This document shows positions 1 to 64,000 of a DNA stretch of 64,000 nt, piece after piece. The position numbers were made by a program, and so were the translations under genes. Source of the stretch: Novosphingobium sp. GTDB lineage: Bacteria; Pseudomonadota; Alphaproteobacteria; Sphingomonadales; Sphingomonadaceae. Under the pieces are notes generated by a model. It ran no database searches, had not been told where the DNA came from, and worked only from the letters and a program-made list of their open reading frames with translations. How positions within the stretch are numbered: position 1 is the stretch's first letter; the number at the start of each line of letters is the position of its first letter. Location: NCBI RefSeq assembly GCF_030696665.1, contig NZ_JAUYRV010000033.1, positions 41,068 to 105,067 of the forward strand, given 5' to 3'.

Positions 1-660
1 CTTGCCGGTCTTGGCATCGAGTGCATCGACAAAGCCGCGCGTCGTGCCCGAATCCATGCAGGCGTTGCCGATGAACACCAGACCTGCACCCACCCGTGGC
101 GCTGCAGAGATCCCGTACATCTGGGTAGAATCGCAGGACTGCGCTTCCCACACTTTTTTGCCAGTCTTCTCATTGACCGCGACGAGGCGGCAGTCGCCGG
201 TCGTGATGATTGCCATTCCGCCTGAAAGCGCAAGGCCGCGGTTCATCCGCCGGCCCCAGTAGCCGCTGAGCGACGCTTTGCTGAAATCGGCCGTATCCTC
301 GTAGGACCACAGCAGCTTGCCGGTCTTGACGTCGTTGGCGAAAATAGCGGCGCTTGGCCCGCCCTGATAGATGATGCCATCCTTGATCAAGGGATTGCCG
401 ACAAGACCATCAACAATCGGCATCGGAACCCACCAGGCAAGATCAAGCGTGGCGACATTGTCGCGGTTGATCGCGGTCAATCCAGAGTGATGCTGCATTT
501 CCGACGCATTGCCGAGCATCTCCCAGTTGGTGTTGCGCGGTTCACGTCCCGCCTGAGCAACCTGGGCGGGAAGCGCGCTGCCGACACAAAGCGCGGCCGC
601 GATGACTGGCACCATCCGCTGCATCTGCTGCAAAATTGATCCAGCGCCAAAAAAGCCCAT
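1..660 (-). CDS. PQQ-dependent alcohol dehydrogenase-like quinoprotein, N-terminal part
   Basis: The open frame runs off the left edge, so only the first 220 residues are present; the ORF track missed it because no stop lies in the window. The start ATG (658-660 on the complement) has a good AGGAGAT ribosome site upstream. Residues about 12-36 look like a signal peptide ending near ALPAQVAQA. The mature part has the beta-propeller blade wording of PQQ dehydrogenases, such as DVKTGKLLW, NEKTGKKVWE, SAAPRVGAGLVFIGNA and VDALDAKTGK. Family members oxidise alcohols or aldehydes in the periplasm and pass electrons to a cytochrome or quinone. The active-site and PQQ-binding residues in later blades cannot be checked. 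It diverges from the catabolic operon that starts at 949 and may supply its first oxidation; that link is inference from position. Confidence 0.85.
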   Translation of the reverse strand, partial: MGFFGAGSILQQMQRMVPVIAAALCVGSALPAQVAQAGREPRNTNWEMLGNASEMQHHSGLTAINRDNVATLDLAWWVPMPIVDGLVGNPLIKDGIIYQGGPSAAIFANDVKTGKLLWSYEDTADFSKASLSGYWGRRMNRGLALSGGMAIITTGDCRLVAVNEKTGKKVWEAQSCDSTQMYGISAAPRVGAGLVFIGNACMDSGTTRGFVDALDAKTGK

Positions 661-948
661 TTCAATCTCCTGGAAACCCGTGCGCGGCAGCTCTGCCGAT
701 GTTGTCTGAAGAGTGCCTTGCGGGCAAACTCGAGTCAATACTGCCTGCAAAAATGTAGGACACTATTGCAAGCTGATCGGTTGCTGGTTAGGGTGGCGTG
801 CGTGATGAGATTCCCTGCGGTGGGTGTATTCTGTCAATACGTCCGACGCGGCAAAATTCCATTGGGCAGGCCCGGCGAAGATACTGCCGGTTTCGATATT
901 ACAGGCTGGCCGGATATTGGCAGAGCTGCGGAAAGGTAAGCGAGGAAG
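661..948. promoter_or_regulatory. Divergent intergenic region with TGTAGGACA motif
   Basis: These 288 bases separate the divergent PQQ dehydrogenase and kinase-like genes and should hold both promoters. I see no credible gene; the ORFs listed here are short or shadows. The clearest element is TGTAGGACA at 754-762, preceded by an A-run. Very similar words stand at 10522-10530 (within an inverted repeat) and 14772-14780, each upstream of a transcription unit. I could not place -35/-10 boxes with confidence. Confidence 0.4.
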
Positions 949-1968
949 ATGGCCGATACCCCCGTCATCAGCGAATTGTCCGTGGTCAGGCGCACCTGGA
1001 CGCCGGAACAGACCGCCGCACATATTAGCGCGCTGCCGATCTGGTCGGGCGAAGTGGTTGTCGAACAGAAGTTTGGCGGGTTGCAGAACCGCACCTTTTT
1101 TGTGACTGACGGGGGCGGTCGGCGCTCGGTCGTGCGGGTCGGCTTCGACCAGTATCGCACGCGCCAGACCAGCGTTGTCGAATGTGTGCGTGCGGCGCAC
1201 CGTCTGGGAATTGGCCCGGCGCTGCTTTACGCCGAACCGAACCTTTCGGTTACAGCCTTTCAGGAAGGCACCGGTATGACCATCGAGCAGATGGCCGACC
1301 CGGTGATCATCCGCAAGATCATCGACCGCATGAAGATTGTTCACGAAGGCACTGCTGCTGTCCACGAAACCATCAGCTACTGGTGGCCGTTCGATACGAT
1401 CCGGCGCTATCTGAACGTCTGCGAAACGGGCAAGGCGTCGACGGGGAATATTCCGTCGGCATGGGCCGATCGCATTCCGCGCTACCGCAGCATCGTCGAT
1501 GAACTTGAAGCGGCGATCGGGCCGTATCTGCCCAAATTCACCCACAACGACATGGTCTTTGCGAACATGATCTTCCGCAAGGACGGTGAACTGGTGTTCA
1601 TCGACTGGGACGGTGGTGCCTATGGCCATCCGCTGTGGGATATGGCCGAAATGCTGATGTGGGCCGAGGCGGACGAGGGCACGACCCGGATGGCGCTGGA
1701 CCATTACTACCCGGGCATGACCACCGCCCAAGCTGCCCAGCGGCTGAAGGAAGTCTATGCGTTTCAGGCGGCTGCAGGCTTGCGCCTTGTTACCGAAACG
1801 ATGGAAAACGAACTCGATCCCTACTTCTTCCTGACGCCCGCTGAAATGGCGGCCAGCATGGCGCTGACCCTGCCCGGCGAAAAGCCTGAACTGGCAGGGC
1901 TGATCGACCTGATCGACCCGCGCTTCGAGGAACTGTGGAAGCAGTATCAGGACCGCTATTCGCATTGA
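949..1968 (+). CDS. APH/choline kinase-family phosphotransferase
   Basis: 339 residues, the usual size for aminoglycoside phosphotransferase/choline kinase-fold proteins. The catalytic-loop motif HND is at residues 199-201 with the following Asn (FANM), and the metal-binding IDWD is at 218-221, so the kinase core looks intact. These enzymes phosphorylate small hydroxyl or amino-alcohol compounds with ATP; the substrate here is unknown. AGGAAG precedes the ATG. It heads an operon with SDRs, a class III aminotransferase and a thiolase, so it probably acts on a catabolic intermediate rather than on an antibiotic. A kinase next to a class III PLP enzyme also occurs in amino-alcohol phospho-lyase pathways, but the neighbouring PLP enzyme looks more like a true transaminase. 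Confidence 0.75.
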   Translation: MADTPVISELSVVRRTWTPEQTAAHISALPIWSGEVVVEQKFGGLQNRTFFVTDGGGRRSVVRVGFDQYRTRQTSVVECVRAAHRLGIGPALLYAEPNLSVTAFQEGTGMTIEQMADPVIIRKIIDRMKIVHEGTAAVHETISYWWPFDTIRRYLNVCETGKASTGNIPSAWADRIPRYRSIVDELEAAIGPYLPKFTHNDMVFANMIFRKDGELVFIDWDGGAYGHPLWDMAEMLMWAEADEGTTRMALDHYYPGMTTAQAAQRLKEVYAFQAAAGLRLVTETMENELDPYFFLTPAEMAASMALTLPGEKPELAGLIDLIDPRFEELWKQYQDRYSH

Positions 1969-2002
1969 TTTCCCGCATTGTACCGATTGGGAGAACCGCA
2001 AC

Positions 2003-2773
2003 GTGAGACTCGCCGGCAAGAGGATACTGGTTACGGGCAGCACTATGGGCATCGGCTTTGCTGCAGCCCAACTGATGCGGCGGGAGGGTGCGCTGGTTGC
2101 CGTGCACGGCCGGGACATCGGCCGTGTTCAGGCCGCAATCGACACGTTGGGCGGGGGCGATGGCTTGGTGCCGATCATCGGCGACGTTGGCGATCTGGAC
2201 GATTGCCGCCGCATGATCGACGATGCCGTGGCAGCGCTTGGCGGTCTGGATTGCCTCGTCAACAATGCCGGGATCGGTGATCTGTCCTATCCCGAAGACG
2301 TGACCGAGGAGCATTATCGCCGGGTTGCCAACATCAATCTGCGTTCGGCCTATTTTCTGACGCAATATGCCCTGCCGCAATTGCGCGCCAACAAGGGTTC
2401 CGTCGTGTTCAATGCATCGGTTTGCGGCCTGTTTGCAGGGCCGACCGACAGTTACATCTACGCTTGCGTGAAGAGCGGGATGATCAACCTGGGCAAGTCG
2501 CTCGCGCTGGAGCTGGCGCCCGATGTGCGGGTTAACGTGTTGTGCCCCGGATACATCGACACGCCTCTGATCGCTGCAGAAAATGCTGCGACAGACGGCC
2601 AGATCTACGCCTTCATCGAAAGCGCTGCCGCATTACAGCGCATCGGTACGATGGAGGAATGCGCTTCGACGATGGTCTATCTGGCATCGGACGAGGCAAG
2701 CTATTTTACCGGAAGCATTCTCGTCAACGACGGCGGACTGACCGCGCGTCGGACATGGGGTGGGAGAAACTGA
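2003..2773 (+). CDS. Short-chain dehydrogenase/reductase (classical SDR)
   Basis: 256 residues starting at GTG, with GGGAGAA upstream. The Rossmann cofactor motif TGSTMGIG is at 11-18, NNAG at 87-90, and the catalytic Ser139, Tyr153 and Lys157 are all present, so it should be an active NAD(P)-dependent alcohol/ketone oxidoreductase. There is no membrane segment or signal, so it acts in the cytoplasm. It sits between the kinase-like gene and the transaminase. A sister SDR two genes on has lost its catalytic lysine, so this copy or the one at 8520 probably does the redox chemistry. The substrate cannot be read from sequence. Confidence 0.85.
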   Translation: MRLAGKRILVTGSTMGIGFAAAQLMRREGALVAVHGRDIGRVQAAIDTLGGGDGLVPIIGDVGDLDDCRRMIDDAVAALGGLDCLVNNAGIGDLSYPEDVTEEHYRRVANINLRSAYFLTQYALPQLRANKGSVVFNASVCGLFAGPTDSYIYACVKSGMINLGKSLALELAPDVRVNVLCPGYIDTPLIAAENAATDGQIYAFIESAAALQRIGTMEECASTMVYLASDEASYFTGSILVNDGGLTARRTWGGRN

Positions 2774-2774
2774 C

Positions 2775-4178
2775 ATGTTGGCTCGTGCTGGATCAAACCG
2801 TTCGTTGCAGGACATCGACAAAGCGGGGCTGGTTCACTCCTTTTCCGCCCTGCATTCCCAGAAGGACCGCGACCTCATTATCTGGGATCACGCCGAAGGG
2901 CTGTGGCTGACCACGGTCGATGGTGAGCGCTATCTCGACGCCGCCGCCGGGCTGTGGTGCACAAACATCGGCTACGGCCGCAAGGAACTGGCCGATGCCG
3001 CTGCCGCGCAGATGGCGCGGACCAGTTCAGTGCACAGCTTTGCCCAGTTCAGCAACGAACCGATCATCCGGCTGACGGAACGCGTGCTCGACCTTGCGCC
3101 CGAAAACATGCGGCGTATCGTCTATGGCAACAGCGGGTCTGATGCCAACGACACGCAGGTCAAGATCGTCCGGCGCTATAACAATGTGCGCGGACTTCCG
3201 CAGAAGAAGAAGATCATCTCGCGCCTGTCGGCCTATCACGGCTCGACGCTGGCCTCGGCCAGCCTGACCGGTATCCCGCTGGTTCACCGCACGTTCGACC
3301 TTCCGATCGAGGGTGTGCTGCATACGCACATGCACGACTACCACCGGCGGCCCGCCCACATAGAGGGCATGGACGCCTATGTCCGCTGGCTGGCTGACGA
3401 ACTGGAGGCGATGATTCAGCGCGAGGGGCCGGACACGGTCGCCGCATTCATTGCCGAACCGGTGACCGGCGCAGGCGGTGTTCTGGTCCCGCCCGACGGT
3501 TACTTCCGGGCCATCCGCGAAGTGCTTGATCGCCACGATGTGCTGATGATCGCCGACGAGGTCATCACCGGGTTCGGCCGCACCGGGGCGTGGTTTGCCA
3601 GCCCGGAATTCGGGATGGGCGCCGATCTGATCAGCGTGTCAAAAGGGATCACCAGCGGCTATTTCCCGATGTCGGCGTGCCTGATCTCTGAACGTGTGGC
3701 CGACGTCTTGTATGGCGAAGCCGCTGATGACGGGCTGTTCGGGCATGGCTTCACCGCTTCGGGCCATTCGGTTGCCGCTGCCGTTGCGCTTGCCAACATT
3801 GACATCATCGAGAACGAAGGTTTGCTCGCCAACGCTTCCCGTATGGGCGAAATCCTGCTGCGGCGTGTGCGGGAAGCCGTGGGCGACCATGAACTGGTTG
3901 GCGACATTCGCGGCAAGGGCATGATCATCGGCGTCGAATTTGACGCGGACCGCACCACCGGCAAGCCGTTCTCGGATCCAACCGCCGTTGGCAGCCTGCT
4001 CAGCCGATCCGCGCTTGAGGAAAAGATGTTGGTGCGGGGCGGGCATGGCCGCGTGCTGGCGGCAATGGCACCTGCGCTGATCGCCACCGAGGACGACATC
4101 GAGGAGATCGTGCGCCGGTTCACGCTGGTCGTCGACCGGTTTGCCGACAAGCTCACAGCCTCTAGTCTGAGAGCGTGA
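2775..4178 (+). CDS. Class III aminotransferase (omega-transaminase type)
   Basis: About 467 residues. I chose the ATG at 2775, one base after the preceding SDR stop and seven bases after GGGAGAA, over the track's GTG at 2760. Class III fold-type I features are clear: GLWC near the N-terminus, NSGSDAND for phosphate binding, EPVTGAGG, DEVITGFGRTG with the PLP-binding Asp, and the Schiff-base lysine in SVSKGITSGY. The wording resembles omega-amino acid/amine:pyruvate transaminases. The likely role is removal of an amino group from a catabolic intermediate, using pyruvate or a keto acid as acceptor. The next genes (SDR, thiolase, imine-reductase-like) suggest amine or amino-acid-like substrates. 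A phospho-lyase role together with the upstream kinase-like protein is a less likely alternative. Confidence 0.88.
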   Translation: MLARAGSNRSLQDIDKAGLVHSFSALHSQKDRDLIIWDHAEGLWLTTVDGERYLDAAAGLWCTNIGYGRKELADAAAAQMARTSSVHSFAQFSNEPIIRLTERVLDLAPENMRRIVYGNSGSDANDTQVKIVRRYNNVRGLPQKKKIISRLSAYHGSTLASASLTGIPLVHRTFDLPIEGVLHTHMHDYHRRPAHIEGMDAYVRWLADELEAMIQREGPDTVAAFIAEPVTGAGGVLVPPDGYFRAIREVLDRHDVLMIADEVITGFGRTGAWFASPEFGMGADLISVSKGITSGYFPMSACLISERVADVLYGEAADDGLFGHGFTASGHSVAAAVALANIDIIENEGLLANASRMGEILLRRVREAVGDHELVGDIRGKGMIIGVEFDADRTTGKPFSDPTAVGSLLSRSALEEKMLVRGGHGRVLAAMAPALIATEDDIEEIVRRFTLVVDRFADKLTASSLRA

Positions 4179-4182
4179 CGCG

Positions 4183-4875
4183 ATGACAATGGACATGAGC
4201 TTTGCGGGAAAGCGTGTTTTCGTCAGCGGTACTGACGGGCCTCTAGGCGCGGCCATCGCGCAGGCGTTTGTGGCAAATGGTGCAACGGTTGCCGTGCATG
4301 GTGTGGCAGTTGATCGCGCGTTGACGGTTGCTGGTGATTTGCACGACGCCGATGCGTGCAAAGCGACGCTGGATTCCGCAATTGCCGCACTCGGCGGCCT
4401 TGATGTGATCGTCAACGCCGCTGATTTCCGCGACGACAAGCCATTCGAGCAGGTTACGCCCGAGGACTGGGACAAGGCGCTGAACGGTTCGTTCACCGCC
4501 AGCCTGTTTTGCACCCAGTTTGCGCTTCCCGCGCTGCAGGCTTCCAAGGGGAGCATCGTGAACGTGACGTCAGCTTACGGCCAGATGGGGGGACCGGCAG
4601 GGTCTTCTGCCTATGCCGCAGCGACCGGATCGATTATCAACATGACCCGGATGCAGGCGCTGCGGTTTGGTGTCGACGGGGTGCGTTCCAACTGTCTGTG
4701 TGCAGGCCCGTTGGAAGGTTCGGCAGCGGCGAAAGGTGCGGATGTTCCGCCCATCGGCAGACACGGAACGCCCGAGGACATGGCCGGCACGGTCCTTTTC
4801 ATGGCATCTGGCCATGCTGCTTTCATGACAGGCGCGATCATCGTCATTGACGGTGGCCGCTATTCGGGAGCCTGA
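4183..4875 (+). CDS. Degenerate SDR lacking the catalytic lysine
   Basis: 230 residues with an SDR fold: SGTDGPLG cofactor loop at 15-22, VNAA in place of NNAG, Ser130 and Tyr144. The YxxxK motif reads YAAAT, so the catalytic lysine is replaced by threonine at 148. The N-terminal half is also short, lacking some of the usual helix/strand between the glycine loop and the NAAD region. Family knowledge says Lys lowers the Tyr pKa and binds the cofactor ribose, so this protein is probably inactive or has altered chemistry; it may be a structural partner of the active SDR at 2003. It lies 4 bases after the transaminase and 8 before the thiolase, so it is kept within the operon. Confidence 0.75.
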   Translation: MTMDMSFAGKRVFVSGTDGPLGAAIAQAFVANGATVAVHGVAVDRALTVAGDLHDADACKATLDSAIAALGGLDVIVNAADFRDDKPFEQVTPEDWDKALNGSFTASLFCTQFALPALQASKGSIVNVTSAYGQMGGPAGSSAYAAATGSIINMTRMQALRFGVDGVRSNCLCAGPLEGSAAAKGADVPPIGRHGTPEDMAGTVLFMASGHAAFMTGAIIVIDGGRYSGA

Positions 4876-4883
4876 GCGCAGCC

Positions 4884-6098
4884 ATGAAGATGAACGCTGT
4901 CATCGCCGGTGTCGGGACGACAAGGATCGCGCGTCACGTTGACCGGACCCTGTCAGATCTTGCCCATGAAGCCATTACGCAAGCGCTGCAGGACGCAGGT
5001 ATCGATGCGTCGAAAATTCAGGCGGTCTGGGCCGGAAACGCTGCCGCGCCGGTGATGACCGGGCAGGTTTGCATTGCGGGGCAAGCGATCCTGCGCGGGT
5101 TGGGCATCGGTCGCGTGCCCGTGGTCAATGTCGAAAACGCCTGCGCCACGGCCTCCACCGCGATGCAGCAGGCTGCGGCGATGGTCACGCTTGGCGCTTA
5201 TGATGTGGTTCTCGCCTTCGGGGTGGAGAAGCTTTACAGCCGCGACAAGCAGAAGGTTTTTTCGGTCTTTGCCGGGTGCGCCGATGTCGAGCATCCCGAA
5301 GCGCTTGACCGCTTCATTCTTGATGATGGCGCCGATGCTGCAGGAGCGGGTCAGTCCCGCTCGGTATTCATGGACGTCTATGCACGGCTTGCGCGCGATT
5401 ACATGGCGCTGAGCGGGGCGACCGCACGTGATTTTGCCGCCATTTCTGCCAAGAACAGCGTACACGGCAGCCTCAATCCCAACGCCCAGTTCCGCGACGT
5501 GCTGTCGGTCGACGACGTGCTGGCAGCACCGGCGATCATTGCACCGCTGACGCTGACGATGTGCTCACCGCTTGCCGATGGTGCGGCAGCGGCGGTGATC
5601 ATGTCGCCCAAGGCGGCGCGTGAATTGGGCGTGCGCAGTCCGGTCAAGATCCTGAGTTCGGTTCTGGCCAGCGGGTATGACTATGCCGAAGGGCTGGACA
5701 AGCTGACGGCTTGGACAGCGCGGCAAGCTTACGAAGCCGCAGGCGTTGGTCCCGCTGACGTCAATTGTGCCGAACTGCATGATGCCTCGTCCCCTGCCGA
5801 GATGATCTACTACGAAGCTCTCGGCCTGTGTGGTGCAGGCGAGGGGGTGCAGTTCCTTGCCGATGGCCACACCCGGATCGGTGGGCGCGTGCCGGTCAAC
5901 ACGTCCGGAGGCCTTGTGCGCAAGGGCCACCCCATCGGGGCCACCGGTCTGTCGCAGATCCACGAACTCGTGCTCCAACTCAGGGGCGATGCCGGGCCGC
6001 GACAGGCCGAAGGCGCAATGGTGGCGCTGGCCGAAAACGGCGGCGGTTTTCTGGGCGAAGATTCAGCAGCGATAGTCGTGACGCTTCTTGGAAAATAG
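4884..6098 (+). CDS. Thiolase, SCP2/SCPx-like (acetyl-CoA acyltransferase family)
   Basis: 404 residues. The acylation cysteine is Cys87 in ENACATAS, followed by the SCP2-thiolase-type ELHDASS segment and the KGHPIGATG active-site histidine motif. The terminal CxGGG cysteine of classical thiolases is not obvious; the sequence reads AENGGGF, as in many SCP2-type thiolases. The expected reaction is thiolytic cleavage or Claisen condensation of an acyl-CoA in the cytoplasm. It implies that the operon's pathway passes through a CoA thioester and ends in chain shortening. No CoA ligase is seen in this operon; a dehydrogenase of the acyl-CoA family lies at 12670. Confidence 0.82.
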   Translation: MKMNAVIAGVGTTRIARHVDRTLSDLAHEAITQALQDAGIDASKIQAVWAGNAAAPVMTGQVCIAGQAILRGLGIGRVPVVNVENACATASTAMQQAAAMVTLGAYDVVLAFGVEKLYSRDKQKVFSVFAGCADVEHPEALDRFILDDGADAAGAGQSRSVFMDVYARLARDYMALSGATARDFAAISAKNSVHGSLNPNAQFRDVLSVDDVLAAPAIIAPLTLTMCSPLADGAAAAVIMSPKAARELGVRSPVKILSSVLASGYDYAEGLDKLTAWTARQAYEAAGVGPADVNCAELHDASSPAEMIYYEALGLCGAGEGVQFLADGHTRIGGRVPVNTSGGLVRKGHPIGATGLSQIHELVLQLRGDAGPRQAEGAMVALAENGGGFLGEDSAAIVVTLLGK

Positions 6099-6120
6099 AT
6101 CCCTTTCAGAGAGTTAATTC

Positions 6121-7032
6121 ATGACAGAGCAAGGCTTGAGCAAAGACGTAAGCGTGATTGGCCTTGGCGAAATGGGTGCCGCGTTGGCGCGCGCCCTTCT
6201 GTCTGAAGGATACCGCGTTACCGGCTGGAACCGTTCACGCGAAAAAGCCGAAAAGCTGGCCGGAGCAGGCGCGCTGGTTGCCGGTTCGGTGCTGGAAGCC
6301 GTCAACGCCAGTCCGTTGATCATTGCTTGCGTTGCCGATTATCCGACGCTTTGCACGTTGCTGCGAACGCCTGAAGTGACCGCAGCGATTGCGGGCAAAA
6401 CACTGATCCAGTTGACGACACGCACGCCAGCCGAGGCGAGGGCCGGACAGGAATGGACGAGTCAGTCGGGCGTCGCCTGCCTTGAAGGCGCTATTCAGGC
6501 ATACCCGATGCACATCGGCACGCCGGAAGGCAGCATACTTTATGCAGGACCGGCTGAAACCTTCGAGGCTGTAAAGCCTGTCCTTGCGGTCCTGACCGGT
6601 CAGGTCGTCCATGTTGGCGAGCAGATCGGCAGCGCAGCGGCGCTTGATCTTGCGCTGGCGGGCACAGTGGTTCCGGGGGCAACGCTTGCGTTTCTGCAAG
6701 GCGCCGCGCTTTGCAAAGCAGAAGGGGCATCGCTGCGCGACTACCTTGAAATGGTCGAACGCAGCGTCGTTCCGGGCCTGATGCTGTCGACCTTCCGTGC
6801 CAGCATTCCGATGATCGAGAACGGCAATTATGCCTACACTGGCGATGGCGCACCGCTTGATGCGTGGATGCCAGGCCTGCAGATGGTGGTGCAGGCAGCG
6901 CGGGATGCCGGCATCAATCCTCGCTGGAGCGAGTTCGTCGTCGGGCATCTCGAACAGGCGGTTGCCGATGGGCACGGTCAGGGCGAACTGGCCGCCATTT
7001 TCGAACAACTTCGCACACCTGCGAAACGATGA
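6121..7032 (+). CDS. Imine reductase-like NAD(P)-dependent oxidoreductase
   Basis: 303 residues of the 6-phosphogluconate dehydrogenase/beta-hydroxyacid dehydrogenase superfamily. The Rossmann motif GLGEMG is at 14-19 and WNRSR at 36-40 fits NADPH preference. The middle reads AYPMHIGTPEG and ILYAGP, then GSAAALDLALAG with Asp176, which matches imine reductases (IREDs) rather than beta-hydroxyacid dehydrogenases; the lysine expected in the latter is not seen. IREDs reduce cyclic imines to amines, but their natural roles are poorly known. Here it sits with a transaminase in one catabolic operon, a context that could reveal a physiological substrate. The assignment rests on remembered family patterns; a structure-guided alignment should confirm the C-terminal dimerisation domain. 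Confidence 0.72.
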   Translation: MTEQGLSKDVSVIGLGEMGAALARALLSEGYRVTGWNRSREKAEKLAGAGALVAGSVLEAVNASPLIIACVADYPTLCTLLRTPEVTAAIAGKTLIQLTTRTPAEARAGQEWTSQSGVACLEGAIQAYPMHIGTPEGSILYAGPAETFEAVKPVLAVLTGQVVHVGEQIGSAAALDLALAGTVVPGATLAFLQGAALCKAEGASLRDYLEMVERSVVPGLMLSTFRASIPMIENGNYAYTGDGAPLDAWMPGLQMVVQAARDAGINPRWSEFVVGHLEQAVADGHGQGELAAIFEQLRTPAKR

Positions 7033-7043
7033 CATCGGAGTGA

Positions 7044-7946
7044 ATGATGGACCGGATCCTTATCCTTGGAGCCACGGGCAATCTTGGCGGGCTGACCAGC
7101 GAACGTCTTGCCGGAAAGGGCGGTGTGCAGCTGCGCCTCGCCAGTAGCCGGGAGGCCGGGCGTGCGGCGCTGCAGGAGCGGTTTCCTGACGCGGAAACCG
7201 TGATCGCCGATTGGTATGATGCGGCCAGCCTTGAAGCGGCCATGCAAGGTGTCACGCGGGTGTTTGTTGTGACTCCCGATTTCATGACCGACGAACGCGT
7301 GGTCACCCCCAACATCATCAAGGCAGCGAAAGCCGCCGGAAGCATCGCACAGATCGTCCGGCTGATTGCCATTCCGCCGGGGCTGACCGAAAGTGACCTG
7401 TCGCAGGCATTCCTTGATACGCGCTGCGGAGCGAACCTGCACGTGATCGCCAAGCCGCTGCTAGATGCCAGCGGGCTGCCGGTAACATACATCAACGTGC
7501 CGGGGTGGATCATGTTCAACCTGCCGTGGTTCCTTGCGCCCGAGGTCAAGGCGAACCGCCGGCTGGCGATGCCCGCCATCACCGATGCAAACCGGATGTG
7601 GATTTCGGAAGGCGATATTGCCGATGTTGCCGCAACGATCCTAGTAGCGCCGATTGCCGATCACATCGGCAAGGAGCATGTTCTCACTGCTCCTGCTCGC
7701 TACGACTATCCGGCCATCGCAGTCCTGCTTGGCGAAGAGCTGGGCGAGGACGTCGCCTATGCCGACGATGACGGTCCGCTGCGTGCGACGATGGGCGAAG
7801 CGTTCGACGCCCTGATGACGTATTTTGAGCACGAAACCCAGGCCTATGGCGGGGTTACGCATAACGAGACGGTGGCCGCACTGCTCGGCCGTCCGCAGGA
7901 AACCGTGCGCGATTATATCAAGAGCAACCGCCAACTATTCGTTTGA
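7044..7946 (+). CDS. NmrA-like NAD(P)-binding protein
   Basis: 300 residues (or 299 from the second ATG at 7047, which is better spaced from GGAG). The N-terminus ILGATGNLGG is the GxxGxxG cofactor loop of atypical SDRs of the NmrA/HSCARG group, and the body is atypical, without YxxxK. Such proteins are quinone or isoflavone-type reductases or redox sensors; which applies is not visible. The gene is 11 bases after the IRED-like gene and 17 before the cupin, clearly in the same operon. No signal peptide. Confidence 0.7.
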   Translation: MMDRILILGATGNLGGLTSERLAGKGGVQLRLASSREAGRAALQERFPDAETVIADWYDAASLEAAMQGVTRVFVVTPDFMTDERVVTPNIIKAAKAAGSIAQIVRLIAIPPGLTESDLSQAFLDTRCGANLHVIAKPLLDASGLPVTYINVPGWIMFNLPWFLAPEVKANRRLAMPAITDANRMWISEGDIADVAATILVAPIADHIGKEHVLTAPARYDYPAIAVLLGEELGEDVAYADDDGPLRATMGEAFDALMTYFEHETQAYGGVTHNETVAALLGRPQETVRDYIKSNRQLFV

Positions 7947-7963
7947 ACCGAGAGGATATTCCT

Positions 7964-8518
7964 ATGTCCGAAGACGCCAGACAGCCGAGCATCGAAGTGA
8001 TCGACAGCGAAGATCGCCGCGCATTCATTGCCAAGGCGATGGCCGCAATGGCAGCGACTGCCGCGTTTTCCGGCGCGGCATGCGCGGCCGGGCCTGAACC
8101 TGAGGCAGCCAAGGCTGGCAATGCGCCCCTCCATCCTGTGCGTCTTGATCGCAAGTACATGGACGGAAAAGATATTCCAGAGCTTGCGCCTTGGCCCGCA
8201 GCCATGCAGCTGCGCCCGGTCAAAACGCACAGGACGATCCAGTGGTACACGGGCGAAAAGCTGAGTTGCATGGTCTACGATGCCGACGACGGGCTGCTCA
8301 AGTTCACCAATCTTCCCTATGATGAACATGTGGTGGTTCTGAATGGCACAGCGACGCTGACTTCGCTGGATGGCCGCGTTGAGGTGTTCAACAAGGGCGA
8401 TGTGTTCATCGCACCCAAAGGTTGGAACGGCACCTGGCAGCTGGCGAACGGTTATCGTGAACTGATCTGCTTTGAAACAAAATCGCTCGACGATGCGATG
8501 AAAGCTTGGTTCGAATAA
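7964..8518 (+). CDS. Exported single-domain cupin protein
   Basis: 184 residues from the ATG at 7964, which has AGAGGATA upstream; the track's start at 7943 is a TTG without support. Residues about 20-45 contain DRRAFIAKAMAAMA and end near GAACAAG, a twin-arginine-like export signal. The C-terminal half has cupin beta-barrel text (EHVVVLNGTATLTS, VFNKGDVFIAPKGWNGTW) close to the DUF861/Cupin_3 type. Metal-binding histidines are few, so enzymatic activity is uncertain. An exported cupin amid cytoplasmic enzymes is odd; it may bind or isomerise the substrate in the periplasm. It lies 1 base before the next SDR. Confidence 0.65.
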   Translation: MSEDARQPSIEVIDSEDRRAFIAKAMAAMAATAAFSGAACAAGPEPEAAKAGNAPLHPVRLDRKYMDGKDIPELAPWPAAMQLRPVKTHRTIQWYTGEKLSCMVYDADDGLLKFTNLPYDEHVVVLNGTATLTSLDGRVEVFNKGDVFIAPKGWNGTWQLANGYRELICFETKSLDDAMKAWFE

Positions 8519-8519
8519 C

Positions 8520-9287
8520 ATGGCAACGCAAATTGAGCGTGCGATTGTAACCGGTGCGACGTCCGGCATCGGTCGGGCGGTTGCTGTCCGCCTCGGTCGT
8601 CGAGGCGCGGTCGTCGCTATCCTTGGCCGGAGCGAGACCAAGGCGCAACACGTGGCCGAGGAAGTCCGCATGGCGGGCGGCACTCCGTGGATCGCCACGC
8701 TTGATATTGCCGACATGGCTGCTGTCGATGATGTAGTCGCTCGCTTTGCCACGGCTTACGGCGGAATCGATACGGCGGTCTCATCGGCAGGGATTGCATC
8801 AACCGGAACCGTGACATCGACCGACCCGAACGAATGGCACCGTATCATCAACACCAACCTCAACGGCACCTTCTATCTGGCGCGTGCGGTCATGCCGGAA
8901 CTGATCAAGACCAAAGGATCGTTTGTGGCGATCAGTTCTGATGCAGGAGTGCAGGGTGCCCAAGGCTATGCTGCCTATGCGACTTCCAAACACGCCCTGC
9001 ACGGGCTGATCAAATGCATGGCGCTTGATCATGGCCCGGACGGTGTGCGCAGCCACGCGGTGTGCCCGTCGTTCGTCGAGACGCCTATGGCCGACGAACT
9101 GCTGGCCTCTGCTTCGGCCGAAGAAGTCGCCTATTTCAGGAAGACGATACCGCTCGGGCGTTTTGCCAAGCCTGCCGAAGTGGCCGACGCCGTAGCGCAT
9201 CTCACATCTGAAGAGGCGGCGTTCGCGAACGGGGTCTTCTACAGGCTTGACGGCGGATCCACCGCCGGATTTTTCATGGCGGGCTGA
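8520..9287 (+). CDS. Short-chain dehydrogenase/reductase (classical SDR)
   Basis: 255 residues with a complete SDR set: TGATSGIG at 11-18, SSAG in place of NNAG at 88-91, Ser139/140, Tyr153 and Lys157 (YATSK). The C-terminus LDGGSTAGFFMAG is typical of classical SDRs. The start ATG follows the cupin stop by one base, so the genes are probably translationally coupled. It is the last enzyme of the tight operon before the MFS transporter. Likely a cytoplasmic NAD(P)-dependent dehydrogenase of the same unknown pathway. Confidence 0.85.
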   Translation: MATQIERAIVTGATSGIGRAVAVRLGRRGAVVAILGRSETKAQHVAEEVRMAGGTPWIATLDIADMAAVDDVVARFATAYGGIDTAVSSAGIASTGTVTSTDPNEWHRIINTNLNGTFYLARAVMPELIKTKGSFVAISSDAGVQGAQGYAAYATSKHALHGLIKCMALDHGPDGVRSHAVCPSFVETPMADELLASASAEEVAYFRKTIPLGRFAKPAEVADAVAHLTSEEAAFANGVFYRLDGGSTAGFFMAG

Positions 9288-9346
9288 GACCGGGATCTGA
9301 CCAGTGAGGGCGGGCCTTCGCGCACAACGGACGGGACAATGCCAAC

Positions 9347-10582
9347 ATGCCGAATTCGGGGAACGGACGTGACGCAGATCGCAGTGCGCCAAATCAGGCA
9401 ACGTCCGAATTCTCCCGGCCCGGCACAGCCGCGCTTTCGCTTGTAAGCACGCTGCCTTGGCTGAGTTTCATGGTCTTGCCCTATGAAATATCGGTCGTTG
9501 GCACAGCTTTTGGCATAAGCCATAGCGCAGCAAGCTGGGTGGCGACGGCCGAAATGCTGGCGCTTGCGCTATCGGCCAGCGCTGCTGCGCGAACCGTTGC
9601 CCGCCGAGACAAGCGCAAGGCGACGGCGGTGGGTATGGCCATTGCCCTCGCAGGCGCAGCCGCCAGCGTGGCAACATCATCGGTCGCTTTGTTAGTCCTG
9701 TCGCGCATCGTTTTCGGTGGCGGCTTGGGTATCATTGCGGCGGCGGCCAACGCACTGCCCGCAGATCACAAGCGGCCCGAACGTATCTATGCCTTCATGA
9801 TGGTTGCCCTGGCCATTGTCTTTTCAGGCCTGATCTTTGCGGTGACACCGGTGATCGCACGATTTGGCTCTGCCGGCCTGTTCGGTACGGAGCTGGCGAT
9901 GATCCTTGCCATGACATTGCTGCTGATATGGGTGCCGCGCGGGCATATCAGCACCGGAAAAGTGAAAGTCGGTCGCTCGCCGCTTCCACGCGGATCACGC
10001 GCGGTGCTGGCCGCAGTGACACTGATGTTCGTGGCACAAGCCGGAACGTGGGCTTATGCCGATCAGGCCGGGATTGCGCTGGGGCTGTCGGAACCTCACC
10101 TGACCGCGTTGTTCACCATCAGCGCCATTGCCATGCTGGTGGGGGCAGCCGCGGCGGCGTTGCTGGGCATGAAGCTGGGGCTGCGCCAGCCCCTTGCAAT
10201 CGGCTTCCTGCTGCAAGTCTACATCGCGGTGGCGATGTATTGCCAGTCGAACACTGTGCTGTTTTCGGCGGGCGTCGTTTTGTTGAGTGCCTCATCCAGT
10301 TTTGCATTGCCGTATCTGCAAGGCCTGCTTGCCGAGATCGATGAGAGCGGTCGTGCGGTGGCGCTTTCGGGGTCCGGCATCAATTTCGGCGGAGCGATTG
10401 GTCCGTCGATCGGCGCGGCGCTATCGTTTGCGCCCAGCCTTGCACCGCTGGGAATAGGGCTGAGCCTGCTGCTGATGATCGGGCTTGGCCTTGCCGATCG
10501 CGTTGCTGCTCGCCATAAAAGTGTAGGACATGATCGACCTACACTTTTAGCTTGGATACGATCCGGCAAGTGGTCGGTGTGA
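9347..10582 (+). CDS. MFS transporter
   Basis: 411 residues with about 12 hydrophobic segments. After a 25-30 residue hydrophilic N-terminus the first segment begins at GTAALSLVSTLPW. The loop between the second and third segments carries basic residues (ARRDKRKA), as in major facilitator proteins. The gene follows the catabolic operon by 59 bases on the same strand, so it probably imports the substrate or exports a product of that pathway. Its last 25 codons contain a perfect 12-bp inverted repeat that may be an operator for the next gene. Confidence 0.78.
   Translation: MPNSGNGRDADRSAPNQATSEFSRPGTAALSLVSTLPWLSFMVLPYEISVVGTAFGISHSAASWVATAEMLALALSASAAARTVARRDKRKATAVGMAIALAGAAASVATSSVALLVLSRIVFGGGLGIIAAAANALPADHKRPERIYAFMMVALAIVFSGLIFAVTPVIARFGSAGLFGTELAMILAMTLLLIWVPRGHISTGKVKVGRSPLPRGSRAVLAAVTLMFVAQAGTWAYADQAGIALGLSEPHLTALFTISAIAMLVGAAAAALLGMKLGLRQPLAIGFLLQVYIAVAMYCQSNTVLFSAGVVLLSASSSFALPYLQGLLAEIDESGRAVALSGSGINFGGAIGPSIGAALSFAPSLAPLGIGLSLLLMIGLGLADRVAARHKSVGHDRPTLLAWIRSGKWSV
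10516..10549. repeat. Perfect 12-bp inverted repeat, probable operator
   Basis: TAAAAGTGTAGG (10516-10527) and CCTACACTTTTA (10538-10549) are exact reverse complements separated by 10 bases. The element lies inside the 3' end of the MFS gene and 110 bases upstream of the dioxygenase-like gene at 10659. The left arm runs into TGTAGGACA, the word also seen at 754 and (as TTTAGGACA) 14772. The AT-rich arms and position favour a dimeric regulator site (TetR-like is one possibility) over a terminator. It is not a known operator that I can name. Confidence 0.5.
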
Positions 10583-10658
10583 TGCGCTGATCATGCTGTG
10601 AAGTGGCCGCAACGGCGTAGGGCTCCAATTGGCCGACGCCAAACTGAGGAACATGGAC

Positions 10659-11540
10659 ATGACCGTGCAGACCCTGCCCAACACCGCGTCGACCGACGAA
10701 ATCGTCCAGGTCTTGAACCGTGACGGCGGGGCGATCATTGAGAATTTCCTCACGGACGCTGTGCTTGAACGGCTTCGCGCTGATCTTGGGGCACTTCTGG
10801 AAGCAACGCCTGGTGCGCAAGAGGATGCTTTCCTCGGGACGAAGACACGCCGTCTCAGCCGGCTTTTCATGCGTACTACCGCGATGGCAGATGTCGTGAC
10901 CAATCCGCTGTTTCACGATGTTGCGCAGGCCATACTTGCCAAGCCGGTGAAGGTTTGGTTTGGCGAGGGGCGAACTGAGATCGTGCCTGACATCCGCATC
11001 GGGATGGCGCAGGCCATTCAGATCTGGCCAGGGCAAGGATCGCAACCGCTCCACCGCGATGATACGGTCTTCCTGTGGCGCCATCCGACGGGAGGGCGCG
11101 AAGCGCGTTTGCAGATCATGATTGCGATTACCGACTTCGAGGCAGCCAACGGCGGCACACTTGTGGTCCCCGGAAGCCATCTGTGGGACGACGAACGGAT
11201 GCCTGAGCGCCACGAAGCCGTGCCGACCGAGATGAAGGCCGGTTCAGCGCTGGTCTTTCTGGGATCGACCTACCACGCAGGTGGTGAAAACACGACCGAC
11301 CGCCCACGGACGGGGCTTACAGTTGCCCTTGATGCCGCGCACCTGCGGCAGGAAGAAAACATGTATCTCACGCTCTCGCCCGAAGTCGTGGCATCTTATC
11401 CCGAACATATCCGCCGCTTGCTCGGCTGGTCAGCCGGGCGCAATTTCATGGGCTGGATTGAAGTTGATGGGCAACTGGTTGATCCGGCTGAACTCGTCAA
11501 CGACGGAAAATCCTTTTCATTGGCGCAAGAGCTGGAATGA
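10659..11540 (+). CDS. Phytanoyl-CoA dioxygenase (PhyH)-like Fe(II)/2-oxoglutarate oxygenase
   Basis: About 293 residues from the ATG at 10659, eight bases after TGAGGA; ATG 10653 and TTG 10629 are in-frame alternatives. The facial-triad motif is visible as LHRDD (HxD) in the middle and the distal His in TYHAGGEN, with an Arg after it (RPRTGL) suited to binding 2-oxoglutarate. PhyH proteins hydroxylate CoA esters or small molecules in the cytoplasm. It follows the MFS gene with a likely promoter of its own near the 10516 inverted repeat. The substrate is unknown; shared motif and proximity suggest it belongs to the upstream pathway. Confidence 0.78.
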   Translation: MTVQTLPNTASTDEIVQVLNRDGGAIIENFLTDAVLERLRADLGALLEATPGAQEDAFLGTKTRRLSRLFMRTTAMADVVTNPLFHDVAQAILAKPVKVWFGEGRTEIVPDIRIGMAQAIQIWPGQGSQPLHRDDTVFLWRHPTGGREARLQIMIAITDFEAANGGTLVVPGSHLWDDERMPERHEAVPTEMKAGSALVFLGSTYHAGGENTTDRPRTGLTVALDAAHLRQEENMYLTLSPEVVASYPEHIRRLLGWSAGRNFMGWIEVDGQLVDPAELVNDGKSFSLAQELE

Positions 11541-11691
11541 CAATCAAGCGGTGCAGGCCATTTGGAAAAGGCGTTGGTCCAAAACTCATTGGCTGGCATT
11601 GTGTCAAAGAAGTTTCCGTCAAGTCGGATTGCGCTAATCGTGAATTTTGCAACTAGACAAGGCAAAGCGCCTGAGTTTATGAGCCAAATTC

Positions 11692-12609
11692 ATGAAACTG
11701 ACCGATGGCATAGCGATGCATGGCGAGGATCTGGGCGGTCTGGCCAAGTTCGTGGTTGTGGCCGAGGAACAGAGCTTCACGCGCGCCGCTGCGAAGCTGG
11801 GCGTGTCACAATCCGCACTGAGCCATGCGGTGCGCAGGCTTGAGGAGAAGCTTGGCCTTCGCCTGTTGACGCGCACCACGCGCAGCGTTGCAGCAACCGA
11901 GGCGGGCGAACAATTGCTAGAAACACTGCGCCCGGCGTTCAGCGAGATCGACAGCAAGCTTGCCTCGCTCACATCATTGCGCGAACGCCCCGCCGGAACT
12001 GTGCGGCTTTCCTGTCCGGCCCACGCTGCGCGGACTATCATCTGGCCGGCGGTTCATCGGCTGACGAGCGCCAATCCCGACATCACGGTCGAAATCAACA
12101 TTGATGCCGCTTTCACCGATATTGTCGCCGGGCGGTTCGATGCCGGGGTCCGTTTGGGGGAAAGTGTCGACAAGGACATGATCGCAGTGCGCATCGGCCC
12201 GCAACTGCGCATGGCAGCCTTTGCCGCGCCATCGTACCTTGAAGGCAAGGGTATTCCTCGAACGCCAGAGGACTTGACGCAGCATTCCTGCATCAATCTG
12301 CGCTTTGCCACTTCGGGCGGCCTTTATGCGTGGGAATTTGACCAAGGCTCCCGCTCTATCCGGGTGAAAGTCGATGGGCACCTTGTTCTCAACGACATGG
12401 ACATGGTGGTCGAAGCAGCAGTTGCGGGCCACGGCATTGCCTTTTCGCTTGAAGACCATGTGCAGCGGCAATTGGTCGATGGCTCACTTGTGCGGCTGCT
12501 GGACGACTGGTGCGAGCCGTTCGACGGCTATTTCCTGTATTACCCCAGCCGCCGCCAGCCTACTGTCGCGTTCCAACTGCTGCTGGAAAGCCTGAAGTAC
12601 CGTCCCTGA
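11692..12609 (+). CDS. LysR-family transcriptional regulator
   Basis: 305 residues. The N-terminal winged helix-turn-helix reads SFTRAAAKLGVSQSALSHAVRRLEEKLG, a standard LysR DNA-binding domain, followed by a periplasmic-binding-protein-like effector domain with an RLGESVDKDM segment. The length is typical. The ATG at 11692 lies in an imperfect dyad (GTTTATGA ... TCATGAAAC, 11675-11698) that could be autoregulatory. It is on the same strand as the dioxygenase-like gene, 151 bases downstream, and convergent with the acyl-CoA dehydrogenase. It may control the upstream catabolic genes, though LysR targets are more often divergent. Confidence 0.9.
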   Translation: MKLTDGIAMHGEDLGGLAKFVVVAEEQSFTRAAAKLGVSQSALSHAVRRLEEKLGLRLLTRTTRSVAATEAGEQLLETLRPAFSEIDSKLASLTSLRERPAGTVRLSCPAHAARTIIWPAVHRLTSANPDITVEINIDAAFTDIVAGRFDAGVRLGESVDKDMIAVRIGPQLRMAAFAAPSYLEGKGIPRTPEDLTQHSCINLRFATSGGLYAWEFDQGSRSIRVKVDGHLVLNDMDMVVEAAVAGHGIAFSLEDHVQRQLVDGSLVRLLDDWCEPFDGYFLYYPSRRQPTVAFQLLLESLKYRP

Positions 12610-12669
12610 TCGGACCGCATCATGAATTCCTTGGGTTCGATGATTTCGCGGCAAATCGGCACACGATCA

Positions 12670-13860
12670 TCAAAATGCCGCGATGCCGGTTATGCCACGC
12701 CCCAGGATCAGCGCATGGACATCGTGCGCACCTTCGTAGGTGTTCACGGTTTCAAGGTTCGTCATGTGCCGCATGACCTGATATTCTTCGGAAATCCCGT
12801 TGCCGCCATGCATGTCACGCGCCATCCGCGCCGCATCAAGCGCCTTGCCCACGTTGTTGCGCTTTACCATCGAGACCATCTCGGGCGCATAGCGGCCCTC
12901 ATCCATAAGCCTGCCAACGCGCAACGATGCCTGTAGCCCGAACGCCACATCGCACATCATCTCGACGAGCTTCTTTTGATAAAGCTGCGTGGCGGCAAGC
13001 GGTCGGCCGAACTGCTTGCGGTCCAGACCGTACTGCCGCGCAGCATGGAGGCAGAATTCGGCGGCACCGAGCGCGCCCCATGAGATACCGTAACGCGCGC
13101 GGTTCAGGCATTCGAACGGACCTTTCAGCCCTGCTGCGTCCGGCAGCAGCGCATCGGCACCGACCTTCACATCGTCCATCAGGATCATCCCGGTGGTTGA
13201 TGCGCGCAGTGACAGTTTCCCTTCGATCTTGGGGGCGTGAAGCCCTTGCATGCCCTTTTCCAGCACGAAGCCCCGGATCTTTCCGCCGTGGCTTTCCGAT
13301 TTTGCCCAGACGACGAACACATCGGCGAACGGGGCATTGCTGATCCAGGTCTTTGAACCGGTAAGGACATAGCCATCGCCGTTCCGGCGCGCAGTGGTGC
13401 GCATTCCGCTTGGGTCAGACCCGGCATCCGGCTCGGTCAGGCCAAAGCAGCCGATGAGCTTTCCTGCAGCGAGGCCGGGCAGATATTTGCGCTTCTGCTC
13501 TTCCGACCCAAACGCATAGATGGGATGCATTACCAGACTGGATTGCACCGATGCCATTGAACGGTAGCCAGAATCGACACGCTCAATCTCGCGCGCGACA
13601 AGTCCGTAGGCGACGTAGCTTGCACCAGAACCACCGTATTGTTCGGGCAGCGTCATGCCCAACAGGCCCGCTTCGCCCATAGCCGGAAAAAGTTCGGGCG
13701 CTGCGATTTCCTCGCGGTATGCTTGGATGACGCGGGGCTGCAACACGTCTTGCGCAAAACCACGGGCCGCGTCCCGGATCATGCGCTCGTCCTCGGTCAA
13801 TTGGGTTTCGAGGTCAAACGGGTCTTCCCAGGCGAAACGGGTTGCGGCGGCCATCGGCAT
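12670..13860 (-). CDS. gcdH: Acyl-CoA dehydrogenase, glutaryl-CoA dehydrogenase-like
   Basis: 396 residues with AAAGGAG upstream of the ATG. The segments [39 protein letters not shown] and [18 protein letters not shown] follow the glutaryl-CoA dehydrogenase pattern, and the catalytic base is Glu376 in [11 protein letters not shown] near the C-terminus. The enzyme oxidises and decarboxylates glutaryl-CoA to crotonyl-CoA with FAD, passing electrons to ETF. Glutaryl-CoA arises from lysine, tryptophan or alicyclic/aromatic catabolism. It stands alone on this strand, divergent from the maleylacetoacetate isomerase-like gene. Pathway membership is not shown by context. Confidence 0.85.
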
Positions 13861-14019
13861 TCTCCTTTGATCTCACTGATCCTTCACTTGCGTATTATCA
13901 GCAAGAGCAGAGATTAGTGCAGCATGATGGTGGATTGGACTAGCGTGTAATCTGGGCAGATGGCCTCAGTCACGCCGAAGCCGCTGCTGACCAGGCAGCG
14001 CATGATTGAAAGCGAGTTT

Positions 14020-14661
14020 ATGGCGCATATGTCTATGACACTGCATGGCTATTTTCGATCTACTGCCGCTTACCGGGTGCGCCTCGCGCTTGCCCTGAAG
14101 GGGCTGGAATACGACAACGTGTCGCACCATTTGCGCAAGAACGAACAGCGCGCGCCGGCATACCTGGCGCTCAATCCGCAAGGCATGGTGCCCGCGCTGG
14201 TAGTGGGCGATGATGTGCTCACGCAGTCGCTGGCGATCTGCGAATACCTTGACGAGGTGCACCCCGAGCCTGAACTGCTCCCGCGCGCACCGCTTGCCCG
14301 CGCGAAGGTCCGTGCCGCGGCGCAAGTGATCGCCTGTGACATTCATCCGATCCAGAACCTGAAAATTCTTGACCGGCTGCGGGCCAACGGATTGGGCGAA
14401 GATGCCGTAAAGCAATGGGCGCGCGATGTGATCGAAGAAGGCCTTGCTGCGTTCGAGGCGCTGCTTCCGCGCACTGACACGCCGTTCTGCTTTGGTGAAA
14501 CCCCCGGTCTCGCCGACATCCTGTTGGTCCCGCAACTGGTCAATGCGCGGCGATTTGGTGCAACGCTCCGTTCCGCCCGCATCGGCGAGATCGAGGCAAA
14601 CTGCCTTGCCACCGAAGCGTTTCAGCGGGCGCGGCCCGAGGCGCAGCCCGACGCCGAATGA
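14020..14661 (+). CDS. maiA: Maleylacetoacetate isomerase-like zeta-class glutathione S-transferase
   Basis: The N-terminal thioredoxin fold begins LHGYFRSTAAYRVRLALALKG, the zeta-GST signature (SxxxxRVRIAL) for glutathione binding, followed by NPQGMVPAL and a helical C-terminal domain. The start is uncertain: the track uses 13960, but family members begin a few residues before LHGYF, so ATG 14020 or 14035 is more likely. MaiA converts maleylacetoacetate to fumarylacetoacetate, or maleylpyruvate to fumarylpyruvate, using glutathione. No fumarylacetoacetase or homogentisate dioxygenase gene lies nearby, so the exact substrate is open. It diverges from the gcdH-like gene across about 160 bases. 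Confidence 0.8.
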   Translation: MAHMSMTLHGYFRSTAAYRVRLALALKGLEYDNVSHHLRKNEQRAPAYLALNPQGMVPALVVGDDVLTQSLAICEYLDEVHPEPELLPRAPLARAKVRAAAQVIACDIHPIQNLKILDRLRANGLGEDAVKQWARDVIEEGLAAFEALLPRTDTPFCFGETPGLADILLVPQLVNARRFGATLRSARIGEIEANCLATEAFQRARPEAQPDAE

Positions 14662-14890
14662 CCAATGCTGCGCAAGGGTTGGACAAAACGGACCGGTGAG
14701 GGTGAGCGGTGGAAAACGCCGCGCCTTGTGATCCTGTCCTTTCGCTTCAGGCGTATCACGGAGTGCGCTAATTTAGGACACGCATCGTCCGGTTAATGGC
14801 AATGGACGCTTGCTCCCCCGCCAGATAGGTCCGCGCTCGATATGGTCACCCGGACCGTATCTCTATCAGGCAACAAGGGGCGCAATTCGG
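14662..14890. promoter_or_regulatory. Upstream region of the DUF1592 cluster
   Basis: These 229 bases hold no convincing gene. TTTAGGACA at 14772-14780 resembles the words at 754 and 10522 and overlaps a short dyad (GGAC at 14776, GTCC at 14787). AAGGGGCG about eight bases before the ATG at 14891 is the likely ribosome site and favours that start over the track's TTG at 14810. Confidence 0.4.
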
Positions 14891-17344
14891 ATGAAGGCGG
14901 GTTGGCGGGTTCCCGCCGGACGTTTCGCACTGATCGTCAGCGCGGCGCTGACCGGCACTTGCCTTGTCGCCTCCGTGCAAGCCGATAGCCCCACCGATGT
15001 TGCTTTGGCCGAAAGCCGGGCAGCCATGATCGAGCCGATCCTCGACAAGTATTGTTCGCGTTGCCACAACGATTTCGACAATGTTGCCGGGCTTTCCATC
15101 GCTGACCTGCGCGCGTCTGACATCGCGAACGGCCGCAATACCGAGGCATGGGAGAAAATCCTGCGCCGTGTCGCGTCGGGTGAGATGCCGCCGCATTCGA
15201 AGCCGCAACCCGATATGGTGCAACGGGCCGCGATGGTGGAGTGGCTTGATGCTGGCCGTGCGCAGTATGTTTCAGCCCATCCCGATCCCGGCAAGTCCGC
15301 CGTGCGCCGCCTGAACCGCATTGAATATGCCAATGCTGTCAGGGATCTGCTGGGGGTTGAGGCTGATGTGGCGCGCGATCTGCCGCCGGACAATTCCGGC
15401 TTCGGGTTCGACAATATCGCCGATGTGCTGAGCGTCTCGCCCACGCTGATGGAGCGCTATGTCGCGGTAGCGGGGAAAGTGGCCCGGCAGGCGACGGGGC
15501 TGGTCCCATCGCGGGCCTTCGTCACGACGTGGCAGGTGCCCAAGGACGGATCGGTGATGAATTCGGGCGTTCCTGCCTTTAACGAGCGGGCTGGCGGAGA
15601 TTTGCCGCTGGCCTCGCGCGGGGGCACTGTCGTGCGCTATTTTGCGCGGTATGATGGCACGTACGATGTCGTTGCGTGGCTCAATTCGAACACGAACAAC
15701 GAGACCGACCGGCTGACCGAGGACCGCTATACGCTGCGTCTTCCGCTGACGGCGGGGACGCACCGGATCAGCGTTTCGTTCCGCCGCCAGACCTGGCCCG
15801 ATGAAAGCGTGCAGTGGCTGCGCAACGATACCGACTATGTGCCGTTGCCGCTCGACAAGCCGAAGCTGTTGCCGATGGACGTGTGGGTGGATGGCAAGCG
15901 TGCGGGTACGGTGCAGGTGCCATCGTGGCGGATGCACCCGCGCTATTCGCAGCGCAATTTCCCGCGTGACGTGCTGCAGGTGGATGTGGCTGGGCCTTAC
16001 GATGCAAAGGGCATCACCGAGACGCCGAGCCAGCGCGCGATCTTTACATGCCGCCCGCGTAGAGCCGCCGAAGAAGCACCTTGCGCGCAGGAGATCATCG
16101 CATCGCTGGCGCGGCGCGCGTGGCGCAGGCCGGTCAGCACCGCAGAGGTCGCACCGCTGATGCGCCTCTATGGGGCAGAGCGGACGAATGCGACGTTCGA
16201 GCAGAGTATCGAGGTGGCCATTGAGGCGATCCTTGTTTCGCCGCAGTTCCTGTTTGTGGTGGAAAGTCCGCCTCCTGCCGGGATCATGGGCACGGCCTAT
16301 CCAGTGTCTGACCTTGATCTGGCCACGCGGCTGGCGCTGTTTCTGTGGAGTTCGATCCCTGACGAGCGGCTGCTCGCACTGGCCGAACAGGGGCAGCTTC
16401 GCGCGTCCGGTGTTCTCGACGCAGAGATCGCACGGATGCTGGCCGACCCGCGCGCGCAAGCGTTGACCGAGAATTTTGCAGGGCAGTGGCTCTATCTGCG
16501 CAATCTTGATCAGCAGCGCCCGGATATCACCGAATTCCCCGATTTCGACACCCGCCTGCGCACGGCGATGGCGACCGAGACGAAGATGTTCTTTGCGTAT
16601 GTCATGGGTGCCAACCGTCCGGTGACGGACTTTATCCGCGCAGACTACACCTTCCTCAACCAGCGGCTGGCCCGGCACTATGGGATCGGTGGGGTTAGCG
16701 GCACCGCGTTCCGCAAGGTGGCGCTTGATCCGGCCACCGCGCGCGGCGGGTTGTTGGGGCAGGCGAGCATCCTGACGGTGACGTCCTATGGCAACCACAC
16801 GTCGGTGGTGAAGCGCGGCAAGTGGATTCTCGACAACATGCTGGCATCGCCGCCACCTCCGCCACCGCCCGATGTGCCTGCGCTCAAGGCGGAGCATGAT
16901 GGGCGCAAGTTGACCGCCCGACAGCAGCTTGAACTCCACCGCGCCAACCCCAACTGCGCCGCCTGCCATGTAAAGATGGACCCGCTGGGTTTCGCGCTTG
17001 AGAATTTCGATGCGGTGGGGGCGTGGCGTACGGTCGATGCGGGGCAATCAATCGACAACACCGCAACCATGCCCGATGGCAGCACGATTACCGGCTTCAC
17101 CGGCCTGCAACACGTGCTGCTGGATCGGCGTGACGAGTTTGCGCAGGCCTTTACCGAACGGCTGATGACCTATGCGCTGGCACGCGGGGTTGGCCCGCAG
17201 GACATGCCGGCGATCCGTGCGATTGCGCGCAAGGCTGCGCAGGAGGACTATCGCGTGCAGACCATCGTCAGGGGTATTGTGACCAGCCCTGCGTTCACCA
17301 TGCGGAAAACCGCTGCGCTGCAAGTGGCGGAGGCAAGGCGATGA
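14891..17344 (+). CDS. DUF1587/DUF1592/DUF1588/DUF1585-type c-type cytochrome protein
   Basis: 817 residues from ATG 14891, starting with a signal peptide (RFALIVSAALTGTCLVASVQA). A haem-binding CSRCH lies at residues 55-59, and a second CxxCH (CAACHVKMDPLG) lies near the C-terminus, after the Pro-rich stretch typical of DUF1588. Sections such as RRLNRIEYANAVRDLLG, TRLALFLWSSIPDERLL and RGGLLGQASILTVTSYGNHTS match this domain series, first noted in planctomycetes and common in sphingomonads. It is probably a periplasmic redox protein; its reaction is not known to me. It overlaps the DUF1552 gene by 4 bases, so the two products are likely partners. Confidence 0.85.
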   Translation: MKAGWRVPAGRFALIVSAALTGTCLVASVQADSPTDVALAESRAAMIEPILDKYCSRCHNDFDNVAGLSIADLRASDIANGRNTEAWEKILRRVASGEMPPHSKPQPDMVQRAAMVEWLDAGRAQYVSAHPDPGKSAVRRLNRIEYANAVRDLLGVEADVARDLPPDNSGFGFDNIADVLSVSPTLMERYVAVAGKVARQATGLVPSRAFVTTWQVPKDGSVMNSGVPAFNERAGGDLPLASRGGTVVRYFARYDGTYDVVAWLNSNTNNETDRLTEDRYTLRLPLTAGTHRISVSFRRQTWPDESVQWLRNDTDYVPLPLDKPKLLPMDVWVDGKRAGTVQVPSWRMHPRYSQRNFPRDVLQVDVAGPYDAKGITETPSQRAIFTCRPRRAAEEAPCAQEIIASLARRAWRRPVSTAEVAPLMRLYGAERTNATFEQSIEVAIEAILVSPQFLFVVESPPPAGIMGTAYPVSDLDLATRLALFLWSSIPDERLLALAEQGQLRASGVLDAEIARMLADPRAQALTENFAGQWLYLRNLDQQRPDITEFPDFDTRLRTAMATETKMFFAYVMGANRPVTDFIRADYTFLNQRLARHYGIGGVSGTAFRKVALDPATARGGLLGQASILTVTSYGNHTSVVKRGKWILDNMLASPPPPPPPDVPALKAEHDGRKLTARQQLELHRANPNCAACHVKMDPLGFALENFDAVGAWRTVDAGQSIDNTATMPDGSTITGFTGLQHVLLDRRDEFAQAFTERLMTYALARGVGPQDMPAIRAIARKAAQEDYRVQTIVRGIVTSPAFTMRKTAALQVAEARR

Positions 17345-18681
17345 TCCTGCGCCGCGCCCCCCTTTCCCGCCGCACGGTGCTGCGTGGGCTTGGCACCACA
17401 ATGGCGCTGCCGTTCCTGGAAGCGATGATGCCCAGCGCGAAGGCTGCAGACGTGGCGCAGCGGCCCAAGCGGTTGCAGGTGTTCTACAGCCCCAATGGCA
17501 TGACGATGGCCGAATACCGGCCAACCGGGACCGGTGGCGATTTCACCTTGCCGTCAACGCTCAGCCCGCTGGAGCCGCACCGCAAGGATATTCTGGTCGT
17601 CAGCGGCCTTGGGCATCCGCAGGCCGCAGCCTTTGGGGACCGGCCTGCCGGGCATGGCCGGTCTTGCCCGGCGTTCCTGACCGGTACGCATGCGAAGCAG
17701 ACCGAAGGGCCGGACATTCGCTGCGGTGTGTCGATGGATCAGGTGTTTGCCGCCCATCTGGGAGACGCAACGCAAATCCCCTCGCTCGAACTCGGGATCG
17801 ATCAGGCGAGCCTGCTGGGCAGTTGCGACATCAACTATTCCTGCGCCTATACCAACGGGATTTCGTGGCTGACGCCAACGGTGCCGCTGCCGGTGACCGC
17901 AAATCCGCGCGACGTTTTCGAAAGGCTGTTTGGCGATGGCGAAGCGCTGGACGAGACGAGCCGCCTTGCGCAACTACGGCGGCAAAGCTCTATCCTCGAT
18001 TTTGTGCGCGAGGATGCAGCGCGGCTCTCGGGGGCGCTGGGGATGGAGGATCGCCATAAGCTTGACGAATATCTTGATGCGACGCGCGCCGTAGAGAAGC
18101 GTATTCAGCGCGCGCAAACCTCTCCGGCGGTGGCGCAGAGTACCACGATGCAGGCCCCGGCAGGCATTCCGGATGACTTTGCAACCCATGTGAAACTGAT
18201 GATCGACTTGCAGGTCATGGCGTTGCAGGCTGATCTTACGCGCGTAGGCACATTCATGATCGGGCGCGAGATTTCGAACCGCACCTATCCCGAGATCGGC
18301 GTGCCTGATTCACACCACATGCTCAGCCACCACGGTAGCAGCGCGGAGAAACTGGCCAAGCTGGCGGTAATCAACCGCTATCACATGCAGTTCTTCGCCT
18401 ACATGCTGCAGCGGTTGAAGGACACGCCCGACGGCGAAGGGTCGCTGCTCGATACCATGCTGGTGCTGCGCGGCTCGGCGTTTGGCGATTCCAACGACCA
18501 TGATTTCATGGACTTGCCGGTGATCCTTGCGGGCGGGCTGGTGCAGGGTGGGCGGCATTTGGAGGTGGCGAAGGGGACATCCATGTCGGACCTGATGCTC
18601 GCGGGGCTGAACCTGCTGGGCGTTCCGGCAAAGAGCTTTGGCGATAGCAGTGGCCCGTTGAAAGGGTTGCGCGATGCTTGA
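17341..18681 (+). CDS. DUF1552 protein, Tat-exported
   Basis: 446 residues. The N-terminus LSRRTVLRGLGTTMALPF is a clear twin-arginine signal, so a folded, possibly cofactor-bearing protein is exported. The body shows the DUF1552 pattern (KRLQVFYSPNGM, GHGRSCPAFLTGTHA, SMDQVFAAHLG, SHHMLSHHG), related to the DUF1501/sulfatase-like alkaline-phosphatase superfamily. Conserved His/Asp clusters (SHHMLSHHG, DSNDHDF) suggest metal binding. DUF1552 and DUF1592 genes usually travel together; the function is unknown. The start overlaps the previous stop (ATGA) and the stop overlaps the ankyrin gene by 8 bases. Confidence 0.85.
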   Translation: MILRRAPLSRRTVLRGLGTTMALPFLEAMMPSAKAADVAQRPKRLQVFYSPNGMTMAEYRPTGTGGDFTLPSTLSPLEPHRKDILVVSGLGHPQAAAFGDRPAGHGRSCPAFLTGTHAKQTEGPDIRCGVSMDQVFAAHLGDATQIPSLELGIDQASLLGSCDINYSCAYTNGISWLTPTVPLPVTANPRDVFERLFGDGEALDETSRLAQLRRQSSILDFVREDAARLSGALGMEDRHKLDEYLDATRAVEKRIQRAQTSPAVAQSTTMQAPAGIPDDFATHVKLMIDLQVMALQADLTRVGTFMIGREISNRTYPEIGVPDSHHMLSHHGSSAEKLAKLAVINRYHMQFFAYMLQRLKDTPDGEGSLLDTMLVLRGSAFGDSNDHDFMDLPVILAGGLVQGGRHLEVAKGTSMSDLMLAGLNLLGVPAKSFGDSSGPLKGLRDA

Positions 18682-19981
18682 ACTTGTCGCTGGTTTGCTG
18701 CTGGCAGGCGCGATGCCGGTGGCCGATGCGATTGCGGCGGACGATGCGGCTGCCTTGCATGCTGTGCTCGAAGCAGGGGCCGATGCTAATGCAGCGCTGG
18801 ACTATGGCGAAAGTCCTCTGGCTCGCGCGGTGGAAGTGCAAGACCCGGCGCTTGTTACGCTGCTGCTGCAACACGGCGCAAAGCCGAACGTGGCCGACGC
18901 CAACGGCCTGACGCCGCTGGCGCTGGCTTGCGAGCGGGGCAATCCGGCAATCGTTGCCGCGCTGCTCAACGCTGGCGCCGATCCACGCAAGCCGGGTGCT
19001 GAAGGCGCTTGGCCACTGGCGCTTTGCGCGCGGTTTGCGCCGCCTGAAGCCGTCGCGGTGTTGCTGGCGAAGGGCGCAAAGGTCGACACCCCCGACCCGC
19101 GTGGGCAAACCCCGCTGATGTGGGCTGCTTCTGCCGGAAAGGTTGAGGCGGTGGCCTTGCTGGTCAAGGCTGGAGCCAAGGTCAATCGCGTGACGCCTGG
19201 CGGCTTTACCCCGCTGTTCTTTGCCATCGCCGGCGGCAATGCCGATGCGGTGGCGCTGCTGGCCGAAGCGGGTGCGGACATTGGCTATCGCGGGCCTGAG
19301 AACACCAGCGCGGTGCAACTGGCGCTTTACCAGAAGGCTTGGGCAGCGGCTGAGTTGCTGCTGGCGCGGGGACAGTGGAACCTTGCCGAGATCGACCGCA
19401 CAGGCAATAGCCCGCTGCACGTTGCCGCTGCTGCGGGGCAGGGGGCGCTGGTTTCGGCGCTACTGGCCAAGGGGGCTGATCCTAATGGCTTGACCGGACA
19501 ATCGCGCATCACTTGGGTGACCGAGGCAAACTTTGGCGTTCCGCCGCCGCCAGTTCCGCCGACGCCGCCGTTACTGGCCGCCGCGCAGGCGGGGCAGGCG
19601 GAGACAATGCGATTGCTTGTGGCAGCCGGGGCGGACAAGGGGTTCGCCTTCGCGAATGGCACCAACGTCCTGCTGGCTGCGGCATCAAGCCAGAATGCGG
19701 AAGCTCTGGCCGTTGCCTTGGACTTTGTGCCTGACGTCAATTACGCTGATGCCAATGGATCTACCGCGCTACATCGTGTGCTTGGGGGCGCATGGCATCC
19801 CGCCCTCGAACCGATGTTGCGCCTTCTGGCAGACCGGGGTGCGCGGACTAATCTTGCGGACAAGCATGGACGGACTGCGGCGAGCATGGTCGAAAACGGT
19901 CTTGCCACCGTGCGTGAGACCTATTTGAAAGTGTTTCCCCAAATGCCGCCTTCTGCACTCGCGCTGAAACCGATTTTGTGA
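18674..19981 (+). CDS. Ankyrin-repeat protein with signal peptide
   Basis: 435 residues. A short hydrophobic leader (LELVAGLLLAGAMPVADA) suggests export. About nine ankyrin repeats follow, recognisable by G-TPL-A-A/LL-AGA units such as GQTPLMWAASAGK, GFTPLFFAIAGGN and GNSPLHVAAAAGQ, interrupted by a proline-rich insert VPPPPVPPTPP. Ankyrin domains bind proteins, so it may scaffold the DUF1592 and DUF1552 products in the periplasm. It is translationally coupled to DUF1552 (8-base overlap). The C-terminal 25 residues are not repeat-like. Confidence 0.85.
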   Translation: MLELVAGLLLAGAMPVADAIAADDAAALHAVLEAGADANAALDYGESPLARAVEVQDPALVTLLLQHGAKPNVADANGLTPLALACERGNPAIVAALLNAGADPRKPGAEGAWPLALCARFAPPEAVAVLLAKGAKVDTPDPRGQTPLMWAASAGKVEAVALLVKAGAKVNRVTPGGFTPLFFAIAGGNADAVALLAEAGADIGYRGPENTSAVQLALYQKAWAAAELLLARGQWNLAEIDRTGNSPLHVAAAAGQGALVSALLAKGADPNGLTGQSRITWVTEANFGVPPPPVPPTPPLLAAAQAGQAETMRLLVAAGADKGFAFANGTNVLLAAASSQNAEALAVALDFVPDVNYADANGSTALHRVLGGAWHPALEPMLRLLADRGARTNLADKHGRTAASMVENGLATVRETYLKVFPQMPPSALALKPIL

Positions 19982-20007
19982 CGAATACACCAAGACAGGA
20001 CTTTGCC

Positions 20008-20469
20008 ATGAACAAGCCCAGTTTCCGAACTTTTGCTGCGGCGCTTGCCGTGCTTGCTGCGGCTGGCGGCTCGTTGGCGGTGGCCGCGTCTCCCGCCGAT
20101 ACGATCGCCTTGCGCCAAGCCAACTTCAAGAAGATGGGCGGCGCAATGAAGGTGATCAAGGACGAGCTTGCCGGGAGCGCGAACAAGGCCAAGATGGCAG
20201 GCGCGGCCAAGACCATTGCGGCGATGGCGCGGGCGCAGGGGCCGCTGTTCCCCAACGGCACCGGCCCTTCTGCTGGAAAGACTGACGCTCTGCCAGCGAT
20301 CTGGAGCCAGCGCCCGACGTTCGATGGTCACGCGAAAAAGTTGATCGCCGAAGCAGACAAACTGGTGGCCGTGGCAGGTAGTGGCAACGCAGCAGCCGTG
20401 GGCGTGCAATTCAAGGCTGTTGGCGGAACCTGCAGCGGCTGCCACAAGCAATTCCGCGCCGATGATTGA
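20008..20469 (+). CDS. Class II cytochrome c (cytochrome c' type)
   Basis: 153 residues from ATG 20008, which has GACAGGA upstream; the longer track start is unsupported. A signal peptide (FRTFAAALAVLAAAGGSLAVAA) is followed by a four-helix type sequence (IALRQANFKKMGGAMKVI) and a single C-terminal haem motif CSGCH followed by KQF, exactly the class II arrangement. Cytochromes c' are periplasmic haem proteins that bind NO/CO or shuttle electrons. It lies 26 bases after the ankyrin gene and 27 before a cytochrome b561, a common pairing. It could be the electron acceptor of the upstream DUF1592 cytochrome. Confidence 0.88.
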   Translation: MNKPSFRTFAAALAVLAAAGGSLAVAASPADTIALRQANFKKMGGAMKVIKDELAGSANKAKMAGAAKTIAAMARAQGPLFPNGTGPSAGKTDALPAIWSQRPTFDGHAKKLIAEADKLVAVAGSGNAAAVGVQFKAVGGTCSGCHKQFRADD

Positions 20470-20496
20470 TCGGCCTGCGGCAGGGGGAAAAGGGCG

Positions 20497-21174
20497 GTGA
20501 CGGAAAAGGTCCGCGTGTGGGACGTGCCGGTGCGGCTGTTCCACTGGTCGTTGCTGGGGCTGTTCGCGTTCTCGTGGTGGAGCGGGGAAAACCACGAGAT
20601 GGAATGGCACCGCCAATCGGGCCTCCTGATCCTTGCGCTGCTGCTGTTCCGCTTGTTCTGGGGCCTTGCCGGATCACGGACGGCTCGGTTCGCCCACTTT
20701 CTCAAAGGACCGCGCACCGTATTGGCCTATGCGCGCAAGGCTGCGGACGAACACGCCACCGACGGGCACAACCCGCTGGGTGGGTGGAGCGTTGCGGCCT
20801 TGCTGGCGGTGCTGCTGACGCTGGTCGTGGCGGGGCTGTTTTCGGTGGACGTGGACGGTCTGGAATCAGGACCGCTGGCCGACTACATCAGCTTCGATGG
20901 TGGCCGCACTGCTGCGGAAATCCATGAAGTGGCGTTCAACGTGGCGTTGGGGCTGATCGGCCTGCACGTCTGCGCCATCGGGTTCTATCAGTTTCTCGTC
21001 GGGCGCGACCTTGTCAGCCCGATGATTACCGGCAGGCGCGAGCGTGAGCAGGGTGAAACTCTCGACGATGTCCGCTGGTCACCCGTCCGCGCGTTGATCG
21101 GGCTTGTGGTGATCCTCGCGCTGGTCTGGGCCGTGTCGAAGGGCTTTCATTTCAACAGTGCGGGCGACGTGTAG
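20497..21174 (+). CDS. Cytochrome b561-type membrane protein
   Basis: 225 residues from GTG 20497, with an AGGGGGAAAAGGG ribosome site. Four or five membrane spans carry histidines suited to b-type haem: RLFHW and MEWHRQSG early, IHEVAFN and GLHVCAIG later. This is the Ni-hydrogenase-type cytochrome b / b561 family, which links periplasmic cytochromes with the quinone pool. Position after cytochrome c' suggests a c'-b561 electron pair serving the DUF1592/DUF1552 system. Its 3' end overlaps the convergent epimerase gene by 28 bases. Confidence 0.85.
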   Translation: MTEKVRVWDVPVRLFHWSLLGLFAFSWWSGENHEMEWHRQSGLLILALLLFRLFWGLAGSRTARFAHFLKGPRTVLAYARKAADEHATDGHNPLGGWSVAALLAVLLTLVVAGLFSVDVDGLESGPLADYISFDGGRTAAEIHEVAFNVALGLIGLHVCAIGFYQFLVGRDLVSPMITGRREREQGETLDDVRWSPVRALIGLVVILALVWAVSKGFHFNSAGDV

Positions 21175-22097
21175 GCCGGATCGTGTGCGAACGGCAGGGG
21201 GCGGCCCTCTCGCAGGGCGTCCAGCACCTGCGCAAAGCCAGTCTGGCAGCGGAAGCCAAGGCGGCGTTCGGCATGGCTGGCGTCATAGACCCGGCCAATG
21301 CTGCGTGGCAGGGTCCACCCGCGTGCGGCATAAAGGCTTGCGGCATCGGGGAAATAGCGCGCGATGGCGGCAGGCGCGTTCGCCTTCAGTTCACGCACGT
21401 CGCTACGGCTGAACGGTGTCGGCGCTGACAGCACGAACAGGTTGAACCCCAGATCGGGCGCGCGTTCCAATGCAGCGATGTGCGCATCGGCGGCATCCTC
21501 CACGGTCAGGCGGCGGTTGAGCAGTTCGTTGGCCTTCAGGTTTTCGCCCGATGGCTGGGCAAGCGTATCATCGTCTTCCGGGAAGAAACGCCCTGTACGC
21601 AGGACGACGCAGGGCAACCCATGCTCTTGCGCATAAAGGCGGCACAGGCCCTCGGCGGCAAGCTTGGTCACGCCATAGATGTTGCGCGGGGCGAGGGGGC
21701 CGGTCTGCTCATCAAGCCAGACGGCGGCATCGCCCGCTTCGTCGCGCACCTGCTGGCTGATCATCAGCGATGTGGTGGAGGTGAACACGAAACGGTCATG
21801 CCCAGCCGCCTTCGCCGCCTGCAACAGGTGCAGCGTCCCGGTGACGTTTACGTCGATAAAGGCCTGCTCCGGGTAGCGGACGATATCGGGCTTGTGCAGG
21901 GCGGCAGAGTGGATCACCGCGTCAATGCCTTGGGCGAAGGCTTGATCGATGACTGCCCGGTCCGCCACCGAGCCGACAATCTGCGTGTCAGGACCGGGGG
22001 CAATGTCGAGGCCGACCACCGCATGGCCTTGGGCGCGCAGGCGCGGTGCCAGATAGCGGCCCAGCCAACCCGTCGATCCCGTGAGCAGAACCCGCAT
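21147..22097 (-). CDS. NAD-dependent epimerase/dehydratase family protein
   Basis: 316 residues from ATG 22097, four bases after the phosphoribosyltransferase stop; the track's 22109 start is a TTG. Extended-SDR features are clear: LLTGSTGWLGRYL near the N-terminus, HSAALHKPD, TSTTSLM and YGVTK (YxxxK). These enzymes act on nucleotide sugars or other NAD-dependent substrates in the cytoplasm. It is co-transcribed with a purine-type phosphoribosyltransferase, so a role in nucleotide or nucleoside-sugar conversion is possible but unproven. The 3' end overlaps the convergent cytochrome b561 gene. Confidence 0.8.
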   Translation of the reverse strand: MRVLLTGSTGWLGRYLAPRLRAQGHAVVGLDIAPGPDTQIVGSVADRAVIDQAFAQGIDAVIHSAALHKPDIVRYPEQAFIDVNVTGTLHLLQAAKAAGHDRFVFTSTTSLMISQQVRDEAGDAAVWLDEQTGPLAPRNIYGVTKLAAEGLCRLYAQEHGLPCVVLRTGRFFPEDDDTLAQPSGENLKANELLNRRLTVEDAADAHIAALERAPDLGFNLFVLSAPTPFSRSDVRELKANAPAAIARYFPDAASLYAARGWTLPRSIGRVYDASHAERRLGFRCQTGFAQVLDALREGRPLPFAHDPAYTSPALLK

Positions 22098-22101
22098 GGG
22101 T

Positions 22102-22632
22102 TCAGGCAAGCCGTTCGGGAACAGCCTGCGCTTCTTCGGCCAGCGTATCGGCGGTCATGACCGCTTCCCACGGAAACACGAACCAGCGCTTGTCCTGCGC
22201 GCGGTCGATCTCCTCGGCGGCGTAATCGACCCGGGCCTGTGAACGGCAATTGTCCATCAGCACAGCAAAGCGCAGATTATCCTTGTTGCAGCCATACTCG
22301 GCCAGCAGTTTGCGGATGTAGACAATCGTGCCGCCGCTATCGTTGATGTCATCGACGAACAGCAGCCGCGTGCCATCCGCCGATTTGCCCGCAACCTTGC
22401 CCAGAAGTTCGTCGGCAAAGCCCGGCACTTTCGATGAATGGTCGATCGAGAGCATCGGAACTTGCAGTTCGTGGCTGATATAGACCGCCGGGACCAGCCC
22501 GCCACGCCCGATGCCGATGATGAAATCGGGCTTCCACGCATCGGCTGCCAGCGTGCGCGAAAGGCCGCGCACTTTGGTGAGGAAGTCCTCATAGGCGATG
22601 TAGTTGAGCACCGGAGCGGCGGAATCGGTCAT
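22102..22632 (-). CDS. Purine-type phosphoribosyltransferase (xanthine/hypoxanthine PRTase-like)
   Basis: 176 residues from the ATG at 22632, where conservation begins; the track start at 22812 extends into noncoding sequence. The PRPP loop LLFVDDINDSGGT and the upstream IIGIGRGGLVPA phosphate-binding stretch define a type I PRTase, and the C-terminal FPWE is common in xanthine/guanine PRTases. It makes a nucleoside monophosphate from a free purine base and PRPP, that is, salvage rather than breakdown. Its place beside the purine-degradation island and a LysR gene suggests it balances salvage against catabolism. The base specificity is not readable. Confidence 0.78.
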   Translation of the reverse strand: MTDSAAPVLNYIAYEDFLTKVRGLSRTLAADAWKPDFIIGIGRGGLVPAVYISHELQVPMLSIDHSSKVPGFADELLGKVAGKSADGTRLLFVDDINDSGGTIVYIRKLLAEYGCNKDNLRFAVLMDNCRSQARVDYAAEEIDRAQDKRWFVFPWEAVMTADTLAEEAQAVPERLA

Positions 22633-22726
22633 GTCCGGAAAGTCCGTTGGCAGTCTGACAAGACTTTCAGGTATCGCCTTGCGCCGCGTGGGGCAATCGT
22701 GGTTCCCACGCCTTTTTGCGCCATTC

Positions 22727-23659
22727 CTATTGCACGACTGTCGCCGGATCGGACGGATAGGCCAACTGGCCGAACGCGGTCTGCATTTCGCCCAGCACGA
22801 TGTCGGCGGCATAGGACGGCGGGCGCGCGGCGGCGGTGCAGAGCGCCAGCGTCATCGGGCGCAGTACCGGATCGGATATGCGGGTGAAGGACAGCAGACC
22901 CGCCTTGACCTCGGTCATCACATCAAGCGAGGTCAGGATGCCAATACCTACGCCCTGCAGCACCAGCGAAGTTATCATCTGCAGGTTGTTGCTGGTCGCC
23001 TTCTTGTCGAGCGTGGCGCGACTGGTCCCTTCCAGCACGGCGATCTGCTGGTGGACAGCCAGCGCGGGCGAGGGGACGACAACCGGCGAGCCGATGCAGG
23101 CTGAAAAGCGCGCCTCGGCTTGCTGGCCGAACGGGTGGCCCGCAGGCGTAATGAACCCGAGGTGGACATCGACAAAGGCGCGCACGGTGATGTCGCGGTA
23201 GGATTCGGGATCGAAGAAGATGCCGAAGTCCACCTCGTTGCTGGCAATCATGCGGCGGACCTGGTCGTTGCCGGTCACTTTCACGTCGATGGTGATACCC
23301 GGGTAGCGGCTCTGGATGGATTGGATCGCGGCAGGGATCGCGCCTTTGGTAAGCGCATCGATCACCGCGATTTCCACGTGGCCGCGTTTCAGTCCGCGCA
23401 AGTCCTCGATCTGGGCACGCACTTCGCTCAGGCTTTTCTGCCAGCGCCCACCGGCTGCCATCATGATCTCACCGGCTGATGTCAGCCGTAGCCCGGTGGG
23501 CAGGCGTTCAAACAGCGGCATGCCGATCTCTGCCTCGACGTTGAGGATCTGCCGGTCGATGGCCGACGCAGACACGTTCAGTTCGTCCGCAGCCTTCCGG
23601 ATCGAGCCGAGGCGGCCGACGGCGATGAAATAGCGTAGGAAGCGGGAGAATGCCGGCAC
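22727..23659 (-). CDS. LysR-family regulator, likely of the purine island
   Basis: 310 residues from GTG 23659 (GGTAGGG just upstream); the track start at 23686 is a TTG. The helix-turn-helix (GSIRKAADELNVSASAIDRQI) and effector-binding domain are typical of LysR regulators. It is divergent from the secreted adenosine deaminase, the classical LysR layout, with 111 bases between. It is therefore the best candidate for purine-responsive control of the genes from 23771 onward, and possibly of the phosphoribosyltransferase downstream. The ligand is unknown; a purine base or ureide would be the guess. Confidence 0.88.
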   Translation of the reverse strand: MPAFSRFLRYFIAVGRLGSIRKAADELNVSASAIDRQILNVEAEIGMPLFERLPTGLRLTSAGEIMMAAGGRWQKSLSEVRAQIEDLRGLKRGHVEIAVIDALTKGAIPAAIQSIQSRYPGITIDVKVTGNDQVRRMIASNEVDFGIFFDPESYRDITVRAFVDVHLGFITPAGHPFGQQAEARFSACIGSPVVVPSPALAVHQQIAVLEGTSRATLDKKATSNNLQMITSLVLQGVGIGILTSLDVMTEVKAGLLSFTRISDPVLRPMTLALCTAAARPPSYAADIVLGEMQTAFGQLAYPSDPATVVQ

Positions 23660-23770
23660 GGTGACCCTACCTAATTTTTGCAACACTGCGTCGGATTCAT
23701 TGCGTTTGTAGCGGATAGGTCAAGTCCCTAGTCAATCGTCGTCGCATTTTTGGCGACGGAGGGTTCGCAC
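23660..23770. promoter_or_regulatory. Divergent promoter between LysR and adenosine deaminase
   Basis: 111 bases separate the LysR start from the exported adenosine deaminase. AT-rich stretches (TAATTTTTGCAACA, CATTGCGTTTGTAGCG) could hold promoters and LysR (T-N11-A) sites, but I could not single one out. GGAGGG seven bases before ATG 23771 is the ribosome site. Confidence 0.4.
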
Positions 23771-25336
23771 ATGACAGGGGGGAGTTCGGCAACGAGAAGG
23801 CGCGCGCGCATGCGCTCCGCGCTTGCCGTCGCGGCCCTGATCGTCGCCCCTGCCGTTGCCGAAGCTGAACCTCTGCCGCTCGATCCAGCGCGCGAGGCGA
23901 AAGTTGCGGCACTGTTTGAAAAGGCAAAGGACAGCCCGCCCGCGCTGCGCGTGTTCCTGCGCGGCATGCCCAAGGGCGGGGATCTGCACAATCATCTGGG
24001 CGGTGCGATTTATGCCGAGGACTTTCTGGAATGGGCCGGGGCCAAGGGGTTCTGCGTCGATGCCAGCGGCCTTGGTGTGGAGCCACCGCCATGCCCGGCT
24101 GAGCGCATTATCGAGCGTTTCGCTGTGGCGGACGAGTTCGGCTTTGACCGGCTGGTCAACGCCATGTCCACCCGCGGCTGGCAGCGCGGCGTGGGCCGCA
24201 ATGACATTACGGGTCACAACCAGTTCTTCGGGGCATTCACCCGCTTTGGCCCGATCGCGGGTGAGACGGCAAAGATGCTGGTGGCGGCGCGGCGCATCGC
24301 TGCGGGCGATAACCTCTCCTACCTGGAACTCGATCACAACACCGCTGCGCTCACCTCCTCGGTGCCGTCTGCGCCCTCCGGCCTGCTGGTCGAGGCTGAT
24401 CTGGCGGCACGCTATGCTGCTGAGGTAAAGGCGCTCGCACCCCTCCTGCCCAAGGCCAGCGCCGAACTTGATGCCGATGAAGCGGCGGCGGAAAAGGCGA
24501 TGGCGTGCGGCACGGCGGCTGCCGAACCGGGCTGCAAGGTTGCGGTCCAGTACCTCTTTCAGGCCCTGCGGGCGCTGCCGCCCGGGCCGGTCTATCGCTC
24601 GCTCATCCTCGGCTTCATGATCGCCGATGCCGACCCGCGCTTTGTCGGCGTGAACATCGTCATGCCCGAGGACGCCTACCCGGCGCGGCGCGACTACAAG
24701 CTGCACATGGCGATGATCCGCTTCCTTGCTGCGAAATATCCGAATGTGAAGCTTTCGCTCCATGCGGGCGAAGTGACGCTCGGCCTCGTCCCGCCGCAGG
24801 ATTTGCGTGACCATATCGCGCAGGCTGTGGCCGTGGGTGCCAAGCGCATCGGCCACGGCACCGGCATCGCTTTTGAAGACAAGGCTGAAGACACGATGGC
24901 ACGCATGGCCCGCGATGGGGTGGCCGTGGAGATCAACCTGTCCAGCAACGATGTGATCCTTGGCGTGCAAGGCGAAGATCACCCGCTGAACCTCTATCGC
25001 ACCCACGGCGTCCCCGTTGTGCTTTCGACTGACGATCAGGGCGTTCTGCGGTCAGACATGACCAACGAATACGTCCGCGCCGCGCGCGAACAGGGCCTTG
25101 GCTATGCTGACCTCAAAAGGGTGGCGCGCGCCGGACTGCACTATTCCTTCCTTCCGGGGGCCGCGCTGTGGAGCAACCCCGACCTGTTGAAACCCGTTGG
25201 TGCCTGTGCCGATCTGGCCACGCCCAGCTGTACCAAGTTCCTGTCCGAAAACAGAAAAGCACAACTTCAGGCCGACCTTGAACAGCGCTTCGCTGCCTTT
25301 GAAGAAGAGCGGCTGCGGCGGGCGGCAAAGCAATGA
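23771..25336 (+). CDS. Secreted adenosine deaminase-like enzyme
   Basis: 521 residues from ATG 23771. A basic N-terminus (TRRRARMRSALAVAALIVAPAVAEA) is a signal peptide. Metal and catalytic motifs of the adenosine deaminase superfamily follow in order: GGDLHNHLGGA (HxH), SLHAGE, RIGHGTGI and the Asp pair in STDDQGVL. At about 490 mature residues it is longer than cytosolic deaminases and resembles secreted ADGF-type enzymes. It would convert adenosine or deoxyadenosine to inosine outside the cytoplasm. It heads the purine island, followed by a TonB receptor and a secreted nucleosidase. Substrate preference is inferred. Confidence 0.82.
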   Translation: MTGGSSATRRRARMRSALAVAALIVAPAVAEAEPLPLDPAREAKVAALFEKAKDSPPALRVFLRGMPKGGDLHNHLGGAIYAEDFLEWAGAKGFCVDASGLGVEPPPCPAERIIERFAVADEFGFDRLVNAMSTRGWQRGVGRNDITGHNQFFGAFTRFGPIAGETAKMLVAARRIAAGDNLSYLELDHNTAALTSSVPSAPSGLLVEADLAARYAAEVKALAPLLPKASAELDADEAAAEKAMACGTAAAEPGCKVAVQYLFQALRALPPGPVYRSLILGFMIADADPRFVGVNIVMPEDAYPARRDYKLHMAMIRFLAAKYPNVKLSLHAGEVTLGLVPPQDLRDHIAQAVAVGAKRIGHGTGIAFEDKAEDTMARMARDGVAVEINLSSNDVILGVQGEDHPLNLYRTHGVPVVLSTDDQGVLRSDMTNEYVRAAREQGLGYADLKRVARAGLHYSFLPGAALWSNPDLLKPVGACADLATPSCTKFLSENRKAQLQADLEQRFAAFEEERLRRAAKQ

Positions 25337-25531
25337 AGACGATGGGCCATTCAGGGCACCGGGCAACAAAGACTGACTAAGTGCGCGACTTGCGTATCGC
25401 CGCCACACTGACGGCGTGATCGAAAGGACGACAGCACGGGAAAGACGACAGGGAGAGGCGCGGTTCAACCATGCGCATCCGACCTTCCAGGAGGAGGCGG
25501 AGCGTAAAAAGCGTCCAAGGGGGGTACGTAA

Positions 25532-28006
25532 ATGCAAGACCCGATTACATCCGCAGGAGCAATCCGGCACCGCACTGGCACGCGCTATCTGGCGCGGGGC
25601 CTCGCTACCCTGTTGGCCTGCACGGCGTTGACAGGCCCGGCCTTTGCACAGGAAGAGCCTCAGGCAAGTGCGGAACCGGACCAGACCATCGTCGTAACAG
25701 GTTCGCTTGGCGCCCTTCCCATCGACGATGTCGGCTCGATCTTCGGCTTCGACAAGACGCTGGTGGAAACGCCGCGTTCCGCCTCGACCGTCAGCCGGGA
25801 GCAGATCGAGCGCTTCGGGATCACCGAAATCTATGATCTCGTGTCGCAATCGCCGGGCGTGTTCACCAACTCGTTTTTCGGCGTCGGCGGGGCGCTGGAT
25901 ATTCGTGGCACACCGGGTGAGGTCTATTTTCGCGGTGTCCGCCGTCTGGATAACTCAGGCAACTATCCAACCCCGATCGCAGCATCGGACCGCATCGATA
26001 TCGTGCGCGGGCCGGCATCGCCAATCTACGGCCCATCGAAGACCGGCGGCTACATGAACTTCATTCCGCTGTCGGCTCGCGCGGCAGGCGGCAAGTACCT
26101 AGGCACCGTAGAGGGCGAATTTTCGTACACGACGGGCAGCTGGGCGCGCAATGTGCTGTCGGCGCAGGTCCGTGGTCCGGGCAAGATCGGCGGGCAGGAA
26201 TTCGGCTTCAGCCTCTACGGACAGGTCGAGGATTCGGGCAGCTACTACCGCAACATGGACACGAGCCAGACGGTGCTGCAGGCCGCGTTCGATGCTGATA
26301 TAGCGTCCAACCTGCGGGTCGAATTCGGCGGTATGTATCACAAGTACAACGGCCAGCAGAACGGCGGCTGGAACCGCCTGACGCAGGATCTGGTCGACAA
26401 TGGCAACTACGTCACCGGCGCGGCCAAGCCGCTCGATACCAGTGGCGATGGGCAGATTTCTCATGAAGAGGCTGCGGCCGCAAACGGCGGGTTCGGTCTG
26501 AACCCGTTCGGCAGCGCGTTCTGCAGCACTCCGCCGTTCTCCAATCCGTTCAACAGCGGGCTGAACGCAGGGTGCCTTGCCACGACATACTCCGACATGG
26601 GCCTGACCGGCGTTGGCACCACCAAACTCAGCCGCAAAAACACGCTGACTGCCGAGGACGACAAGCTCGATAACATCGCGCGAACCGGTTACCTCGACCT
26701 GATCTTTGATGGCGGCAACGATCTGGAGATCAAGAACCAGCTGTTTTACGATGGCTATGCGCACGACAGCGAGAACCAGTACGGCTTCTCGCAATTCCAC
26801 AATTCCTATGTTATCGAAGACCGTATCGTCGTTTCGAAGAAGTTCAAGAACGAAGCCGGTACATTCTCGTTCCAAATTTCGCCGTCGATCCGGTACACGA
26901 ACTTCGAACACGCTGATGACTTCAACTACGAATACTTCAATCGTGTCGATCTGAGCGTCGGTTACAACGCGCTTTCGGACCGGTTGCTTTCGACTGAATG
27001 CAACTGCAACTACACGTCAGCTAACGTTGGCCACTACACCGATTACGGTCTGGCAGGGCTTGCCGACTTCGATTTCGACTTCGGCCTCGATGTCACGCTC
27101 GGCGCGCGGTATGATCACATCGAAGTGACCACTGCGGACATTGCCGCAATTCTTGAGGATCCCTCGGGCGCAGGTTCAGCGAAAACCTCGAAGGGGGGCT
27201 GGTCATGGTCAGCCAGTGCCAACTATGAACTGCCGTTCGGCATCATCCCCTATGTCACCATTTCGCGGCAATCGACTGTGGTTGCCGGACAAGGTGCGGA
27301 AATCACGACGGCAGACGCTCTGTCTGGCGCCTTCATCAGCGCCTCCAAGCTTTACGAAGGCGGGGTCAAGGGCAGCTTCCTCGACAGCCGACTTTATGCT
27401 GCACTCTCGGTTTACAAGCAGACCCGCGTTGATCGCAACTCCCAGGCAATCGTCACCAACCAGGCGGTCGAAACCAAGGGTATCGAGGCCGAAATCCGCT
27501 GGTCGGTGGACCGGCACTTCCTGATTTCGGCCAACTATACCAAGACCAAGGTCGAGAACCTGACCGCGATCGGCGACGGCGTGCTGTTCAGCTTCTTCGG
27601 AGCGGAAGACCTCAAAGGCATCAATCCGGCGCTGTTCTGGGGTGGCCAGCCCATCGGGCTGGTGCCGATCCCCGACGGCAATGCATCGCGCCGTGCGGGC
27701 ATTCCTGAGGATCTGTATTCAGCCACCGCAACCTATTCGTTCGATAATGGTCTGGCACTGGCCGGAAGCATTTCCCGGGTGCCTGCGGTGTTTTCGGGAC
27801 AGTCGCAAGTGGTCAAGCTTCCGGCTTATACGCTGGTGGATTTGAGCGCGTCCTTCAAGACCGGGCCGTGGCTGTTCCGTGCCGTGGTGAAGAATGCCAC
27901 GAACGCCAGCTACTTCCGCGCCAACTTTACCGAACTGTTCGGTGCAACGATTGCGCTGCCCGAACGGCCGCGCAACTGGCAGGCTTCAGTCGTCTACAAG
28001 TTCTGA
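25532..28006 (+). CDS. TonB-dependent outer-membrane receptor (probable purine/nucleoside uptake)
   Basis: 824 residues. A signal peptide (ATLLACTALTGPAFA) is followed by a TonB-box-like QTIVVTGS, a plug domain (ETPRSASTVSREQIERF) and a 22-strand-type beta barrel ending in RNWQASVVYKF with the usual terminal Phe. It imports a specific ligand across the outer membrane with TonB energy. Neighbouring secreted nucleoside enzymes suggest nucleosides or related purines. Residues 302-313 form a canonical EF-hand loop (DTSGDGQISHEE), predicted in an extracellular loop. The 195 bases upstream hold the operon's second possible promoter and an AAGGGGGG ribosome site. Confidence 0.88.
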   Translation: MQDPITSAGAIRHRTGTRYLARGLATLLACTALTGPAFAQEEPQASAEPDQTIVVTGSLGALPIDDVGSIFGFDKTLVETPRSASTVSREQIERFGITEIYDLVSQSPGVFTNSFFGVGGALDIRGTPGEVYFRGVRRLDNSGNYPTPIAASDRIDIVRGPASPIYGPSKTGGYMNFIPLSARAAGGKYLGTVEGEFSYTTGSWARNVLSAQVRGPGKIGGQEFGFSLYGQVEDSGSYYRNMDTSQTVLQAAFDADIASNLRVEFGGMYHKYNGQQNGGWNRLTQDLVDNGNYVTGAAKPLDTSGDGQISHEEAAAANGGFGLNPFGSAFCSTPPFSNPFNSGLNAGCLATTYSDMGLTGVGTTKLSRKNTLTAEDDKLDNIARTGYLDLIFDGGNDLEIKNQLFYDGYAHDSENQYGFSQFHNSYVIEDRIVVSKKFKNEAGTFSFQISPSIRYTNFEHADDFNYEYFNRVDLSVGYNALSDRLLSTECNCNYTSANVGHYTDYGLAGLADFDFDFGLDVTLGARYDHIEVTTADIAAILEDPSGAGSAKTSKGGWSWSASANYELPFGIIPYVTISRQSTVVAGQGAEITTADALSGAFISASKLYEGGVKGSFLDSRLYAALSVYKQTRVDRNSQAIVTNQAVETKGIEAEIRWSVDRHFLISANYTKTKVENLTAIGDGVLFSFFGAEDLKGINPALFWGGQPIGLVPIPDGNASRRAGIPEDLYSATATYSFDNGLALAGSISRVPAVFSGQSQVVKLPAYTLVDLSASFKTGPWLFRAVVKNATNASYFRANFTELFGATIALPERPRNWQASVVYKF

Positions 28007-28030
28007 CGACCGATCTGTCAGAACCCCGGA

Positions 28031-28066
28031 TGCGAGGGGCGGTTTGCTCTCCCGCCGCTCCTCGCA
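28031..28066 (+). terminator. Hairpin between receptor and nucleosidase genes (attenuator-like)
   Basis: TGCGAGGGGCGG (28031-28042) pairs with CCGCTCCTCGCA (28055-28066) over 12 bp with a single G-U, leaving a 12-base loop. It is followed seven bases later by CTTTT rather than a long T-run. It may be a partial terminator that lowers expression of downstream genes relative to the receptor, or a transcript-stabilising structure. Confidence 0.45.
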
Positions 28067-28094
28067 ACCGGCACTTTTCAAGGTTTATCTAACC

Positions 28095-29210
28095 ATGCGT
28101 CTCCTCGCGCGCCTTGCGATTTCTGCTGCGGCCTTGCTGGCCGGAGCTTCCTGTGCCCATGCAGCGCCTGCTGCCGATGCCGCGACGGTTGCCGCCGTAA
28201 AAGCCTGCACGCCGGCGCGGCCCTGCGCGGCAAAGCTGCCGGTGCGGGTCGTCGTTGTCACCATGTTCGAAATCGGAGAGGACGCAGGCGACAAGCCCGG
28301 CGAATTCCAGCTGTGGAAGGAGCGGCGAAATCTCTCGGTCACGCTGCCGTTCCCGCAGGGCTGGCACAATCTGGCCTATGATCCCGAAACGGGCGTTCTG
28401 GCCATCGTGACCGGCATGGGGTCTATCAAGTCCGCCACGGCCACGTTGGCGTTGGGACTGGACGAGCGGCTTGATCTTTCGCAGGCTTACTGGCTGGTTG
28501 CGGGCATCGCCGGGATTGATCCGGAGAACGCGTCGGTCGGCTCTGCGGCATGGGCGCGCTATCTGATCGATGGCGATATCGCGCACGAGATCGATGCGCG
28601 CGAAATTCCGGCAGACTGGAAAAGCGGCTACTTTGCCCTGCACAGCAAGAGGCCGTCCGATCCTACGCCGCTGCCACCAATCAATGGCGAAATGTTCGAA
28701 CTCAATCCCGCGCTGCAGGAATGGGCCTTTGCCCTGACCAAGGACATGAAACTGCCCGACGACCAGTTGATCGCGGCTGAGCGCAAGAAGTTCACCGGCT
28801 ACCCCAACGCACAGAAGCCACCCTTCGTGCTGAAAGGCGACAACATCGCCGCGATGACCTTCTGGCACGGCGCGAAAATGACCCAATGGGCCAATGACTG
28901 GACGAAGTTCTGGACGCAAGGGAAGGGCGAATTCGTCACCTCTGCGATGGAAGAAACCGGCACTTTCCAGTCCATCGAGTACCTGACCAAAGTGGGTCGC
29001 GCAGATCGCAACCGCGTGATGGTTCTGCGCTCCGCCAGCAACTTCTCCATGCCCCCGCCGGGAGAAGACCCGGCCGCCTACCTCTTGGGTGAAAATCAGG
29101 GATACGCCGGGATGACCGCTGCGCTTGAGGCGCTTTACATCGTCGGCGGCAAGGTGGTGGACGAGATTACCGGCAATTGGGACCGCTATGAAAAGGCCCC
29201 GCCGAAGTGA
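28095..29210 (+). CDS. Secreted purine nucleoside permease (NUP)-family protein, probable nucleosidase
   Basis: 371 residues from ATG 28095; the longer frame from 27894 enters the receptor gene. A signal peptide (LARLAISAAALLAGASCAHA) is followed by the NUP domain: VRVVVVTMFEIGED, TGMGSIKSATATLALG, WLVAGIAGIDP and SAMEETGT. The family is named after a yeast nucleoside transporter, but the fold is that of nucleoside phosphorylases and no membrane spans are visible. A periplasmic role in cleaving purine nucleosides or binding them is more plausible. It lies between the TonB receptor and 8-oxoguanine deaminase, supplying free bases to the NCS2 permease. The exact reaction is inference. Confidence 0.78.
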   Translation: MRLLARLAISAAALLAGASCAHAAPAADAATVAAVKACTPARPCAAKLPVRVVVVTMFEIGEDAGDKPGEFQLWKERRNLSVTLPFPQGWHNLAYDPETGVLAIVTGMGSIKSATATLALGLDERLDLSQAYWLVAGIAGIDPENASVGSAAWARYLIDGDIAHEIDAREIPADWKSGYFALHSKRPSDPTPLPPINGEMFELNPALQEWAFALTKDMKLPDDQLIAAERKKFTGYPNAQKPPFVLKGDNIAAMTFWHGAKMTQWANDWTKFWTQGKGEFVTSAMEETGTFQSIEYLTKVGRADRNRVMVLRSASNFSMPPPGEDPAAYLLGENQGYAGMTAALEALYIVGGKVVDEITGNWDRYEKAPPK

Positions 29211-29225
29211 CAGCGAGCCGCTGAA

Positions 29226-30587
29226 ATGACCCTCACGCTGATCCGCAACGCCGCTGTGGTTGCCACGATGGACGATGCGGGAACCGAGATTGCAGGCGGC
29301 GCGGTGGCCATGCGCGATGGCGTGGTGCTGGCTGTTGGCACAAGCGCTGAACTCCAGCCACTGGCAGGCCACGCCGACGAAATCATTGATGCGGCGGGTT
29401 GCGTGGTCACGCCGGGCCTCGTCAACACCCACCACCACCTTTACCAGACGTTGACCCGCGCACTGCCCGGCGCGACCGAGGCTTCGCTGTTCGGGTGGCT
29501 CAAGCGGCTTTACCCGATCTGGGCGACCTATACGCCCGACGATGTCTTCGCGGCCACGCAGCTTGGCCTTGCCGAACTGGCGCTGTCGGGCTGCACGATG
29601 AGTTCGGACCACCTCTACCTGTTCCCGAACGGCGTCACGCTGGACGACACTATCTATGCGGCAGACGGCATCGGCCTGCGCTTCCACGCCACGCGCGGCA
29701 GCATGAGTGTGGGCGAGAGTGCCGGGGGCTTGCCGCCGGACAGTTTGGTGGAGCGTGAGGACGCCATCCTTACCGACTGCATCCGCGTGATCGACAGGTT
29801 CCACGATGCCGCTGACGGCGCGATGGTGCGCGTGGGCGTTGCTCCGTGTTCGCCCTTCTCGGTCAGTCAGGGCCTGATGCGCGATGCAGCGCTGCTGGCG
29901 CGGGACAAGGGCGTGATGTTGCACACCCATCTGGCCGAAGATGCCGATGATGTGGCCTTCAGCCTCGAACGCTTCGGCTGCCGTCCGGGCCAATATGCGG
30001 AAGAACTGGGCTGGACCGGCCCGGACGTGTGGCACGCGCACTGCGTTCAGCTGGATCATGGCGAGATTGATCTGTTCGCCCGCACCCGCACGGGCGTGGC
30101 GCATTGCCCCGGATCGAACTGCCGCCTCGGCTCGGGCATCGCTCCGGTGCGGCGCATGGTCGATACAGGCGTTAAGGTCGGCCTTGGCGTAGATGGCTCG
30201 GCCTCCAACGATTCCGGCAACCTGCTGGGCGAAGCGCGGCAAGCCCTGCTGCTACAGCGCGTTACCCACGGGGCCACCGCCTTTGCCGCGCGTGAGGCGC
30301 TGCGGCTGGCAACGCGCGGCGGGGCCGAAGTTCTGGGCCGGAGCGATTTGGGCAGTCTAACCCCCGGCAAGCGCGCCGACTGCGCAGTGTGGGACATGGC
30401 GCAAGTCGCCTCAACCGGCGCGTGGGATTTGGTGGCAGGCCTGATCCTCGCCCCGCCGCCCGGCGTGCGCGACTTGTTCGTCGAAGGCCGCGCCGTGGTG
30501 CGCGATGGCGAACTGGTGCGCACCACGCGCCGTGCAGTCGTCACCGCAGCGCAGAAGTCGCTCAGCCGCCTGATGGCGCTGGCATAG
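29226..30587 (+). CDS. 8-oxoguanine deaminase-like amidohydrolase
   Basis: 453 residues, no signal. Metal ligands of the amidohydrolase superfamily are clear: TPGLVNTHHHLYQ, LHTHLAEDADD, WHAHCVQLD and GLGVDGSASND. The HHHLYQT text and overall length match the 8-oxoguanine deaminase group (related to AtzA/TrzN and guanine deaminases). The reaction would be 8-oxoguanine to urate plus ammonia, feeding oxidised purines directly into the PuuD step downstream. It lies 15 bases after the nucleosidase and 14 before the NCS2 permease. The separate guaD at 48746 handles guanine, which supports a distinct substrate here. Confidence 0.8.
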   Translation: MTLTLIRNAAVVATMDDAGTEIAGGAVAMRDGVVLAVGTSAELQPLAGHADEIIDAAGCVVTPGLVNTHHHLYQTLTRALPGATEASLFGWLKRLYPIWATYTPDDVFAATQLGLAELALSGCTMSSDHLYLFPNGVTLDDTIYAADGIGLRFHATRGSMSVGESAGGLPPDSLVEREDAILTDCIRVIDRFHDAADGAMVRVGVAPCSPFSVSQGLMRDAALLARDKGVMLHTHLAEDADDVAFSLERFGCRPGQYAEELGWTGPDVWHAHCVQLDHGEIDLFARTRTGVAHCPGSNCRLGSGIAPVRRMVDTGVKVGLGVDGSASNDSGNLLGEARQALLLQRVTHGATAFAAREALRLATRGGAEVLGRSDLGSLTPGKRADCAVWDMAQVASTGAWDLVAGLILAPPPGVRDLFVEGRAVVRDGELVRTTRRAVVTAAQKSLSRLMALA

Positions 30588-30601
30588 GAGGGAGAACCGC
30601 C

Positions 30602-31975
30602 ATGACATCTCTCGGTTCAGTGACCCGCGAACAGGCACGCGATCCCGATTTCTTCCCCGGCTTCGGCCTCGCCGTGCCTCTCGGCATCCAGCACGTGCTG
30701 GCGATGTTCGTGTCAAACCTCACCCCGCCTATCATCGTAGCGGGCGCAGCGGGGTTCGGGTTCGGATCGGCGGACCCTTCCGACCTCATCTACATGATCC
30801 AGATGTCGATGCTCTTCGCCGGGATCGCCACGCTGCTGCAGACGGTGGGTATGGGACCGGTCGGCGCGCGTCTGCCATTGGTGCAGGGGACGAGCTTTGC
30901 CTACATCCCGGTGATGATCCCCATTGTCGCGGGCAAAGGCGTCGGCGCGATGGCGGAACTGACCACCGCCGCGCTGATCGGTGGCTTGGTCCACGGCCTG
31001 CTGAGCATGTTCGTGGGCCGCGTGCGCTTCGCTCTTCCGCCGCTGATCACCGGTCTTGTCGTGCTGATGATCGGCCTCTCGCTCATGCGCATCGGGGTGC
31101 AGTATTCCGCTGGCGGCGTGCCCGCCATCGGCACCCCTGCATTCGGCGCGGGGGAAAGCTGGCTGCTGGCCGGCACGGTGGTGGTGGCAACGCTGGGCCT
31201 CAAATTCTTCGCACGAGGCGTGTGGTCCACGGCCTCGGTGCTGCTTGGGCTGCTGGCGGGCTATGCAGTGGCGCTGGCACTGGGCCGCATCTCTTTCGAT
31301 CCGGTGGCCACTGCGCCCATCGCCATGCTGCCCAGCCCTTTCCACTTCGGCTTCGCGCTCTCGGCTTCGGCCATCCTCGGCTTCGTGCTGACCGGCTTTG
31401 TCTCCTCCATCGAATCCATCGGCGATGTCGAGGCGATCTGCGAAGGCACCGCTGGCCGACCTGCCACCGATGCCGAATTGCAGGGCGCAGTTGCCGCCGA
31501 TGGCGTCGGCACCGCGCTTGCCGCAGTGTTCGGCGCAATGCCCAACACCACTTTCAGCCAGAACGTCGGTCTCATCGCCATCACCGGCATGATGAGCCGC
31601 CATGTGGTAACGCTCGGCGCGGTGTTCCTCGTGGTCTGCGGACTTGTGCCAAAGATCGGTGCGATCATCACCACCATCCCCATCGAGGTGCTGGGCGGTG
31701 GGGTGATCGTGATGTTCGGCATGGTTGCCTCCGCAGCGCTATCGATGCTGGCCTCGGTGGACTGGAACCAGCGCAATATGCTGATCTTCGGGGTCAGCCT
31801 GTCGCTCGCACTGGGCCTTCAGCTTGAACCCGATGCCGTGGCGCACCTGCCTGAAACCGCGCGCATCCTCCTTACGTCAGGCGTCCTCCCTGCCGCCGTG
31901 GTCGCCATTGCGCTCAATCTGTTTCTCCCGCGTGAGACGGCGGATGAGGCACCCAGCTTGTCTCCCGCAGAATAG
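30602..31975 (+). CDS. NCS2 xanthine/urate-type permease
   Basis: 457 residues from ATG 30602 (AGGAGGGAG ribosome site); the track's 30389 start overlaps the previous gene. The NCS2 (UraA/XanQ) signature is present: GIQHVLAMFVSNLTPPI in the first span, MLPSPFHFGFALS, the FVSSIESIGDVEA helix and PNTTFSQNVGLIAITG. About 12-14 spans. It should import xanthine, urate or uracil-like bases by proton symport. It follows 8-oxoguanine deaminase and precedes the long coupled operon by 90 bases. A second, AzgA-type NCS2 permease occurs at 34527, so the two probably divide oxo- and amino-purines. Confidence 0.88.
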   Translation: MTSLGSVTREQARDPDFFPGFGLAVPLGIQHVLAMFVSNLTPPIIVAGAAGFGFGSADPSDLIYMIQMSMLFAGIATLLQTVGMGPVGARLPLVQGTSFAYIPVMIPIVAGKGVGAMAELTTAALIGGLVHGLLSMFVGRVRFALPPLITGLVVLMIGLSLMRIGVQYSAGGVPAIGTPAFGAGESWLLAGTVVVATLGLKFFARGVWSTASVLLGLLAGYAVALALGRISFDPVATAPIAMLPSPFHFGFALSASAILGFVLTGFVSSIESIGDVEAICEGTAGRPATDAELQGAVAADGVGTALAAVFGAMPNTTFSQNVGLIAITGMMSRHVVTLGAVFLVVCGLVPKIGAIITTIPIEVLGGGVIVMFGMVASAALSMLASVDWNQRNMLIFGVSLSLALGLQLEPDAVAHLPETARILLTSGVLPAAVVAIALNLFLPRETADEAPSLSPAE

Positions 31976-32065
31976 CGATGCATGAACGTGCTCTCTTTTT
32001 TGCAACAAACCGTGCCGATCATTGCGTTGGATCGGTAGGGTTAGGGAGGGCATAGCCAAATCAGC

Positions 32066-33199
32066 ATGGCCAAGCGTTTCAAACTACCGTCGGTCGATCC
32101 CTTCCTGCTCTGGCTGGTCGGCACGGTCGTGCTCGCCAGCGTGCTGCCCGCGCGCGGGGCTGCGCTCACCGCGTTCGACATGGCCGCCGATGCCGCCATC
32201 GTGCTGCTGTTCTTCCTTCACGGGGCCAAACTTTCGCGCGAAGCCATTCTCGCAGGCATGGGCAATTGGCGTCTGCATCTGATGACGCTGGCCTTCACTT
32301 ACGCGCTGTTTCCGGTGCTGGGCCTTGCCGCTGCGCGCGTGACCGGGCTGGTGATCGACCCTTCATTGGCAGTCGGACTGCTGTTCCTCGCCCTGCTGCC
32401 GTCGACTGTGCAAAGCTCAATCGCCTTCACCGCAATGGCAGGCGGAAACGTAGCCGCAGCGGTGTGCAGCGCATCGCTCTCCAATCTCCTTGGCATCGTG
32501 CTGACGCCGCTGCTGGTTACGCTGTTCATCAACTCCGGCGGCGCGGGCGAGATGGACGGTCTTGGCTCCGTGCAGAAAATTGCAACACAACTGCTCCTGC
32601 CGTTCGTGGCCGGACACCTGCTGCGCCCGGTGATCGGCAAGTGGATCGACAAGCACAAAAAACTGCTCCAGCCGGTAGATCGCTCCTCGGTGCTGCTGGT
32701 CGTCTATTCCGCGTTCAGCGCCGCCGTGGCGAACGGGGTATGGCAGCGCGTGGGACCGTTCGATCTTGGTGTGCTGCTGCTGGCGTCGAGCGTCATCCTC
32801 GCCATCGTCATCGCGGTTAATGGCGTGGCCGCGCGCCTTGCCGGTCTTCCGCGCGAGGATGCCATCGTCCTGCTGTTCTGCGGATCGAAGAAAAGCCTTG
32901 TCTCGGGCGTGCCGATGGCAGGTGCGCTCTTTGCCCCGGCGCAAGTGGGCATGGTGATCCTGCCGCTGATGATCTTCCACCAGTTGCAACTCTTTGTCTG
33001 CGCATGGCTGGCAGGCCGCTACCACGCCGAAGCAGAAGCCGCCGCCGCCGCGCTCCCCCCGCAAGGTGAAGCCGAAGCGCTTGTTCGCGCCGAAGCCATC
33101 GGTCTGCCCATCCCGGAGGAATGCCGACCCGGCGTTACCGCCAATCTCGAACTGCTCACCCGCCATGCGCAGACCTTGGAGGGTGACCGCGACAAATGA
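32066..33199 (+). CDS. BASS/SBF-like transporter fused to an AtzG/HpxX-like C-terminal tail
   Basis: 377 residues. Residues 1-325 give about ten membrane spans of the bile acid:sodium symporter-like family (PF13593 type), ending at FHQLQLFVCAWLAGRYHA, where such proteins normally stop. After an Ala/Glu-rich linker, residues 334-377 read like the small GatC-like AtzG/HpxX (DUF4089) subunit (AIGLPIPEECRPGV, then TANLELLTRHAQTLEG). No start codon separates the two parts, so it is one polypeptide. AtzG-type subunits normally bind and stabilise the AtzE-type amidase, and that amidase is encoded next with an ATGA overlap. The transporter may therefore dock the amidase at the membrane and channel an imported ureide or amide. 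The transported substrate is unknown. Confidence 0.75.
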   Translation: MAKRFKLPSVDPFLLWLVGTVVLASVLPARGAALTAFDMAADAAIVLLFFLHGAKLSREAILAGMGNWRLHLMTLAFTYALFPVLGLAAARVTGLVIDPSLAVGLLFLALLPSTVQSSIAFTAMAGGNVAAAVCSASLSNLLGIVLTPLLVTLFINSGGAGEMDGLGSVQKIATQLLLPFVAGHLLRPVIGKWIDKHKKLLQPVDRSSVLLVVYSAFSAAVANGVWQRVGPFDLGVLLLASSVILAIVIAVNGVAARLAGLPREDAIVLLFCGSKKSLVSGVPMAGALFAPAQVGMVILPLMIFHQLQLFVCAWLAGRYHAEAEAAAAALPPQGEAEALVRAEAIGLPIPEECRPGVTANLELLTRHAQTLEGDRDK

Positions 33200-34530
33200 G
33201 GACAGCCGCCGCCATCGCCGCCGCCGTCAGGGCGGGCGAAGTTACCGCAAGGTCGGTGGCCGAGCAGGCTATTGCGGCACTGAAGGCCGACACTCACGTT
33301 GCCGTCACCCGTGTTCTGGAAGAGCGCGCTTTGGCCGAAGCCGCCGCTGTGGACGCGACCGTGGCGCGGGGCGATGACCCCGGGCCGTTGGCAGGCGTGC
33401 CCTATGGCGTGAAAGACCTGTTCGATGTGGCGGGCCTGTCCACCACCGCCGGTTCCGCCGTGCGCGCCAACGCCACGCCTGCAACCAGTGATGCCGAAGC
33501 GATTCACCGCCTTCAGACCGCAGGAGCCGTGCTGACCTGCACGCTCAACATGGACGAATTCGCCTACGGTTTCGCCACGATCAACGCCACCCACGGCACT
33601 ACGCGCAACCCGCACGATCCTGCCCGGCTGGCGGGCGGCTCCTCCGGCGGTTCTGCGGCAGTTGTCGCCGCCGGATTGCTGCCCTTCGCGCTGGGATCGG
33701 ATACCAATGGCTCGATCCGCGTCCCCGCCAGCCTTTGCGGCCTCTACGGGTTAAAGCCCGCGCACGCCTCGCTGCCGCTGGAGGGCACATTCCCCTTCGC
33801 CGAAAGCTTTGACGATATCGGCCCGTTCACTGCCAGCCTTGAAGACATGGCGCTGGTTTGGGGCGTGCTTCGCGGTGAGCCATTGACCCTTGCGCAAGGC
33901 GAAATCCGCATCGCCCGCCTCGGCGGACGCTTCCGCGAAAACGCCGATCCAGCCCAGCTTGCCGCCATCGATGCCATCGCCCCTGATGCACCGCTGCTCG
34001 AATTGCCAGACATCGCCCGCGCCCGCAGTGCCGCGTTTCTCATCACCGCCTACGAAGGCGGGCACCTCCACCGCGCAACGCTCGCCGCCAGCGCGCTCAC
34101 TTATGACCCTGCAGTGCGTGACCGCCTGATTGCTGGCGCCCTGCTGCCGGAAGAACTCTACGCAAAAGCAAAGGCTTTCCGCGCAGACTTCCTGTCCCGC
34201 CTTAACACTCTTATTGCTGATTTCGATGTCCTGCTTGCGCCCGCAACGCCTTGCACGGCGCCCTTGATCGAAGATCCGCGCATCTTGATCGACGGAGCGC
34301 TCAGCCCCGCGCGCGCGGACCTTGGCATTCATACGCAACCGATCACGTTCACCGCGCTGCCAGCGCTGGCGGTGCCATTGCGCCGTCCGGGCATGTTGCC
34401 GCTGGGGCTGCAACTGATCGGCAAGCCGGGCGGCGAGGGGGCCTTGCTTGCACTGGCTCAACGGCTCGAATCCGATGAATTGACCGGCGTCACCGCGCCG
34501 GAAGGCATTGTCACGGGGGAACTGACATGA
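33196..34530 (+). CDS. AtzE/HpxY-like amidase-signature hydrolase
   Basis: 444 residues of the amidase signature family with an intact Ser-cisSer-Lys triad: Lys73 (GVKDLF), Ser149 (GGSSGGS) and Ser173 (GSDTNGSIR). The pattern matches AtzE-family amidohydrolases, which include 1-carboxybiuret hydrolase and HpxY of oxalurate operons. It is coupled (ATGA) to the transporter carrying the AtzG-like tail and shares the operon with hpxW and hpxZ. It probably hydrolyses an amide of the ureide branch, such as oxalurate; this is inference. No separate hpxX gene is seen. Cytoplasmic. Confidence 0.8.
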   Translation: MRTAAAIAAAVRAGEVTARSVAEQAIAALKADTHVAVTRVLEERALAEAAAVDATVARGDDPGPLAGVPYGVKDLFDVAGLSTTAGSAVRANATPATSDAEAIHRLQTAGAVLTCTLNMDEFAYGFATINATHGTTRNPHDPARLAGGSSGGSAAVVAAGLLPFALGSDTNGSIRVPASLCGLYGLKPAHASLPLEGTFPFAESFDDIGPFTASLEDMALVWGVLRGEPLTLAQGEIRIARLGGRFRENADPAQLAAIDAIAPDAPLLELPDIARARSAAFLITAYEGGHLHRATLAASALTYDPAVRDRLIAGALLPEELYAKAKAFRADFLSRLNTLIADFDVLLAPATPCTAPLIEDPRILIDGALSPARADLGIHTQPITFTALPALAVPLRRPGMLPLGLQLIGKPGGEGALLALAQRLESDELTGVTAPEGIVTGELT

Positions 34531-35876
34531 CGGGGGCAACTGTTGCGCAAGAGGCGGGCCTGCTCGAACGCCACTTTCGATTAAGCGAACGCGGCACGAC
34601 CACGCGCACAGAAGTGCTGGCAGGCTTCACCACGTTCCTGACGATGGCCTATATCGTGCTGGTCAATCCGGCGATCCTTGGACAGGCAGGCATGCCAGTG
34701 GCCTCGGTCGCCGCGGCCACGTGCTTTGCTGCGGCCTTCGCCTCAATCTTGATGGGCATGGTGGCCAATACCCCGCTGGCGCTGGCACCGGGCATGGGTC
34801 TCAACGCCTATTTCAGCTTCACCGTGGTGCAGCAGATGGGCGTGCCCTGGCCCATTGCGCTGGGCTGCGTGTTCATCTCGGGCGTCGCTTTCCTGATCCT
34901 GACGCTCACAGGTGTGCGGCAGTTAATCGTGGCGGTCATTCCGCAGCATCTCTTTGCCGCGGTCGCAGGTGGGATCGGTTTGTTCATCGGCTTCATCGGG
35001 CTGAAGGACGCTGGCATTGTGGTTGCCAACCCCGCCACGTTCGTCGGGCTTGGCAGCGTGACCGAGCCGGGACCGGCGCTTGCGCTGTTCGGTCTGGTGG
35101 TCATCGGCACGCTGTCCGTATGGAACGTGCGCGCGGCCATGCTGATCGGCATTGTCCTCACCACCATCGCCGCATGGCTTACCGGGCAGACCAGCGCCCC
35201 GACCGAACCCTACAGCCTCGCTGCGCTCACCGGCACGGCGTTCCAGCTTGATATTGCAGGCGTCTTCGGCCTCTCTGGCAAGCAGGGGTTGGGCCTTCTC
35301 GAAATCCTGTTCGTGTTTCTGTTCGTCGATCTGTTCGACAATATCGGCACGCTGGTGGCCGTCACCAAGCGTGCCGGGCTGATGGACGCGGCGGGCAAAA
35401 TCCCCGGTCTCAACCGCATCCTGATGACCGACGCGGTCGCCACTATGGTTGGCGCGGTGGCGGGCACCAGCACGGTCACCAGCTATGTTGAAAGCGCAGC
35501 GGGCGTGCAGGCGGGCGGGCGTACCGGCCTTACCGCCGTGGTCTGCGGCTTGCTATTCTTCGCCACGATGTTCGTCGCGCCCTATGCGCAGCTTGTGCCG
35601 CTGGCTGCCACCGCGCCCGCTCTGGTCGTCGTCGGCGGGCTGATGCTGTTGCCGCTGTCCGAGGTGGACTGGGAAGACCCGATGGCGGCTATCCCGGCGT
35701 TCCTCACCGTGGCGATGATTCCGCTGACGTTCTCCATCGCCAATGGCCTCGCCTTCGGCATCACCGCGCACGCCCTGCTCAAGCTGCTGAAGGGCAAGGC
35801 CACCCGCGCCGACTGGTTCCTCTTCACACTCGCCGCGCTGTTCGTGGTGCGCTTTGCTTGGATGGCCGCAGAATGA
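34527..35876 (+). CDS. AzgA-type NCS2 permease for adenine/hypoxanthine/guanine
   Basis: 449 residues with about 12-14 spans. The N-terminus LSERGTTTRTEVLAGFTTFLTMAYIVLVNP and the MGLNAYF, LFVDLFDNIGTLVAV and GTSTVTSYVESAAG motifs are the AzgA (AdeQ/GhxP) branch of the NCS2 family. It imports adenine, hypoxanthine or guanine by proton symport. It overlaps the amidase by 4 bases and the secreted nucleosidase by 4 bases, so uptake is expressed together with base release in the periplasm and adenine/guanine deamination in the cytoplasm. Confidence 0.9.
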   Translation: MTGATVAQEAGLLERHFRLSERGTTTRTEVLAGFTTFLTMAYIVLVNPAILGQAGMPVASVAAATCFAAAFASILMGMVANTPLALAPGMGLNAYFSFTVVQQMGVPWPIALGCVFISGVAFLILTLTGVRQLIVAVIPQHLFAAVAGGIGLFIGFIGLKDAGIVVANPATFVGLGSVTEPGPALALFGLVVIGTLSVWNVRAAMLIGIVLTTIAAWLTGQTSAPTEPYSLAALTGTAFQLDIAGVFGLSGKQGLGLLEILFVFLFVDLFDNIGTLVAVTKRAGLMDAAGKIPGLNRILMTDAVATMVGAVAGTSTVTSYVESAAGVQAGGRTGLTAVVCGLLFFATMFVAPYAQLVPLAATAPALVVVGGLMLLPLSEVDWEDPMAAIPAFLTVAMIPLTFSIANGLAFGITAHALLKLLKGKATRADWFLFTLAALFVVRFAWMAAE

Positions 35877-36802
35877 TCCGCCGTATTGCACTGGCTCTCG
35901 CCGCCCTGCTGCTTCCCGCTACCGTGCACGCCCAGAAGCTCGACGATACGCCGCGCACCGTGGTGATGACCGCGTTCCGCCCCGAATGGAACGCGCTGGT
36001 AGGCACCGTGCAGGAGGCTAAGGAGCACAAGATCAACGGCGGCACCTTCCTGACCGGCACGATGGAAGGCAAGCCTGTCGTGCTGATGCAGAGCGGGGTC
36101 AGCGTGGTGAACGCCGCGATGAACACGCAGCTTGTGCTGGACCGGTTCAACGTGAAGCGCATCGTCTTTTCCGGCATCGCGGGCGGCGTGGACCCGAAGC
36201 TGTCGATCGGTGACGTAATCGTAGCCGAGGACTGGGGCCAGTATCTCGAAGCCTCGTTCGCCCGCAAGACCAAGACCGGCTGGACACCACCCGATCAGGG
36301 CAGCGCGGAAAGCCCGGCCAACTGGTTCTTCATCTTCCCGCGCGGTACGGTGATGGCCAATGCGGCCACGCCGCCCAAGCGCATCTATCGCGTGCCGGTG
36401 GACGCAGGCCTGCTCGATCTGGCGCGCAAGGTGGTGCCTTCGATCACGCTTGAACGCTGCGTGCCGCCATCGGAAAAGATGCTCGCTGGCTCGGAATTAT
36501 GCCTGCCGCGCGTGCCCAAGATCGAAGTCGGTGGCACGGGCGTGACGGCAGGTATCTATGCCGACAACGCCGAATTCCGCATCTACCTGCACAAGGCTTG
36601 GAAAGCCCGCGTACTCGATATGGAAAGCGCGGCGGTGATGCAGGTGGCCTATAGCAACACAGTGCCCGCCATCGTCTTCCGCAGCCTGTCCGACCTTGCC
36701 GGGGGTGATAAGCACAAGAACATGGAGGACACGTTCGAACATCTCGCTTCGGTCAATTCCGCCCATGTCGTGCGCGCCTATCTCGCCGCGCTGCCGGATT
36801 GA
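35873..36802 (+). CDS. Secreted nucleosidase of the PNP/MTAN family
   Basis: 309 residues from ATG 35873, which overlaps the AzgA stop. The signal peptide IRRIALALAALLLPATVHA is clear. The mature part has the PNP_UDP_1 fold: VVMTAFRPEWNALVG, VFSGIAGGVDPKLSIGDVIVAEDW, LDMESAAVMQVA and RSLSDLAGG with the catalytic Asp, as in methylthioadenosine/S-adenosylhomocysteine nucleosidases. Being exported, it would hydrolyse periplasmic nucleosides to free bases plus a sugar. An insert around residues 180-215 with two Cys (RCVPPSEKM ... ELCLPR) could form a disulfide, which fits the periplasm. Together with the NUP protein it gives two base-releasing enzymes. Confidence 0.8.
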   Translation: MIRRIALALAALLLPATVHAQKLDDTPRTVVMTAFRPEWNALVGTVQEAKEHKINGGTFLTGTMEGKPVVLMQSGVSVVNAAMNTQLVLDRFNVKRIVFSGIAGGVDPKLSIGDVIVAEDWGQYLEASFARKTKTGWTPPDQGSAESPANWFFIFPRGTVMANAATPPKRIYRVPVDAGLLDLARKVVPSITLERCVPPSEKMLAGSELCLPRVPKIEVGGTGVTAGIYADNAEFRIYLHKAWKARVLDMESAAVMQVAYSNTVPAIVFRSLSDLAGGDKHKNMEDTFEHLASVNSAHVVRAYLAALPD

Positions 36803-36807
36803 TCGCG

Positions 36808-38391
36808 ATGGCATTGGCAACCGTCACCGGATCGAAAGGCATGGTCACCGCGCCGCATTTCCTTGCGGCGCAGGCGGGGCTTTCGGTATTGCAGGACGGC
36901 GGCAACGCGGTGGAGGCAACCGTCGCGGTCGCCGCCTGCCTCGCAGTGGTCTATCCGCACATGACCGGGATCGGCGGCGATGGGTTCTGGGTGATCCACG
37001 AACCAGACGGCGAAGTTCACGGTATCCACGGTTGCGGTGGTGCGGCTGAGTCGGCCACGCTCGACCTCTATGCAGAGCTTGAGGCAGTGCCCTTTCGCGG
37101 GCCACTTGCAGCCAACACCGTCGCGGGCACGATTTCCGGTTGGCAGGCGGCGCTGGAAAGCGCGGGCGGTTCCTTGCCCCTCGCACGCCTGTTGCGCGAT
37201 GCTATTGACCACGCCGAGGCGGGCGTTGCGATCACCGCAGGCCATGCAGCGATTGCTGCCGCCAAAGGGCCGGAAATGCGCGTGCAACCCGGCGCCTATG
37301 CCACCACATTCGAGCCTCACGGCCGTCCACTTCATGAGGGCGATGTTCTGCGCCAGCCCGTGCTGGCGCAGACGTTGCGGCGGCTATGCGATGAGGGGTT
37401 GGGCAGCTTCTACACCGGCCCGCTAGCGGCTGACATTGCTGCCGATCTTGCCTTGTTGGGAAGTCCGCTTTCCGGCGATGATCTTGCCGCGCATGTCGCC
37501 ACCCGCCCGGAGCCGCTGACCACCCGTCTGCGCGATTGCCAACTGTGGAACAGCGCGCTGCCCACGCAGGGCTTTGCCTCGCTGCTGATCCTCGCGCTGT
37601 TTGATCGGCTGGTGGCGGATGAAGCGGACAGCTTCGATCATGTCCACGGACTGGTTGAGGCGACCAAGCAGGCCTTCCTGATCCGCGATGTCCACGTGGG
37701 CGATCCGGCGTATCATGATTTCGATTGGCAGGGCCTGTTGTCCGATCCCGCCGCGCTCGATGAGCTTGCATTGCGGATCGTTCCGGCCAAAGCGCTGGCA
37801 TGGCCGCAACCGCCGCAGTGGGGCGATACGTGCTGGTTCGGCGCGGCGGATAAGGAAGGCCGCGTCGTCAGCGCGATCCAGTCCACCTATTTTGAGTTCG
37901 GCTCCGGGCTGGTCCTGCCGAAAACGGGGATCACCTGGCAGAACCGGGGCAGCAGCTTCCGGCTGGCGGAATCGGGCTGGAACGCCCTGAAACCGGGGCG
38001 CAAACCCTTCCACACGCTCAACCCCGCACTCGCCCGGTTCGACGATGGCCGCGTCATGGCATACGGCACGATGGGCGGGGAGGGACAGCCGCAGACTCAA
38101 GCCGCGCTGTTCAGCCGCTATGCCCGCTACGGCGCAGACCTGCAGGCCGCAATCAGCGCGCCGCGCTGGCTGCTGGGGCGGACGTGGGGGGAGCAATCGA
38201 CCACGCTGAAGCTGGAAGATGGTTTTGATCCAGCGCTCTACGAGGCTCTTTTGACTGCCGGTCACGATGTCGAGCGAGTAGGCCCGCTAACCGCCACGAT
38301 GGGCCACGCAGGAGCAATCGTCCGCCACGCCGACGGGCGGTTTGAAGGCGCGACAGACCCTCGCAGCGATGGCGGGGTGGCGGCATGGTAG
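36808..38391 (+). CDS. hpxW: HpxW-like oxamate amidohydrolase (gamma-glutamyltransferase family)
   Basis: 527 residues from ATG 36808; TTG 36799 would give a TTGA overlap like its neighbours. The Ntn-hydrolase gamma-glutamyltransferase fold is evident: NAVEATVAVAACLAVVYPHMTGIGGDGFW, ANTVAGTISGW and the autocleavage/nucleophile Thr in WGDTCWFGAADKEG, then GGEGQPQTQ. There is no signal peptide, unlike periplasmic GGTs, which fits the cytoplasmic oxamate amidohydrolase HpxW. It would hydrolyse oxamate to oxalate and ammonia. Its setting among allC, aminotransferase and hpxZ genes supports the oxalurate branch. Confidence 0.8.
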   Translation: MALATVTGSKGMVTAPHFLAAQAGLSVLQDGGNAVEATVAVAACLAVVYPHMTGIGGDGFWVIHEPDGEVHGIHGCGGAAESATLDLYAELEAVPFRGPLAANTVAGTISGWQAALESAGGSLPLARLLRDAIDHAEAGVAITAGHAAIAAAKGPEMRVQPGAYATTFEPHGRPLHEGDVLRQPVLAQTLRRLCDEGLGSFYTGPLAADIAADLALLGSPLSGDDLAAHVATRPEPLTTRLRDCQLWNSALPTQGFASLLILALFDRLVADEADSFDHVHGLVEATKQAFLIRDVHVGDPAYHDFDWQGLLSDPAALDELALRIVPAKALAWPQPPQWGDTCWFGAADKEGRVVSAIQSTYFEFGSGLVLPKTGITWQNRGSSFRLAESGWNALKPGRKPFHTLNPALARFDDGRVMAYGTMGGEGQPQTQAALFSRYARYGADLQAAISAPRWLLGRTWGEQSTTLKLEDGFDPALYEALLTAGHDVERVGPLTATMGHAGAIVRHADGRFEGATDPRSDGGVAAW

Positions 38392-39617
38392 AGGGCGGCT
38401 TCCGGGCGGTTTCCCGCTGCGACGAACTCGCTGTGCAGCCGTTCAGCGACAGCCCGGAAGGCCTGACCCGCACCTATCTTTCTCCCGCCTACTACGCCGC
38501 GCAAGACAAGCTGGCGCAGTGGATGGCCGAGGCGGGGATGAGCGTGCGGCGCGATGCGGCGATGAACCTCATCGGGCGGTATGAGGCAAGCGCTCCCGAT
38601 GCGCCGGCGCTGATCATTGGCAGCCATCTTGATAGCGTGCGCAATGCCGGCCACTATGATGGCCCTCTTGGAATTATGCTGGGAATTGAGGTGGTTGCCG
38701 CGCTTTCCTCAGCCGGTGTGCGAATGCCCTTTGCCATTGAAGTCTACGCATTCGGTGATGAGGAAGGCTCTCGCTTCCCCGCCGCAATGCTCACGAGCCG
38801 GGCGGTGGCAGGCACGCTTGACCCGGTGACGCTCGACGTGGCAGACCGGGACGGCGTGATGCTTGGCGAACTCGTTGATATTGCAGCCTATCCCAGCGCA
38901 AAGCGCGCGCCGGAATCGGTGCTCGCCTATCTAGAAGCGCATATCGAGCAGGGACCAGTGCTGGAGGCGCAAGGGCTGGCCATTGGCACGGTCACCGGCA
39001 TCGCCGCACAGCTTCGGTTCGAGATCGAAGTTGGAGGGACGGCGGGTCACGCAGGCACCACTGCGATGGATTTGCGGCGCGATGCGGTGGCGGGAATGGC
39101 AGCGATGGTTTTGGCCGCCGAAAGTGTCGCCACGGCGGGGCCAGCGGACCTTGTTGCCACTGTAGGTGTCGTTCAGGTGCATCTAGGTGCAGCTAACGTC
39201 GTTTCAGGAAAATGCAGCTTCACCCTTGATGTGCGCGCAGGAGTGGCCACGCGCCGCGATGCCGCCGCAGACGAAATCCTGCGCCTTTTCCGTGAGATAG
39301 CGAACCTGCGCGACCTGTGCCTGTCGGTCCGAAAGGTCCACGATCTGCCCGCCAGCCCCTGCGATCCGGCACTGATGGACCTGCTCGACAAGGCCACAGG
39401 TGCCGCTTCGCAAACTCCCTTCCGCCTCGTCTCAGGCGCAGGGCACGATGCCATGATCATGGCCACCCTGTGCCCCACTGCAATGCTGTTCATCCGCTGC
39501 CGGGGCGGGGTGAGCCACAACCCGGCCGAACATGTCGATCCCGCAGACGCCGAAGTGGCGCTGCGGGTCATGCTCGGCTTTATCGAACAATTGGGAGCGA
39601 CATTTGACCCCGCTTGA
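38385..39617 (+). CDS. allC: Allantoate amidohydrolase (M20 family)
   Basis: 410 residues, overlapping hpxW by 7 bases. M20 metallopeptidase-like motifs are present: GSHLDSVRNAGHYDGPLG, FGDEEGSRFP, the HIEQGPVLE stretch and GGTAGHAGTT of the dimerisation domain, with the last ligand in RGGVSHNPAEH. The wording matches the allantoate amidohydrolase/N-carbamoyl-amino-acid hydrolase group; context selects allantoate. The reaction gives (S)-ureidoglycine, ammonia and CO2, feeding the next gene. Two divalent metals are expected. Cytoplasmic. Confidence 0.88.
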   Translation: MVEGGFRAVSRCDELAVQPFSDSPEGLTRTYLSPAYYAAQDKLAQWMAEAGMSVRRDAAMNLIGRYEASAPDAPALIIGSHLDSVRNAGHYDGPLGIMLGIEVVAALSSAGVRMPFAIEVYAFGDEEGSRFPAAMLTSRAVAGTLDPVTLDVADRDGVMLGELVDIAAYPSAKRAPESVLAYLEAHIEQGPVLEAQGLAIGTVTGIAAQLRFEIEVGGTAGHAGTTAMDLRRDAVAGMAAMVLAAESVATAGPADLVATVGVVQVHLGAANVVSGKCSFTLDVRAGVATRRDAAADEILRLFREIANLRDLCLSVRKVHDLPASPCDPALMDLLDKATGAASQTPFRLVSGAGHDAMIMATLCPTAMLFIRCRGGVSHNPAEHVDPADAEVALRVMLGFIEQLGATFDPA

Positions 39618-40845
39618 TCCAACACTCTTCGGCGAAATTGACCCGCCGCAGCGCCTGCTGATGGGACCGGGACCGGTCAACGCGCATCCGCGTGTGCTGC
39701 GGGCGATGTCGGCGGACCTACTGGGGCAGTTCGACCCGGAAATGACGGCGTTCATGAATCAGGTCATGGCGCTCTACCGCCCGGTGTTCGGCACGCAGAA
39801 CCAGTGGACCATGCTGATCGACGGGACGGCGCGGGCGGCCATCGAAGCGTCGCTGGTCAGCCTTGTCGAGCCGGGCGATACGGTGCTGGTCGTGAATTTC
39901 GGGCGGTTCGGCCTGCTGCTCACTGAAATCCTTTCGCGCCTTGGTGCCAATGTCGAGCAGGTCAGCGCGCCGTGGGGCGAGGTGGTGCCGATGGAGGTGA
40001 TCGCCAAGGCTATTGCGCGGCACGGACCGAGCGTCGTGGCAACGGTTCACGGCGATACCTCGACGACGATGGCGCAGCCATTGGAAGGGCTGGGCGATCT
40101 GTGCAAAGCGGCAGGCGCTTTTGCTTATGTCGACGCCACGGCGACGCTGGGCGGCATGGAAATTGCGGCGGACCGCTGGGGCGTGGACGTGGTGACTGGG
40201 GGGTTGCAGAAGTGCCTTGGCGGGCCTTCGGGTTCGGCGCCGATCACCATTTCAAACCGCGCGGCGCAGCGCATATTCTCGCGCCGCCATGTGGAGCAGG
40301 GCATCCGACGCGATGACATTGTGGACGGTAAAGGGCCACGCATTGCGTCCAACTATTTCGATCTGGCGATGATCATGGACTACTGGTCGGAGAAACGGCT
40401 GAACCATCATACCGAAGCGACATCAATGCTTTATGCTGCGCGCGAATGCGCTCGCGTGGCATTGGGAGAAGGTTTGGAGGTGCGGGTTGCACGACACCGC
40501 AAGGCAGGCGCTGCGATGACGGCAGGCTTGCGCGCGATGGGTCTGACGGTGTTTGGCGACGATGCGCACCGCATGACCAACGTGACCGGCGTTTACATCC
40601 CCGGCGGCGTGGACGGCGAGGCGATCCGCACAATGATGCGCGATCACTTCGAGATCGAAATCGGCACGGCTTTCGGACCGCTGCAGGGCAAGATCTGGCG
40701 GTTGGGCGCGATGGGTTACAACGCGATGAAACACAAGGTGCTGCTGACGCTGGGTGCGCTGGAAGCCTGCCTGAAAGCGGCTGGCCATCCTCTGCCGCTG
40801 GGCGAGGCGGTGCCTGCGGCGCTTGCGGCTTGGGAGGACGCATGA
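39604..40845 (+). CDS. pucG: (S)-ureidoglycine-glyoxylate aminotransferase (class V)
   Basis: 413 residues. I use the TTG at 39604, just before conserved text and five bases after GGGAG; it overlaps allC by 14 bases, and the track's 39532 start lies deep inside allC. Class V aminotransferase features: RLLMGPGPVNAHPRVL, HGDTSTTM, VDATATLGG and the PLP lysine in VTGGLQKCLGGPSG. The family includes PucG/HpxJ, which move the amino group of ureidoglycine to glyoxylate, making oxalurate and glycine. Context between allC and puuE makes this the best fit over serine- or alanine-glyoxylate aminotransferase. Confidence 0.82.
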   Translation: MTPLDPTLFGEIDPPQRLLMGPGPVNAHPRVLRAMSADLLGQFDPEMTAFMNQVMALYRPVFGTQNQWTMLIDGTARAAIEASLVSLVEPGDTVLVVNFGRFGLLLTEILSRLGANVEQVSAPWGEVVPMEVIAKAIARHGPSVVATVHGDTSTTMAQPLEGLGDLCKAAGAFAYVDATATLGGMEIAADRWGVDVVTGGLQKCLGGPSGSAPITISNRAAQRIFSRRHVEQGIRRDDIVDGKGPRIASNYFDLAMIMDYWSEKRLNHHTEATSMLYAARECARVALGEGLEVRVARHRKAGAAMTAGLRAMGLTVFGDDAHRMTNVTGVYIPGGVDGEAIRTMMRDHFEIEIGTAFGPLQGKIWRLGAMGYNAMKHKVLLTLGALEACLKAAGHPLPLGEAVPAALAAWEDA

Positions 40846-41744
40846 CGCTTCCGCGCGACCTGACTGGTTACGGCGCAAATCCTCCCGCTGCGCAGTGGCC
40901 GGGCGGCGCGAGGGTGGCCGTGCAGTTCGTGATAAACTACGAGGAAGGCGCGGAAAATTCCGTGCTGAATGGCGACAAGGGGTCTGAGGCTTTCCTGTCT
41001 GACATGGTGGGCGCGGGGAGCCACCCGGCGCGGGCGATGGCGATGGAAAGCCTTTACGAATACGGCAGCCGGGCCGGGTTCTGGCGGCTGCACCGGCTAT
41101 TCACCGCGCGCGATGTGCCGGTGACCGTGTTTGGCGTGGCGGCGGCGATGGCGATGAATCCGGCGTCGGTTGAGGCGATGCTGAAAGCCGATTGGGAGAT
41201 TGCCAGCCACGGCTATCGCTGGATCGATTACCAGTACCTGCCCGAAGAGGTGGAGCGCGAACATATTGCGCGGGCCATCGAACTGCACACGCGGCTGACA
41301 GGCGCGCGCCCGCTCGGCTGGTATCAGGGGCGCACCTCTCCCAACACTGCGCGGTTGGTGGTGGAAGAAGGCGGCTTTGTTTACGACGCCGATAGCTATG
41401 CCGATGACCTGCCCTATTGGGACGTGCGCCACGGCAAGCCGCAACTGATCGTGCCCTATTCGCTCGATGCCAATGACATGAAGATGGTGGCGCTGAACGG
41501 CTTTACCGAGGGTGATCAGTTTTTCAGGTACTTGCGCGATAGCTTTGAGCAATTGCGCGAAGAGGGCGGGCGGATGATGTCGGTCGGCCTGCATGCGCGC
41601 ATCGCCGGAAAGCCTGGCCGGGCGCGGGCCGTGGCGCGGTTCCTTGATCATGTGATCGAGAGTGGCGATGCGTGGATCTCGCGGCGGATCGACATTGCAC
41701 GGCATTGGCTCGAGCATCACCCCCATGCGGGAGGCGCGGCGTGA
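40842..41744 (+). CDS. puuE: Allantoinase PuuE (polysaccharide-deacetylase fold)
   Basis: 300 residues, starting at ATG 40842 within an ATGA overlap; the track's 40446 start is an extension. The text DLTGYGANPPAAQWPGGARVAVQFVINYEEGAENS followed by ASHGYRWIDYQ and PYSLDANDMKM is that of PuuE, a metal-independent allantoinase with a carbohydrate-esterase-4 barrel. It hydrolyses allantoin to allantoate, the substrate of allC. Placement directly before hpxZ and uraD agrees with purine operons in other bacteria. No DHOase-type allantoinase is seen. Confidence 0.92.
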   Translation: MTLPRDLTGYGANPPAAQWPGGARVAVQFVINYEEGAENSVLNGDKGSEAFLSDMVGAGSHPARAMAMESLYEYGSRAGFWRLHRLFTARDVPVTVFGVAAAMAMNPASVEAMLKADWEIASHGYRWIDYQYLPEEVEREHIARAIELHTRLTGARPLGWYQGRTSPNTARLVVEEGGFVYDADSYADDLPYWDVRHGKPQLIVPYSLDANDMKMVALNGFTEGDQFFRYLRDSFEQLREEGGRMMSVGLHARIAGKPGRARAVARFLDHVIESGDAWISRRIDIARHWLEHHPHAGGAA

Positions 41745-42121
41745 CAATCGATGATCCTGCCTTGCTGGCTGAAGTGACTGCTTCGTTTCAGGAATACGAG
41801 CGCGCGCTGATGGCAGACGATTTGCCCGCGATGGACGCGCTGTTCCACGATGCGCCGACGACCAACCGCTTTGGCGTGGGCGAAGTGCTGTGGGGCATGG
41901 ATGCGATCCGGGAGTTCCGCAAAGGGCGCGGCGGATCGCCACAACGCAGGCTGGGGCACGTGGCGATTACGGTTTACGGCTCCGGCTTTGCGACGGCGGA
42001 CGCCGAGTTCTTCCGTGAAGGATCGGATCGGCGCGGACGGCAGAGCCAGGCGTGGGTGCGGTTTGCCGATGGCTGGAAAGTTGTCTCTGCGCACGTCAGC
42101 CTTGAGGGGAGCACATCATGA
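41741..42121 (+). CDS. hpxZ: HpxZ/AtzH-like protein (DUF3225, SnoaL/NTF2 fold)
   Basis: 126 residues from GTG 41741 with GGGAGG upstream. The sequence has the HpxZ/AtzH pattern: ALMADDLPAMDALFHDAPTTNRFGVGE, then GMDAIREFRKGRG and a terminal WKVVSAHVSL typical of NTF2-like folds. In oxalurate operons it accompanies HpxW, HpxX and HpxY; AtzH proteins have been linked to amide hydrolysis of dicarboxylate-type intermediates. Here it is coupled to puuE and uraD. Its exact reaction in purine breakdown is unsettled. Confidence 0.85.
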   Translation: MTIDDPALLAEVTASFQEYERALMADDLPAMDALFHDAPTTNRFGVGEVLWGMDAIREFRKGRGGSPQRRLGHVAITVYGSGFATADAEFFREGSDRRGRQSQAWVRFADGWKVVSAHVSLEGSTS

Positions 42122-42558
42122 CCGCGCTGTTCGAGCACAGCCCTTGGGTGGAAGCGCGGGCGGACGCCCGGCCATCCAGCGGCAATCGCCATGCTGATCT
42201 GATGGCCGTGGTGCTGGAAGCTTCGTCCGAGGAACAACTGGCGTTGATCTGTGCCCACCCCGAACTGGCAGGCAAGGCTGCGGTGGATCGCACTTTGACC
42301 GAGGCTTCGGCGGCGGAGCAGGCTTCTGCGGGGCTGGACCGGCTGAGCGAGGACGAGTTTGCGCGGTTCCATGCGCTGAATGCGGCCTATCGGGAGCGGT
42401 TCGGCTTTCCGTTCATCATCTGTGTGCGGCTGACTGACAAGGCGGGGATTTTGGCAGCGATGGAAGCACGACTGGCGAATGATCGCGAGACAGAAATCGC
42501 CACGGCCATTGCGCAGATTGGCGAGATTGTCCGCCTTAGACTGGAGGACGCGCGATGA
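42118..42558 (+). CDS. uraD: OHCU decarboxylase
   Basis: 146 residues, all-helical, with the conserved LFEHSPWVEARA near the N-terminus, LICAHPELAGKAA in the middle and FPFIICVRL near the C-terminus, the hallmarks of 2-oxo-4-hydroxy-4-carboxy-5-ureidoimidazoline decarboxylase. It gives stereospecific S-allantoin. It sits between hpxZ and puuD with 4-base overlaps on both sides. Cytoplasmic. The catalytic His is the one in CAHPELAG. Confidence 0.92.
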   Translation: MTALFEHSPWVEARADARPSSGNRHADLMAVVLEASSEEQLALICAHPELAGKAAVDRTLTEASAAEQASAGLDRLSEDEFARFHALNAAYRERFGFPFIICVRLTDKAGILAAMEARLANDRETEIATAIAQIGEIVRLRLEDAR

Positions 42559-43754
42559 CGGTCGATTGGTCCGAATGGCTGAACCTTGCTATCCGCTGGT
42601 TTCACCTGACGGCAGGCATCGCGTGGATCGGATCGTCGTTCTACTTCGTGTGGCTGGACAACCATCTGGTCCCGCCGAAGGAGGGTGAGGCGAGCGGCGA
42701 GGTGTGGTCGGTCCACGGCGGCGGGTTCTATCACAAGCAGAAGTATGCCGTGGCGCCTGCCAAGATGCCCGAGGATCTGCACTGGTTCAAATGGGAGGCC
42801 TATACCACCTGGATCACCGGGTTTTTGCTGCTGGTGCTGATCTACTGGGTGGGGGCGGAAAGCTTCCTGATCGATTCTGCCAAGGCGCAGCTTTCGCAAG
42901 CAGCGGCCATTGCCATTGGCGCGGCTTCGCTGGTGGTGGGATGGGTGGTTTATGACCTGCTGTGCCGTTCGGCGCTAGGGCGTGACAACCGGGTGCTGGG
43001 GGCGGCGTGGTTTGCCTTTCTGGTGCTGGCGGCATGGGCGCTTGACCGGGTTTTCAACGCGCGCGGGGCCTATCTGCACGTCGGCGCGATGATTGGCACG
43101 GTGATGGTTGCCAACGTGTTTTTCGTGATCATCCCCAACCAGCGCAAGGTGGTGGCGGCATTGATGCGCGGGGAAGCGCCCGATCCGGCGCTTGGCAAGG
43201 CTGGCAAGCAGCGGTCCTTGCACAACAATTACATGACGTTGCCGGTGCTGTTCATCATGGTGAGCCACCATTATGCGATGACGTTCGGCGCGGCGCGGCC
43301 TTGGCTGGTGCTGGCGCTGCTGGGGCTGACCGGGGTGGCGGTGCGCCATGTGTTCAACCTTCGCCATCGCGGGGAAAAGAGCGGGCGGGCGATGGCGGTG
43401 GCGGGCGTGATGGCGCTGGTGAGCGTGACCTATGTCTCGGCGGAGAAGGCCACTTTGCCTGCTGAAGCGAAAAGCGCGGAGGCGGTTGCTGCGCCTGAAA
43501 CATGGGCGAGCGTTGAGCCGATCTTCGTGAAGCACTGCACCAGTTGCCACGCGGCAAAGCCCACCAGCGAGGCATTTACCGCGCCGCCGCTGGGTGTCAT
43601 GCTCGATACATACGACCACAGCCGCGTCGCTGCCGAGCGCGTCAAGAAGGTGGCGGTCGACAGCGAGATCATGCCGCTGGGCAACATGACCGGCATGACC
43701 CGCGCCGAACGCGATGCGCTGGGCCGATGGATCGCCGCAGGAGCGCCGCAATGA
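42555..43754 (+). CDS. puuD: Membrane urate oxidase PuuD with C-terminal cytochrome c domain
   Basis: 399 residues. The N-terminal 300 carry about eight membrane spans with conserved His (RWFHLTAGIAWIGSSFYF, SVHGGGFYHKQKY, MVSHHYAMTFG), the PuuD urate hydroxylase domain. After a linker, a cytochrome c domain begins with CTSCH and contains NMTGMT as the distal Met region. PuuD oxidises urate to 5-hydroxyisourate and hands electrons to the respiratory chain instead of making hydrogen peroxide. No soluble uricase or HpxO-type hydroxylase is found, so this is the only urate-oxidising gene here. Coupled to uraD and uraH by 4-base overlaps. Confidence 0.92.
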   Translation: MTVDWSEWLNLAIRWFHLTAGIAWIGSSFYFVWLDNHLVPPKEGEASGEVWSVHGGGFYHKQKYAVAPAKMPEDLHWFKWEAYTTWITGFLLLVLIYWVGAESFLIDSAKAQLSQAAAIAIGAASLVVGWVVYDLLCRSALGRDNRVLGAAWFAFLVLAAWALDRVFNARGAYLHVGAMIGTVMVANVFFVIIPNQRKVVAALMRGEAPDPALGKAGKQRSLHNNYMTLPVLFIMVSHHYAMTFGAARPWLVLALLGLTGVAVRHVFNLRHRGEKSGRAMAVAGVMALVSVTYVSAEKATLPAEAKSAEAVAAPETWASVEPIFVKHCTSCHAAKPTSEAFTAPPLGVMLDTYDHSRVAAERVKKVAVDSEIMPLGNMTGMTRAERDALGRWIAAGAPQ

Positions 43755-44092
43755 CCACGCTTTCCACTCATGTGCTTGATACGATGCATGGTTTGCCCGC
43801 CAGCGAGGTGAAACTTCGGCTTGAAGACAAAGCCGGGGCAGTGCTGTTTTTGGGCGAGACCAATGTGGACGGGCGCTGTCCCGGGTTGATTGAGGCTGTG
43901 CCGGAACTTGCGCCGGGGCAGTATGCGTTGGTGTTCGCCGTGGCCGACTATTTCAGGGGCATGGGCGTGGCATTGCCGCAGCCGCCGTTTCTGGATGAAG
44001 TGCGCATCGCTTTCGGCATGGCAGATGATGGGCATTATCACGTGCCGCTGCTGGTCTCGCCGTTCTCCTATTCCACCTATCGGGGCAGTTGA
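43751..44092 (+). CDS. uraH: 5-hydroxyisourate hydrolase (transthyretin-like)
   Basis: 113 residues from ATG 43751; the track's longer ORF begins inside puuD. The N-terminal LSTHVLDTMHGLPA and C-terminal HYHVPLLVSPFSYSTYRGS are the two signature ends of HIU hydrolases, including the terminal YRGS. It hydrolyses 5-hydroxyisourate to OHCU, linking PuuD and UraD. No periplasmic signal is present. It overlaps puuD by 4 bases and lies 3 bases before xdhA. Confidence 0.95.
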   Translation: MTTLSTHVLDTMHGLPASEVKLRLEDKAGAVLFLGETNVDGRCPGLIEAVPELAPGQYALVFAVADYFRGMGVALPQPPFLDEVRIAFGMADDGHYHVPLLVSPFSYSTYRGS

Positions 44093-44095
44093 GCA

Positions 44096-45511
44096 ATGGC
44101 GGTGCGGTTTCTGCTTGATGGCGAAGTGATCGAGATTGCGGACTGCGATCCGACCGGGACTTTGCTGGATTATCTGCGCGGGCCGTTGCAGCGGACGGGG
44201 ACCAAGGAAGGCTGTGCCGAGGGGGATTGCGGGGCCTGCACGGTGTTGGTGGGGGAACTGGTCGACGCGGCGGTGGAGTGGCGCGCGGTCAATGCCTGCA
44301 TTGCGTTCCTACCAATGCTGCACGGTAAAGCATTGATGACAGTGGAGAGTTTGGCGAAGGGTGGAGTGCTGAATCCATTGCAGGCCTGCATGGCGGCCAA
44401 TGGCAGTTCGCAGTGTGGGTTCTGCACGCCGGGCTTTGTGATGTCGTTGCACGGACGGGCGATTGGTGCAGCAGGCAGCGAACTTCCGGTGGCAGACGTG
44501 ATCGCCGGAAACCTGTGCCGGTGCACGGGCTATGGGCCGATCTTGGAAGCTGGTGAAGCGGTCTCGCAAGTGGTCCGCGACGACGCTGCCGTGGCGGCGG
44601 CGCTGGGGGAGTTGGGGGGCGAAGCTGGCGGTAGTTTTGAGGGGCGGCAGTGGTTTGCGCCGCGTTCTTCGGATGCGCTGGCAGCTATTCTGGCCGACTA
44701 TCCCGCAGCGAGGATCGTGGCGGGGGCAACCGACGTGGGCCTGTGGGTGACCAAGGGATTGCGTGAACTGGATACGGTAGTGTTCATCGGGGACGTGGCC
44801 GATCTGAAGGCGGTTGATGAGACGCCTGAGGGTGTTCGGCTTGGCGCGGGGGTCCGCTATGCGCAGGCGCATGGGGCCTTGGCGCGGTTGCACCCCGACC
44901 TTGGCGAACTGGTGCGGCGGATTGGCGGTTTGCAGGTGCGCAATTGTGCCACTGTGTGCGGCAATATTGCGAACGGATCGCCGATTGGCGATGGTCCGCC
45001 CGCGCTGATCGCGCTGGGGGCGGAGCTGACCTTGCGCTCTGCCAGCGGGCGGCGGACGATGCCGCTGGAGGACTATTTCATCGATTACGGCAAGCAGGAC
45101 CGGCTGCCGGGCGAGTTTGTGGAGAGCGTGTTCGTGCCGCGCCCGGCGGCGGGGGCTGTGGTCCACATTTCCAAGCTTTCCCGGCGGTTTGACAGCGACA
45201 TTTCGGCGGTGCTGGGGGCCTTTGCGTTGAAGGTCGAGAACGGTGTGATCACCGCGGCGCGGGTGGCCTTTGGCGGCATGGCGGCGACGCCCCGGCGGGC
45301 ATCGGGATGTGAGACGTCGCTGGTGGGGCAACCCTTTGACGAAGCGACGATTGCTGCGGCGGCGGAAGCTTTGCACGGGGACTTTCAGCCGTTGAGTGAT
45401 GTGCGCGGGACGTCTGGCTATCGCATCGAGGCGGCGGGCGCTTTGCTCTGGCGGCTGTGGCACCGTGAGCAGGGTGTGGCGACCTGCGTGCTGGACGTGG
45501 AGGCTTGCTGA
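44096..45511 (+). CDS. xdhA: Xanthine dehydrogenase small subunit (2Fe-2S and FAD)
   Basis: 471 residues. Two [2Fe-2S] clusters are shown by GCAEGDCGACTVL and by CGFCTPGFVMSLHG with CRCTGYGP; the FAD domain follows with IVAGATDVGLWVTKG and CGNIANGSPIGD. The order matches bacterial XdhA, which receives electrons from the molybdenum subunit and reduces NAD. It lies immediately before xdhB (TGATG). Cytoplasmic. Hypoxanthine and xanthine produced by the deaminases upstream and downstream are the expected substrates. Confidence 0.95.
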   Translation: MAVRFLLDGEVIEIADCDPTGTLLDYLRGPLQRTGTKEGCAEGDCGACTVLVGELVDAAVEWRAVNACIAFLPMLHGKALMTVESLAKGGVLNPLQACMAANGSSQCGFCTPGFVMSLHGRAIGAAGSELPVADVIAGNLCRCTGYGPILEAGEAVSQVVRDDAAVAAALGELGGEAGGSFEGRQWFAPRSSDALAAILADYPAARIVAGATDVGLWVTKGLRELDTVVFIGDVADLKAVDETPEGVRLGAGVRYAQAHGALARLHPDLGELVRRIGGLQVRNCATVCGNIANGSPIGDGPPALIALGAELTLRSASGRRTMPLEDYFIDYGKQDRLPGEFVESVFVPRPAAGAVVHISKLSRRFDSDISAVLGAFALKVENGVITAARVAFGGMAATPRRASGCETSLVGQPFDEATIAAAAEALHGDFQPLSDVRGTSGYRIEAAGALLWRLWHREQGVATCVLDVEAC

Positions 45512-47811
45512 TGGCTGACGCCGAACCGCTGTGGCCTGCCGACGCCAAGCCATCGCTCCCACATGACAGCGCGCATCTGCATGTGGCGGGGCTGGCGCGC
45601 TATGTCGATGATGAGCCGGAGCCGGTGGGCATGCTGCACCTTGCCTTTGGCCTTTCGACCGAAGCACGGGGGCGGATTGTGGGGATGGACCTGTCTGCAG
45701 TGATGGCTTTTCCCGGCGTGGTGGCGGTCTATACGGCAGCGGATATTCCGGGTGAGAACAACGTCGGCCCTATAGCGCACGATGACCGTGTGCTGGCCGA
45801 TGGTGAAGTGGTGAGCGACGGGCAGCCGGTGTTCCTTGTGGCGGCCACGACGCGCATGGCGGCGCGCAAGGCGGCGCGGCTTGGGCGGATCGACTATGCG
45901 CCGCTGGAGCCGGTGCTCACCGTGGAGCAGGCACGGGCGGCGGGATCGCGGATTGAGGCGGACCAGCGCATGGCGCAGGGCGATGCCGATGGCGCGCTGG
46001 CCGCTGCGCCGCATCGCTTGGCTGGAAAGCTGAAAATCGGGGCGCAGGATCATTTCTATCTGGAAGGGCAGGTCGCCCATGCGCGGGCGGGCGAGGACGG
46101 GCAGATCCATGTCGTTTCCTCAAGCCAGCACCCAAGCGAAGTGCAGCATTTGGTGGCGCTGCTGCTGAACAAATCCAGCGCGGACGTGACCGTGGAAGTG
46201 CGGCGCATGGGCGGTGCGTTTGGGGGTAAGGAGAGCCAGGCCGCGCTGTTCGCTGCTGCTGCCGCGCTGGTGGCGCACCATACCGGGCGTCCGGCAAAGT
46301 TCCGCTGCGACCGTGATGACGACATGATCGTGACTGGCAAGCGCCACGACTTCGATGTGGACTATGAGGCGGGGCATGACGGCGAGGGGCGGCTGACTGC
46401 GGTCAAACTGCGCTTTGGCGGGCGCTGCGGGGCGACGATGGACCTCTCACCCGGGATCAACGACCGCACGATGTTCCATGCCGATAACTGCTATTTCCTT
46501 CCCGATGTGGAGATCCTGTCAGAGCGGCTGAAGACCAATACCGTTTCCGCCACCGCCTTCCGTGGCTTTGGTGGGCCGCAGGGGATGCTGGCGATCGAGC
46601 GGGTGTGCGATCACGTGGCGGCGCGGCTTGGGCTTGACCCGCTGATGGTACGGGAGCGCAATCTTTATGGGCCGGGGCGCGATGTGACGCCCTATGGCAT
46701 GAGACTTGAGGACAACATCGCGCCGCAACTGGTTGCGCGGCTTCGGGAAACGTCGCGTTATGATGCGCGGCGAGAGGCGATTGCCGCGTTCAATGCGGGC
46801 AATCCGGTGCTGAAGAAGGGCATTGCGCTAACCCCGGTGAAGTTTGGGATCAGTTTTACCACCACGCACCTCAATCAGGCTGGCGCGCTGGTGCATGTCT
46901 ATGCCGATGGTTCGATCCAGGTGAACCACGGCGGCACGGAGATGGGGCAGGGCCTATACATCAAGGTAGCGCTGATCGTGGCCGATGCCTTTGCCGTGCC
47001 GGTAGAACAGGTGCGGATCACCGCGACGCGGACCGACAAGGTGCCCAATACCTCTGCCACGGCAGCGTCTTCGGGCGCGGACCTGAATGGCATGGCGGCG
47101 CACAATGCCGCAGTGGCGATCCGGGAGCGGATGGCGGCGTTTCTGAGCAGCGCGTTCGGTGGAGAGGTGCTGTTCACGCCGGAGGGTGTTATCGCTGGCG
47201 ACACCCGCATGACCTTTGCCGAGGCCGCCCGCAAGGCGCATCTGGGGCGGATTTCGCTGTCTTCGACCGGGTTCTATGCCACGCCCGAGATCGCGTACGA
47301 CCGGCCTTCGCACAAGGGTCGGCCGTTCTATTACTTCGCTTACGGCGCGGCTGTTGCCGAGGTGGTGGTTGATACTCTGACCGGAGAGCACAAGGTGCTG
47401 GCGGTGGATATTCTCCACGATGTGGGCCGCTCGCTGAACCCGGCGATTGACCGGGGGCAGATCGAGGGCGGGTTTGTGCAAGGGCAGGGCTGGCTGACCA
47501 CCGAAGTGGTGGAGTGGGACGCCAAGGGCCGCCTGCTCAACCATTCGCCCGCAACCTACAAGGTGCCGACTGCGTCCGATCGCCCGAAGCGGCTGCGCAT
47601 CGATCTGTGGGATGGCGAGAATGCCAAACCGACGATTCACCGTTCAAAGGCGGTGGGCGAGCCGCCGCTGATGCTGGCCAATTCCGTGTTTTGCGCGATC
47701 AGCGCGGCGATTGCTGCGACCAATCCTGAACGGCGGGAATTGCCGCCGCTCGATGCTCCGGCAACGCCTGAGGCGGTGCTGCGTGCGATTGCTGCGCACA
47801 AGGCTGCATGA
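45511..47811 (+). CDS. xdhB: Xanthine dehydrogenase molybdenum-binding subunit
   Basis: 766 residues from ATG 45511. The molybdopterin-binding subunit motifs are visible: GQDHFYLEGQVAHA, RRMGGAFGGKESQ, TAFRGFGGPQGM with the conserved Arg, NHGGTEMGQGLYIK and a C-terminal GEPPLMLANSVF with the catalytic Glu. It hydroxylates hypoxanthine and xanthine to urate. xdhC follows with a 4-base overlap and would load the sulfurated cofactor. Length and motif order are complete, with no sign of damage. Confidence 0.95.
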   Translation: MADAEPLWPADAKPSLPHDSAHLHVAGLARYVDDEPEPVGMLHLAFGLSTEARGRIVGMDLSAVMAFPGVVAVYTAADIPGENNVGPIAHDDRVLADGEVVSDGQPVFLVAATTRMAARKAARLGRIDYAPLEPVLTVEQARAAGSRIEADQRMAQGDADGALAAAPHRLAGKLKIGAQDHFYLEGQVAHARAGEDGQIHVVSSSQHPSEVQHLVALLLNKSSADVTVEVRRMGGAFGGKESQAALFAAAAALVAHHTGRPAKFRCDRDDDMIVTGKRHDFDVDYEAGHDGEGRLTAVKLRFGGRCGATMDLSPGINDRTMFHADNCYFLPDVEILSERLKTNTVSATAFRGFGGPQGMLAIERVCDHVAARLGLDPLMVRERNLYGPGRDVTPYGMRLEDNIAPQLVARLRETSRYDARREAIAAFNAGNPVLKKGIALTPVKFGISFTTTHLNQAGALVHVYADGSIQVNHGGTEMGQGLYIKVALIVADAFAVPVEQVRITATRTDKVPNTSATAASSGADLNGMAAHNAAVAIRERMAAFLSSAFGGEVLFTPEGVIAGDTRMTFAEAARKAHLGRISLSSTGFYATPEIAYDRPSHKGRPFYYFAYGAAVAEVVVDTLTGEHKVLAVDILHDVGRSLNPAIDRGQIEGGFVQGQGWLTTEVVEWDAKGRLLNHSPATYKVPTASDRPKRLRIDLWDGENAKPTIHRSKAVGEPPLMLANSVFCAISAAIAATNPERRELPPLDAPATPEAVLRAIAAHKAA

Positions 47812-48749
47812 TGGATTGGCTTGAAACCCTGCGCGACTTGCCCGCAACAGAACCGGTGGCGATGATCAGTGTGCTGGCCACCGAAGGTTCCGCCCCGCGC
47901 GGAGCTGGCACGCGGATGCTGGTGACGGCCAAACGCGAGCATGGCACCATCGGTGGCGGCGCGCTGGAATTCCGGGCGGTGGAGCAGGCGCGGGCCGTGC
48001 TCGACCATGCGCCAGGGGCGTGGCGGGTGCAGGACTATCCGCTGGGGCCGCTGCTGGGCCAGTGCTGCGGTGGACGCGTGCGGCTGCTGGTGGAGCATGT
48101 CGATCCGGCGGTGCTGGGCTGGTTGGGCGATGCGGTGGAAGGGCGGACGCTGGTGAGCCAGTTGAAGCCCGGTGCTATCCAGCGGCACGTGAGCGATGGC
48201 CCCGCAACGCCGATGTCTGCACGGGGCGACCGCCCGCGCGAGGGCAGCCGGATTGCCGAGGTGATCGGATGCTGGCGGCGTCCGCTTTACCTGTTTGGCG
48301 CAGGCCATGTGGGGCAAGCGATTGCGCGGCACATCGGTGGATTGCCGCTGCGGCTGGCATGGTTCGATACGCGCCCGGTGTTCGAGACGATTGAGGGCGT
48401 GGCAGTGGTCCCCGAAAGCGGGATCGAGCAATGCATTGCCGAAGCACCCGATGATGCTGCGGTGGTGATCCTCACCCACGATCACGCGCTGGATTACCGC
48501 CTGACTTTGGCCGCGCTGTCACGCGCGCCGCTGGCCTTTACCGGGCTGATCGGATCGCAGACCAAGCGGGCGCGGTTTCTGTCACGGCTTGATCGGGAAG
48601 GCGTGTGTGTCGAAGCGCGTGGGCGGTTGACCTGTCCGATTGGCCTGCCCGGCGTGACCGGCAAGGAGCCGGATGTGATCGCTGTGGCCCTGCTGGCGCA
48701 ATTGCTGCAACTGCCGCGCGCGGTGCAGGTTCAGGCTGTGGCGGCGTGA
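47808..48749 (+). CDS. xdhC: Xanthine dehydrogenase accessory protein XdhC
   Basis: 313 residues. The N-terminal XdhC/CoxI domain has TEGSAPRGAGTRMLV, GTIGGGALEF and GQCCGG with the conserved Cys pair, and the C-terminal Rossmann part has LFGAGHVGQAIARH and a terminal LPGVTGKEPDVIAVALLAQLL. XdhC binds molybdenum cofactor, promotes its sulfuration and inserts it into XdhB. It overlaps xdhB and guaD by 4 bases each. Confidence 0.94.
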   Translation: MMDWLETLRDLPATEPVAMISVLATEGSAPRGAGTRMLVTAKREHGTIGGGALEFRAVEQARAVLDHAPGAWRVQDYPLGPLLGQCCGGRVRLLVEHVDPAVLGWLGDAVEGRTLVSQLKPGAIQRHVSDGPATPMSARGDRPREGSRIAEVIGCWRRPLYLFGAGHVGQAIARHIGGLPLRLAWFDTRPVFETIEGVAVVPESGIEQCIAEAPDDAAVVILTHDHALDYRLTLAALSRAPLAFTGLIGSQTKRARFLSRLDREGVCVEARGRLTCPIGLPGVTGKEPDVIAVALLAQLLQLPRAVQVQAVAA

Positions 48750-50047
48750 CCGTGCAGGGCTTTCGCGGCGAAATCCTGAGCCTCCGTCACGATCCTGCCG
48801 AATCCCCGAATGCAGTGCGGCATGATGCCGACGGACTGCTGGTGGTGGAACACGGGCGCATCGTGGCGCGCGGGGCGTTTGCCGATGTTTCCCCGCGTTT
48901 CCCCGGCCTGAACGTGAAAGCGCTGGACGGCCTGATCGTACCCGGTTTCATCGACGCGCATGTCCACTATCCCCAGCTGGACCGCATCGCGAGCCACGGA
49001 GAGCAGCTGCTTGACTGGCTGGATCGGCATATCTTTCCGGCCGAAAAAGCCTTTGCTGATCCCGCCCATGCGGCGGAAGTGGCCGAGGCTTTTCTGAGCG
49101 AACTGCTGCGCCACGGAACCACCAGCGCGCTGGTGTTCGGCACGGTCCACGCCGCATCGGTTGACGCATTCTTCAGGGCTGCCGAAGCACGCGGCCTTCG
49201 CATGGCCTGCGGCAAAGTGCTGATGGATCTGGGGCCGGAAGGGTTGAAGGATACAGCCGAGAGCGGTGTTTCCGAAAGCGAGGCGTTGATCCGGCGGTGG
49301 CACGGGCGGGGGCGGCTGACGTATGCGGTGACGCCGCGCTTCGCGCTGACATCCAGCGACGCGCAATTGGCAGGCGCGGGGAAGCTCCTAGCCGATCATC
49401 CGGGGGTGCTGCTCCATACCCACCTTTCCGAAAACACACGCGAGATCGCCGAAGTGGCGGCGCGGTTTCCCGATGCGGCGGATTATCTTGATGCTTATGA
49501 CAGGTTCGGTCTGGTGACAGATCGGTCGGTCTTCGCCCACGGCGTTCACCTGCCGGACCGGTCATGTGAAAGGCTGGCCGAAACGGGGGCGGGGGTGGCG
49601 GTGTGCCCAAGCTCGAACCTGTTTCTGGGATCGGGCATGTTCGATTTTGCGCAGGCTGAGCGCCACGGCGTGCGGATCGGACTGGGGTCAGACATCGGCG
49701 CAGGAACGTCGCTGTCGTTGCTCCACAATGCGGGCGTGGCTTATCAGGCGGGGCTGTTCAAAGACTACCGGCTTGACCCGCTCCGCGCGCTATGGCTGGC
49801 TACGGGTGGTTCAGCGCGGCTGCTGCACATCGACGGCGATGTAGGTATGTTGGCCGAGGGGCAAGAGGCTGATTTCGTTGTGCTTGATGACAAGGCAACG
49901 CCGCTGCTCGCCCGGCGCACCGCCGGGGCATCGGTGGTGGAACGGCTTTTTGCATTGCAGGTTCTGGGCGATGATCGCGCGGTGCGTTGCACATACGTAT
50001 TGGGGCAATGCGCTTGGGATCGTGATGGAGTAGGGCAAAAGGCATGA
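48746..50047 (+). CDS. guaD: Guanine deaminase
   Basis: 433 residues from GTG 48746, overlapping the xdhC stop; the track start 48605 lies inside xdhC. Amidohydrolase metal motifs fit guanine deaminase: VPGFIDAHVHYPQLD, LLHTHLSENTREI, FAHGVHL, CPSSNLFLGSGMF and GLGSDIGAGTSLS. The reaction is guanine to xanthine plus ammonia, upstream of XdhAB. Zinc is expected. It overlaps the next deaminase gene by 4 bases. Confidence 0.93.
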   Translation: MTVQGFRGEILSLRHDPAESPNAVRHDADGLLVVEHGRIVARGAFADVSPRFPGLNVKALDGLIVPGFIDAHVHYPQLDRIASHGEQLLDWLDRHIFPAEKAFADPAHAAEVAEAFLSELLRHGTTSALVFGTVHAASVDAFFRAAEARGLRMACGKVLMDLGPEGLKDTAESGVSESEALIRRWHGRGRLTYAVTPRFALTSSDAQLAGAGKLLADHPGVLLHTHLSENTREIAEVAARFPDAADYLDAYDRFGLVTDRSVFAHGVHLPDRSCERLAETGAGVAVCPSSNLFLGSGMFDFAQAERHGVRIGLGSDIGAGTSLSLLHNAGVAYQAGLFKDYRLDPLRALWLATGGSARLLHIDGDVGMLAEGQEADFVVLDDKATPLLARRTAGASVVERLFALQVLGDDRAVRCTYVLGQCAWDRDGVGQKA

Positions 50048-51057
50048 CCGATCTCAACAGCTTCATCGTTCGGCTGCCAAAGGCCGAACTCCATCTGCAC
50101 ATCGAAGGCAGCCTTGAGCCTGAACTGATGTTCGCGCTGGCTGCGCGCAACGGCGTGCCGATCCCCTATGCCAGCGTCGACGAAGTGCGCTCGGCTTATG
50201 CGTTCTCAAACCTTCAGGACTTCCTCGACATTTACTATGCCGGGGCCAGCGTGCTGGTGACCGAGGCTGATTTCCATGACCTTGCGATGGCCTATTTCGA
50301 CCGGGCGGCAGCAGATGGCGTGGTCCATGCGGAAATCATGTTCGATCCGCAGACGCATACCGACCGGGGAATTGCCTTCGACACAGTGATCAGGGGCCTG
50401 CTGTCTGCAATGGCCGAGGCGGAGGCAACGCACGGCATGACCAGCGCGCTGATCATGAGCTTCCTGCGCCATCTTTCAGAAGACGCCGCGTTTGAAACGC
50501 TTGCGATGGCCGAGCCGTGGCTGGACCGGATCGCGGCAGTGGGGCTGGATTCGAGCGAAGTGGGCCATCCGCCATCGAAATTCGCGCAGGTCTTTGCCGC
50601 TGCGCGCGCGAAGGGACTTAAGCTGGTGGCCCACGCCGGTGAGGAGGGGCCGCCGGAGTATGTGTACCAAGCGCTGGATCTGCTGAACGTGGATCGGATT
50701 GATCACGGCAACCGCGCGCTGGAAGACGCAGCGCTGGTTGAGCGTCTGGCGCGCGAAGGCATGACGCTGACGGTCTGCCCGCTGTCCAATCTGAAGCTGT
50801 GCGTGGTGGGCGATCTGGCCGATCATCCGATTGACCGGATGCTGGCCGCAGGGCTGAAGGCCACCGTGAATTCTGATGATCCTGCCTACTTCGGCGGCTA
50901 TGTTGCCGACAATTATCGCGCCGTCGCAGCTGCGAGGGGGCTATCGCGTGAGGATATTGCCACGCTGGCACGCAACAGCTTCACTGGGTCGTTCCTGCCG
51001 CCAGATGCAGTGGCGGGGCACCTTGCGGCTATCGAGGGCCACGTGGGCATGGGCTGA
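50044..51057 (+). CDS. Adenine deaminase (adenosine-deaminase superfamily)
   Basis: 337 residues, no signal. Superfamily motifs: KAELHLHIEGSLEPEL, VAHAGEEGPPEY, DRIDHGN and NSDDPAYFGGYV. The NSDDPAYFGGY ending is typical of the adenine-deaminase subgroup, whereas adenosine deaminases usually read NTDDP followed by different residues; annotation pipelines often call both 'adenosine deaminase' (add). It would turn imported adenine into hypoxanthine for XdhAB. This complements the secreted adenosine deaminase at 23771. It ends the coupled 17-gene chain; the convergent gene at 51080 starts 22 bases on. Confidence 0.85.
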   Translation: MTDLNSFIVRLPKAELHLHIEGSLEPELMFALAARNGVPIPYASVDEVRSAYAFSNLQDFLDIYYAGASVLVTEADFHDLAMAYFDRAAADGVVHAEIMFDPQTHTDRGIAFDTVIRGLLSAMAEAEATHGMTSALIMSFLRHLSEDAAFETLAMAEPWLDRIAAVGLDSSEVGHPPSKFAQVFAAARAKGLKLVAHAGEEGPPEYVYQALDLLNVDRIDHGNRALEDAALVERLAREGMTLTVCPLSNLKLCVVGDLADHPIDRMLAAGLKATVNSDDPAYFGGYVADNYRAVAAARGLSREDIATLARNSFTGSFLPPDAVAGHLAAIEGHVGMG

Positions 51058-51079
51058 TCCCAGCGCTCGGTAACTCTGC

Positions 51080-51601
51080 CTAATCCAGTTCTGGGCCAAG
51101 ATCGCCTATCGCATTGCAATCGGCATCATCGTGCGCGGCTGCCTGAAGGCGTCGCTCCTCGGCGCTGTGGCCGGGGTGCAGGCGGTCGGCGGCAATTCCT
51201 TCTGCCACAAGCATGCGCGCAATATCGCGGTAATAGGCGGCTATATCGGCGCAGGTGTTGGTGCCGCCGCCGGTGACCGACCAGACCACACGCCAGCGGC
51301 CTTCGTTCTTCAGGATGAATTCGCCACCGTCATATTCCTGCTGGGACGGTTCGACAGCGGCATAGGCGAAACGGGCGTTTCGCCCTTTTATCACGCGCAA
51401 GTCGTGGACAATGAAGCGGATTTTCGAACCCGGCGCAGGACGGATGGCATCGAGAATGGCCGTGCGTTCAGGCGATCCGACAGATGGCGTTGAGACCGGG
51501 GCCGGCTTTGGCGCGCTCATCGCAGGCGAAGCGGCCAGCAGCGCAGGGGCGAGAATGGCCGCAAGGCACGTTTGCACAGAAATACGCATGAATGAAGCCA
51601 T
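51080..51601 (-). CDS. Putative exported protein of unknown function
   Basis: 173 residues from ATG 51601 (ATG 51589 is also possible). A signal peptide (MRISVQTCLAAILAPALLAASPAMSA) is followed by a small domain with ERTAILDAIRP, FIVHDLRVIKGRNARFAYAAVEP and WRVVWSVTGGGTNTCADIAAYYR. I do not recognise the family with certainty; the layout resembles periplasmic proteins with a single NTF2-like or lysozyme-inhibitor-like fold. Two cysteines in the C-terminal half (TCADI and DCNAIG) could pair. It converges on the purine operon end and diverges from the gene at 51662. Confidence 0.65.
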   Translation of the reverse strand: MASFMRISVQTCLAAILAPALLAASPAMSAPKPAPVSTPSVGSPERTAILDAIRPAPGSKIRFIVHDLRVIKGRNARFAYAAVEPSQQEYDGGEFILKNEGRWRVVWSVTGGGTNTCADIAAYYRDIARMLVAEGIAADRLHPGHSAEERRLQAAAHDDADCNAIGDLGPELD

Positions 51602-51661
51602 TCTGGACTCGTGTGGCCGCCGCTGATTGAAGCGCGTACCCGAACTGTCTAGGCCACGTCC

Positions 51662-52795
51662 ATGAACCTTGGCAAACATCACTGTCGAAGATTAATCGCG
51701 CTGCACGTTGCGGCGGTTGCGGCGTTGTGTGCCGCAGCGCCGGTGAGTGCCAATACGGGGCAAGACGATCCGGGGCAAGACGAGGCAGTAAAGTCTGACG
51801 CAACGCTGGTTGGCCATTACTACCTTTCCGGCGTGATGGAGACCGGGTCGGAACTGTTGCTGAAGGCCGATGGCCGGTTTGACTGGTACATCAGCTATGG
51901 CGCGGTGGATCAGGTGGCGAAGGGAAAATGGACTCGCTCGGGCGACAAGGTGAAGCTGGTCGCCGATCTACCCTCGGCAAGCGATCCGCTGTTTCGCGTG
52001 GACGAACGCGTGGCGTGGAACGAGGATGCTGAACGCCACTTGCGTGAGCAGGGTTTGGATCGGGCGCGACAGGCAGCAGCAGCGCTGTGTCCTTGGAATG
52101 TAGCTGCCACGATGTCTGCGCCGATGATCCTGTCCGATGATCGTCCGCCGCCCGGCGTTGCACAGGTCGCCGCCGCCCGGCAGGCGGTCGCTTCAGCAGA
52201 ACCGGCGCGTGATGCGGCGAGCCGTGCGGCGGAAGTTGCTGTAGGTTCCAGCGCGGGCGAGGCGGAGCGCGAGGCTGCGCAGGCGGCCATGTCCGATTGG
52301 TACACAGCGCTGCAAGTGATGGAGGAGGCGCACCGGGAGGCCAATCTTGACGTGCCGGATATTGGCGCCCCGGTCACGCCGTCGCAATGCCAGCCCCCGC
52401 GCGAGGACAACTGGGCAGCGATTCCCGAGGCGCAATGGCAGCGCGGCATTGCCATCGTGGTGGGGGATCCCGCGCGCGAACTGCGGCTGTCGCGCGTCGG
52501 CGCGGTGTTTGTCTACAGCGATGGCCACCGTGAAACCACGCAGACAACCCGGGGCGGGTGGGCCTTTGCGCCCTTGCGGAACGGGGCGGCGGTTGAACAA
52601 GTGATGCTCAGCCTGCCAGAGCCAGTCAACCGGACACAGACGCTGCCGATTGCGCCGTTGACCGAGGGGATTCAAGCGATCCTTGTCGACACGCGCCAGC
52701 TTGAACAGCCGCCATTCGAGGTGATGAATTTGGACATTCGTGATGGCCAATTGATCCCCGACATGATGCCGCGCGGCCGCTATTCACGCCAGTGA
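51662..52795 (+). CDS. Hypothetical secreted protein
   Basis: 377 residues. A signal peptide (RLIALHVAAVAALCAAAPVSANTG) is followed by a lipocalin-like opening (LVGHYYLSGVMETGSELLLKADGRFDWYISYGAVDQ), then an Ala-rich helical stretch with many Glu/Arg between residues 165 and 225, and a C-terminal beta-rich part. I recognise no named family. It is coupled to the next exported gene, and both diverge from the exported protein at 51080, suggesting an envelope-related locus. Confidence 0.65.
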   Translation: MNLGKHHCRRLIALHVAAVAALCAAAPVSANTGQDDPGQDEAVKSDATLVGHYYLSGVMETGSELLLKADGRFDWYISYGAVDQVAKGKWTRSGDKVKLVADLPSASDPLFRVDERVAWNEDAERHLREQGLDRARQAAAALCPWNVAATMSAPMILSDDRPPPGVAQVAAARQAVASAEPARDAASRAAEVAVGSSAGEAEREAAQAAMSDWYTALQVMEEAHREANLDVPDIGAPVTPSQCQPPREDNWAAIPEAQWQRGIAIVVGDPARELRLSRVGAVFVYSDGHRETTQTTRGGWAFAPLRNGAAVEQVMLSLPEPVNRTQTLPIAPLTEGIQAILVDTRQLEQPPFEVMNLDIRDGQLIPDMMPRGRYSRQ

Positions 52796-52809
52796 GGGAT
52801 AACGCCGCA

Positions 52810-53433
52810 ATGCGCCATTTGCTTTCCTTTGCGCTCGTCATCGCGTCACCGGTATGGGCGCAGGAGGACGAAGACTTCGACCCTGCGTTGGTCAGTCTGA
52901 CGGACGCGATCAACTGCCATATCGATGCGCCGACCTACAATGGCTTTGCGCTGAACGTGTCGGGCGAGGATGGTGTTGCTGCGCAACTTGGCTGGACCAA
53001 GGTTGAAAGCGATAACCCGTTCCTGCTGGAATATGAACTGCCTGAACCCATCGCGGTGACGGGGCACTGGGCCACGCGCCGGGTCGTGTTCTCATCAACC
53101 GCAGTGCTGGCCATCCTTGATGAGCCGGACCCGAACGTCGTCGCCATGCCTGAAGGCATCGTCAATGAAATGGACCCGCAGCCCTTGATCGATGAACTGG
53201 TCGCCACGGGCCGGACAACGCGCGAGGAGGTGGAAAGCGAAATCCGCTTTCGCAAATTCCTTGGCCAGCGTGTGTTGGCGGACGTGACCGAACCAGCCGA
53301 AACGCCCGATGGTTTTGGCACGCACACGGTGATCGCCCGATCGGTGTCCAACGTCACCAGCCATCCGGGCAAGACTCTGTATGGTTGCTCCTATCGCATC
53401 GAATTGCTCGATGCCGCCGGAAAGCCCATGTAG
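52810..53433 (+). CDS. Hypothetical exported protein
   Basis: 207 residues from ATG 52810; the track's GTG 52792 would overlap the previous stop. The signal peptide RHLLSFALVIASPVWAQ is clear. The mature part starts EDEDFDPALVSLTDAINCHIDAPTYNGFAL and contains a second Cys near the C-terminus (LYGCSYRIELLD), so one disulfide is possible. No family is recognised. It is probably co-transcribed with the upstream exported protein and converges on the DUF3142-like gene, 10 bases away. Confidence 0.6.
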   Translation: MRHLLSFALVIASPVWAQEDEDFDPALVSLTDAINCHIDAPTYNGFALNVSGEDGVAAQLGWTKVESDNPFLLEYELPEPIAVTGHWATRRVVFSSTAVLAILDEPDPNVVAMPEGIVNEMDPQPLIDELVATGRTTREEVESEIRFRKFLGQRVLADVTEPAETPDGFGTHTVIARSVSNVTSHPGKTLYGCSYRIELLDAAGKPM

Positions 53434-53443
53434 GGACTGGACC

Positions 53444-54175
53444 TCAGGTCTTTGGCTTTGTCGGCCCCAACAGGAACACCACATAACCCCGAAACATCGG
53501 ATGGTGCGCCAGCATGGGCGGAGCCTGCCACGCGCCGCCTTCGACCAGCGCCACGCGGAACGGGATTGGGAAGCGCTCCATCCGGGCGAAGTACTGCTCA
53601 TATCCGGGGATGGTGGTGCGGGCCTGATAGGTCTGGACGACCACTTCGTCGATGGTTTCGGCGAGGCCTGCCAGCGCCTGCGGATCGCCGTGCGCGCTCC
53701 AGTCCATCAGGCCTGTGATCGAAAGCTTCCACCGTCCGGGCAGGCGTTCGCGCAAACCCTGCAGAAAGCGGGCATAGCCTTCGATCCCGCGCGTCGCTGC
53801 GTCAAAATCCACCTGCAGGCCCGCCACCGCATTGCCTGCGTCTTCCCACCGCGCAAGGTCGGCAAGGATCGCGGCATAGGTCGCTTCGTTCCAGTCAAGC
53901 CGTTCGGCCCGCACCACCAGCCACACTGTCCGTCCGGGAAGTTTGGGAACGCCCATGCGCAGCCGTTCGAGCCGTGCCGCGCCTTCGCGACGCACTTCGC
54001 CATCAAGCAGGTAGACGGTCTTGGCCGCACTGCCTGCGGCAGGGCGCACGCCGGGCCAGACGTAGATTGCGTCATACTTTGCTGCCTGCACTGCCGGGGG
54101 TGTGGTCGGCTGCGGTTCAGCCTCGCACCCCGTCAGCAGCGAGAGCGCCAGCGCAACCGCTGCGCGCCGCTTCAC
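53444..54175 (-). CDS. DUF3142-like lipoprotein
   Basis: 243 residues. The lipobox LLTGC at residues 13-17 predicts a lipoprotein anchored in an envelope membrane. The mature domain has YDAIYVWPGVRP, GLQVDFDAATRGIEGYARFLQGLRERLPGRWKLSITGL and VVQTYQ, a TIM-barrel-like pattern that I associate with DUF3142 (glycosyl-hydrolase-like). An Asp in QVDFDA could be catalytic, but no activity is established. It overlaps the upstream large protein by 4 bases, indicating joint function. Confidence 0.7.
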   Translation of the reverse strand: MKRRAAVALALSLLTGCEAEPQPTTPPAVQAAKYDAIYVWPGVRPAAGSAAKTVYLLDGEVRREGAARLERLRMGVPKLPGRTVWLVVRAERLDWNEATYAAILADLARWEDAGNAVAGLQVDFDAATRGIEGYARFLQGLRERLPGRWKLSITGLMDWSAHGDPQALAGLAETIDEVVVQTYQARTTIPGYEQYFARMERFPIPFRVALVEGGAWQAPPMLAHHPMFRGYVVFLLGPTKPKT

Positions 54176-56340
54176 CAGTAGTAGCGCAGGCTCTTGGCCC
54201 AGCGGCTGCCCGGATAGCGCTGCTTAAGTTCAGTGAACCACGCCTTGCGCGCGGCGACCGGCGCTTGTGCAGCGTCGACTTCTGCCATCGTCCACGCCGG
54301 GCCGCTGCACCCGTTGTAGCCCGAGGGCGCATAGCACATCACCGCGCGATAGAGCGCGTAGGCGCGCAGATCCGGCGCCGCTGCCCGGTCTGCAATGACC
54401 GCATCATAAAGCGCCGCGCGCGCCATTGTCTTGCCCGGGAAGCCATCCGGGCCATTGCCCAGCGCCATCTGGTTTCCATCGGGGGTGAACAGGGTGAAGC
54501 TGTCAAACCCGTTGAGCCGGTAGAAATCGCCAAGGCACAACCGCGCGCGGTGGTCGGCAGGTGCGCGGGCAAGGGTTGCGGCGGTCTCGGCAATTGCCGA
54601 GCAGGCAAAGCCATCGGACCAGCGCGCCTTGCGGAACAGCCCAACCGGAATAGCTTCTTGTTGGGCAATATTCCACAGGCCGGCATCGGTATTGGCACCG
54701 GCAGGCACCAGCGCTAGATCGCGTGTGAAATCGGCATAGGCCCCGCGCGTCAGATCTTTGTAAAGCAGCGCAAACCGCGCAACGTCCCGTTCGTGCGCCG
54801 GGCGCGCGGTGTTGGCGGCATCGGCGCGCAGGATGGCAGGTGTGGCGACTGTCTGCAGCAGAATCTCACGGATTGTCGGATCGGTGATTGGCGATCCGGG
54901 CGCGAAGATTTGCTCTATGCGCCGGTCTCGTTGCCAGCGCACGGCAAGGCCGAGTTCAGCCAACGGGCGTTGGTAGACCGGGCTGGCCCCGCCCAGCAAT
55001 TCGCGCCAGAATCCTGCCTCGTTCGGATCGCGCAACTTGCCCAGCGCCATGCCGCGCAAGGTCTGCCGGCTGAACGCCAGCGGCGTGTAGTGTGGCTGCC
55101 GCGCCGCATCGGGCACCAGCGCCAACACCGCCTTGGCATCGCTTCCGGCATAGGTAATACGGCTCGCCTCAATCAGCCCGTAAAGCTCTGGATATGCGGA
55201 AAATTGCGCTTTCTGCGCGGCAAGGTCAGTGGCGGACAGGCCGATGGCATCATCGCCGGTGGGCCGCATCTGCTTGAAATCTGCGACAGCGAGCAGCAGC
55301 GGTGCCTTGCCATGCGCCGCAATCAGCGCGGCGGCGTCCTGCCGTTCGAGTAGCTTGTTGTCGATTTCCTCGGCGAGATTGGCCGCAGCCTCGCTTGAAC
55401 CGGGTGTGCTTGCCAGCAGTGCTTCATAGCGCTGCACCAGTGCAGACATATCGCCGCGCAGCCATGCCACGCGGCGTTTCAAACCCTCTGCCGACGCCGC
55501 ATAGCGCCCCTTGGGATAGGCTTTCAGGTAATCGTCAATCGCAGCGCTTGCAGATTCCAGCGACGGCTTGTCGATCTTTTCCGAACCTGCAAAATCGCCC
55601 CATTCATCGACTGCCGTTGCAATCGCCATGCGCAGCCCGATGCGGACGGGCATGTAGCGCGCGGTTTCTGCCACCCACGCTGATTTCGCGCGGGTGAGGG
55701 CATTGAAGCCTTGGGACGCCCCCGACCAATCATTCTTGTGAAAGGCATCGGCGGCCTTCAGATAGCCGAGATACTCGCGGCCGGCCTTGCTGCTGATGGC
55801 CGCGTCATCCCACGGTTCGTCGCTGCAGCCAGCCTTTGCACGCAGTTCGGACAAGACGGCGCGTTCGTTTGAGGATAGGCCCTGTTCGGCAGAGATCGCC
55901 TCCAAAAACGCAGGGCCACCGCTGGCTGCGGGTTCGCAGGTGGGGCCTTCATCGCTGCCCCCCTCGGATTGATCCGCCTGCGGCCAATAAGCTTCACGCA
56001 TCCCGCCCCACGACATGAATGTTTGCCCGAACTGCCGGTCCCACCGATCGGGGCGTGCATTGGCGGGCGGGTCGCCCATCGGATGCAGGCTTTGCATCAA
56101 TAGCAGCAGGTTGATCCGCGTATCGTTGCCGGGGCTGATCATCGCCCGCCCGGCGCAATCGTAGTCTGCTGCGGAAAGCTGCCAGCCCGGTGTGCAGGAC
56201 GAATCCGCGCAAGCCCAAAGTGTGCCGCCGATACCAGCTGTAGACAGAACTATTGCCCCAGCACCCCCGAGGAGCGGGTGCCTGCGCAGCCATGCCGAAA
56301 GGTTGCGCCTCGTATGATTCCGTCGATTGCTGATCGTCAT
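54172..56340 (-). CDS. Large anchored periplasmic protein, helical-repeat type, unknown function
   Basis: 722 residues from ATG 56340; TTG 56382 is the longer option. A basic N-terminus and one hydrophobic segment (LLGGAGAIVLSTAGIGGTLWACA) suggest a membrane anchor with the rest outside the cytoplasm. The long middle is Ala-rich and helical with TPR-like units (EYLGYLKAADAFHKNDWSGA, IDDYLKAYPKGRYAASAEGL, ELKQRYPGSRWAKSLRYYW). Several cysteines occur in the first 200 residues. I recognise no enzyme. It is coupled to the DUF3142-like lipoprotein, so the pair may act on an envelope polymer. Confidence 0.65.
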   Translation of the reverse strand: MTISNRRNHTRRNLSAWLRRHPLLGGAGAIVLSTAGIGGTLWACADSSCTPGWQLSAADYDCAGRAMISPGNDTRINLLLLMQSLHPMGDPPANARPDRWDRQFGQTFMSWGGMREAYWPQADQSEGGSDEGPTCEPAASGGPAFLEAISAEQGLSSNERAVLSELRAKAGCSDEPWDDAAISSKAGREYLGYLKAADAFHKNDWSGASQGFNALTRAKSAWVAETARYMPVRIGLRMAIATAVDEWGDFAGSEKIDKPSLESASAAIDDYLKAYPKGRYAASAEGLKRRVAWLRGDMSALVQRYEALLASTPGSSEAAANLAEEIDNKLLERQDAAALIAAHGKAPLLLAVADFKQMRPTGDDAIGLSATDLAAQKAQFSAYPELYGLIEASRITYAGSDAKAVLALVPDAARQPHYTPLAFSRQTLRGMALGKLRDPNEAGFWRELLGGASPVYQRPLAELGLAVRWQRDRRIEQIFAPGSPITDPTIREILLQTVATPAILRADAANTARPAHERDVARFALLYKDLTRGAYADFTRDLALVPAGANTDAGLWNIAQQEAIPVGLFRKARWSDGFACSAIAETAATLARAPADHRARLCLGDFYRLNGFDSFTLFTPDGNQMALGNGPDGFPGKTMARAALYDAVIADRAAAPDLRAYALYRAVMCYAPSGYNGCSGPAWTMAEVDAAQAPVAARKAWFTELKQRYPGSRWAKSLRYYW

Positions 56341-56398
56341 GGACCAAGCAATGCGCACTGTGCGACGCTCAAGCAATGACAATTGTCACCCGTCTGGA

Positions 56399-57625
56399 TC
56401 AGTCTGCGATCCACAGGTTGTGACTGTCGATCAACATGCAGTTTATGGCGCGGTTGGCCTCGGCGCGGGCGAGGGCTTCCGTGCGGAATGCGGCGTGGGT
56501 CAGGCGTTCTGCCTGCAGCACATCGGCCAGATCGATTGCGCCCAACTGGTGCCCGCGCCGCGTTTTTGAAAGCGCCGCCATCTGCGCATTCAGCGCTTCG
56601 CGCGATTGCTGCCAAGCCTGCATGGCCGACTGCGCCCGCGTGACATCGCGCGAGGCCATTTCCTGCACATCGAGCCTCACGGCCGCCAGTTCTGCGGCGG
56701 CTGCCTGACCTTCGGATTCCGCCTGATCAGCCAATGCGCGGCGATGGCCTCCGCCGATGGGCATGGACAGCACCAGCCCCGCGCCGCGTTCGCGCCCGCC
56801 CTGTTCGCTGAACAGGCGCACGCCAAAGCTGGGGTCGGCAATCCGGTCCTTGCGCGCGCGGTCCGCCAAGGCGGCAAATCGCGCGCTTTGCGCATTGGCT
56901 GCGCCGATTTCATGGCTGCGTTCGATCACTTGCGCAGCCATCGCTTCAAAACTCTCAGCCGGAAGCTTAGGCTGCGGCGGTTCGGGAGCGTCATCAGGCA
57001 GCGGCAATCCAGGGAAGCGCGCCTTGATCCGTGCGAGCGCCAGATTGGCGCGGCCCCGCGATTGCGCCGCCAAAGTGCGGGCATCGCCCAGCGCGGCCCC
57101 AGTCTGGTCAGCCTCAAGCGGTGCCATGTCACGCAACTCTACGCGGCGGGCTATCGCTGCCAGCGTGGCTTCATAATTCACCACGCCCTGTGCATCCACG
57201 CGCGCCTCGGCGCTTGCACCCAGCCAGTCCCACCACAGATCATTGAGCAGCGTCGCCGCCTGATGCCGGGCGTCTTCGGCCATGTTCTGCGCTGCGGTCA
57301 CGCCAAATTCGCCCGCTTTTCGGTCCAGTCCGGCTTTGCCGGGCAGGCGGATCGCGCGGGTAAGCGTGGCGTCATATTCGGGCACGTTGCCAAGGCCTTG
57401 CACCGACCGGCGCATGTGGGTGGCCTGAAAATTGAACTCATGGTTGCCTGAGCGCAGACCGCGCGCTTCGGCCCGTGCTGCATCGACGCGGGCTTCTGCT
57501 GCCTGCACAAGCGGGTGTGATGCGATGGCTTCATGCACTGCCGGTTCGGGGGGGAGGGCAGTTTGTGCCAACGCAGGAGAGGCCGCGCCGATCAGCAGCG
57601 CGAACAGGGAAACGCGGGCCTTCAT
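56399..57625 (-). CDS. TolC-family outer-membrane efflux protein (CzcC-like)
   Basis: 408 residues with signal peptide KARVSLFALLIGAASPALA. The TolC pattern is clear: PAVHEAIASHPLVQAAEARVDAARAEARGL, repeated alpha-hairpins, and an Asn/Ala-rich C-terminus. It forms the outer-membrane channel of the RND pump encoded by the two overlapping upstream genes; the start overlaps the RND stop by 4 bases. The C-terminal Leu/Trp stretch (CMLIDSHNLWIAD) is unusual but intact. Substrate specificity lies in the RND subunit. Confidence 0.86.
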   Translation of the reverse strand: MKARVSLFALLIGAASPALAQTALPPEPAVHEAIASHPLVQAAEARVDAARAEARGLRSGNHEFNFQATHMRRSVQGLGNVPEYDATLTRAIRLPGKAGLDRKAGEFGVTAAQNMAEDARHQAATLLNDLWWDWLGASAEARVDAQGVVNYEATLAAIARRVELRDMAPLEADQTGAALGDARTLAAQSRGRANLALARIKARFPGLPLPDDAPEPPQPKLPAESFEAMAAQVIERSHEIGAANAQSARFAALADRARKDRIADPSFGVRLFSEQGGRERGAGLVLSMPIGGGHRRALADQAESEGQAAAAELAAVRLDVQEMASRDVTRAQSAMQAWQQSREALNAQMAALSKTRRGHQLGAIDLADVLQAERLTHAAFRTEALARAEANRAINCMLIDSHNLWIAD

Positions 57626-60600
57626 GCGCCTTCTCCCGCTGAGTGGAGCCTGTCACCAGCGTCACGTTCCTGCGCGCTTTCGCCAAAGCGTTCGTACAGG
57701 ATCGGCAGCAGGATCAGCGTCAGAAGCGTGGCGGTTACCAGTCCGCCAATGACGACGATGGCGAGCGGTTTCTGGATTTCCGACCCCGGCCCGCTGGCAA
57801 ACAGCAGCGGCACAAGGCCAAAGGCGGCGATGCTGGCAGTCATCAGCACCGGGCGCAAACGCCGCGCCGCGCCGATCCGCACGGCATCATGCAGTGTCAT
57901 GCCGTTCTGCCGCAACTGGCGGAAATAGCTTACCATTACGAGGCCGTTGAGCACCGCAATACCTAACAGCGCGATGAAGCCGACCGAGGCCGGGACCGAG
58001 AGATACTCACCCGAAACCGCCAGCGCGACCATCCCGCCTACCGCCGCAAACGGGATGTTGACGAGGATCAGCGCCGACGCCCGCACCGAGCGCAGCGTGA
58101 GATAGAGCACCACGAAGATCAGTAGCACCGCAATCGGCAGCACCACCATGAGCCGGGTGGAGGCGCGCTGCTGGTTTTCGAACTGCCCACCCCAGACGAT
58201 GCGATAACCCTGCGGCAGCGGCACGTTGGCGCTGATGTCGGCCTTGGCCTCTTCCACATAGCCAACCAGGTCGCGGCCTGAGACGAACGCCTGCACCAGC
58301 GCAAAGCGCGATCCGTTCTCGTGCTCCAGCTTTACCGGGCCCTCCACGCGGTTGACCTGCGCCACGTCGCTGGCGCGCACCAGTTGCCCAGCAGGGCTGC
58401 GATAGACCTGATCGGCAAAGGCCTGCGGGTCCATACCTTCGCCACCATTGCCCCGGATCACCACCGGCACGCGGCGGACGCCATCGGCGACAACACCTGC
58501 GCGCACGCCTTCCACATTGGCGCGCATCATGTCCTGCAGCATGTCCACCGGCATCCCGGCCCGGCCCGCAGCCACTCGGTCAATATCGATTTGCAGATAA
58601 TCCACGCTATCGTTGGCGACGGTTATCGCTTCGCTGGTGCCATCGATGGTCTCAAGCCGCTTCTGGATTTGCCCGGCGAGGCGTGAGAGTTCCTTGAGGT
58701 CCGGGCCGAACAGCTTGATCGCCAGATCGCCGCGCGCGCCGGTCAGCATTTCGGACACGCGCATTTCGATGGGCTGGGTGAAGCTCGGCTCGATCCCCGG
58801 CATTGCGTGCAGGGCAAGACGGATCTGCTCGACCAGCCAGTCCTTGTCCTGCACCCGCCATTGATCGCGCGGCTTGAGCCTTACGAAGCTGTCGGTTTCG
58901 TTCAGGCTCATCGGATCGAGGCCCAGTTCGTCGCTGCCGACGCGGGCGATGATGTCGGTGACTTCAGGAACCTTTTCCATGATCAGACGCTGCACGCGCA
59001 GATCACCCGCGACACTGCTTTCGATGTTGATGCTTGGCAGCTTGGCAAGCTGAACCAGCGTTGCGCCTTCATCCATTGTCGGCAGAAAGGTCTTGCCAGT
59101 CACGCTATAGGCAAGGCCCGCGAGAAGCAGCGATCCGCCCGCAATGAAGCCCACGGTCCGCCGATTGCCAAACGCCCATTCCAGCGCGCGGGCATGGGCA
59201 GGGGCGATCTTGCGCATAAGCCAGGGTTCGCCATGCGTATCCTGCTGGCGCAACACGAAAAAGGCGAGCGCGGGCACGAACGTGAGCGACAGCACGAGTG
59301 CCGATAGCAGCGCGAGCACAATGGTCAGCGCGACGGGCGAGAACAGCTTGCCTTCAAGCCCCTCCAGCGTCAGCAGCGGCAGGAACACCAAAGCGATGAT
59401 CAGCAGGCCCGACGCGACCGGGACGGCAACTTCGGCCGTGGCCATGAACACCGCATGCAGTTTGCCGCTGGCACGGTGCTTTGGGTCGGACAGTCGTTCG
59501 ACCACGTTTTCCACCACCACGACTGCGCCATCGACGAGAATGCCAACCGCAATGGCCAGCCCGCCAAGGCTCATCAGGTTCGCCGTCAGGCCAATGGAAC
59601 GCATGAAGATAAACGTCAGCAGCGCCGCCATCGGCAGCGCCACCGCCACGATTACCGAAGCGCGCACATCCCCCAAGAACAGCAGCAGCAGCACGACCAC
59701 GAGGATCGTCGCTTCGATCAGCGCCTTTTCAACGGTGCCCACGGCATTGCCGATAAGGTCAGACCGGTCATAGAAAATGTCCACGCTCATGCCCTTGGGC
59801 AGGCTGGGCTTCACTTCCTCAAGCCGCGCTTTTGTGCCCTCGACGACCTTGGAGGCATCGGCTCCACGGAGTGCGATGACCAGACCTTGCACCGCCTCAC
59901 CAGTGCCGTTCTTGGTCACCGCGCCATAGCGGGTAAGACTGCCCATGCCGACGGTGGCGACATCGCCCACGCGCAGCACGGTGCCTTCCTGCGTGCGGAC
60001 GACGACTGAGGACAGGTCTTCCAGCGAGGTGATGGCCCCCACCGCGCGCACGATCAGCGCTTCTTCGCCCTGCTTCAGGCGGCCTGCGCCGTCGTTGCGG
60101 TTGCTGCTCTCGATGGCGGTGCGCAGGTCTTCCACGGTCAGGCCAGCGCCAGCCAGCGCGGCATTGTCAGGCCGTACTTCGAATGTTTCGACAAAGCCAC
60201 CGAGCGCGTTCACATCGGCGACGCCCGGCACGGTGCGCAGGGCAGGGCGCACGATCCAGTCCAGCACGCGACGCTTTTCAGCAAGGCTTTGCGGGCCTTC
60301 CAGCGTGAACATCACCATATCCGAAAGCGGCGTGGAGATCGGAGCCATGCCGCCATCGACCGTAGCGGGGAGATCGCCCGATACGTTCGCCAGCCGCTCT
60401 GCCACCTGGCTGCGCGCCCAATAGATGTCGGTGCCGTCCTTGAAATCGATGGTGATGTCGGCAATCGCATATTTGGCGACCGAGCGCAGATTGGCCTGAT
60501 CGGGAATGCCGAGCATTTCCATCTCGATCGGCGTGATCACGCGGCTCTCGACCTCTTCGGGCGTCATGCCGGGGGCCTTGAGGATGATCTTTACCTGCGT

Positions 60601-60732
60601 GGAGCTGATGTCCGGGAAAGCATCGATCGGCAGGTTGATGAACGACCACGCGCCCCAAGCGGCCAGCACCAGCGCCAGCCCCAGCACGGCAACGCGAGTG
60701 GCCAGCGCTTTCTCTACAAGCTTGGAAAGCAT
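57622..60732 (-). CDS. CzcA/CusA-like heavy-metal efflux RND transporter
   Basis: 1036 residues from ATG 60732, two bases after the adaptor stop. RND architecture is evident: spans near the N-terminus (VAVLGLALVLAAWGAWSFINLPIDAFPDIS), the pore text MTPEEVESRVITPIEMEMLGIP and TM4 VGILVDGAVVVVENVVERL. CzcA normally has three acidic residues in TM4 (DFGxxVDGAVVxVEN); here the first is Ala (AVGILVD), while Asp and Glu remain. It exports divalent or monovalent metal ions with proton drive across the envelope with its CzcC- and CzcB-like partners. The metal cannot be named. Confidence 0.88.
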   Translation of the reverse strand: MLSKLVEKALATRVAVLGLALVLAAWGAWSFINLPIDAFPDISSTQVKIILKAPGMTPEEVESRVITPIEMEMLGIPDQANLRSVAKYAIADITIDFKDGTDIYWARSQVAERLANVSGDLPATVDGGMAPISTPLSDMVMFTLEGPQSLAEKRRVLDWIVRPALRTVPGVADVNALGGFVETFEVRPDNAALAGAGLTVEDLRTAIESSNRNDGAGRLKQGEEALIVRAVGAITSLEDLSSVVVRTQEGTVLRVGDVATVGMGSLTRYGAVTKNGTGEAVQGLVIALRGADASKVVEGTKARLEEVKPSLPKGMSVDIFYDRSDLIGNAVGTVEKALIEATILVVVLLLLFLGDVRASVIVAVALPMAALLTFIFMRSIGLTANLMSLGGLAIAVGILVDGAVVVVENVVERLSDPKHRASGKLHAVFMATAEVAVPVASGLLIIALVFLPLLTLEGLEGKLFSPVALTIVLALLSALVLSLTFVPALAFFVLRQQDTHGEPWLMRKIAPAHARALEWAFGNRRTVGFIAGGSLLLAGLAYSVTGKTFLPTMDEGATLVQLAKLPSINIESSVAGDLRVQRLIMEKVPEVTDIIARVGSDELGLDPMSLNETDSFVRLKPRDQWRVQDKDWLVEQIRLALHAMPGIEPSFTQPIEMRVSEMLTGARGDLAIKLFGPDLKELSRLAGQIQKRLETIDGTSEAITVANDSVDYLQIDIDRVAAGRAGMPVDMLQDMMRANVEGVRAGVVADGVRRVPVVIRGNGGEGMDPQAFADQVYRSPAGQLVRASDVAQVNRVEGPVKLEHENGSRFALVQAFVSGRDLVGYVEEAKADISANVPLPQGYRIVWGGQFENQQRASTRLMVVLPIAVLLIFVVLYLTLRSVRASALILVNIPFAAVGGMVALAVSGEYLSVPASVGFIALLGIAVLNGLVMVSYFRQLRQNGMTLHDAVRIGAARRLRPVLMTASIAAFGLVPLLFASGPGSEIQKPLAIVVIGGLVTATLLTLILLPILYERFGESAQERDAGDRLHSAGEGA

Positions 60733-60733
60733 C

Positions 60734-61852
60734 CTATTCGCCGCCCAACAGGACTTTGAGTTCAGCAAGCCCGCTTGTCGCCACGCGCTCACCCGCCTTC
60801 AGGCCGGAGGTCAGCGTCACTCGCTCACCCCCGCGCCCAGCCACAGTGACTTCGCGCTTGGCAAAGCCCTTGGGCGTGGCGACGAAAACCACGTCCTTGC
60901 CGCCGATCTGGATGACTGCCGAGGCCGGGACGCCAATGCCAGCCGCTGCCGCCCGGTTGCCCTTGAGCACCACCGAAACCGCCTTGCCGCTGACCAGCGC
61001 GGGCGATCCGTTGATCCGCGCCTTGGCCACCAGCGCGCGCGTTTCCTGATCGATGGAGCCGCCGACCGAAACGATCTGTCCTTCGACCGGCGCATCGCCG
61101 CTATCTTGCAGGGCAATCGCCATGCCGGGGCGCACGTCGCCTGCCAGCCGCTCGGGGATTTGCAGGTCAATCATGAAGTTCGACGTGTTCTCGATGACGA
61201 AAGGCGCGGTCAGCCCGTCCACCGGCCCGCCGGTCTGCACAGCCACGGCAGAGAGCTTGCCGGTAATCGGCGCGCGCAGCGTCACTTCGCCGCCCGCGCT
61301 CGCACCACTTTGCGAAAGAATGCGCCGGTTCTCGCTCACCGCTACTTCGGCTTCACGCAGCGTTGCCCGCGCTTCATCGGCCCGCGCGCCTGCGATGATG
61401 CCTTCCTTGGCCAGCTGGCCCGTCCGCGCTGCATTGGCCCGCGCCACAGCAAGCTGCGCCTCGCCCCGAGCGAGTGACGCGCCATATTGCACCGGCTCTA
61501 TCGAACGCACGATGGCCAGCGGTTGTCCTTTGGTTACCGCCTGCCCGTTGACCACGAATAGCCGCAGCACCGTGCCACCAAATGGCGCAGTCACGGCCAC
61601 GCGCGCTTCGGGGGGGAGGGTGATTACGCCCGGAACCATGCCCAGTTCCGCCGCACTCGACGCAGTGGCAGCTTCGGTGGTGATGCCCATGCGCTTGATC
61701 TGTTCGGACGTCAGTTCGCCGCCCGAAACTTCAGCCGCAGCCTCTTCGCTTGGCGGCGCATCCTTGCTGGCCCACCAGCCGAGTCCGCCGAGAAGAACAG
61801 CAGCAAAAGCCGCGCCGCCGATGATCGTGTTGCGTTCCATGCCATCGGTCAT
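60734..61852 (-). CDS. Periplasmic adaptor subunit (CzcB/HlyD-like) of the RND pump
   Basis: About 372 residues from ATG 61852; ATG 61840 is close, and the track's GTG 61870 lies in the operator-like palindrome. One anchoring span (IIGGAAFAAVLLGGLGWWAS) is followed by the membrane-fusion-protein lipoyl/hairpin pattern: RVAVTAPFGGTVLRLFVVNGQAVTKGQPL, an alpha-hairpin with repeated Ala/Glu, and beta-barrel GGKDVVFVATPKGFAKREV. It links the RND and TolC subunits. Divergent from the response regulator gene. No His-rich metal-binding tail is seen. Confidence 0.86.
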   Translation of the reverse strand: MTDGMERNTIIGGAAFAAVLLGGLGWWASKDAPPSEEAAAEVSGGELTSEQIKRMGITTEAATASSAAELGMVPGVITLPPEARVAVTAPFGGTVLRLFVVNGQAVTKGQPLAIVRSIEPVQYGASLARGEAQLAVARANAARTGQLAKEGIIAGARADEARATLREAEVAVSENRRILSQSGASAGGEVTLRAPITGKLSAVAVQTGGPVDGLTAPFVIENTSNFMIDLQIPERLAGDVRPGMAIALQDSGDAPVEGQIVSVGGSIDQETRALVAKARINGSPALVSGKAVSVVLKGNRAAAAGIGVPASAVIQIGGKDVVFVATPKGFAKREVTVAGRGGERVTLTSGLKAGERVATSGLAELKVLLGGE

Positions 61853-61862
61853 CGCAAGCGAA

Positions 61863-61901
61863 GCTGACACAAGCCTGACAATCTGTCAGGGTCGCGTCAG
61901 C
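61863..61901. promoter_or_regulatory. Nested palindrome, probable response-regulator operator
   Basis: CCTGACA (61874-61880) and TGTCAGG (61884-61890) form a perfect dyad with a 3-base centre, and GCTGAC (61863-61868) and GTCAGC (61896-61901) form an outer dyad with the same centre, 61882. It lies between the divergent efflux operon and regulator gene, about 50 bases upstream of the regulator ATG. OmpR-type regulators usually bind direct repeats, so the dual dyad is noteworthy. Confidence 0.55.
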
Positions 61902-61947
61902 TTTGTTTGCCATTGCAAAGCTGGAACTCTTGAGAAGCTTGCCCCAA

Positions 61948-62604
61948 ATGCGCCTTTTGCTGGTTGAAGACGATGCCGAACTGGGCCGACGCTTGTCAGA
62001 GCGTCTCGGCTCGGCAGGCATGGCCGTCGACTGGGTGCAGACCGCCGAAGCCGCCCGCGATTGGCCCGATCTTGCCGAAACCGCCGCTGTCATCCTCGAC
62101 CTGGGCCTGCCCGATGGCGATGGGCTGGACCTGCTGCGCCACTGGCGTGCGCTGGGCGAAGTGGTCCCCATCCTCATCCTCACCGCACGCGGCAACTGGC
62201 GTGACAAGGTAGAGGGCCTGAACAGCGGGGCCGACGATTTCCTCGTCAAACCCGTGCGTTTCGAGGAACTCCTTGCCCGCCTTCACGCGCTGTGGCGGCG
62301 GGGCAGGGGGCAAAGTCCCAGCACGATCACCGCAGGCGATCTCGCGCTCGATCCCGTGGCGCGCACGGCAACGCGCAGCGACCAGCCGCTCGATCTCAGC
62401 CGCAAGGAATTCGCGCTCCTCCACCTGTTCCTGCGTCGCCCCGGCCACGTGATCTCGCAAGATGCCATCCTCGAACAGCTCTACGCGCTTGAGGCAGAGC
62501 GCGACCGCAACGCCGTGGAAGCCCACGTCAGCCGCCTGCGCCGCAAGATCGGGCGAGACACGATCCGCACCGTGCGTGGCCTTGGCTACAGGCTGGAGGT
62601 CTAG
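61948..62604 (+). CDS. OmpR-family response regulator
   Basis: 218 residues from ATG 61948, the normal family start MRLLLVEDDAELG; the track start at 61903 adds unsupported residues. The receiver domain has the acidic pair EDD, the phospho-acceptor Asp in VILDLGLPDGDG and the Lys in FLVKPVRFEE. A winged-helix DNA-binding domain ends VEAHVSRLRRKIGRDTIRTVRGLGYRLEV. It lies 3 bases before the histidine kinase and diverges from the RND operon, which it probably activates on a metal signal. Confidence 0.94.
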   Translation: MRLLLVEDDAELGRRLSERLGSAGMAVDWVQTAEAARDWPDLAETAAVILDLGLPDGDGLDLLRHWRALGEVVPILILTARGNWRDKVEGLNSGADDFLVKPVRFEELLARLHALWRRGRGQSPSTITAGDLALDPVARTATRSDQPLDLSRKEFALLHLFLRRPGHVISQDAILEQLYALEAERDRNAVEAHVSRLRRKIGRDTIRTVRGLGYRLEV

Positions 62605-62607
62605 TCC

Positions 62608-63933
62608 ATGCGCCTCACATCCCTGCGCGGCCGCTTTCTCCTTTCGATCCTGCTTTGGGTCGCGCTCGGTATCGGCGCCATCTGGTATTCTTCGGTGCGC
62701 CTTTTCACGACCCACGTGGAAGATTCGTATCACGAGGAACTGGAAGTCCACGTCCGCGAACTTGGCGGGCTGACGGAACTTGATGCGCAGGGCCGCCCCC
62801 ATTTGACACGCCCATTGTCAGACCCGCGCTATGCGCAGCCGCTTTCGGGCTTCTATTGGCAAATCAGCCGTCCGGGCTTTGGCGAACTCAAATCACCCTC
62901 GATGACGCGGGGCGCTCTCGACCATGATATTGCCCACTCGCCCAAGATCCTCCACCGCATCGCTAACGGCCCCACCGGCCCGACCATCGTCTATGGCTTT
63001 ATCCGCGATGCCGAGAGTGGCCCGCCGGTCCACTTCGTTATCGCGACCGACGAGCGCCATCTGGAGCGTATCATCAGCGCCTTCACCCGCGAATTGACCG
63101 TCTGGCTCACGCTGCTGGCGCTGGCCTTGCTCGCCAGTGGCCTTGCCATCATTACGCTGGGTTTCCGTCCCTTCAACCGCCTCACCGCCGCCATCGATGC
63201 CCTTCGCAAGGGTGAGCAGCGGCGCATAGCCGGGCGCTACCCGGACGAAATTCAGGCCGTCGTCACCGATCTCAACGCCTACGTCGCCCGCAATGCCGAA
63301 ATCGTGGATCGCGGGCGAGTTGAGGCCAGTTCGCTCGCCCACTCGCTGCGCACACCCCTCGCCGTGGTGACAGACGAAGCCGAGCGCTTGCAGGAAGCCG
63401 GGCAGTGCGATGCCGCGCGCGTGTTCCTCGATCAGTCGGGCCGGATGCAGCGTCAGATCGACTACCACCTGGCCCGTGTCCGCTCTGGCGGATCAAAGGC
63501 AGGTGTGCCCCCACGCGCGCGTCTGGACGAGGTGGTGCCGCCTCTGCTCGATGCCATGCACCGCTGCCACCCCGGCAAGACGTTCAGCGCGCGCTATCCT
63601 TCTGGCCTGAGCGTGCCGATGGATGCCGACGACCTCAGCGAAACCCTCTCCAACTTGCTCGACAACGCAGGCAAGTGGGCGCACGCCGAAATCCGCATCG
63701 AAGCACGCGAGGCCGACGGCACGCACAGCATCGCGGTGCAGGACGATGGCCCCGGTATTGCGCCCGAACAACGCGAAGCTGTCTTCGAAATCGGCCACAG
63801 CGGCGAGGGCGACCACGGCGGCTCCGGCCTCGGCCTCGCCATTTCCCGCGCCATTGCGCGCGATTATGGCGGCGACCTGACCCTTGCTCAATCGCCCAGA
63901 GGCGGCCTCAGCGCGGTCCTGACGCTCCCCTAA
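62608..63933 (+). CDS. Sensor histidine kinase (PhoQ/metal-sensing type)
   Basis: 441 residues. Two membrane spans (LLSILLWVALGIGAIWYSS and WLTLLALALLASGLAIITLGF) flank a periplasmic domain of about 135 residues. The dimerisation/H-box reads SSLAHSLRTPLAVVTDEAERL, similar to PhoQ-like kinases, followed by the N-box ETLSNLLDNAGKWA and the ATP lid DDGPGIA and GGSGLGLAISRA. It autophosphorylates on the His and signals to the coupled response regulator. The sensed ligand is unknown; genomic context points to metal. The coding end is 17 bases before the terminal REP-like palindrome. Confidence 0.93.
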   Translation: MRLTSLRGRFLLSILLWVALGIGAIWYSSVRLFTTHVEDSYHEELEVHVRELGGLTELDAQGRPHLTRPLSDPRYAQPLSGFYWQISRPGFGELKSPSMTRGALDHDIAHSPKILHRIANGPTGPTIVYGFIRDAESGPPVHFVIATDERHLERIISAFTRELTVWLTLLALALLASGLAIITLGFRPFNRLTAAIDALRKGEQRRIAGRYPDEIQAVVTDLNAYVARNAEIVDRGRVEASSLAHSLRTPLAVVTDEAERLQEAGQCDAARVFLDQSGRMQRQIDYHLARVRSGGSKAGVPPRARLDEVVPPLLDAMHRCHPGKTFSARYPSGLSVPMDADDLSETLSNLLDNAGKWAHAEIRIEAREADGTHSIAVQDDGPGIAPEQREAVFEIGHSGEGDHGGSGLGLAISRAIARDYGGDLTLAQSPRGGLSAVLTLP

Positions 63934-63950
63934 AAACAACATCCCGTTCG

Positions 63951-64000
63951 TGTCGAGCGAAGTCGAGACACCGCGCGCCATGTCTCGACTTCGCTCGACA
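63951..64000. repeat. REP-like perfect inverted repeat (20-bp arms)
   Basis: TGTCGAGCGAAGTCGAGACA (63951-63970) and TGTCTCGACTTCGCTCGACA (63981-64000) are exact reverse complements separated by 10 bases. The arm reaches the window edge and may continue. Its position right after the histidine kinase stop suits a repetitive extragenic palindrome that can fold at the mRNA 3' end and act as a terminator or stabiliser. I associate this word with many sphingomonad genomes, which is memory rather than a search result. Confidence 0.75.

Follow-up and report, generated by a model that had tools for sequence, protein, structure and literature searches.

A conserved five-gene operon of Sphingomonadaceae, probably encoding an extracytoplasmic redox enzyme, and its association with purine-nucleoside uptake genes

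The window analysed here, a whole stretch of 64,000 nucleotides from Novosphingobium sp., carries at positions 14891-21174 (+ strand) a compact and conserved operon of five genes, which encode a DUF1592-family dihaem cytochrome, a Tat-exported DUF1552 protein, an ankyrin-repeat protein, a cytochrome c′ and a cytochrome b561. The operon probably makes an enzyme that works outside the inner membrane and passes electrons from a substrate into respiration. As a fuller reading we tentatively put forward, with slightly less than even confidence, a periplasmic metal-plus-haem redox system that drains electrons to quinone and is linked to purine-nucleoside scavenging. All five reading frames are open and in order, with overlaps of 4 nt between the DUF1592 and DUF1552 genes and of 8 nt between the DUF1552 and ankyrin genes, and with gaps of ~26 nt before the cytochrome c′ gene and before the b561 gene. 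The operon is single-copy, and the DUF1552, DUF1592 and cytochrome c′ families are represented by one copy each in the 3.8-Mb genome of the window. RNA elements and tRNAs were also looked for and none was found. The features referred to below are the following:

14787..14828, + strand: conserved promoter- or operator-like element (GTCCGGTTAATGGCAATGGAC-N16-GATAG), upstream of the operon
14891..17344, + strand: DUF1592-family (PSD3-PSD5-PSD4-PSCyt3-PSD2) exported dihaem cytochrome, 817 aa from the ATG at 14891 (Pfam, motifs)
17341..18681, + strand: DUF1552/HXXSHH protein, 446 aa, Tat signal SRRTVLRG (Pfam, alignment, AF2 model, Foldseek PDB)
18674..19981, + strand: ankyrin-repeat protein, 435 aa, third member of the triad (many Ank matches in Pfam, conserved neighbourhood)
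20008..20469, + strand: cytochrome c′ (Cytochrom_C_2) from an ATG start; an alternative GTG start at 19978 gives 163 aa (Pfam)
20497..21174, + strand: cytochrome b561 (Ni_hydr_CYTB), 225 aa, membrane di-haem b protein, presumed quinone partner (Pfam, His residues, hydrophobic segments)
22727..31975, no single strand: purine-nucleoside uptake cluster outside the operon, adjacent to it in 31 loci or elsewhere in the genome

The Pfam matches and the order of the reading frames bear out the five gene identities of the original prediction, which had counted two CxxCH motifs where the operon products hold three haem-c sites, two in the DUF1592 protein (residues 55 and 689, the latter within PSCyt3) and one in cytochrome c′. 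The DUF1592 protein contains PSD3, PSD5, PSD4, PSCyt3 and PSD2, all in order and scoring 82-151 bits against cut-offs of 23-34, together with a weak cytochrome c domain match at its N-terminus (Pfam), and C689, C692 and H693 are invariant in the 29 aligned sequences (29/29). Its AF2 model (pLDDT 80.6) found no match among PDB folds at E<=0.001, and a beta-sandwich insert of the model, at about residues 205-375, bears a weak resemblance to lectin-like folds. MauG/cytochrome c peroxidase and other solved multihaem enzymes were considered as relatives and discarded, there being no sequence match and no fold match at the same threshold.

The second protein matches HXXSHH/DUF1552 (PF07586) with 344 bits over the full length of the Pfam family (1-307 of 307), its H-x-x-S-H-H motif being H326-M-L-S-H330-H331, and the arginine pair of the Tat signal is invariant in 46 of 46 aligned DUF1552 sequences. 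For its AlphaFold2 model (mean pLDDT 76), the 50 PDB matches listed by Foldseek are all sulfatases, phosphonate hydrolases, alkaline phosphatases, LtaS and related enzymes, and the best among those listed reaches an E-value of 4e-6 and a probability of 1.00, yet a TM-score of only ~0.4. These matches favour a remote relation of the predicted structure to the alkaline-phosphatase/sulfatase fold class. The members of this superfamily appear to resemble the model in overall fold, and in a profile alignment with a sulfatase (a weak match) the LTG segment aligns and the formylglycine cysteine falls one residue from H105, a residue that occupies, exactly or nearly, the place of that cysteine, ten residues before the LTG glycine. 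The conserved residues are a different set: whereas the superfamily members have a nucleophile and Asp ligands, neither a Ser, Thr or Cys nucleophile at the CxPSR-like place nor Asp-rich metal ligands are conserved in the DUF1552 alignment, which has instead a His at or beside that place and a set of four conserved His (H105 in 45/46 sequences with one gap, H326 in 46/46, H330 in 46/46 and H387 in 44/46). H326-xxx-H330 resembles the DxxxH motif by which alkaline phosphatase binds metal, and may be its counterpart. Since the fold group is that of alkaline phosphatases and sulfatases and the four His replace the usual catalytic residues, the protein is, on the evidence of the model, more probably a metal binder of that group than a redox flavo- or haem enzyme of the classical type. 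The four His are a candidate metal site, of the kind that the original prediction had suggested looking for. Of the periplasmic multi-protein oxidoreductase proposed there, the multi-gene redox unit with its cytochrome partners is supported, but DUF1552 itself is not recognisable as an oxidoreductase. If DUF1552 proved redox active, it would represent an unusual hydrolase-type fold recruited into electron transfer.

The ankyrin gene adjoins that of DUF1552 in 41 of 41 loci (L003-L043) and also in L069, L072 and L098. The N-terminus of the window's ankyrin protein (MLELVAGLLLAGAMPVADA) has neither a basic residue nor an alternative start, and its relatives carry clear Sec, lipoprotein or membrane-anchor N-termini. 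An identity as a Dot/Icm effector (NCBIfam) was rejected because the matches lay far below the cut-off and reflected ordinary ankyrin similarity. Periplasmic ankyrin proteins are known to support haem enzymes, catalases (PMC10294975), and in the AnkB-KatB/CatB pairs, as in the operon, a periplasmic ankyrin protein is encoded beside a haem protein; that haem partner is a catalase, whereas here it is the DUF1592 c-type cytochrome. The cytochrome c′ (Cytochrom_C_2, PF01322, 103.6 bits) has a signal peptide and a CSGCH motif at residue 142 of 153, and the window's genome holds no second PF01322 match. The b561 protein (Ni_hydr_CYTB, PF01292, 74 bits) has four hydrophobic segments, and its residues H16, H33, H38, H91, H143 and H157 are invariant in 31/31 orthologues.

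A scan of 84,980 species genomes recovered 41 Sphingomonadaceae-level loci and one planctomycete. The DUF1592-DUF1552-ankyrin order is kept in all 41 of the former, the nearest relatives being from Novosphingobium (92% identity in L003), and cytochrome c′ and then b561 follow this triad in about 30 loci. Six carriers (L006, L027 and L035-L038) have no c′/b561 genes beside the triad, so an electron exit through them is not obligatory. The triad is also found without the cytochromes in L069 (another family of the same class), L072 (same phylum only) and L098 (DUF1552 42% identical), and more distant DUF1552 loci have other neighbour genes. In a DUF1552 tree, the ankyrin-type sequences lie apart from a second, well supported (100/100) paralogue group, which is ~27% identical to the window protein and has no ankyrin gene. 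In this second group, cytochrome c′ and b561 come directly after DUF1552 in L102 and L091 and cytochrome c′ does so in L073, while L099 and L103 have cytochrome c′ within 5 kb; the arrangement psd4-duf1552-cyt c′-b561 recurs among the 27%-identity paralogues, and both deep DUF1552 clades show the association. In a sample of 201 genomes of the family, paralogues included, a cytochrome c′ gene lies within 5 kb of 9 of the 12 DUF1552 genes, against a chance expectation of about 0.0008 per gene. The original prediction would have failed had the cytochromes been chance neighbours; the order kept in about 30 loci and the 9/12 count identify them as true partners. As pairs of cyt c′ and b561 also occur without the triad in many genomes of the family, they resemble a general-purpose module for electron transfer, either recruited on more than one occasion or repeatedly lost.

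Downstream of the operon, the cluster at 22727..31975 comprises a LysR gene (- strand) and genes for a secreted adenosine deaminase (ADA), a TonB receptor, a NUP purine nucleoside permease, an 8-oxoguanine deaminase and a xanthine permease. The purine locus further includes an AtzE-type amidase, a second permease, an allantoate amidohydrolase and a PuuE allantoinase, as well as a Urate_ox_N urate oxidase, an HIUase and a xanthine dehydrogenase, and a reading of its sequences indicates guanine deaminase and adenosine deaminase. With xanthine dehydrogenase and urate oxidase both encoded in the window, no purine step is visibly missing, and the idea that the operon supplies either of them was rejected. 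In the PuuD urate oxidase of the window (42555-43754), a purine-catabolic enzyme is joined to a cytochrome c domain (CTSCH), but PuuD has Urate_ox_N, whereas the operon proteins have no Urate_ox_N match and an unrelated architecture.

With ADA taken as the marker, ADA plus the TonB and/or NUP genes lie within about 10 kb of the operon in 31 of 37 informative loci; a few of these 31, mostly on shorter contigs, show ADA only, and among those whose flanks are complete nearly all have TonB and NUP. The cluster stands downstream of the operon in either orientation, or upstream of it, across Novosphingobium, Sphingobium and Sphingomonas, and the operon of G896 likewise adjoins an ADA/TonB/NUP cluster. 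The acc genes are also found near the operon in two orientations, only in Novosphingobium-type loci. This acc synteny shows that adjacency alone is not to be trusted, and co-occurrence was therefore tested without it. In the family sample, TonB, ADA and NUP occur in 4 of the 5 ankyrin-type carriers compared with 3, 5 and 8 of 196 non-carriers, with Fisher P-values of 2.6e-6 to 3.6e-5 that are optimistic since the genomes are related; for the same reason the counts overstate the number of independent events. Moreover, the TonB receptor (58-77% identity) was present in 9/9 carriers searched individually versus 7/201 sampled family genomes, and in six of those nine the operon flanks contain no gene of the uptake cluster. 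Eight clusters read around those receptors contain NUP in every case (8/8), and ADA and LysR in most. Receptor or cluster were also seen in three genomes that have no operon (G772, G770 and G903), and the uptake cluster is missing from one divergent carrier, G878.

Upstream of the operon, the element GTCCGGTTAATGGCAATGGAC-N16-GATAG can be made out ahead of the first gene in each of the 42 loci that were compared, within flanking upstream DNA that is unalignable; its core is full or near-full in most of them and weakest in L016 and L027. It has one match in the window, with 0 expected, and one in the window's genome, as well as one each in G896 and G787, before the same operon. G904 contains two one-mismatch matches. 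The element has the look of a promoter or operator dedicated to this operon, and may serve an alternative sigma factor; a sigma-70 scan gave no promoter, and terminators appeared only at chance level. Shared regulation with the purine genes was considered and dropped: the element, occurring once in the window's genome, was not found at those genes, and no 8-mer is common to both sets of promoters, so that no shared control is shown.

In the mechanism that we propose, the enzyme would consist of the DUF1592 protein, with its two c-haems and, as a possible substrate-binding part, a beta-sandwich insert, and of DUF1552, in which an alkaline-phosphatase-like fold would have been converted into an all-histidine metal site. 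The ankyrin protein may aid assembly of this putative complex or its loading with haem, by analogy with the support that catalases receive from AnkB-type proteins. Electrons taken from a small substrate would pass to the DUF1592 haems, and from there through cytochrome c′ and b561 to the quinone pool, or to another acceptor in the carriers that lack the c′/b561 genes. In Sphingomonadaceae-level hosts, the substrate might belong to the diet handled by the coupled purine-nucleoside uptake cluster. A more specific version, which we consider quite unlikely, would make the operon an extracytoplasmic purine-oxidising complex, where a periplasmic purine base or nucleoside would be oxidised by a mononuclear all-histidine redox site in DUF1552 together with the DUF1592 protein, the electrons would reach quinone by way of cytochrome c′ and b561, and the product would then go to the neighbouring permease and 8-oxoguanine deaminase.

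The same redox complex could instead act on a non-purine substrate (a sugar, a lactone, an aromatic or another oligomer), the purine cluster being merely co-inherited in metabolically versatile hosts, a possibility that we regard as doubtful but take seriously. Relatives in L098-L100 lie, by sequence reading, beside genes of Rieske type, molybdenum-hydroxylase-like genes, and P450 and CoA-transferase genes; in Verrucomicrobia, PSCyt genes are often associated with carbohydrate-binding modules and have sulfatase neighbours (PMC5615132), and a Cellvibrio DUF1592 protein bears a CBM2 (PMC6004670). The lack of a regulatory element common to operon and purine genes points the same way. Co-inheritance accounts less well for a TonB receptor held by nine of nine tested carriers and 4/5 of the family-sample carriers but by so few of the 201 family genomes, and for a purine cluster adjoining the operon in several arrangements across genera.

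Two further explanations seem less likely still. The hydrolase-type fold of DUF1552 and the patchy distribution of the operon with its TonB/purine coupling, which catabolism fits better, make detoxification or repair in the envelope unlikely. Here b561 and cytochrome c′ would shuttle electrons to or from DUF1592/DUF1552 to remove peroxides, radicals or NO (the last a known ligand of cytochrome c′ proteins), and the ankyrin protein would protect the haem enzyme, as suggested by the ankyrin-supported periplasmic catalases. A precedent exists in LcoA-BcnA, where a b561 with a periplasmic lipocalin serves in defence against lipid peroxyl radicals (PMC9113575); the operon likewise links b561 to periplasmic partners, but these are DUF1592, DUF1552, ankyrin protein and cytochrome c′ in place of a lipocalin, for which no Pfam match was obtained among its products, and the operon has no peroxidase or catalase gene either. 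The uniformly phosphatase/sulfatase-type PDB matches listed for DUF1552, the cyt c′-b561 pairs standing alone in many family genomes and the carriers lacking these genes could all be explained if DUF1552 were a non-redox hydrolase or transferase of a phospho-, sulfo- or glycosyl-compound, with structural or sensing haems and with c′/b561 as an independent pair on the same transcript. We consider this very unlikely given that the nucleophile and acidic ligands of the superfamily are not conserved, that the haem motif at 689 of DUF1592 is invariant and that the c′/b561 linkage is seen in two deep clades.

The protein families themselves had been described before, though without a function. Planctomycetes and Verrucomicrobia are rich in PSCyt/DUF1592-type and DUF1552 genes, and the literature reports the families but gives no function, in agreement with the original prediction that no reaction had been assigned to them (PMC5615132). 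The same prediction called the pairs widespread, which does not hold in this phylum, where DUF1552 was found in only 8/399 sampled genomes. The five-gene variant, the predicted four-His AP-like site, the upstream element and the purine link appear to be new, no description of them having been found in the literature searched; the element and the purine link had also escaped the original prediction. The operon offers the first testable lead on a protein family without an assigned function, with the purine-nucleoside genes pointing to a candidate substrate class. Its presence as a single copy, in a bacterial family of which members are in culture (Novosphingobium, Sphingobium, Sphingomonas), its fixed partners, its one conserved element and its predicted His metal site make the question experimentally tractable. 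The planctomycete-type PSCyt3/PSD (DUF1592) cytochromes, found in Planctomycetes, Verrucomicrobia and some Proteobacteria, share with it the same five PSD/PSCyt domains and an adjacent DUF1552 gene. The operon differs from them in its N-terminal haem, its ankyrin partner, its cytochrome c′/b561 genes and its association with a purine locus, and the Planctomycetes and Verrucomicrobia contain many copies where the window's genome has a single one.

In the second group of DUF1592/DUF1552 paralogues, about 27% identical to the window protein in DUF1552, the ankyrin gene is absent from the loci L102, L091, L073, L099 and L103, and a cytochrome c' gene (in L102 and L091 also b561) is found at or near the pair in these same five. 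The pair of this group is preceded by a conserved gene with a motif like GFAISWFQPAYYAGDDDCP:

L076, 12111-13274, conserved gene upstream of the pair
L077, 6685-7935, conserved gene upstream of the pair

Other members of the group, in L099, L100 and L102, have neighbours that look, by reading, like genes for the breakdown of aromatics, steroids or fatty acids. G878, a divergent carrier, has a gene between DUF1592 and DUF1552 that was classed by reading of its sequence:

L098, 10414-11256, VOC/glyoxalase-like gene

Downstream of the operon, the window holds the following features:

22727-51057, large locus for purine catabolism, covering the steps between periplasmic nucleoside uptake and allantoin breakdown
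36799-38391, gamma-glutamyltransferase-like gene within this locus
54172-63933, putative TolC-, RND- and membrane-fusion-type efflux genes

The purine locus encodes xanthine dehydrogenase, 8-oxoguanine deaminase and a PuuD-type (Urate_ox_N) urate oxidase, and its gamma-glutamyltransferase-like gene is a candidate HpxW-type oxamate amidohydrolase. The efflux genes, assigned from their sequences only, stand next to a two-component system and resemble heavy-metal export.
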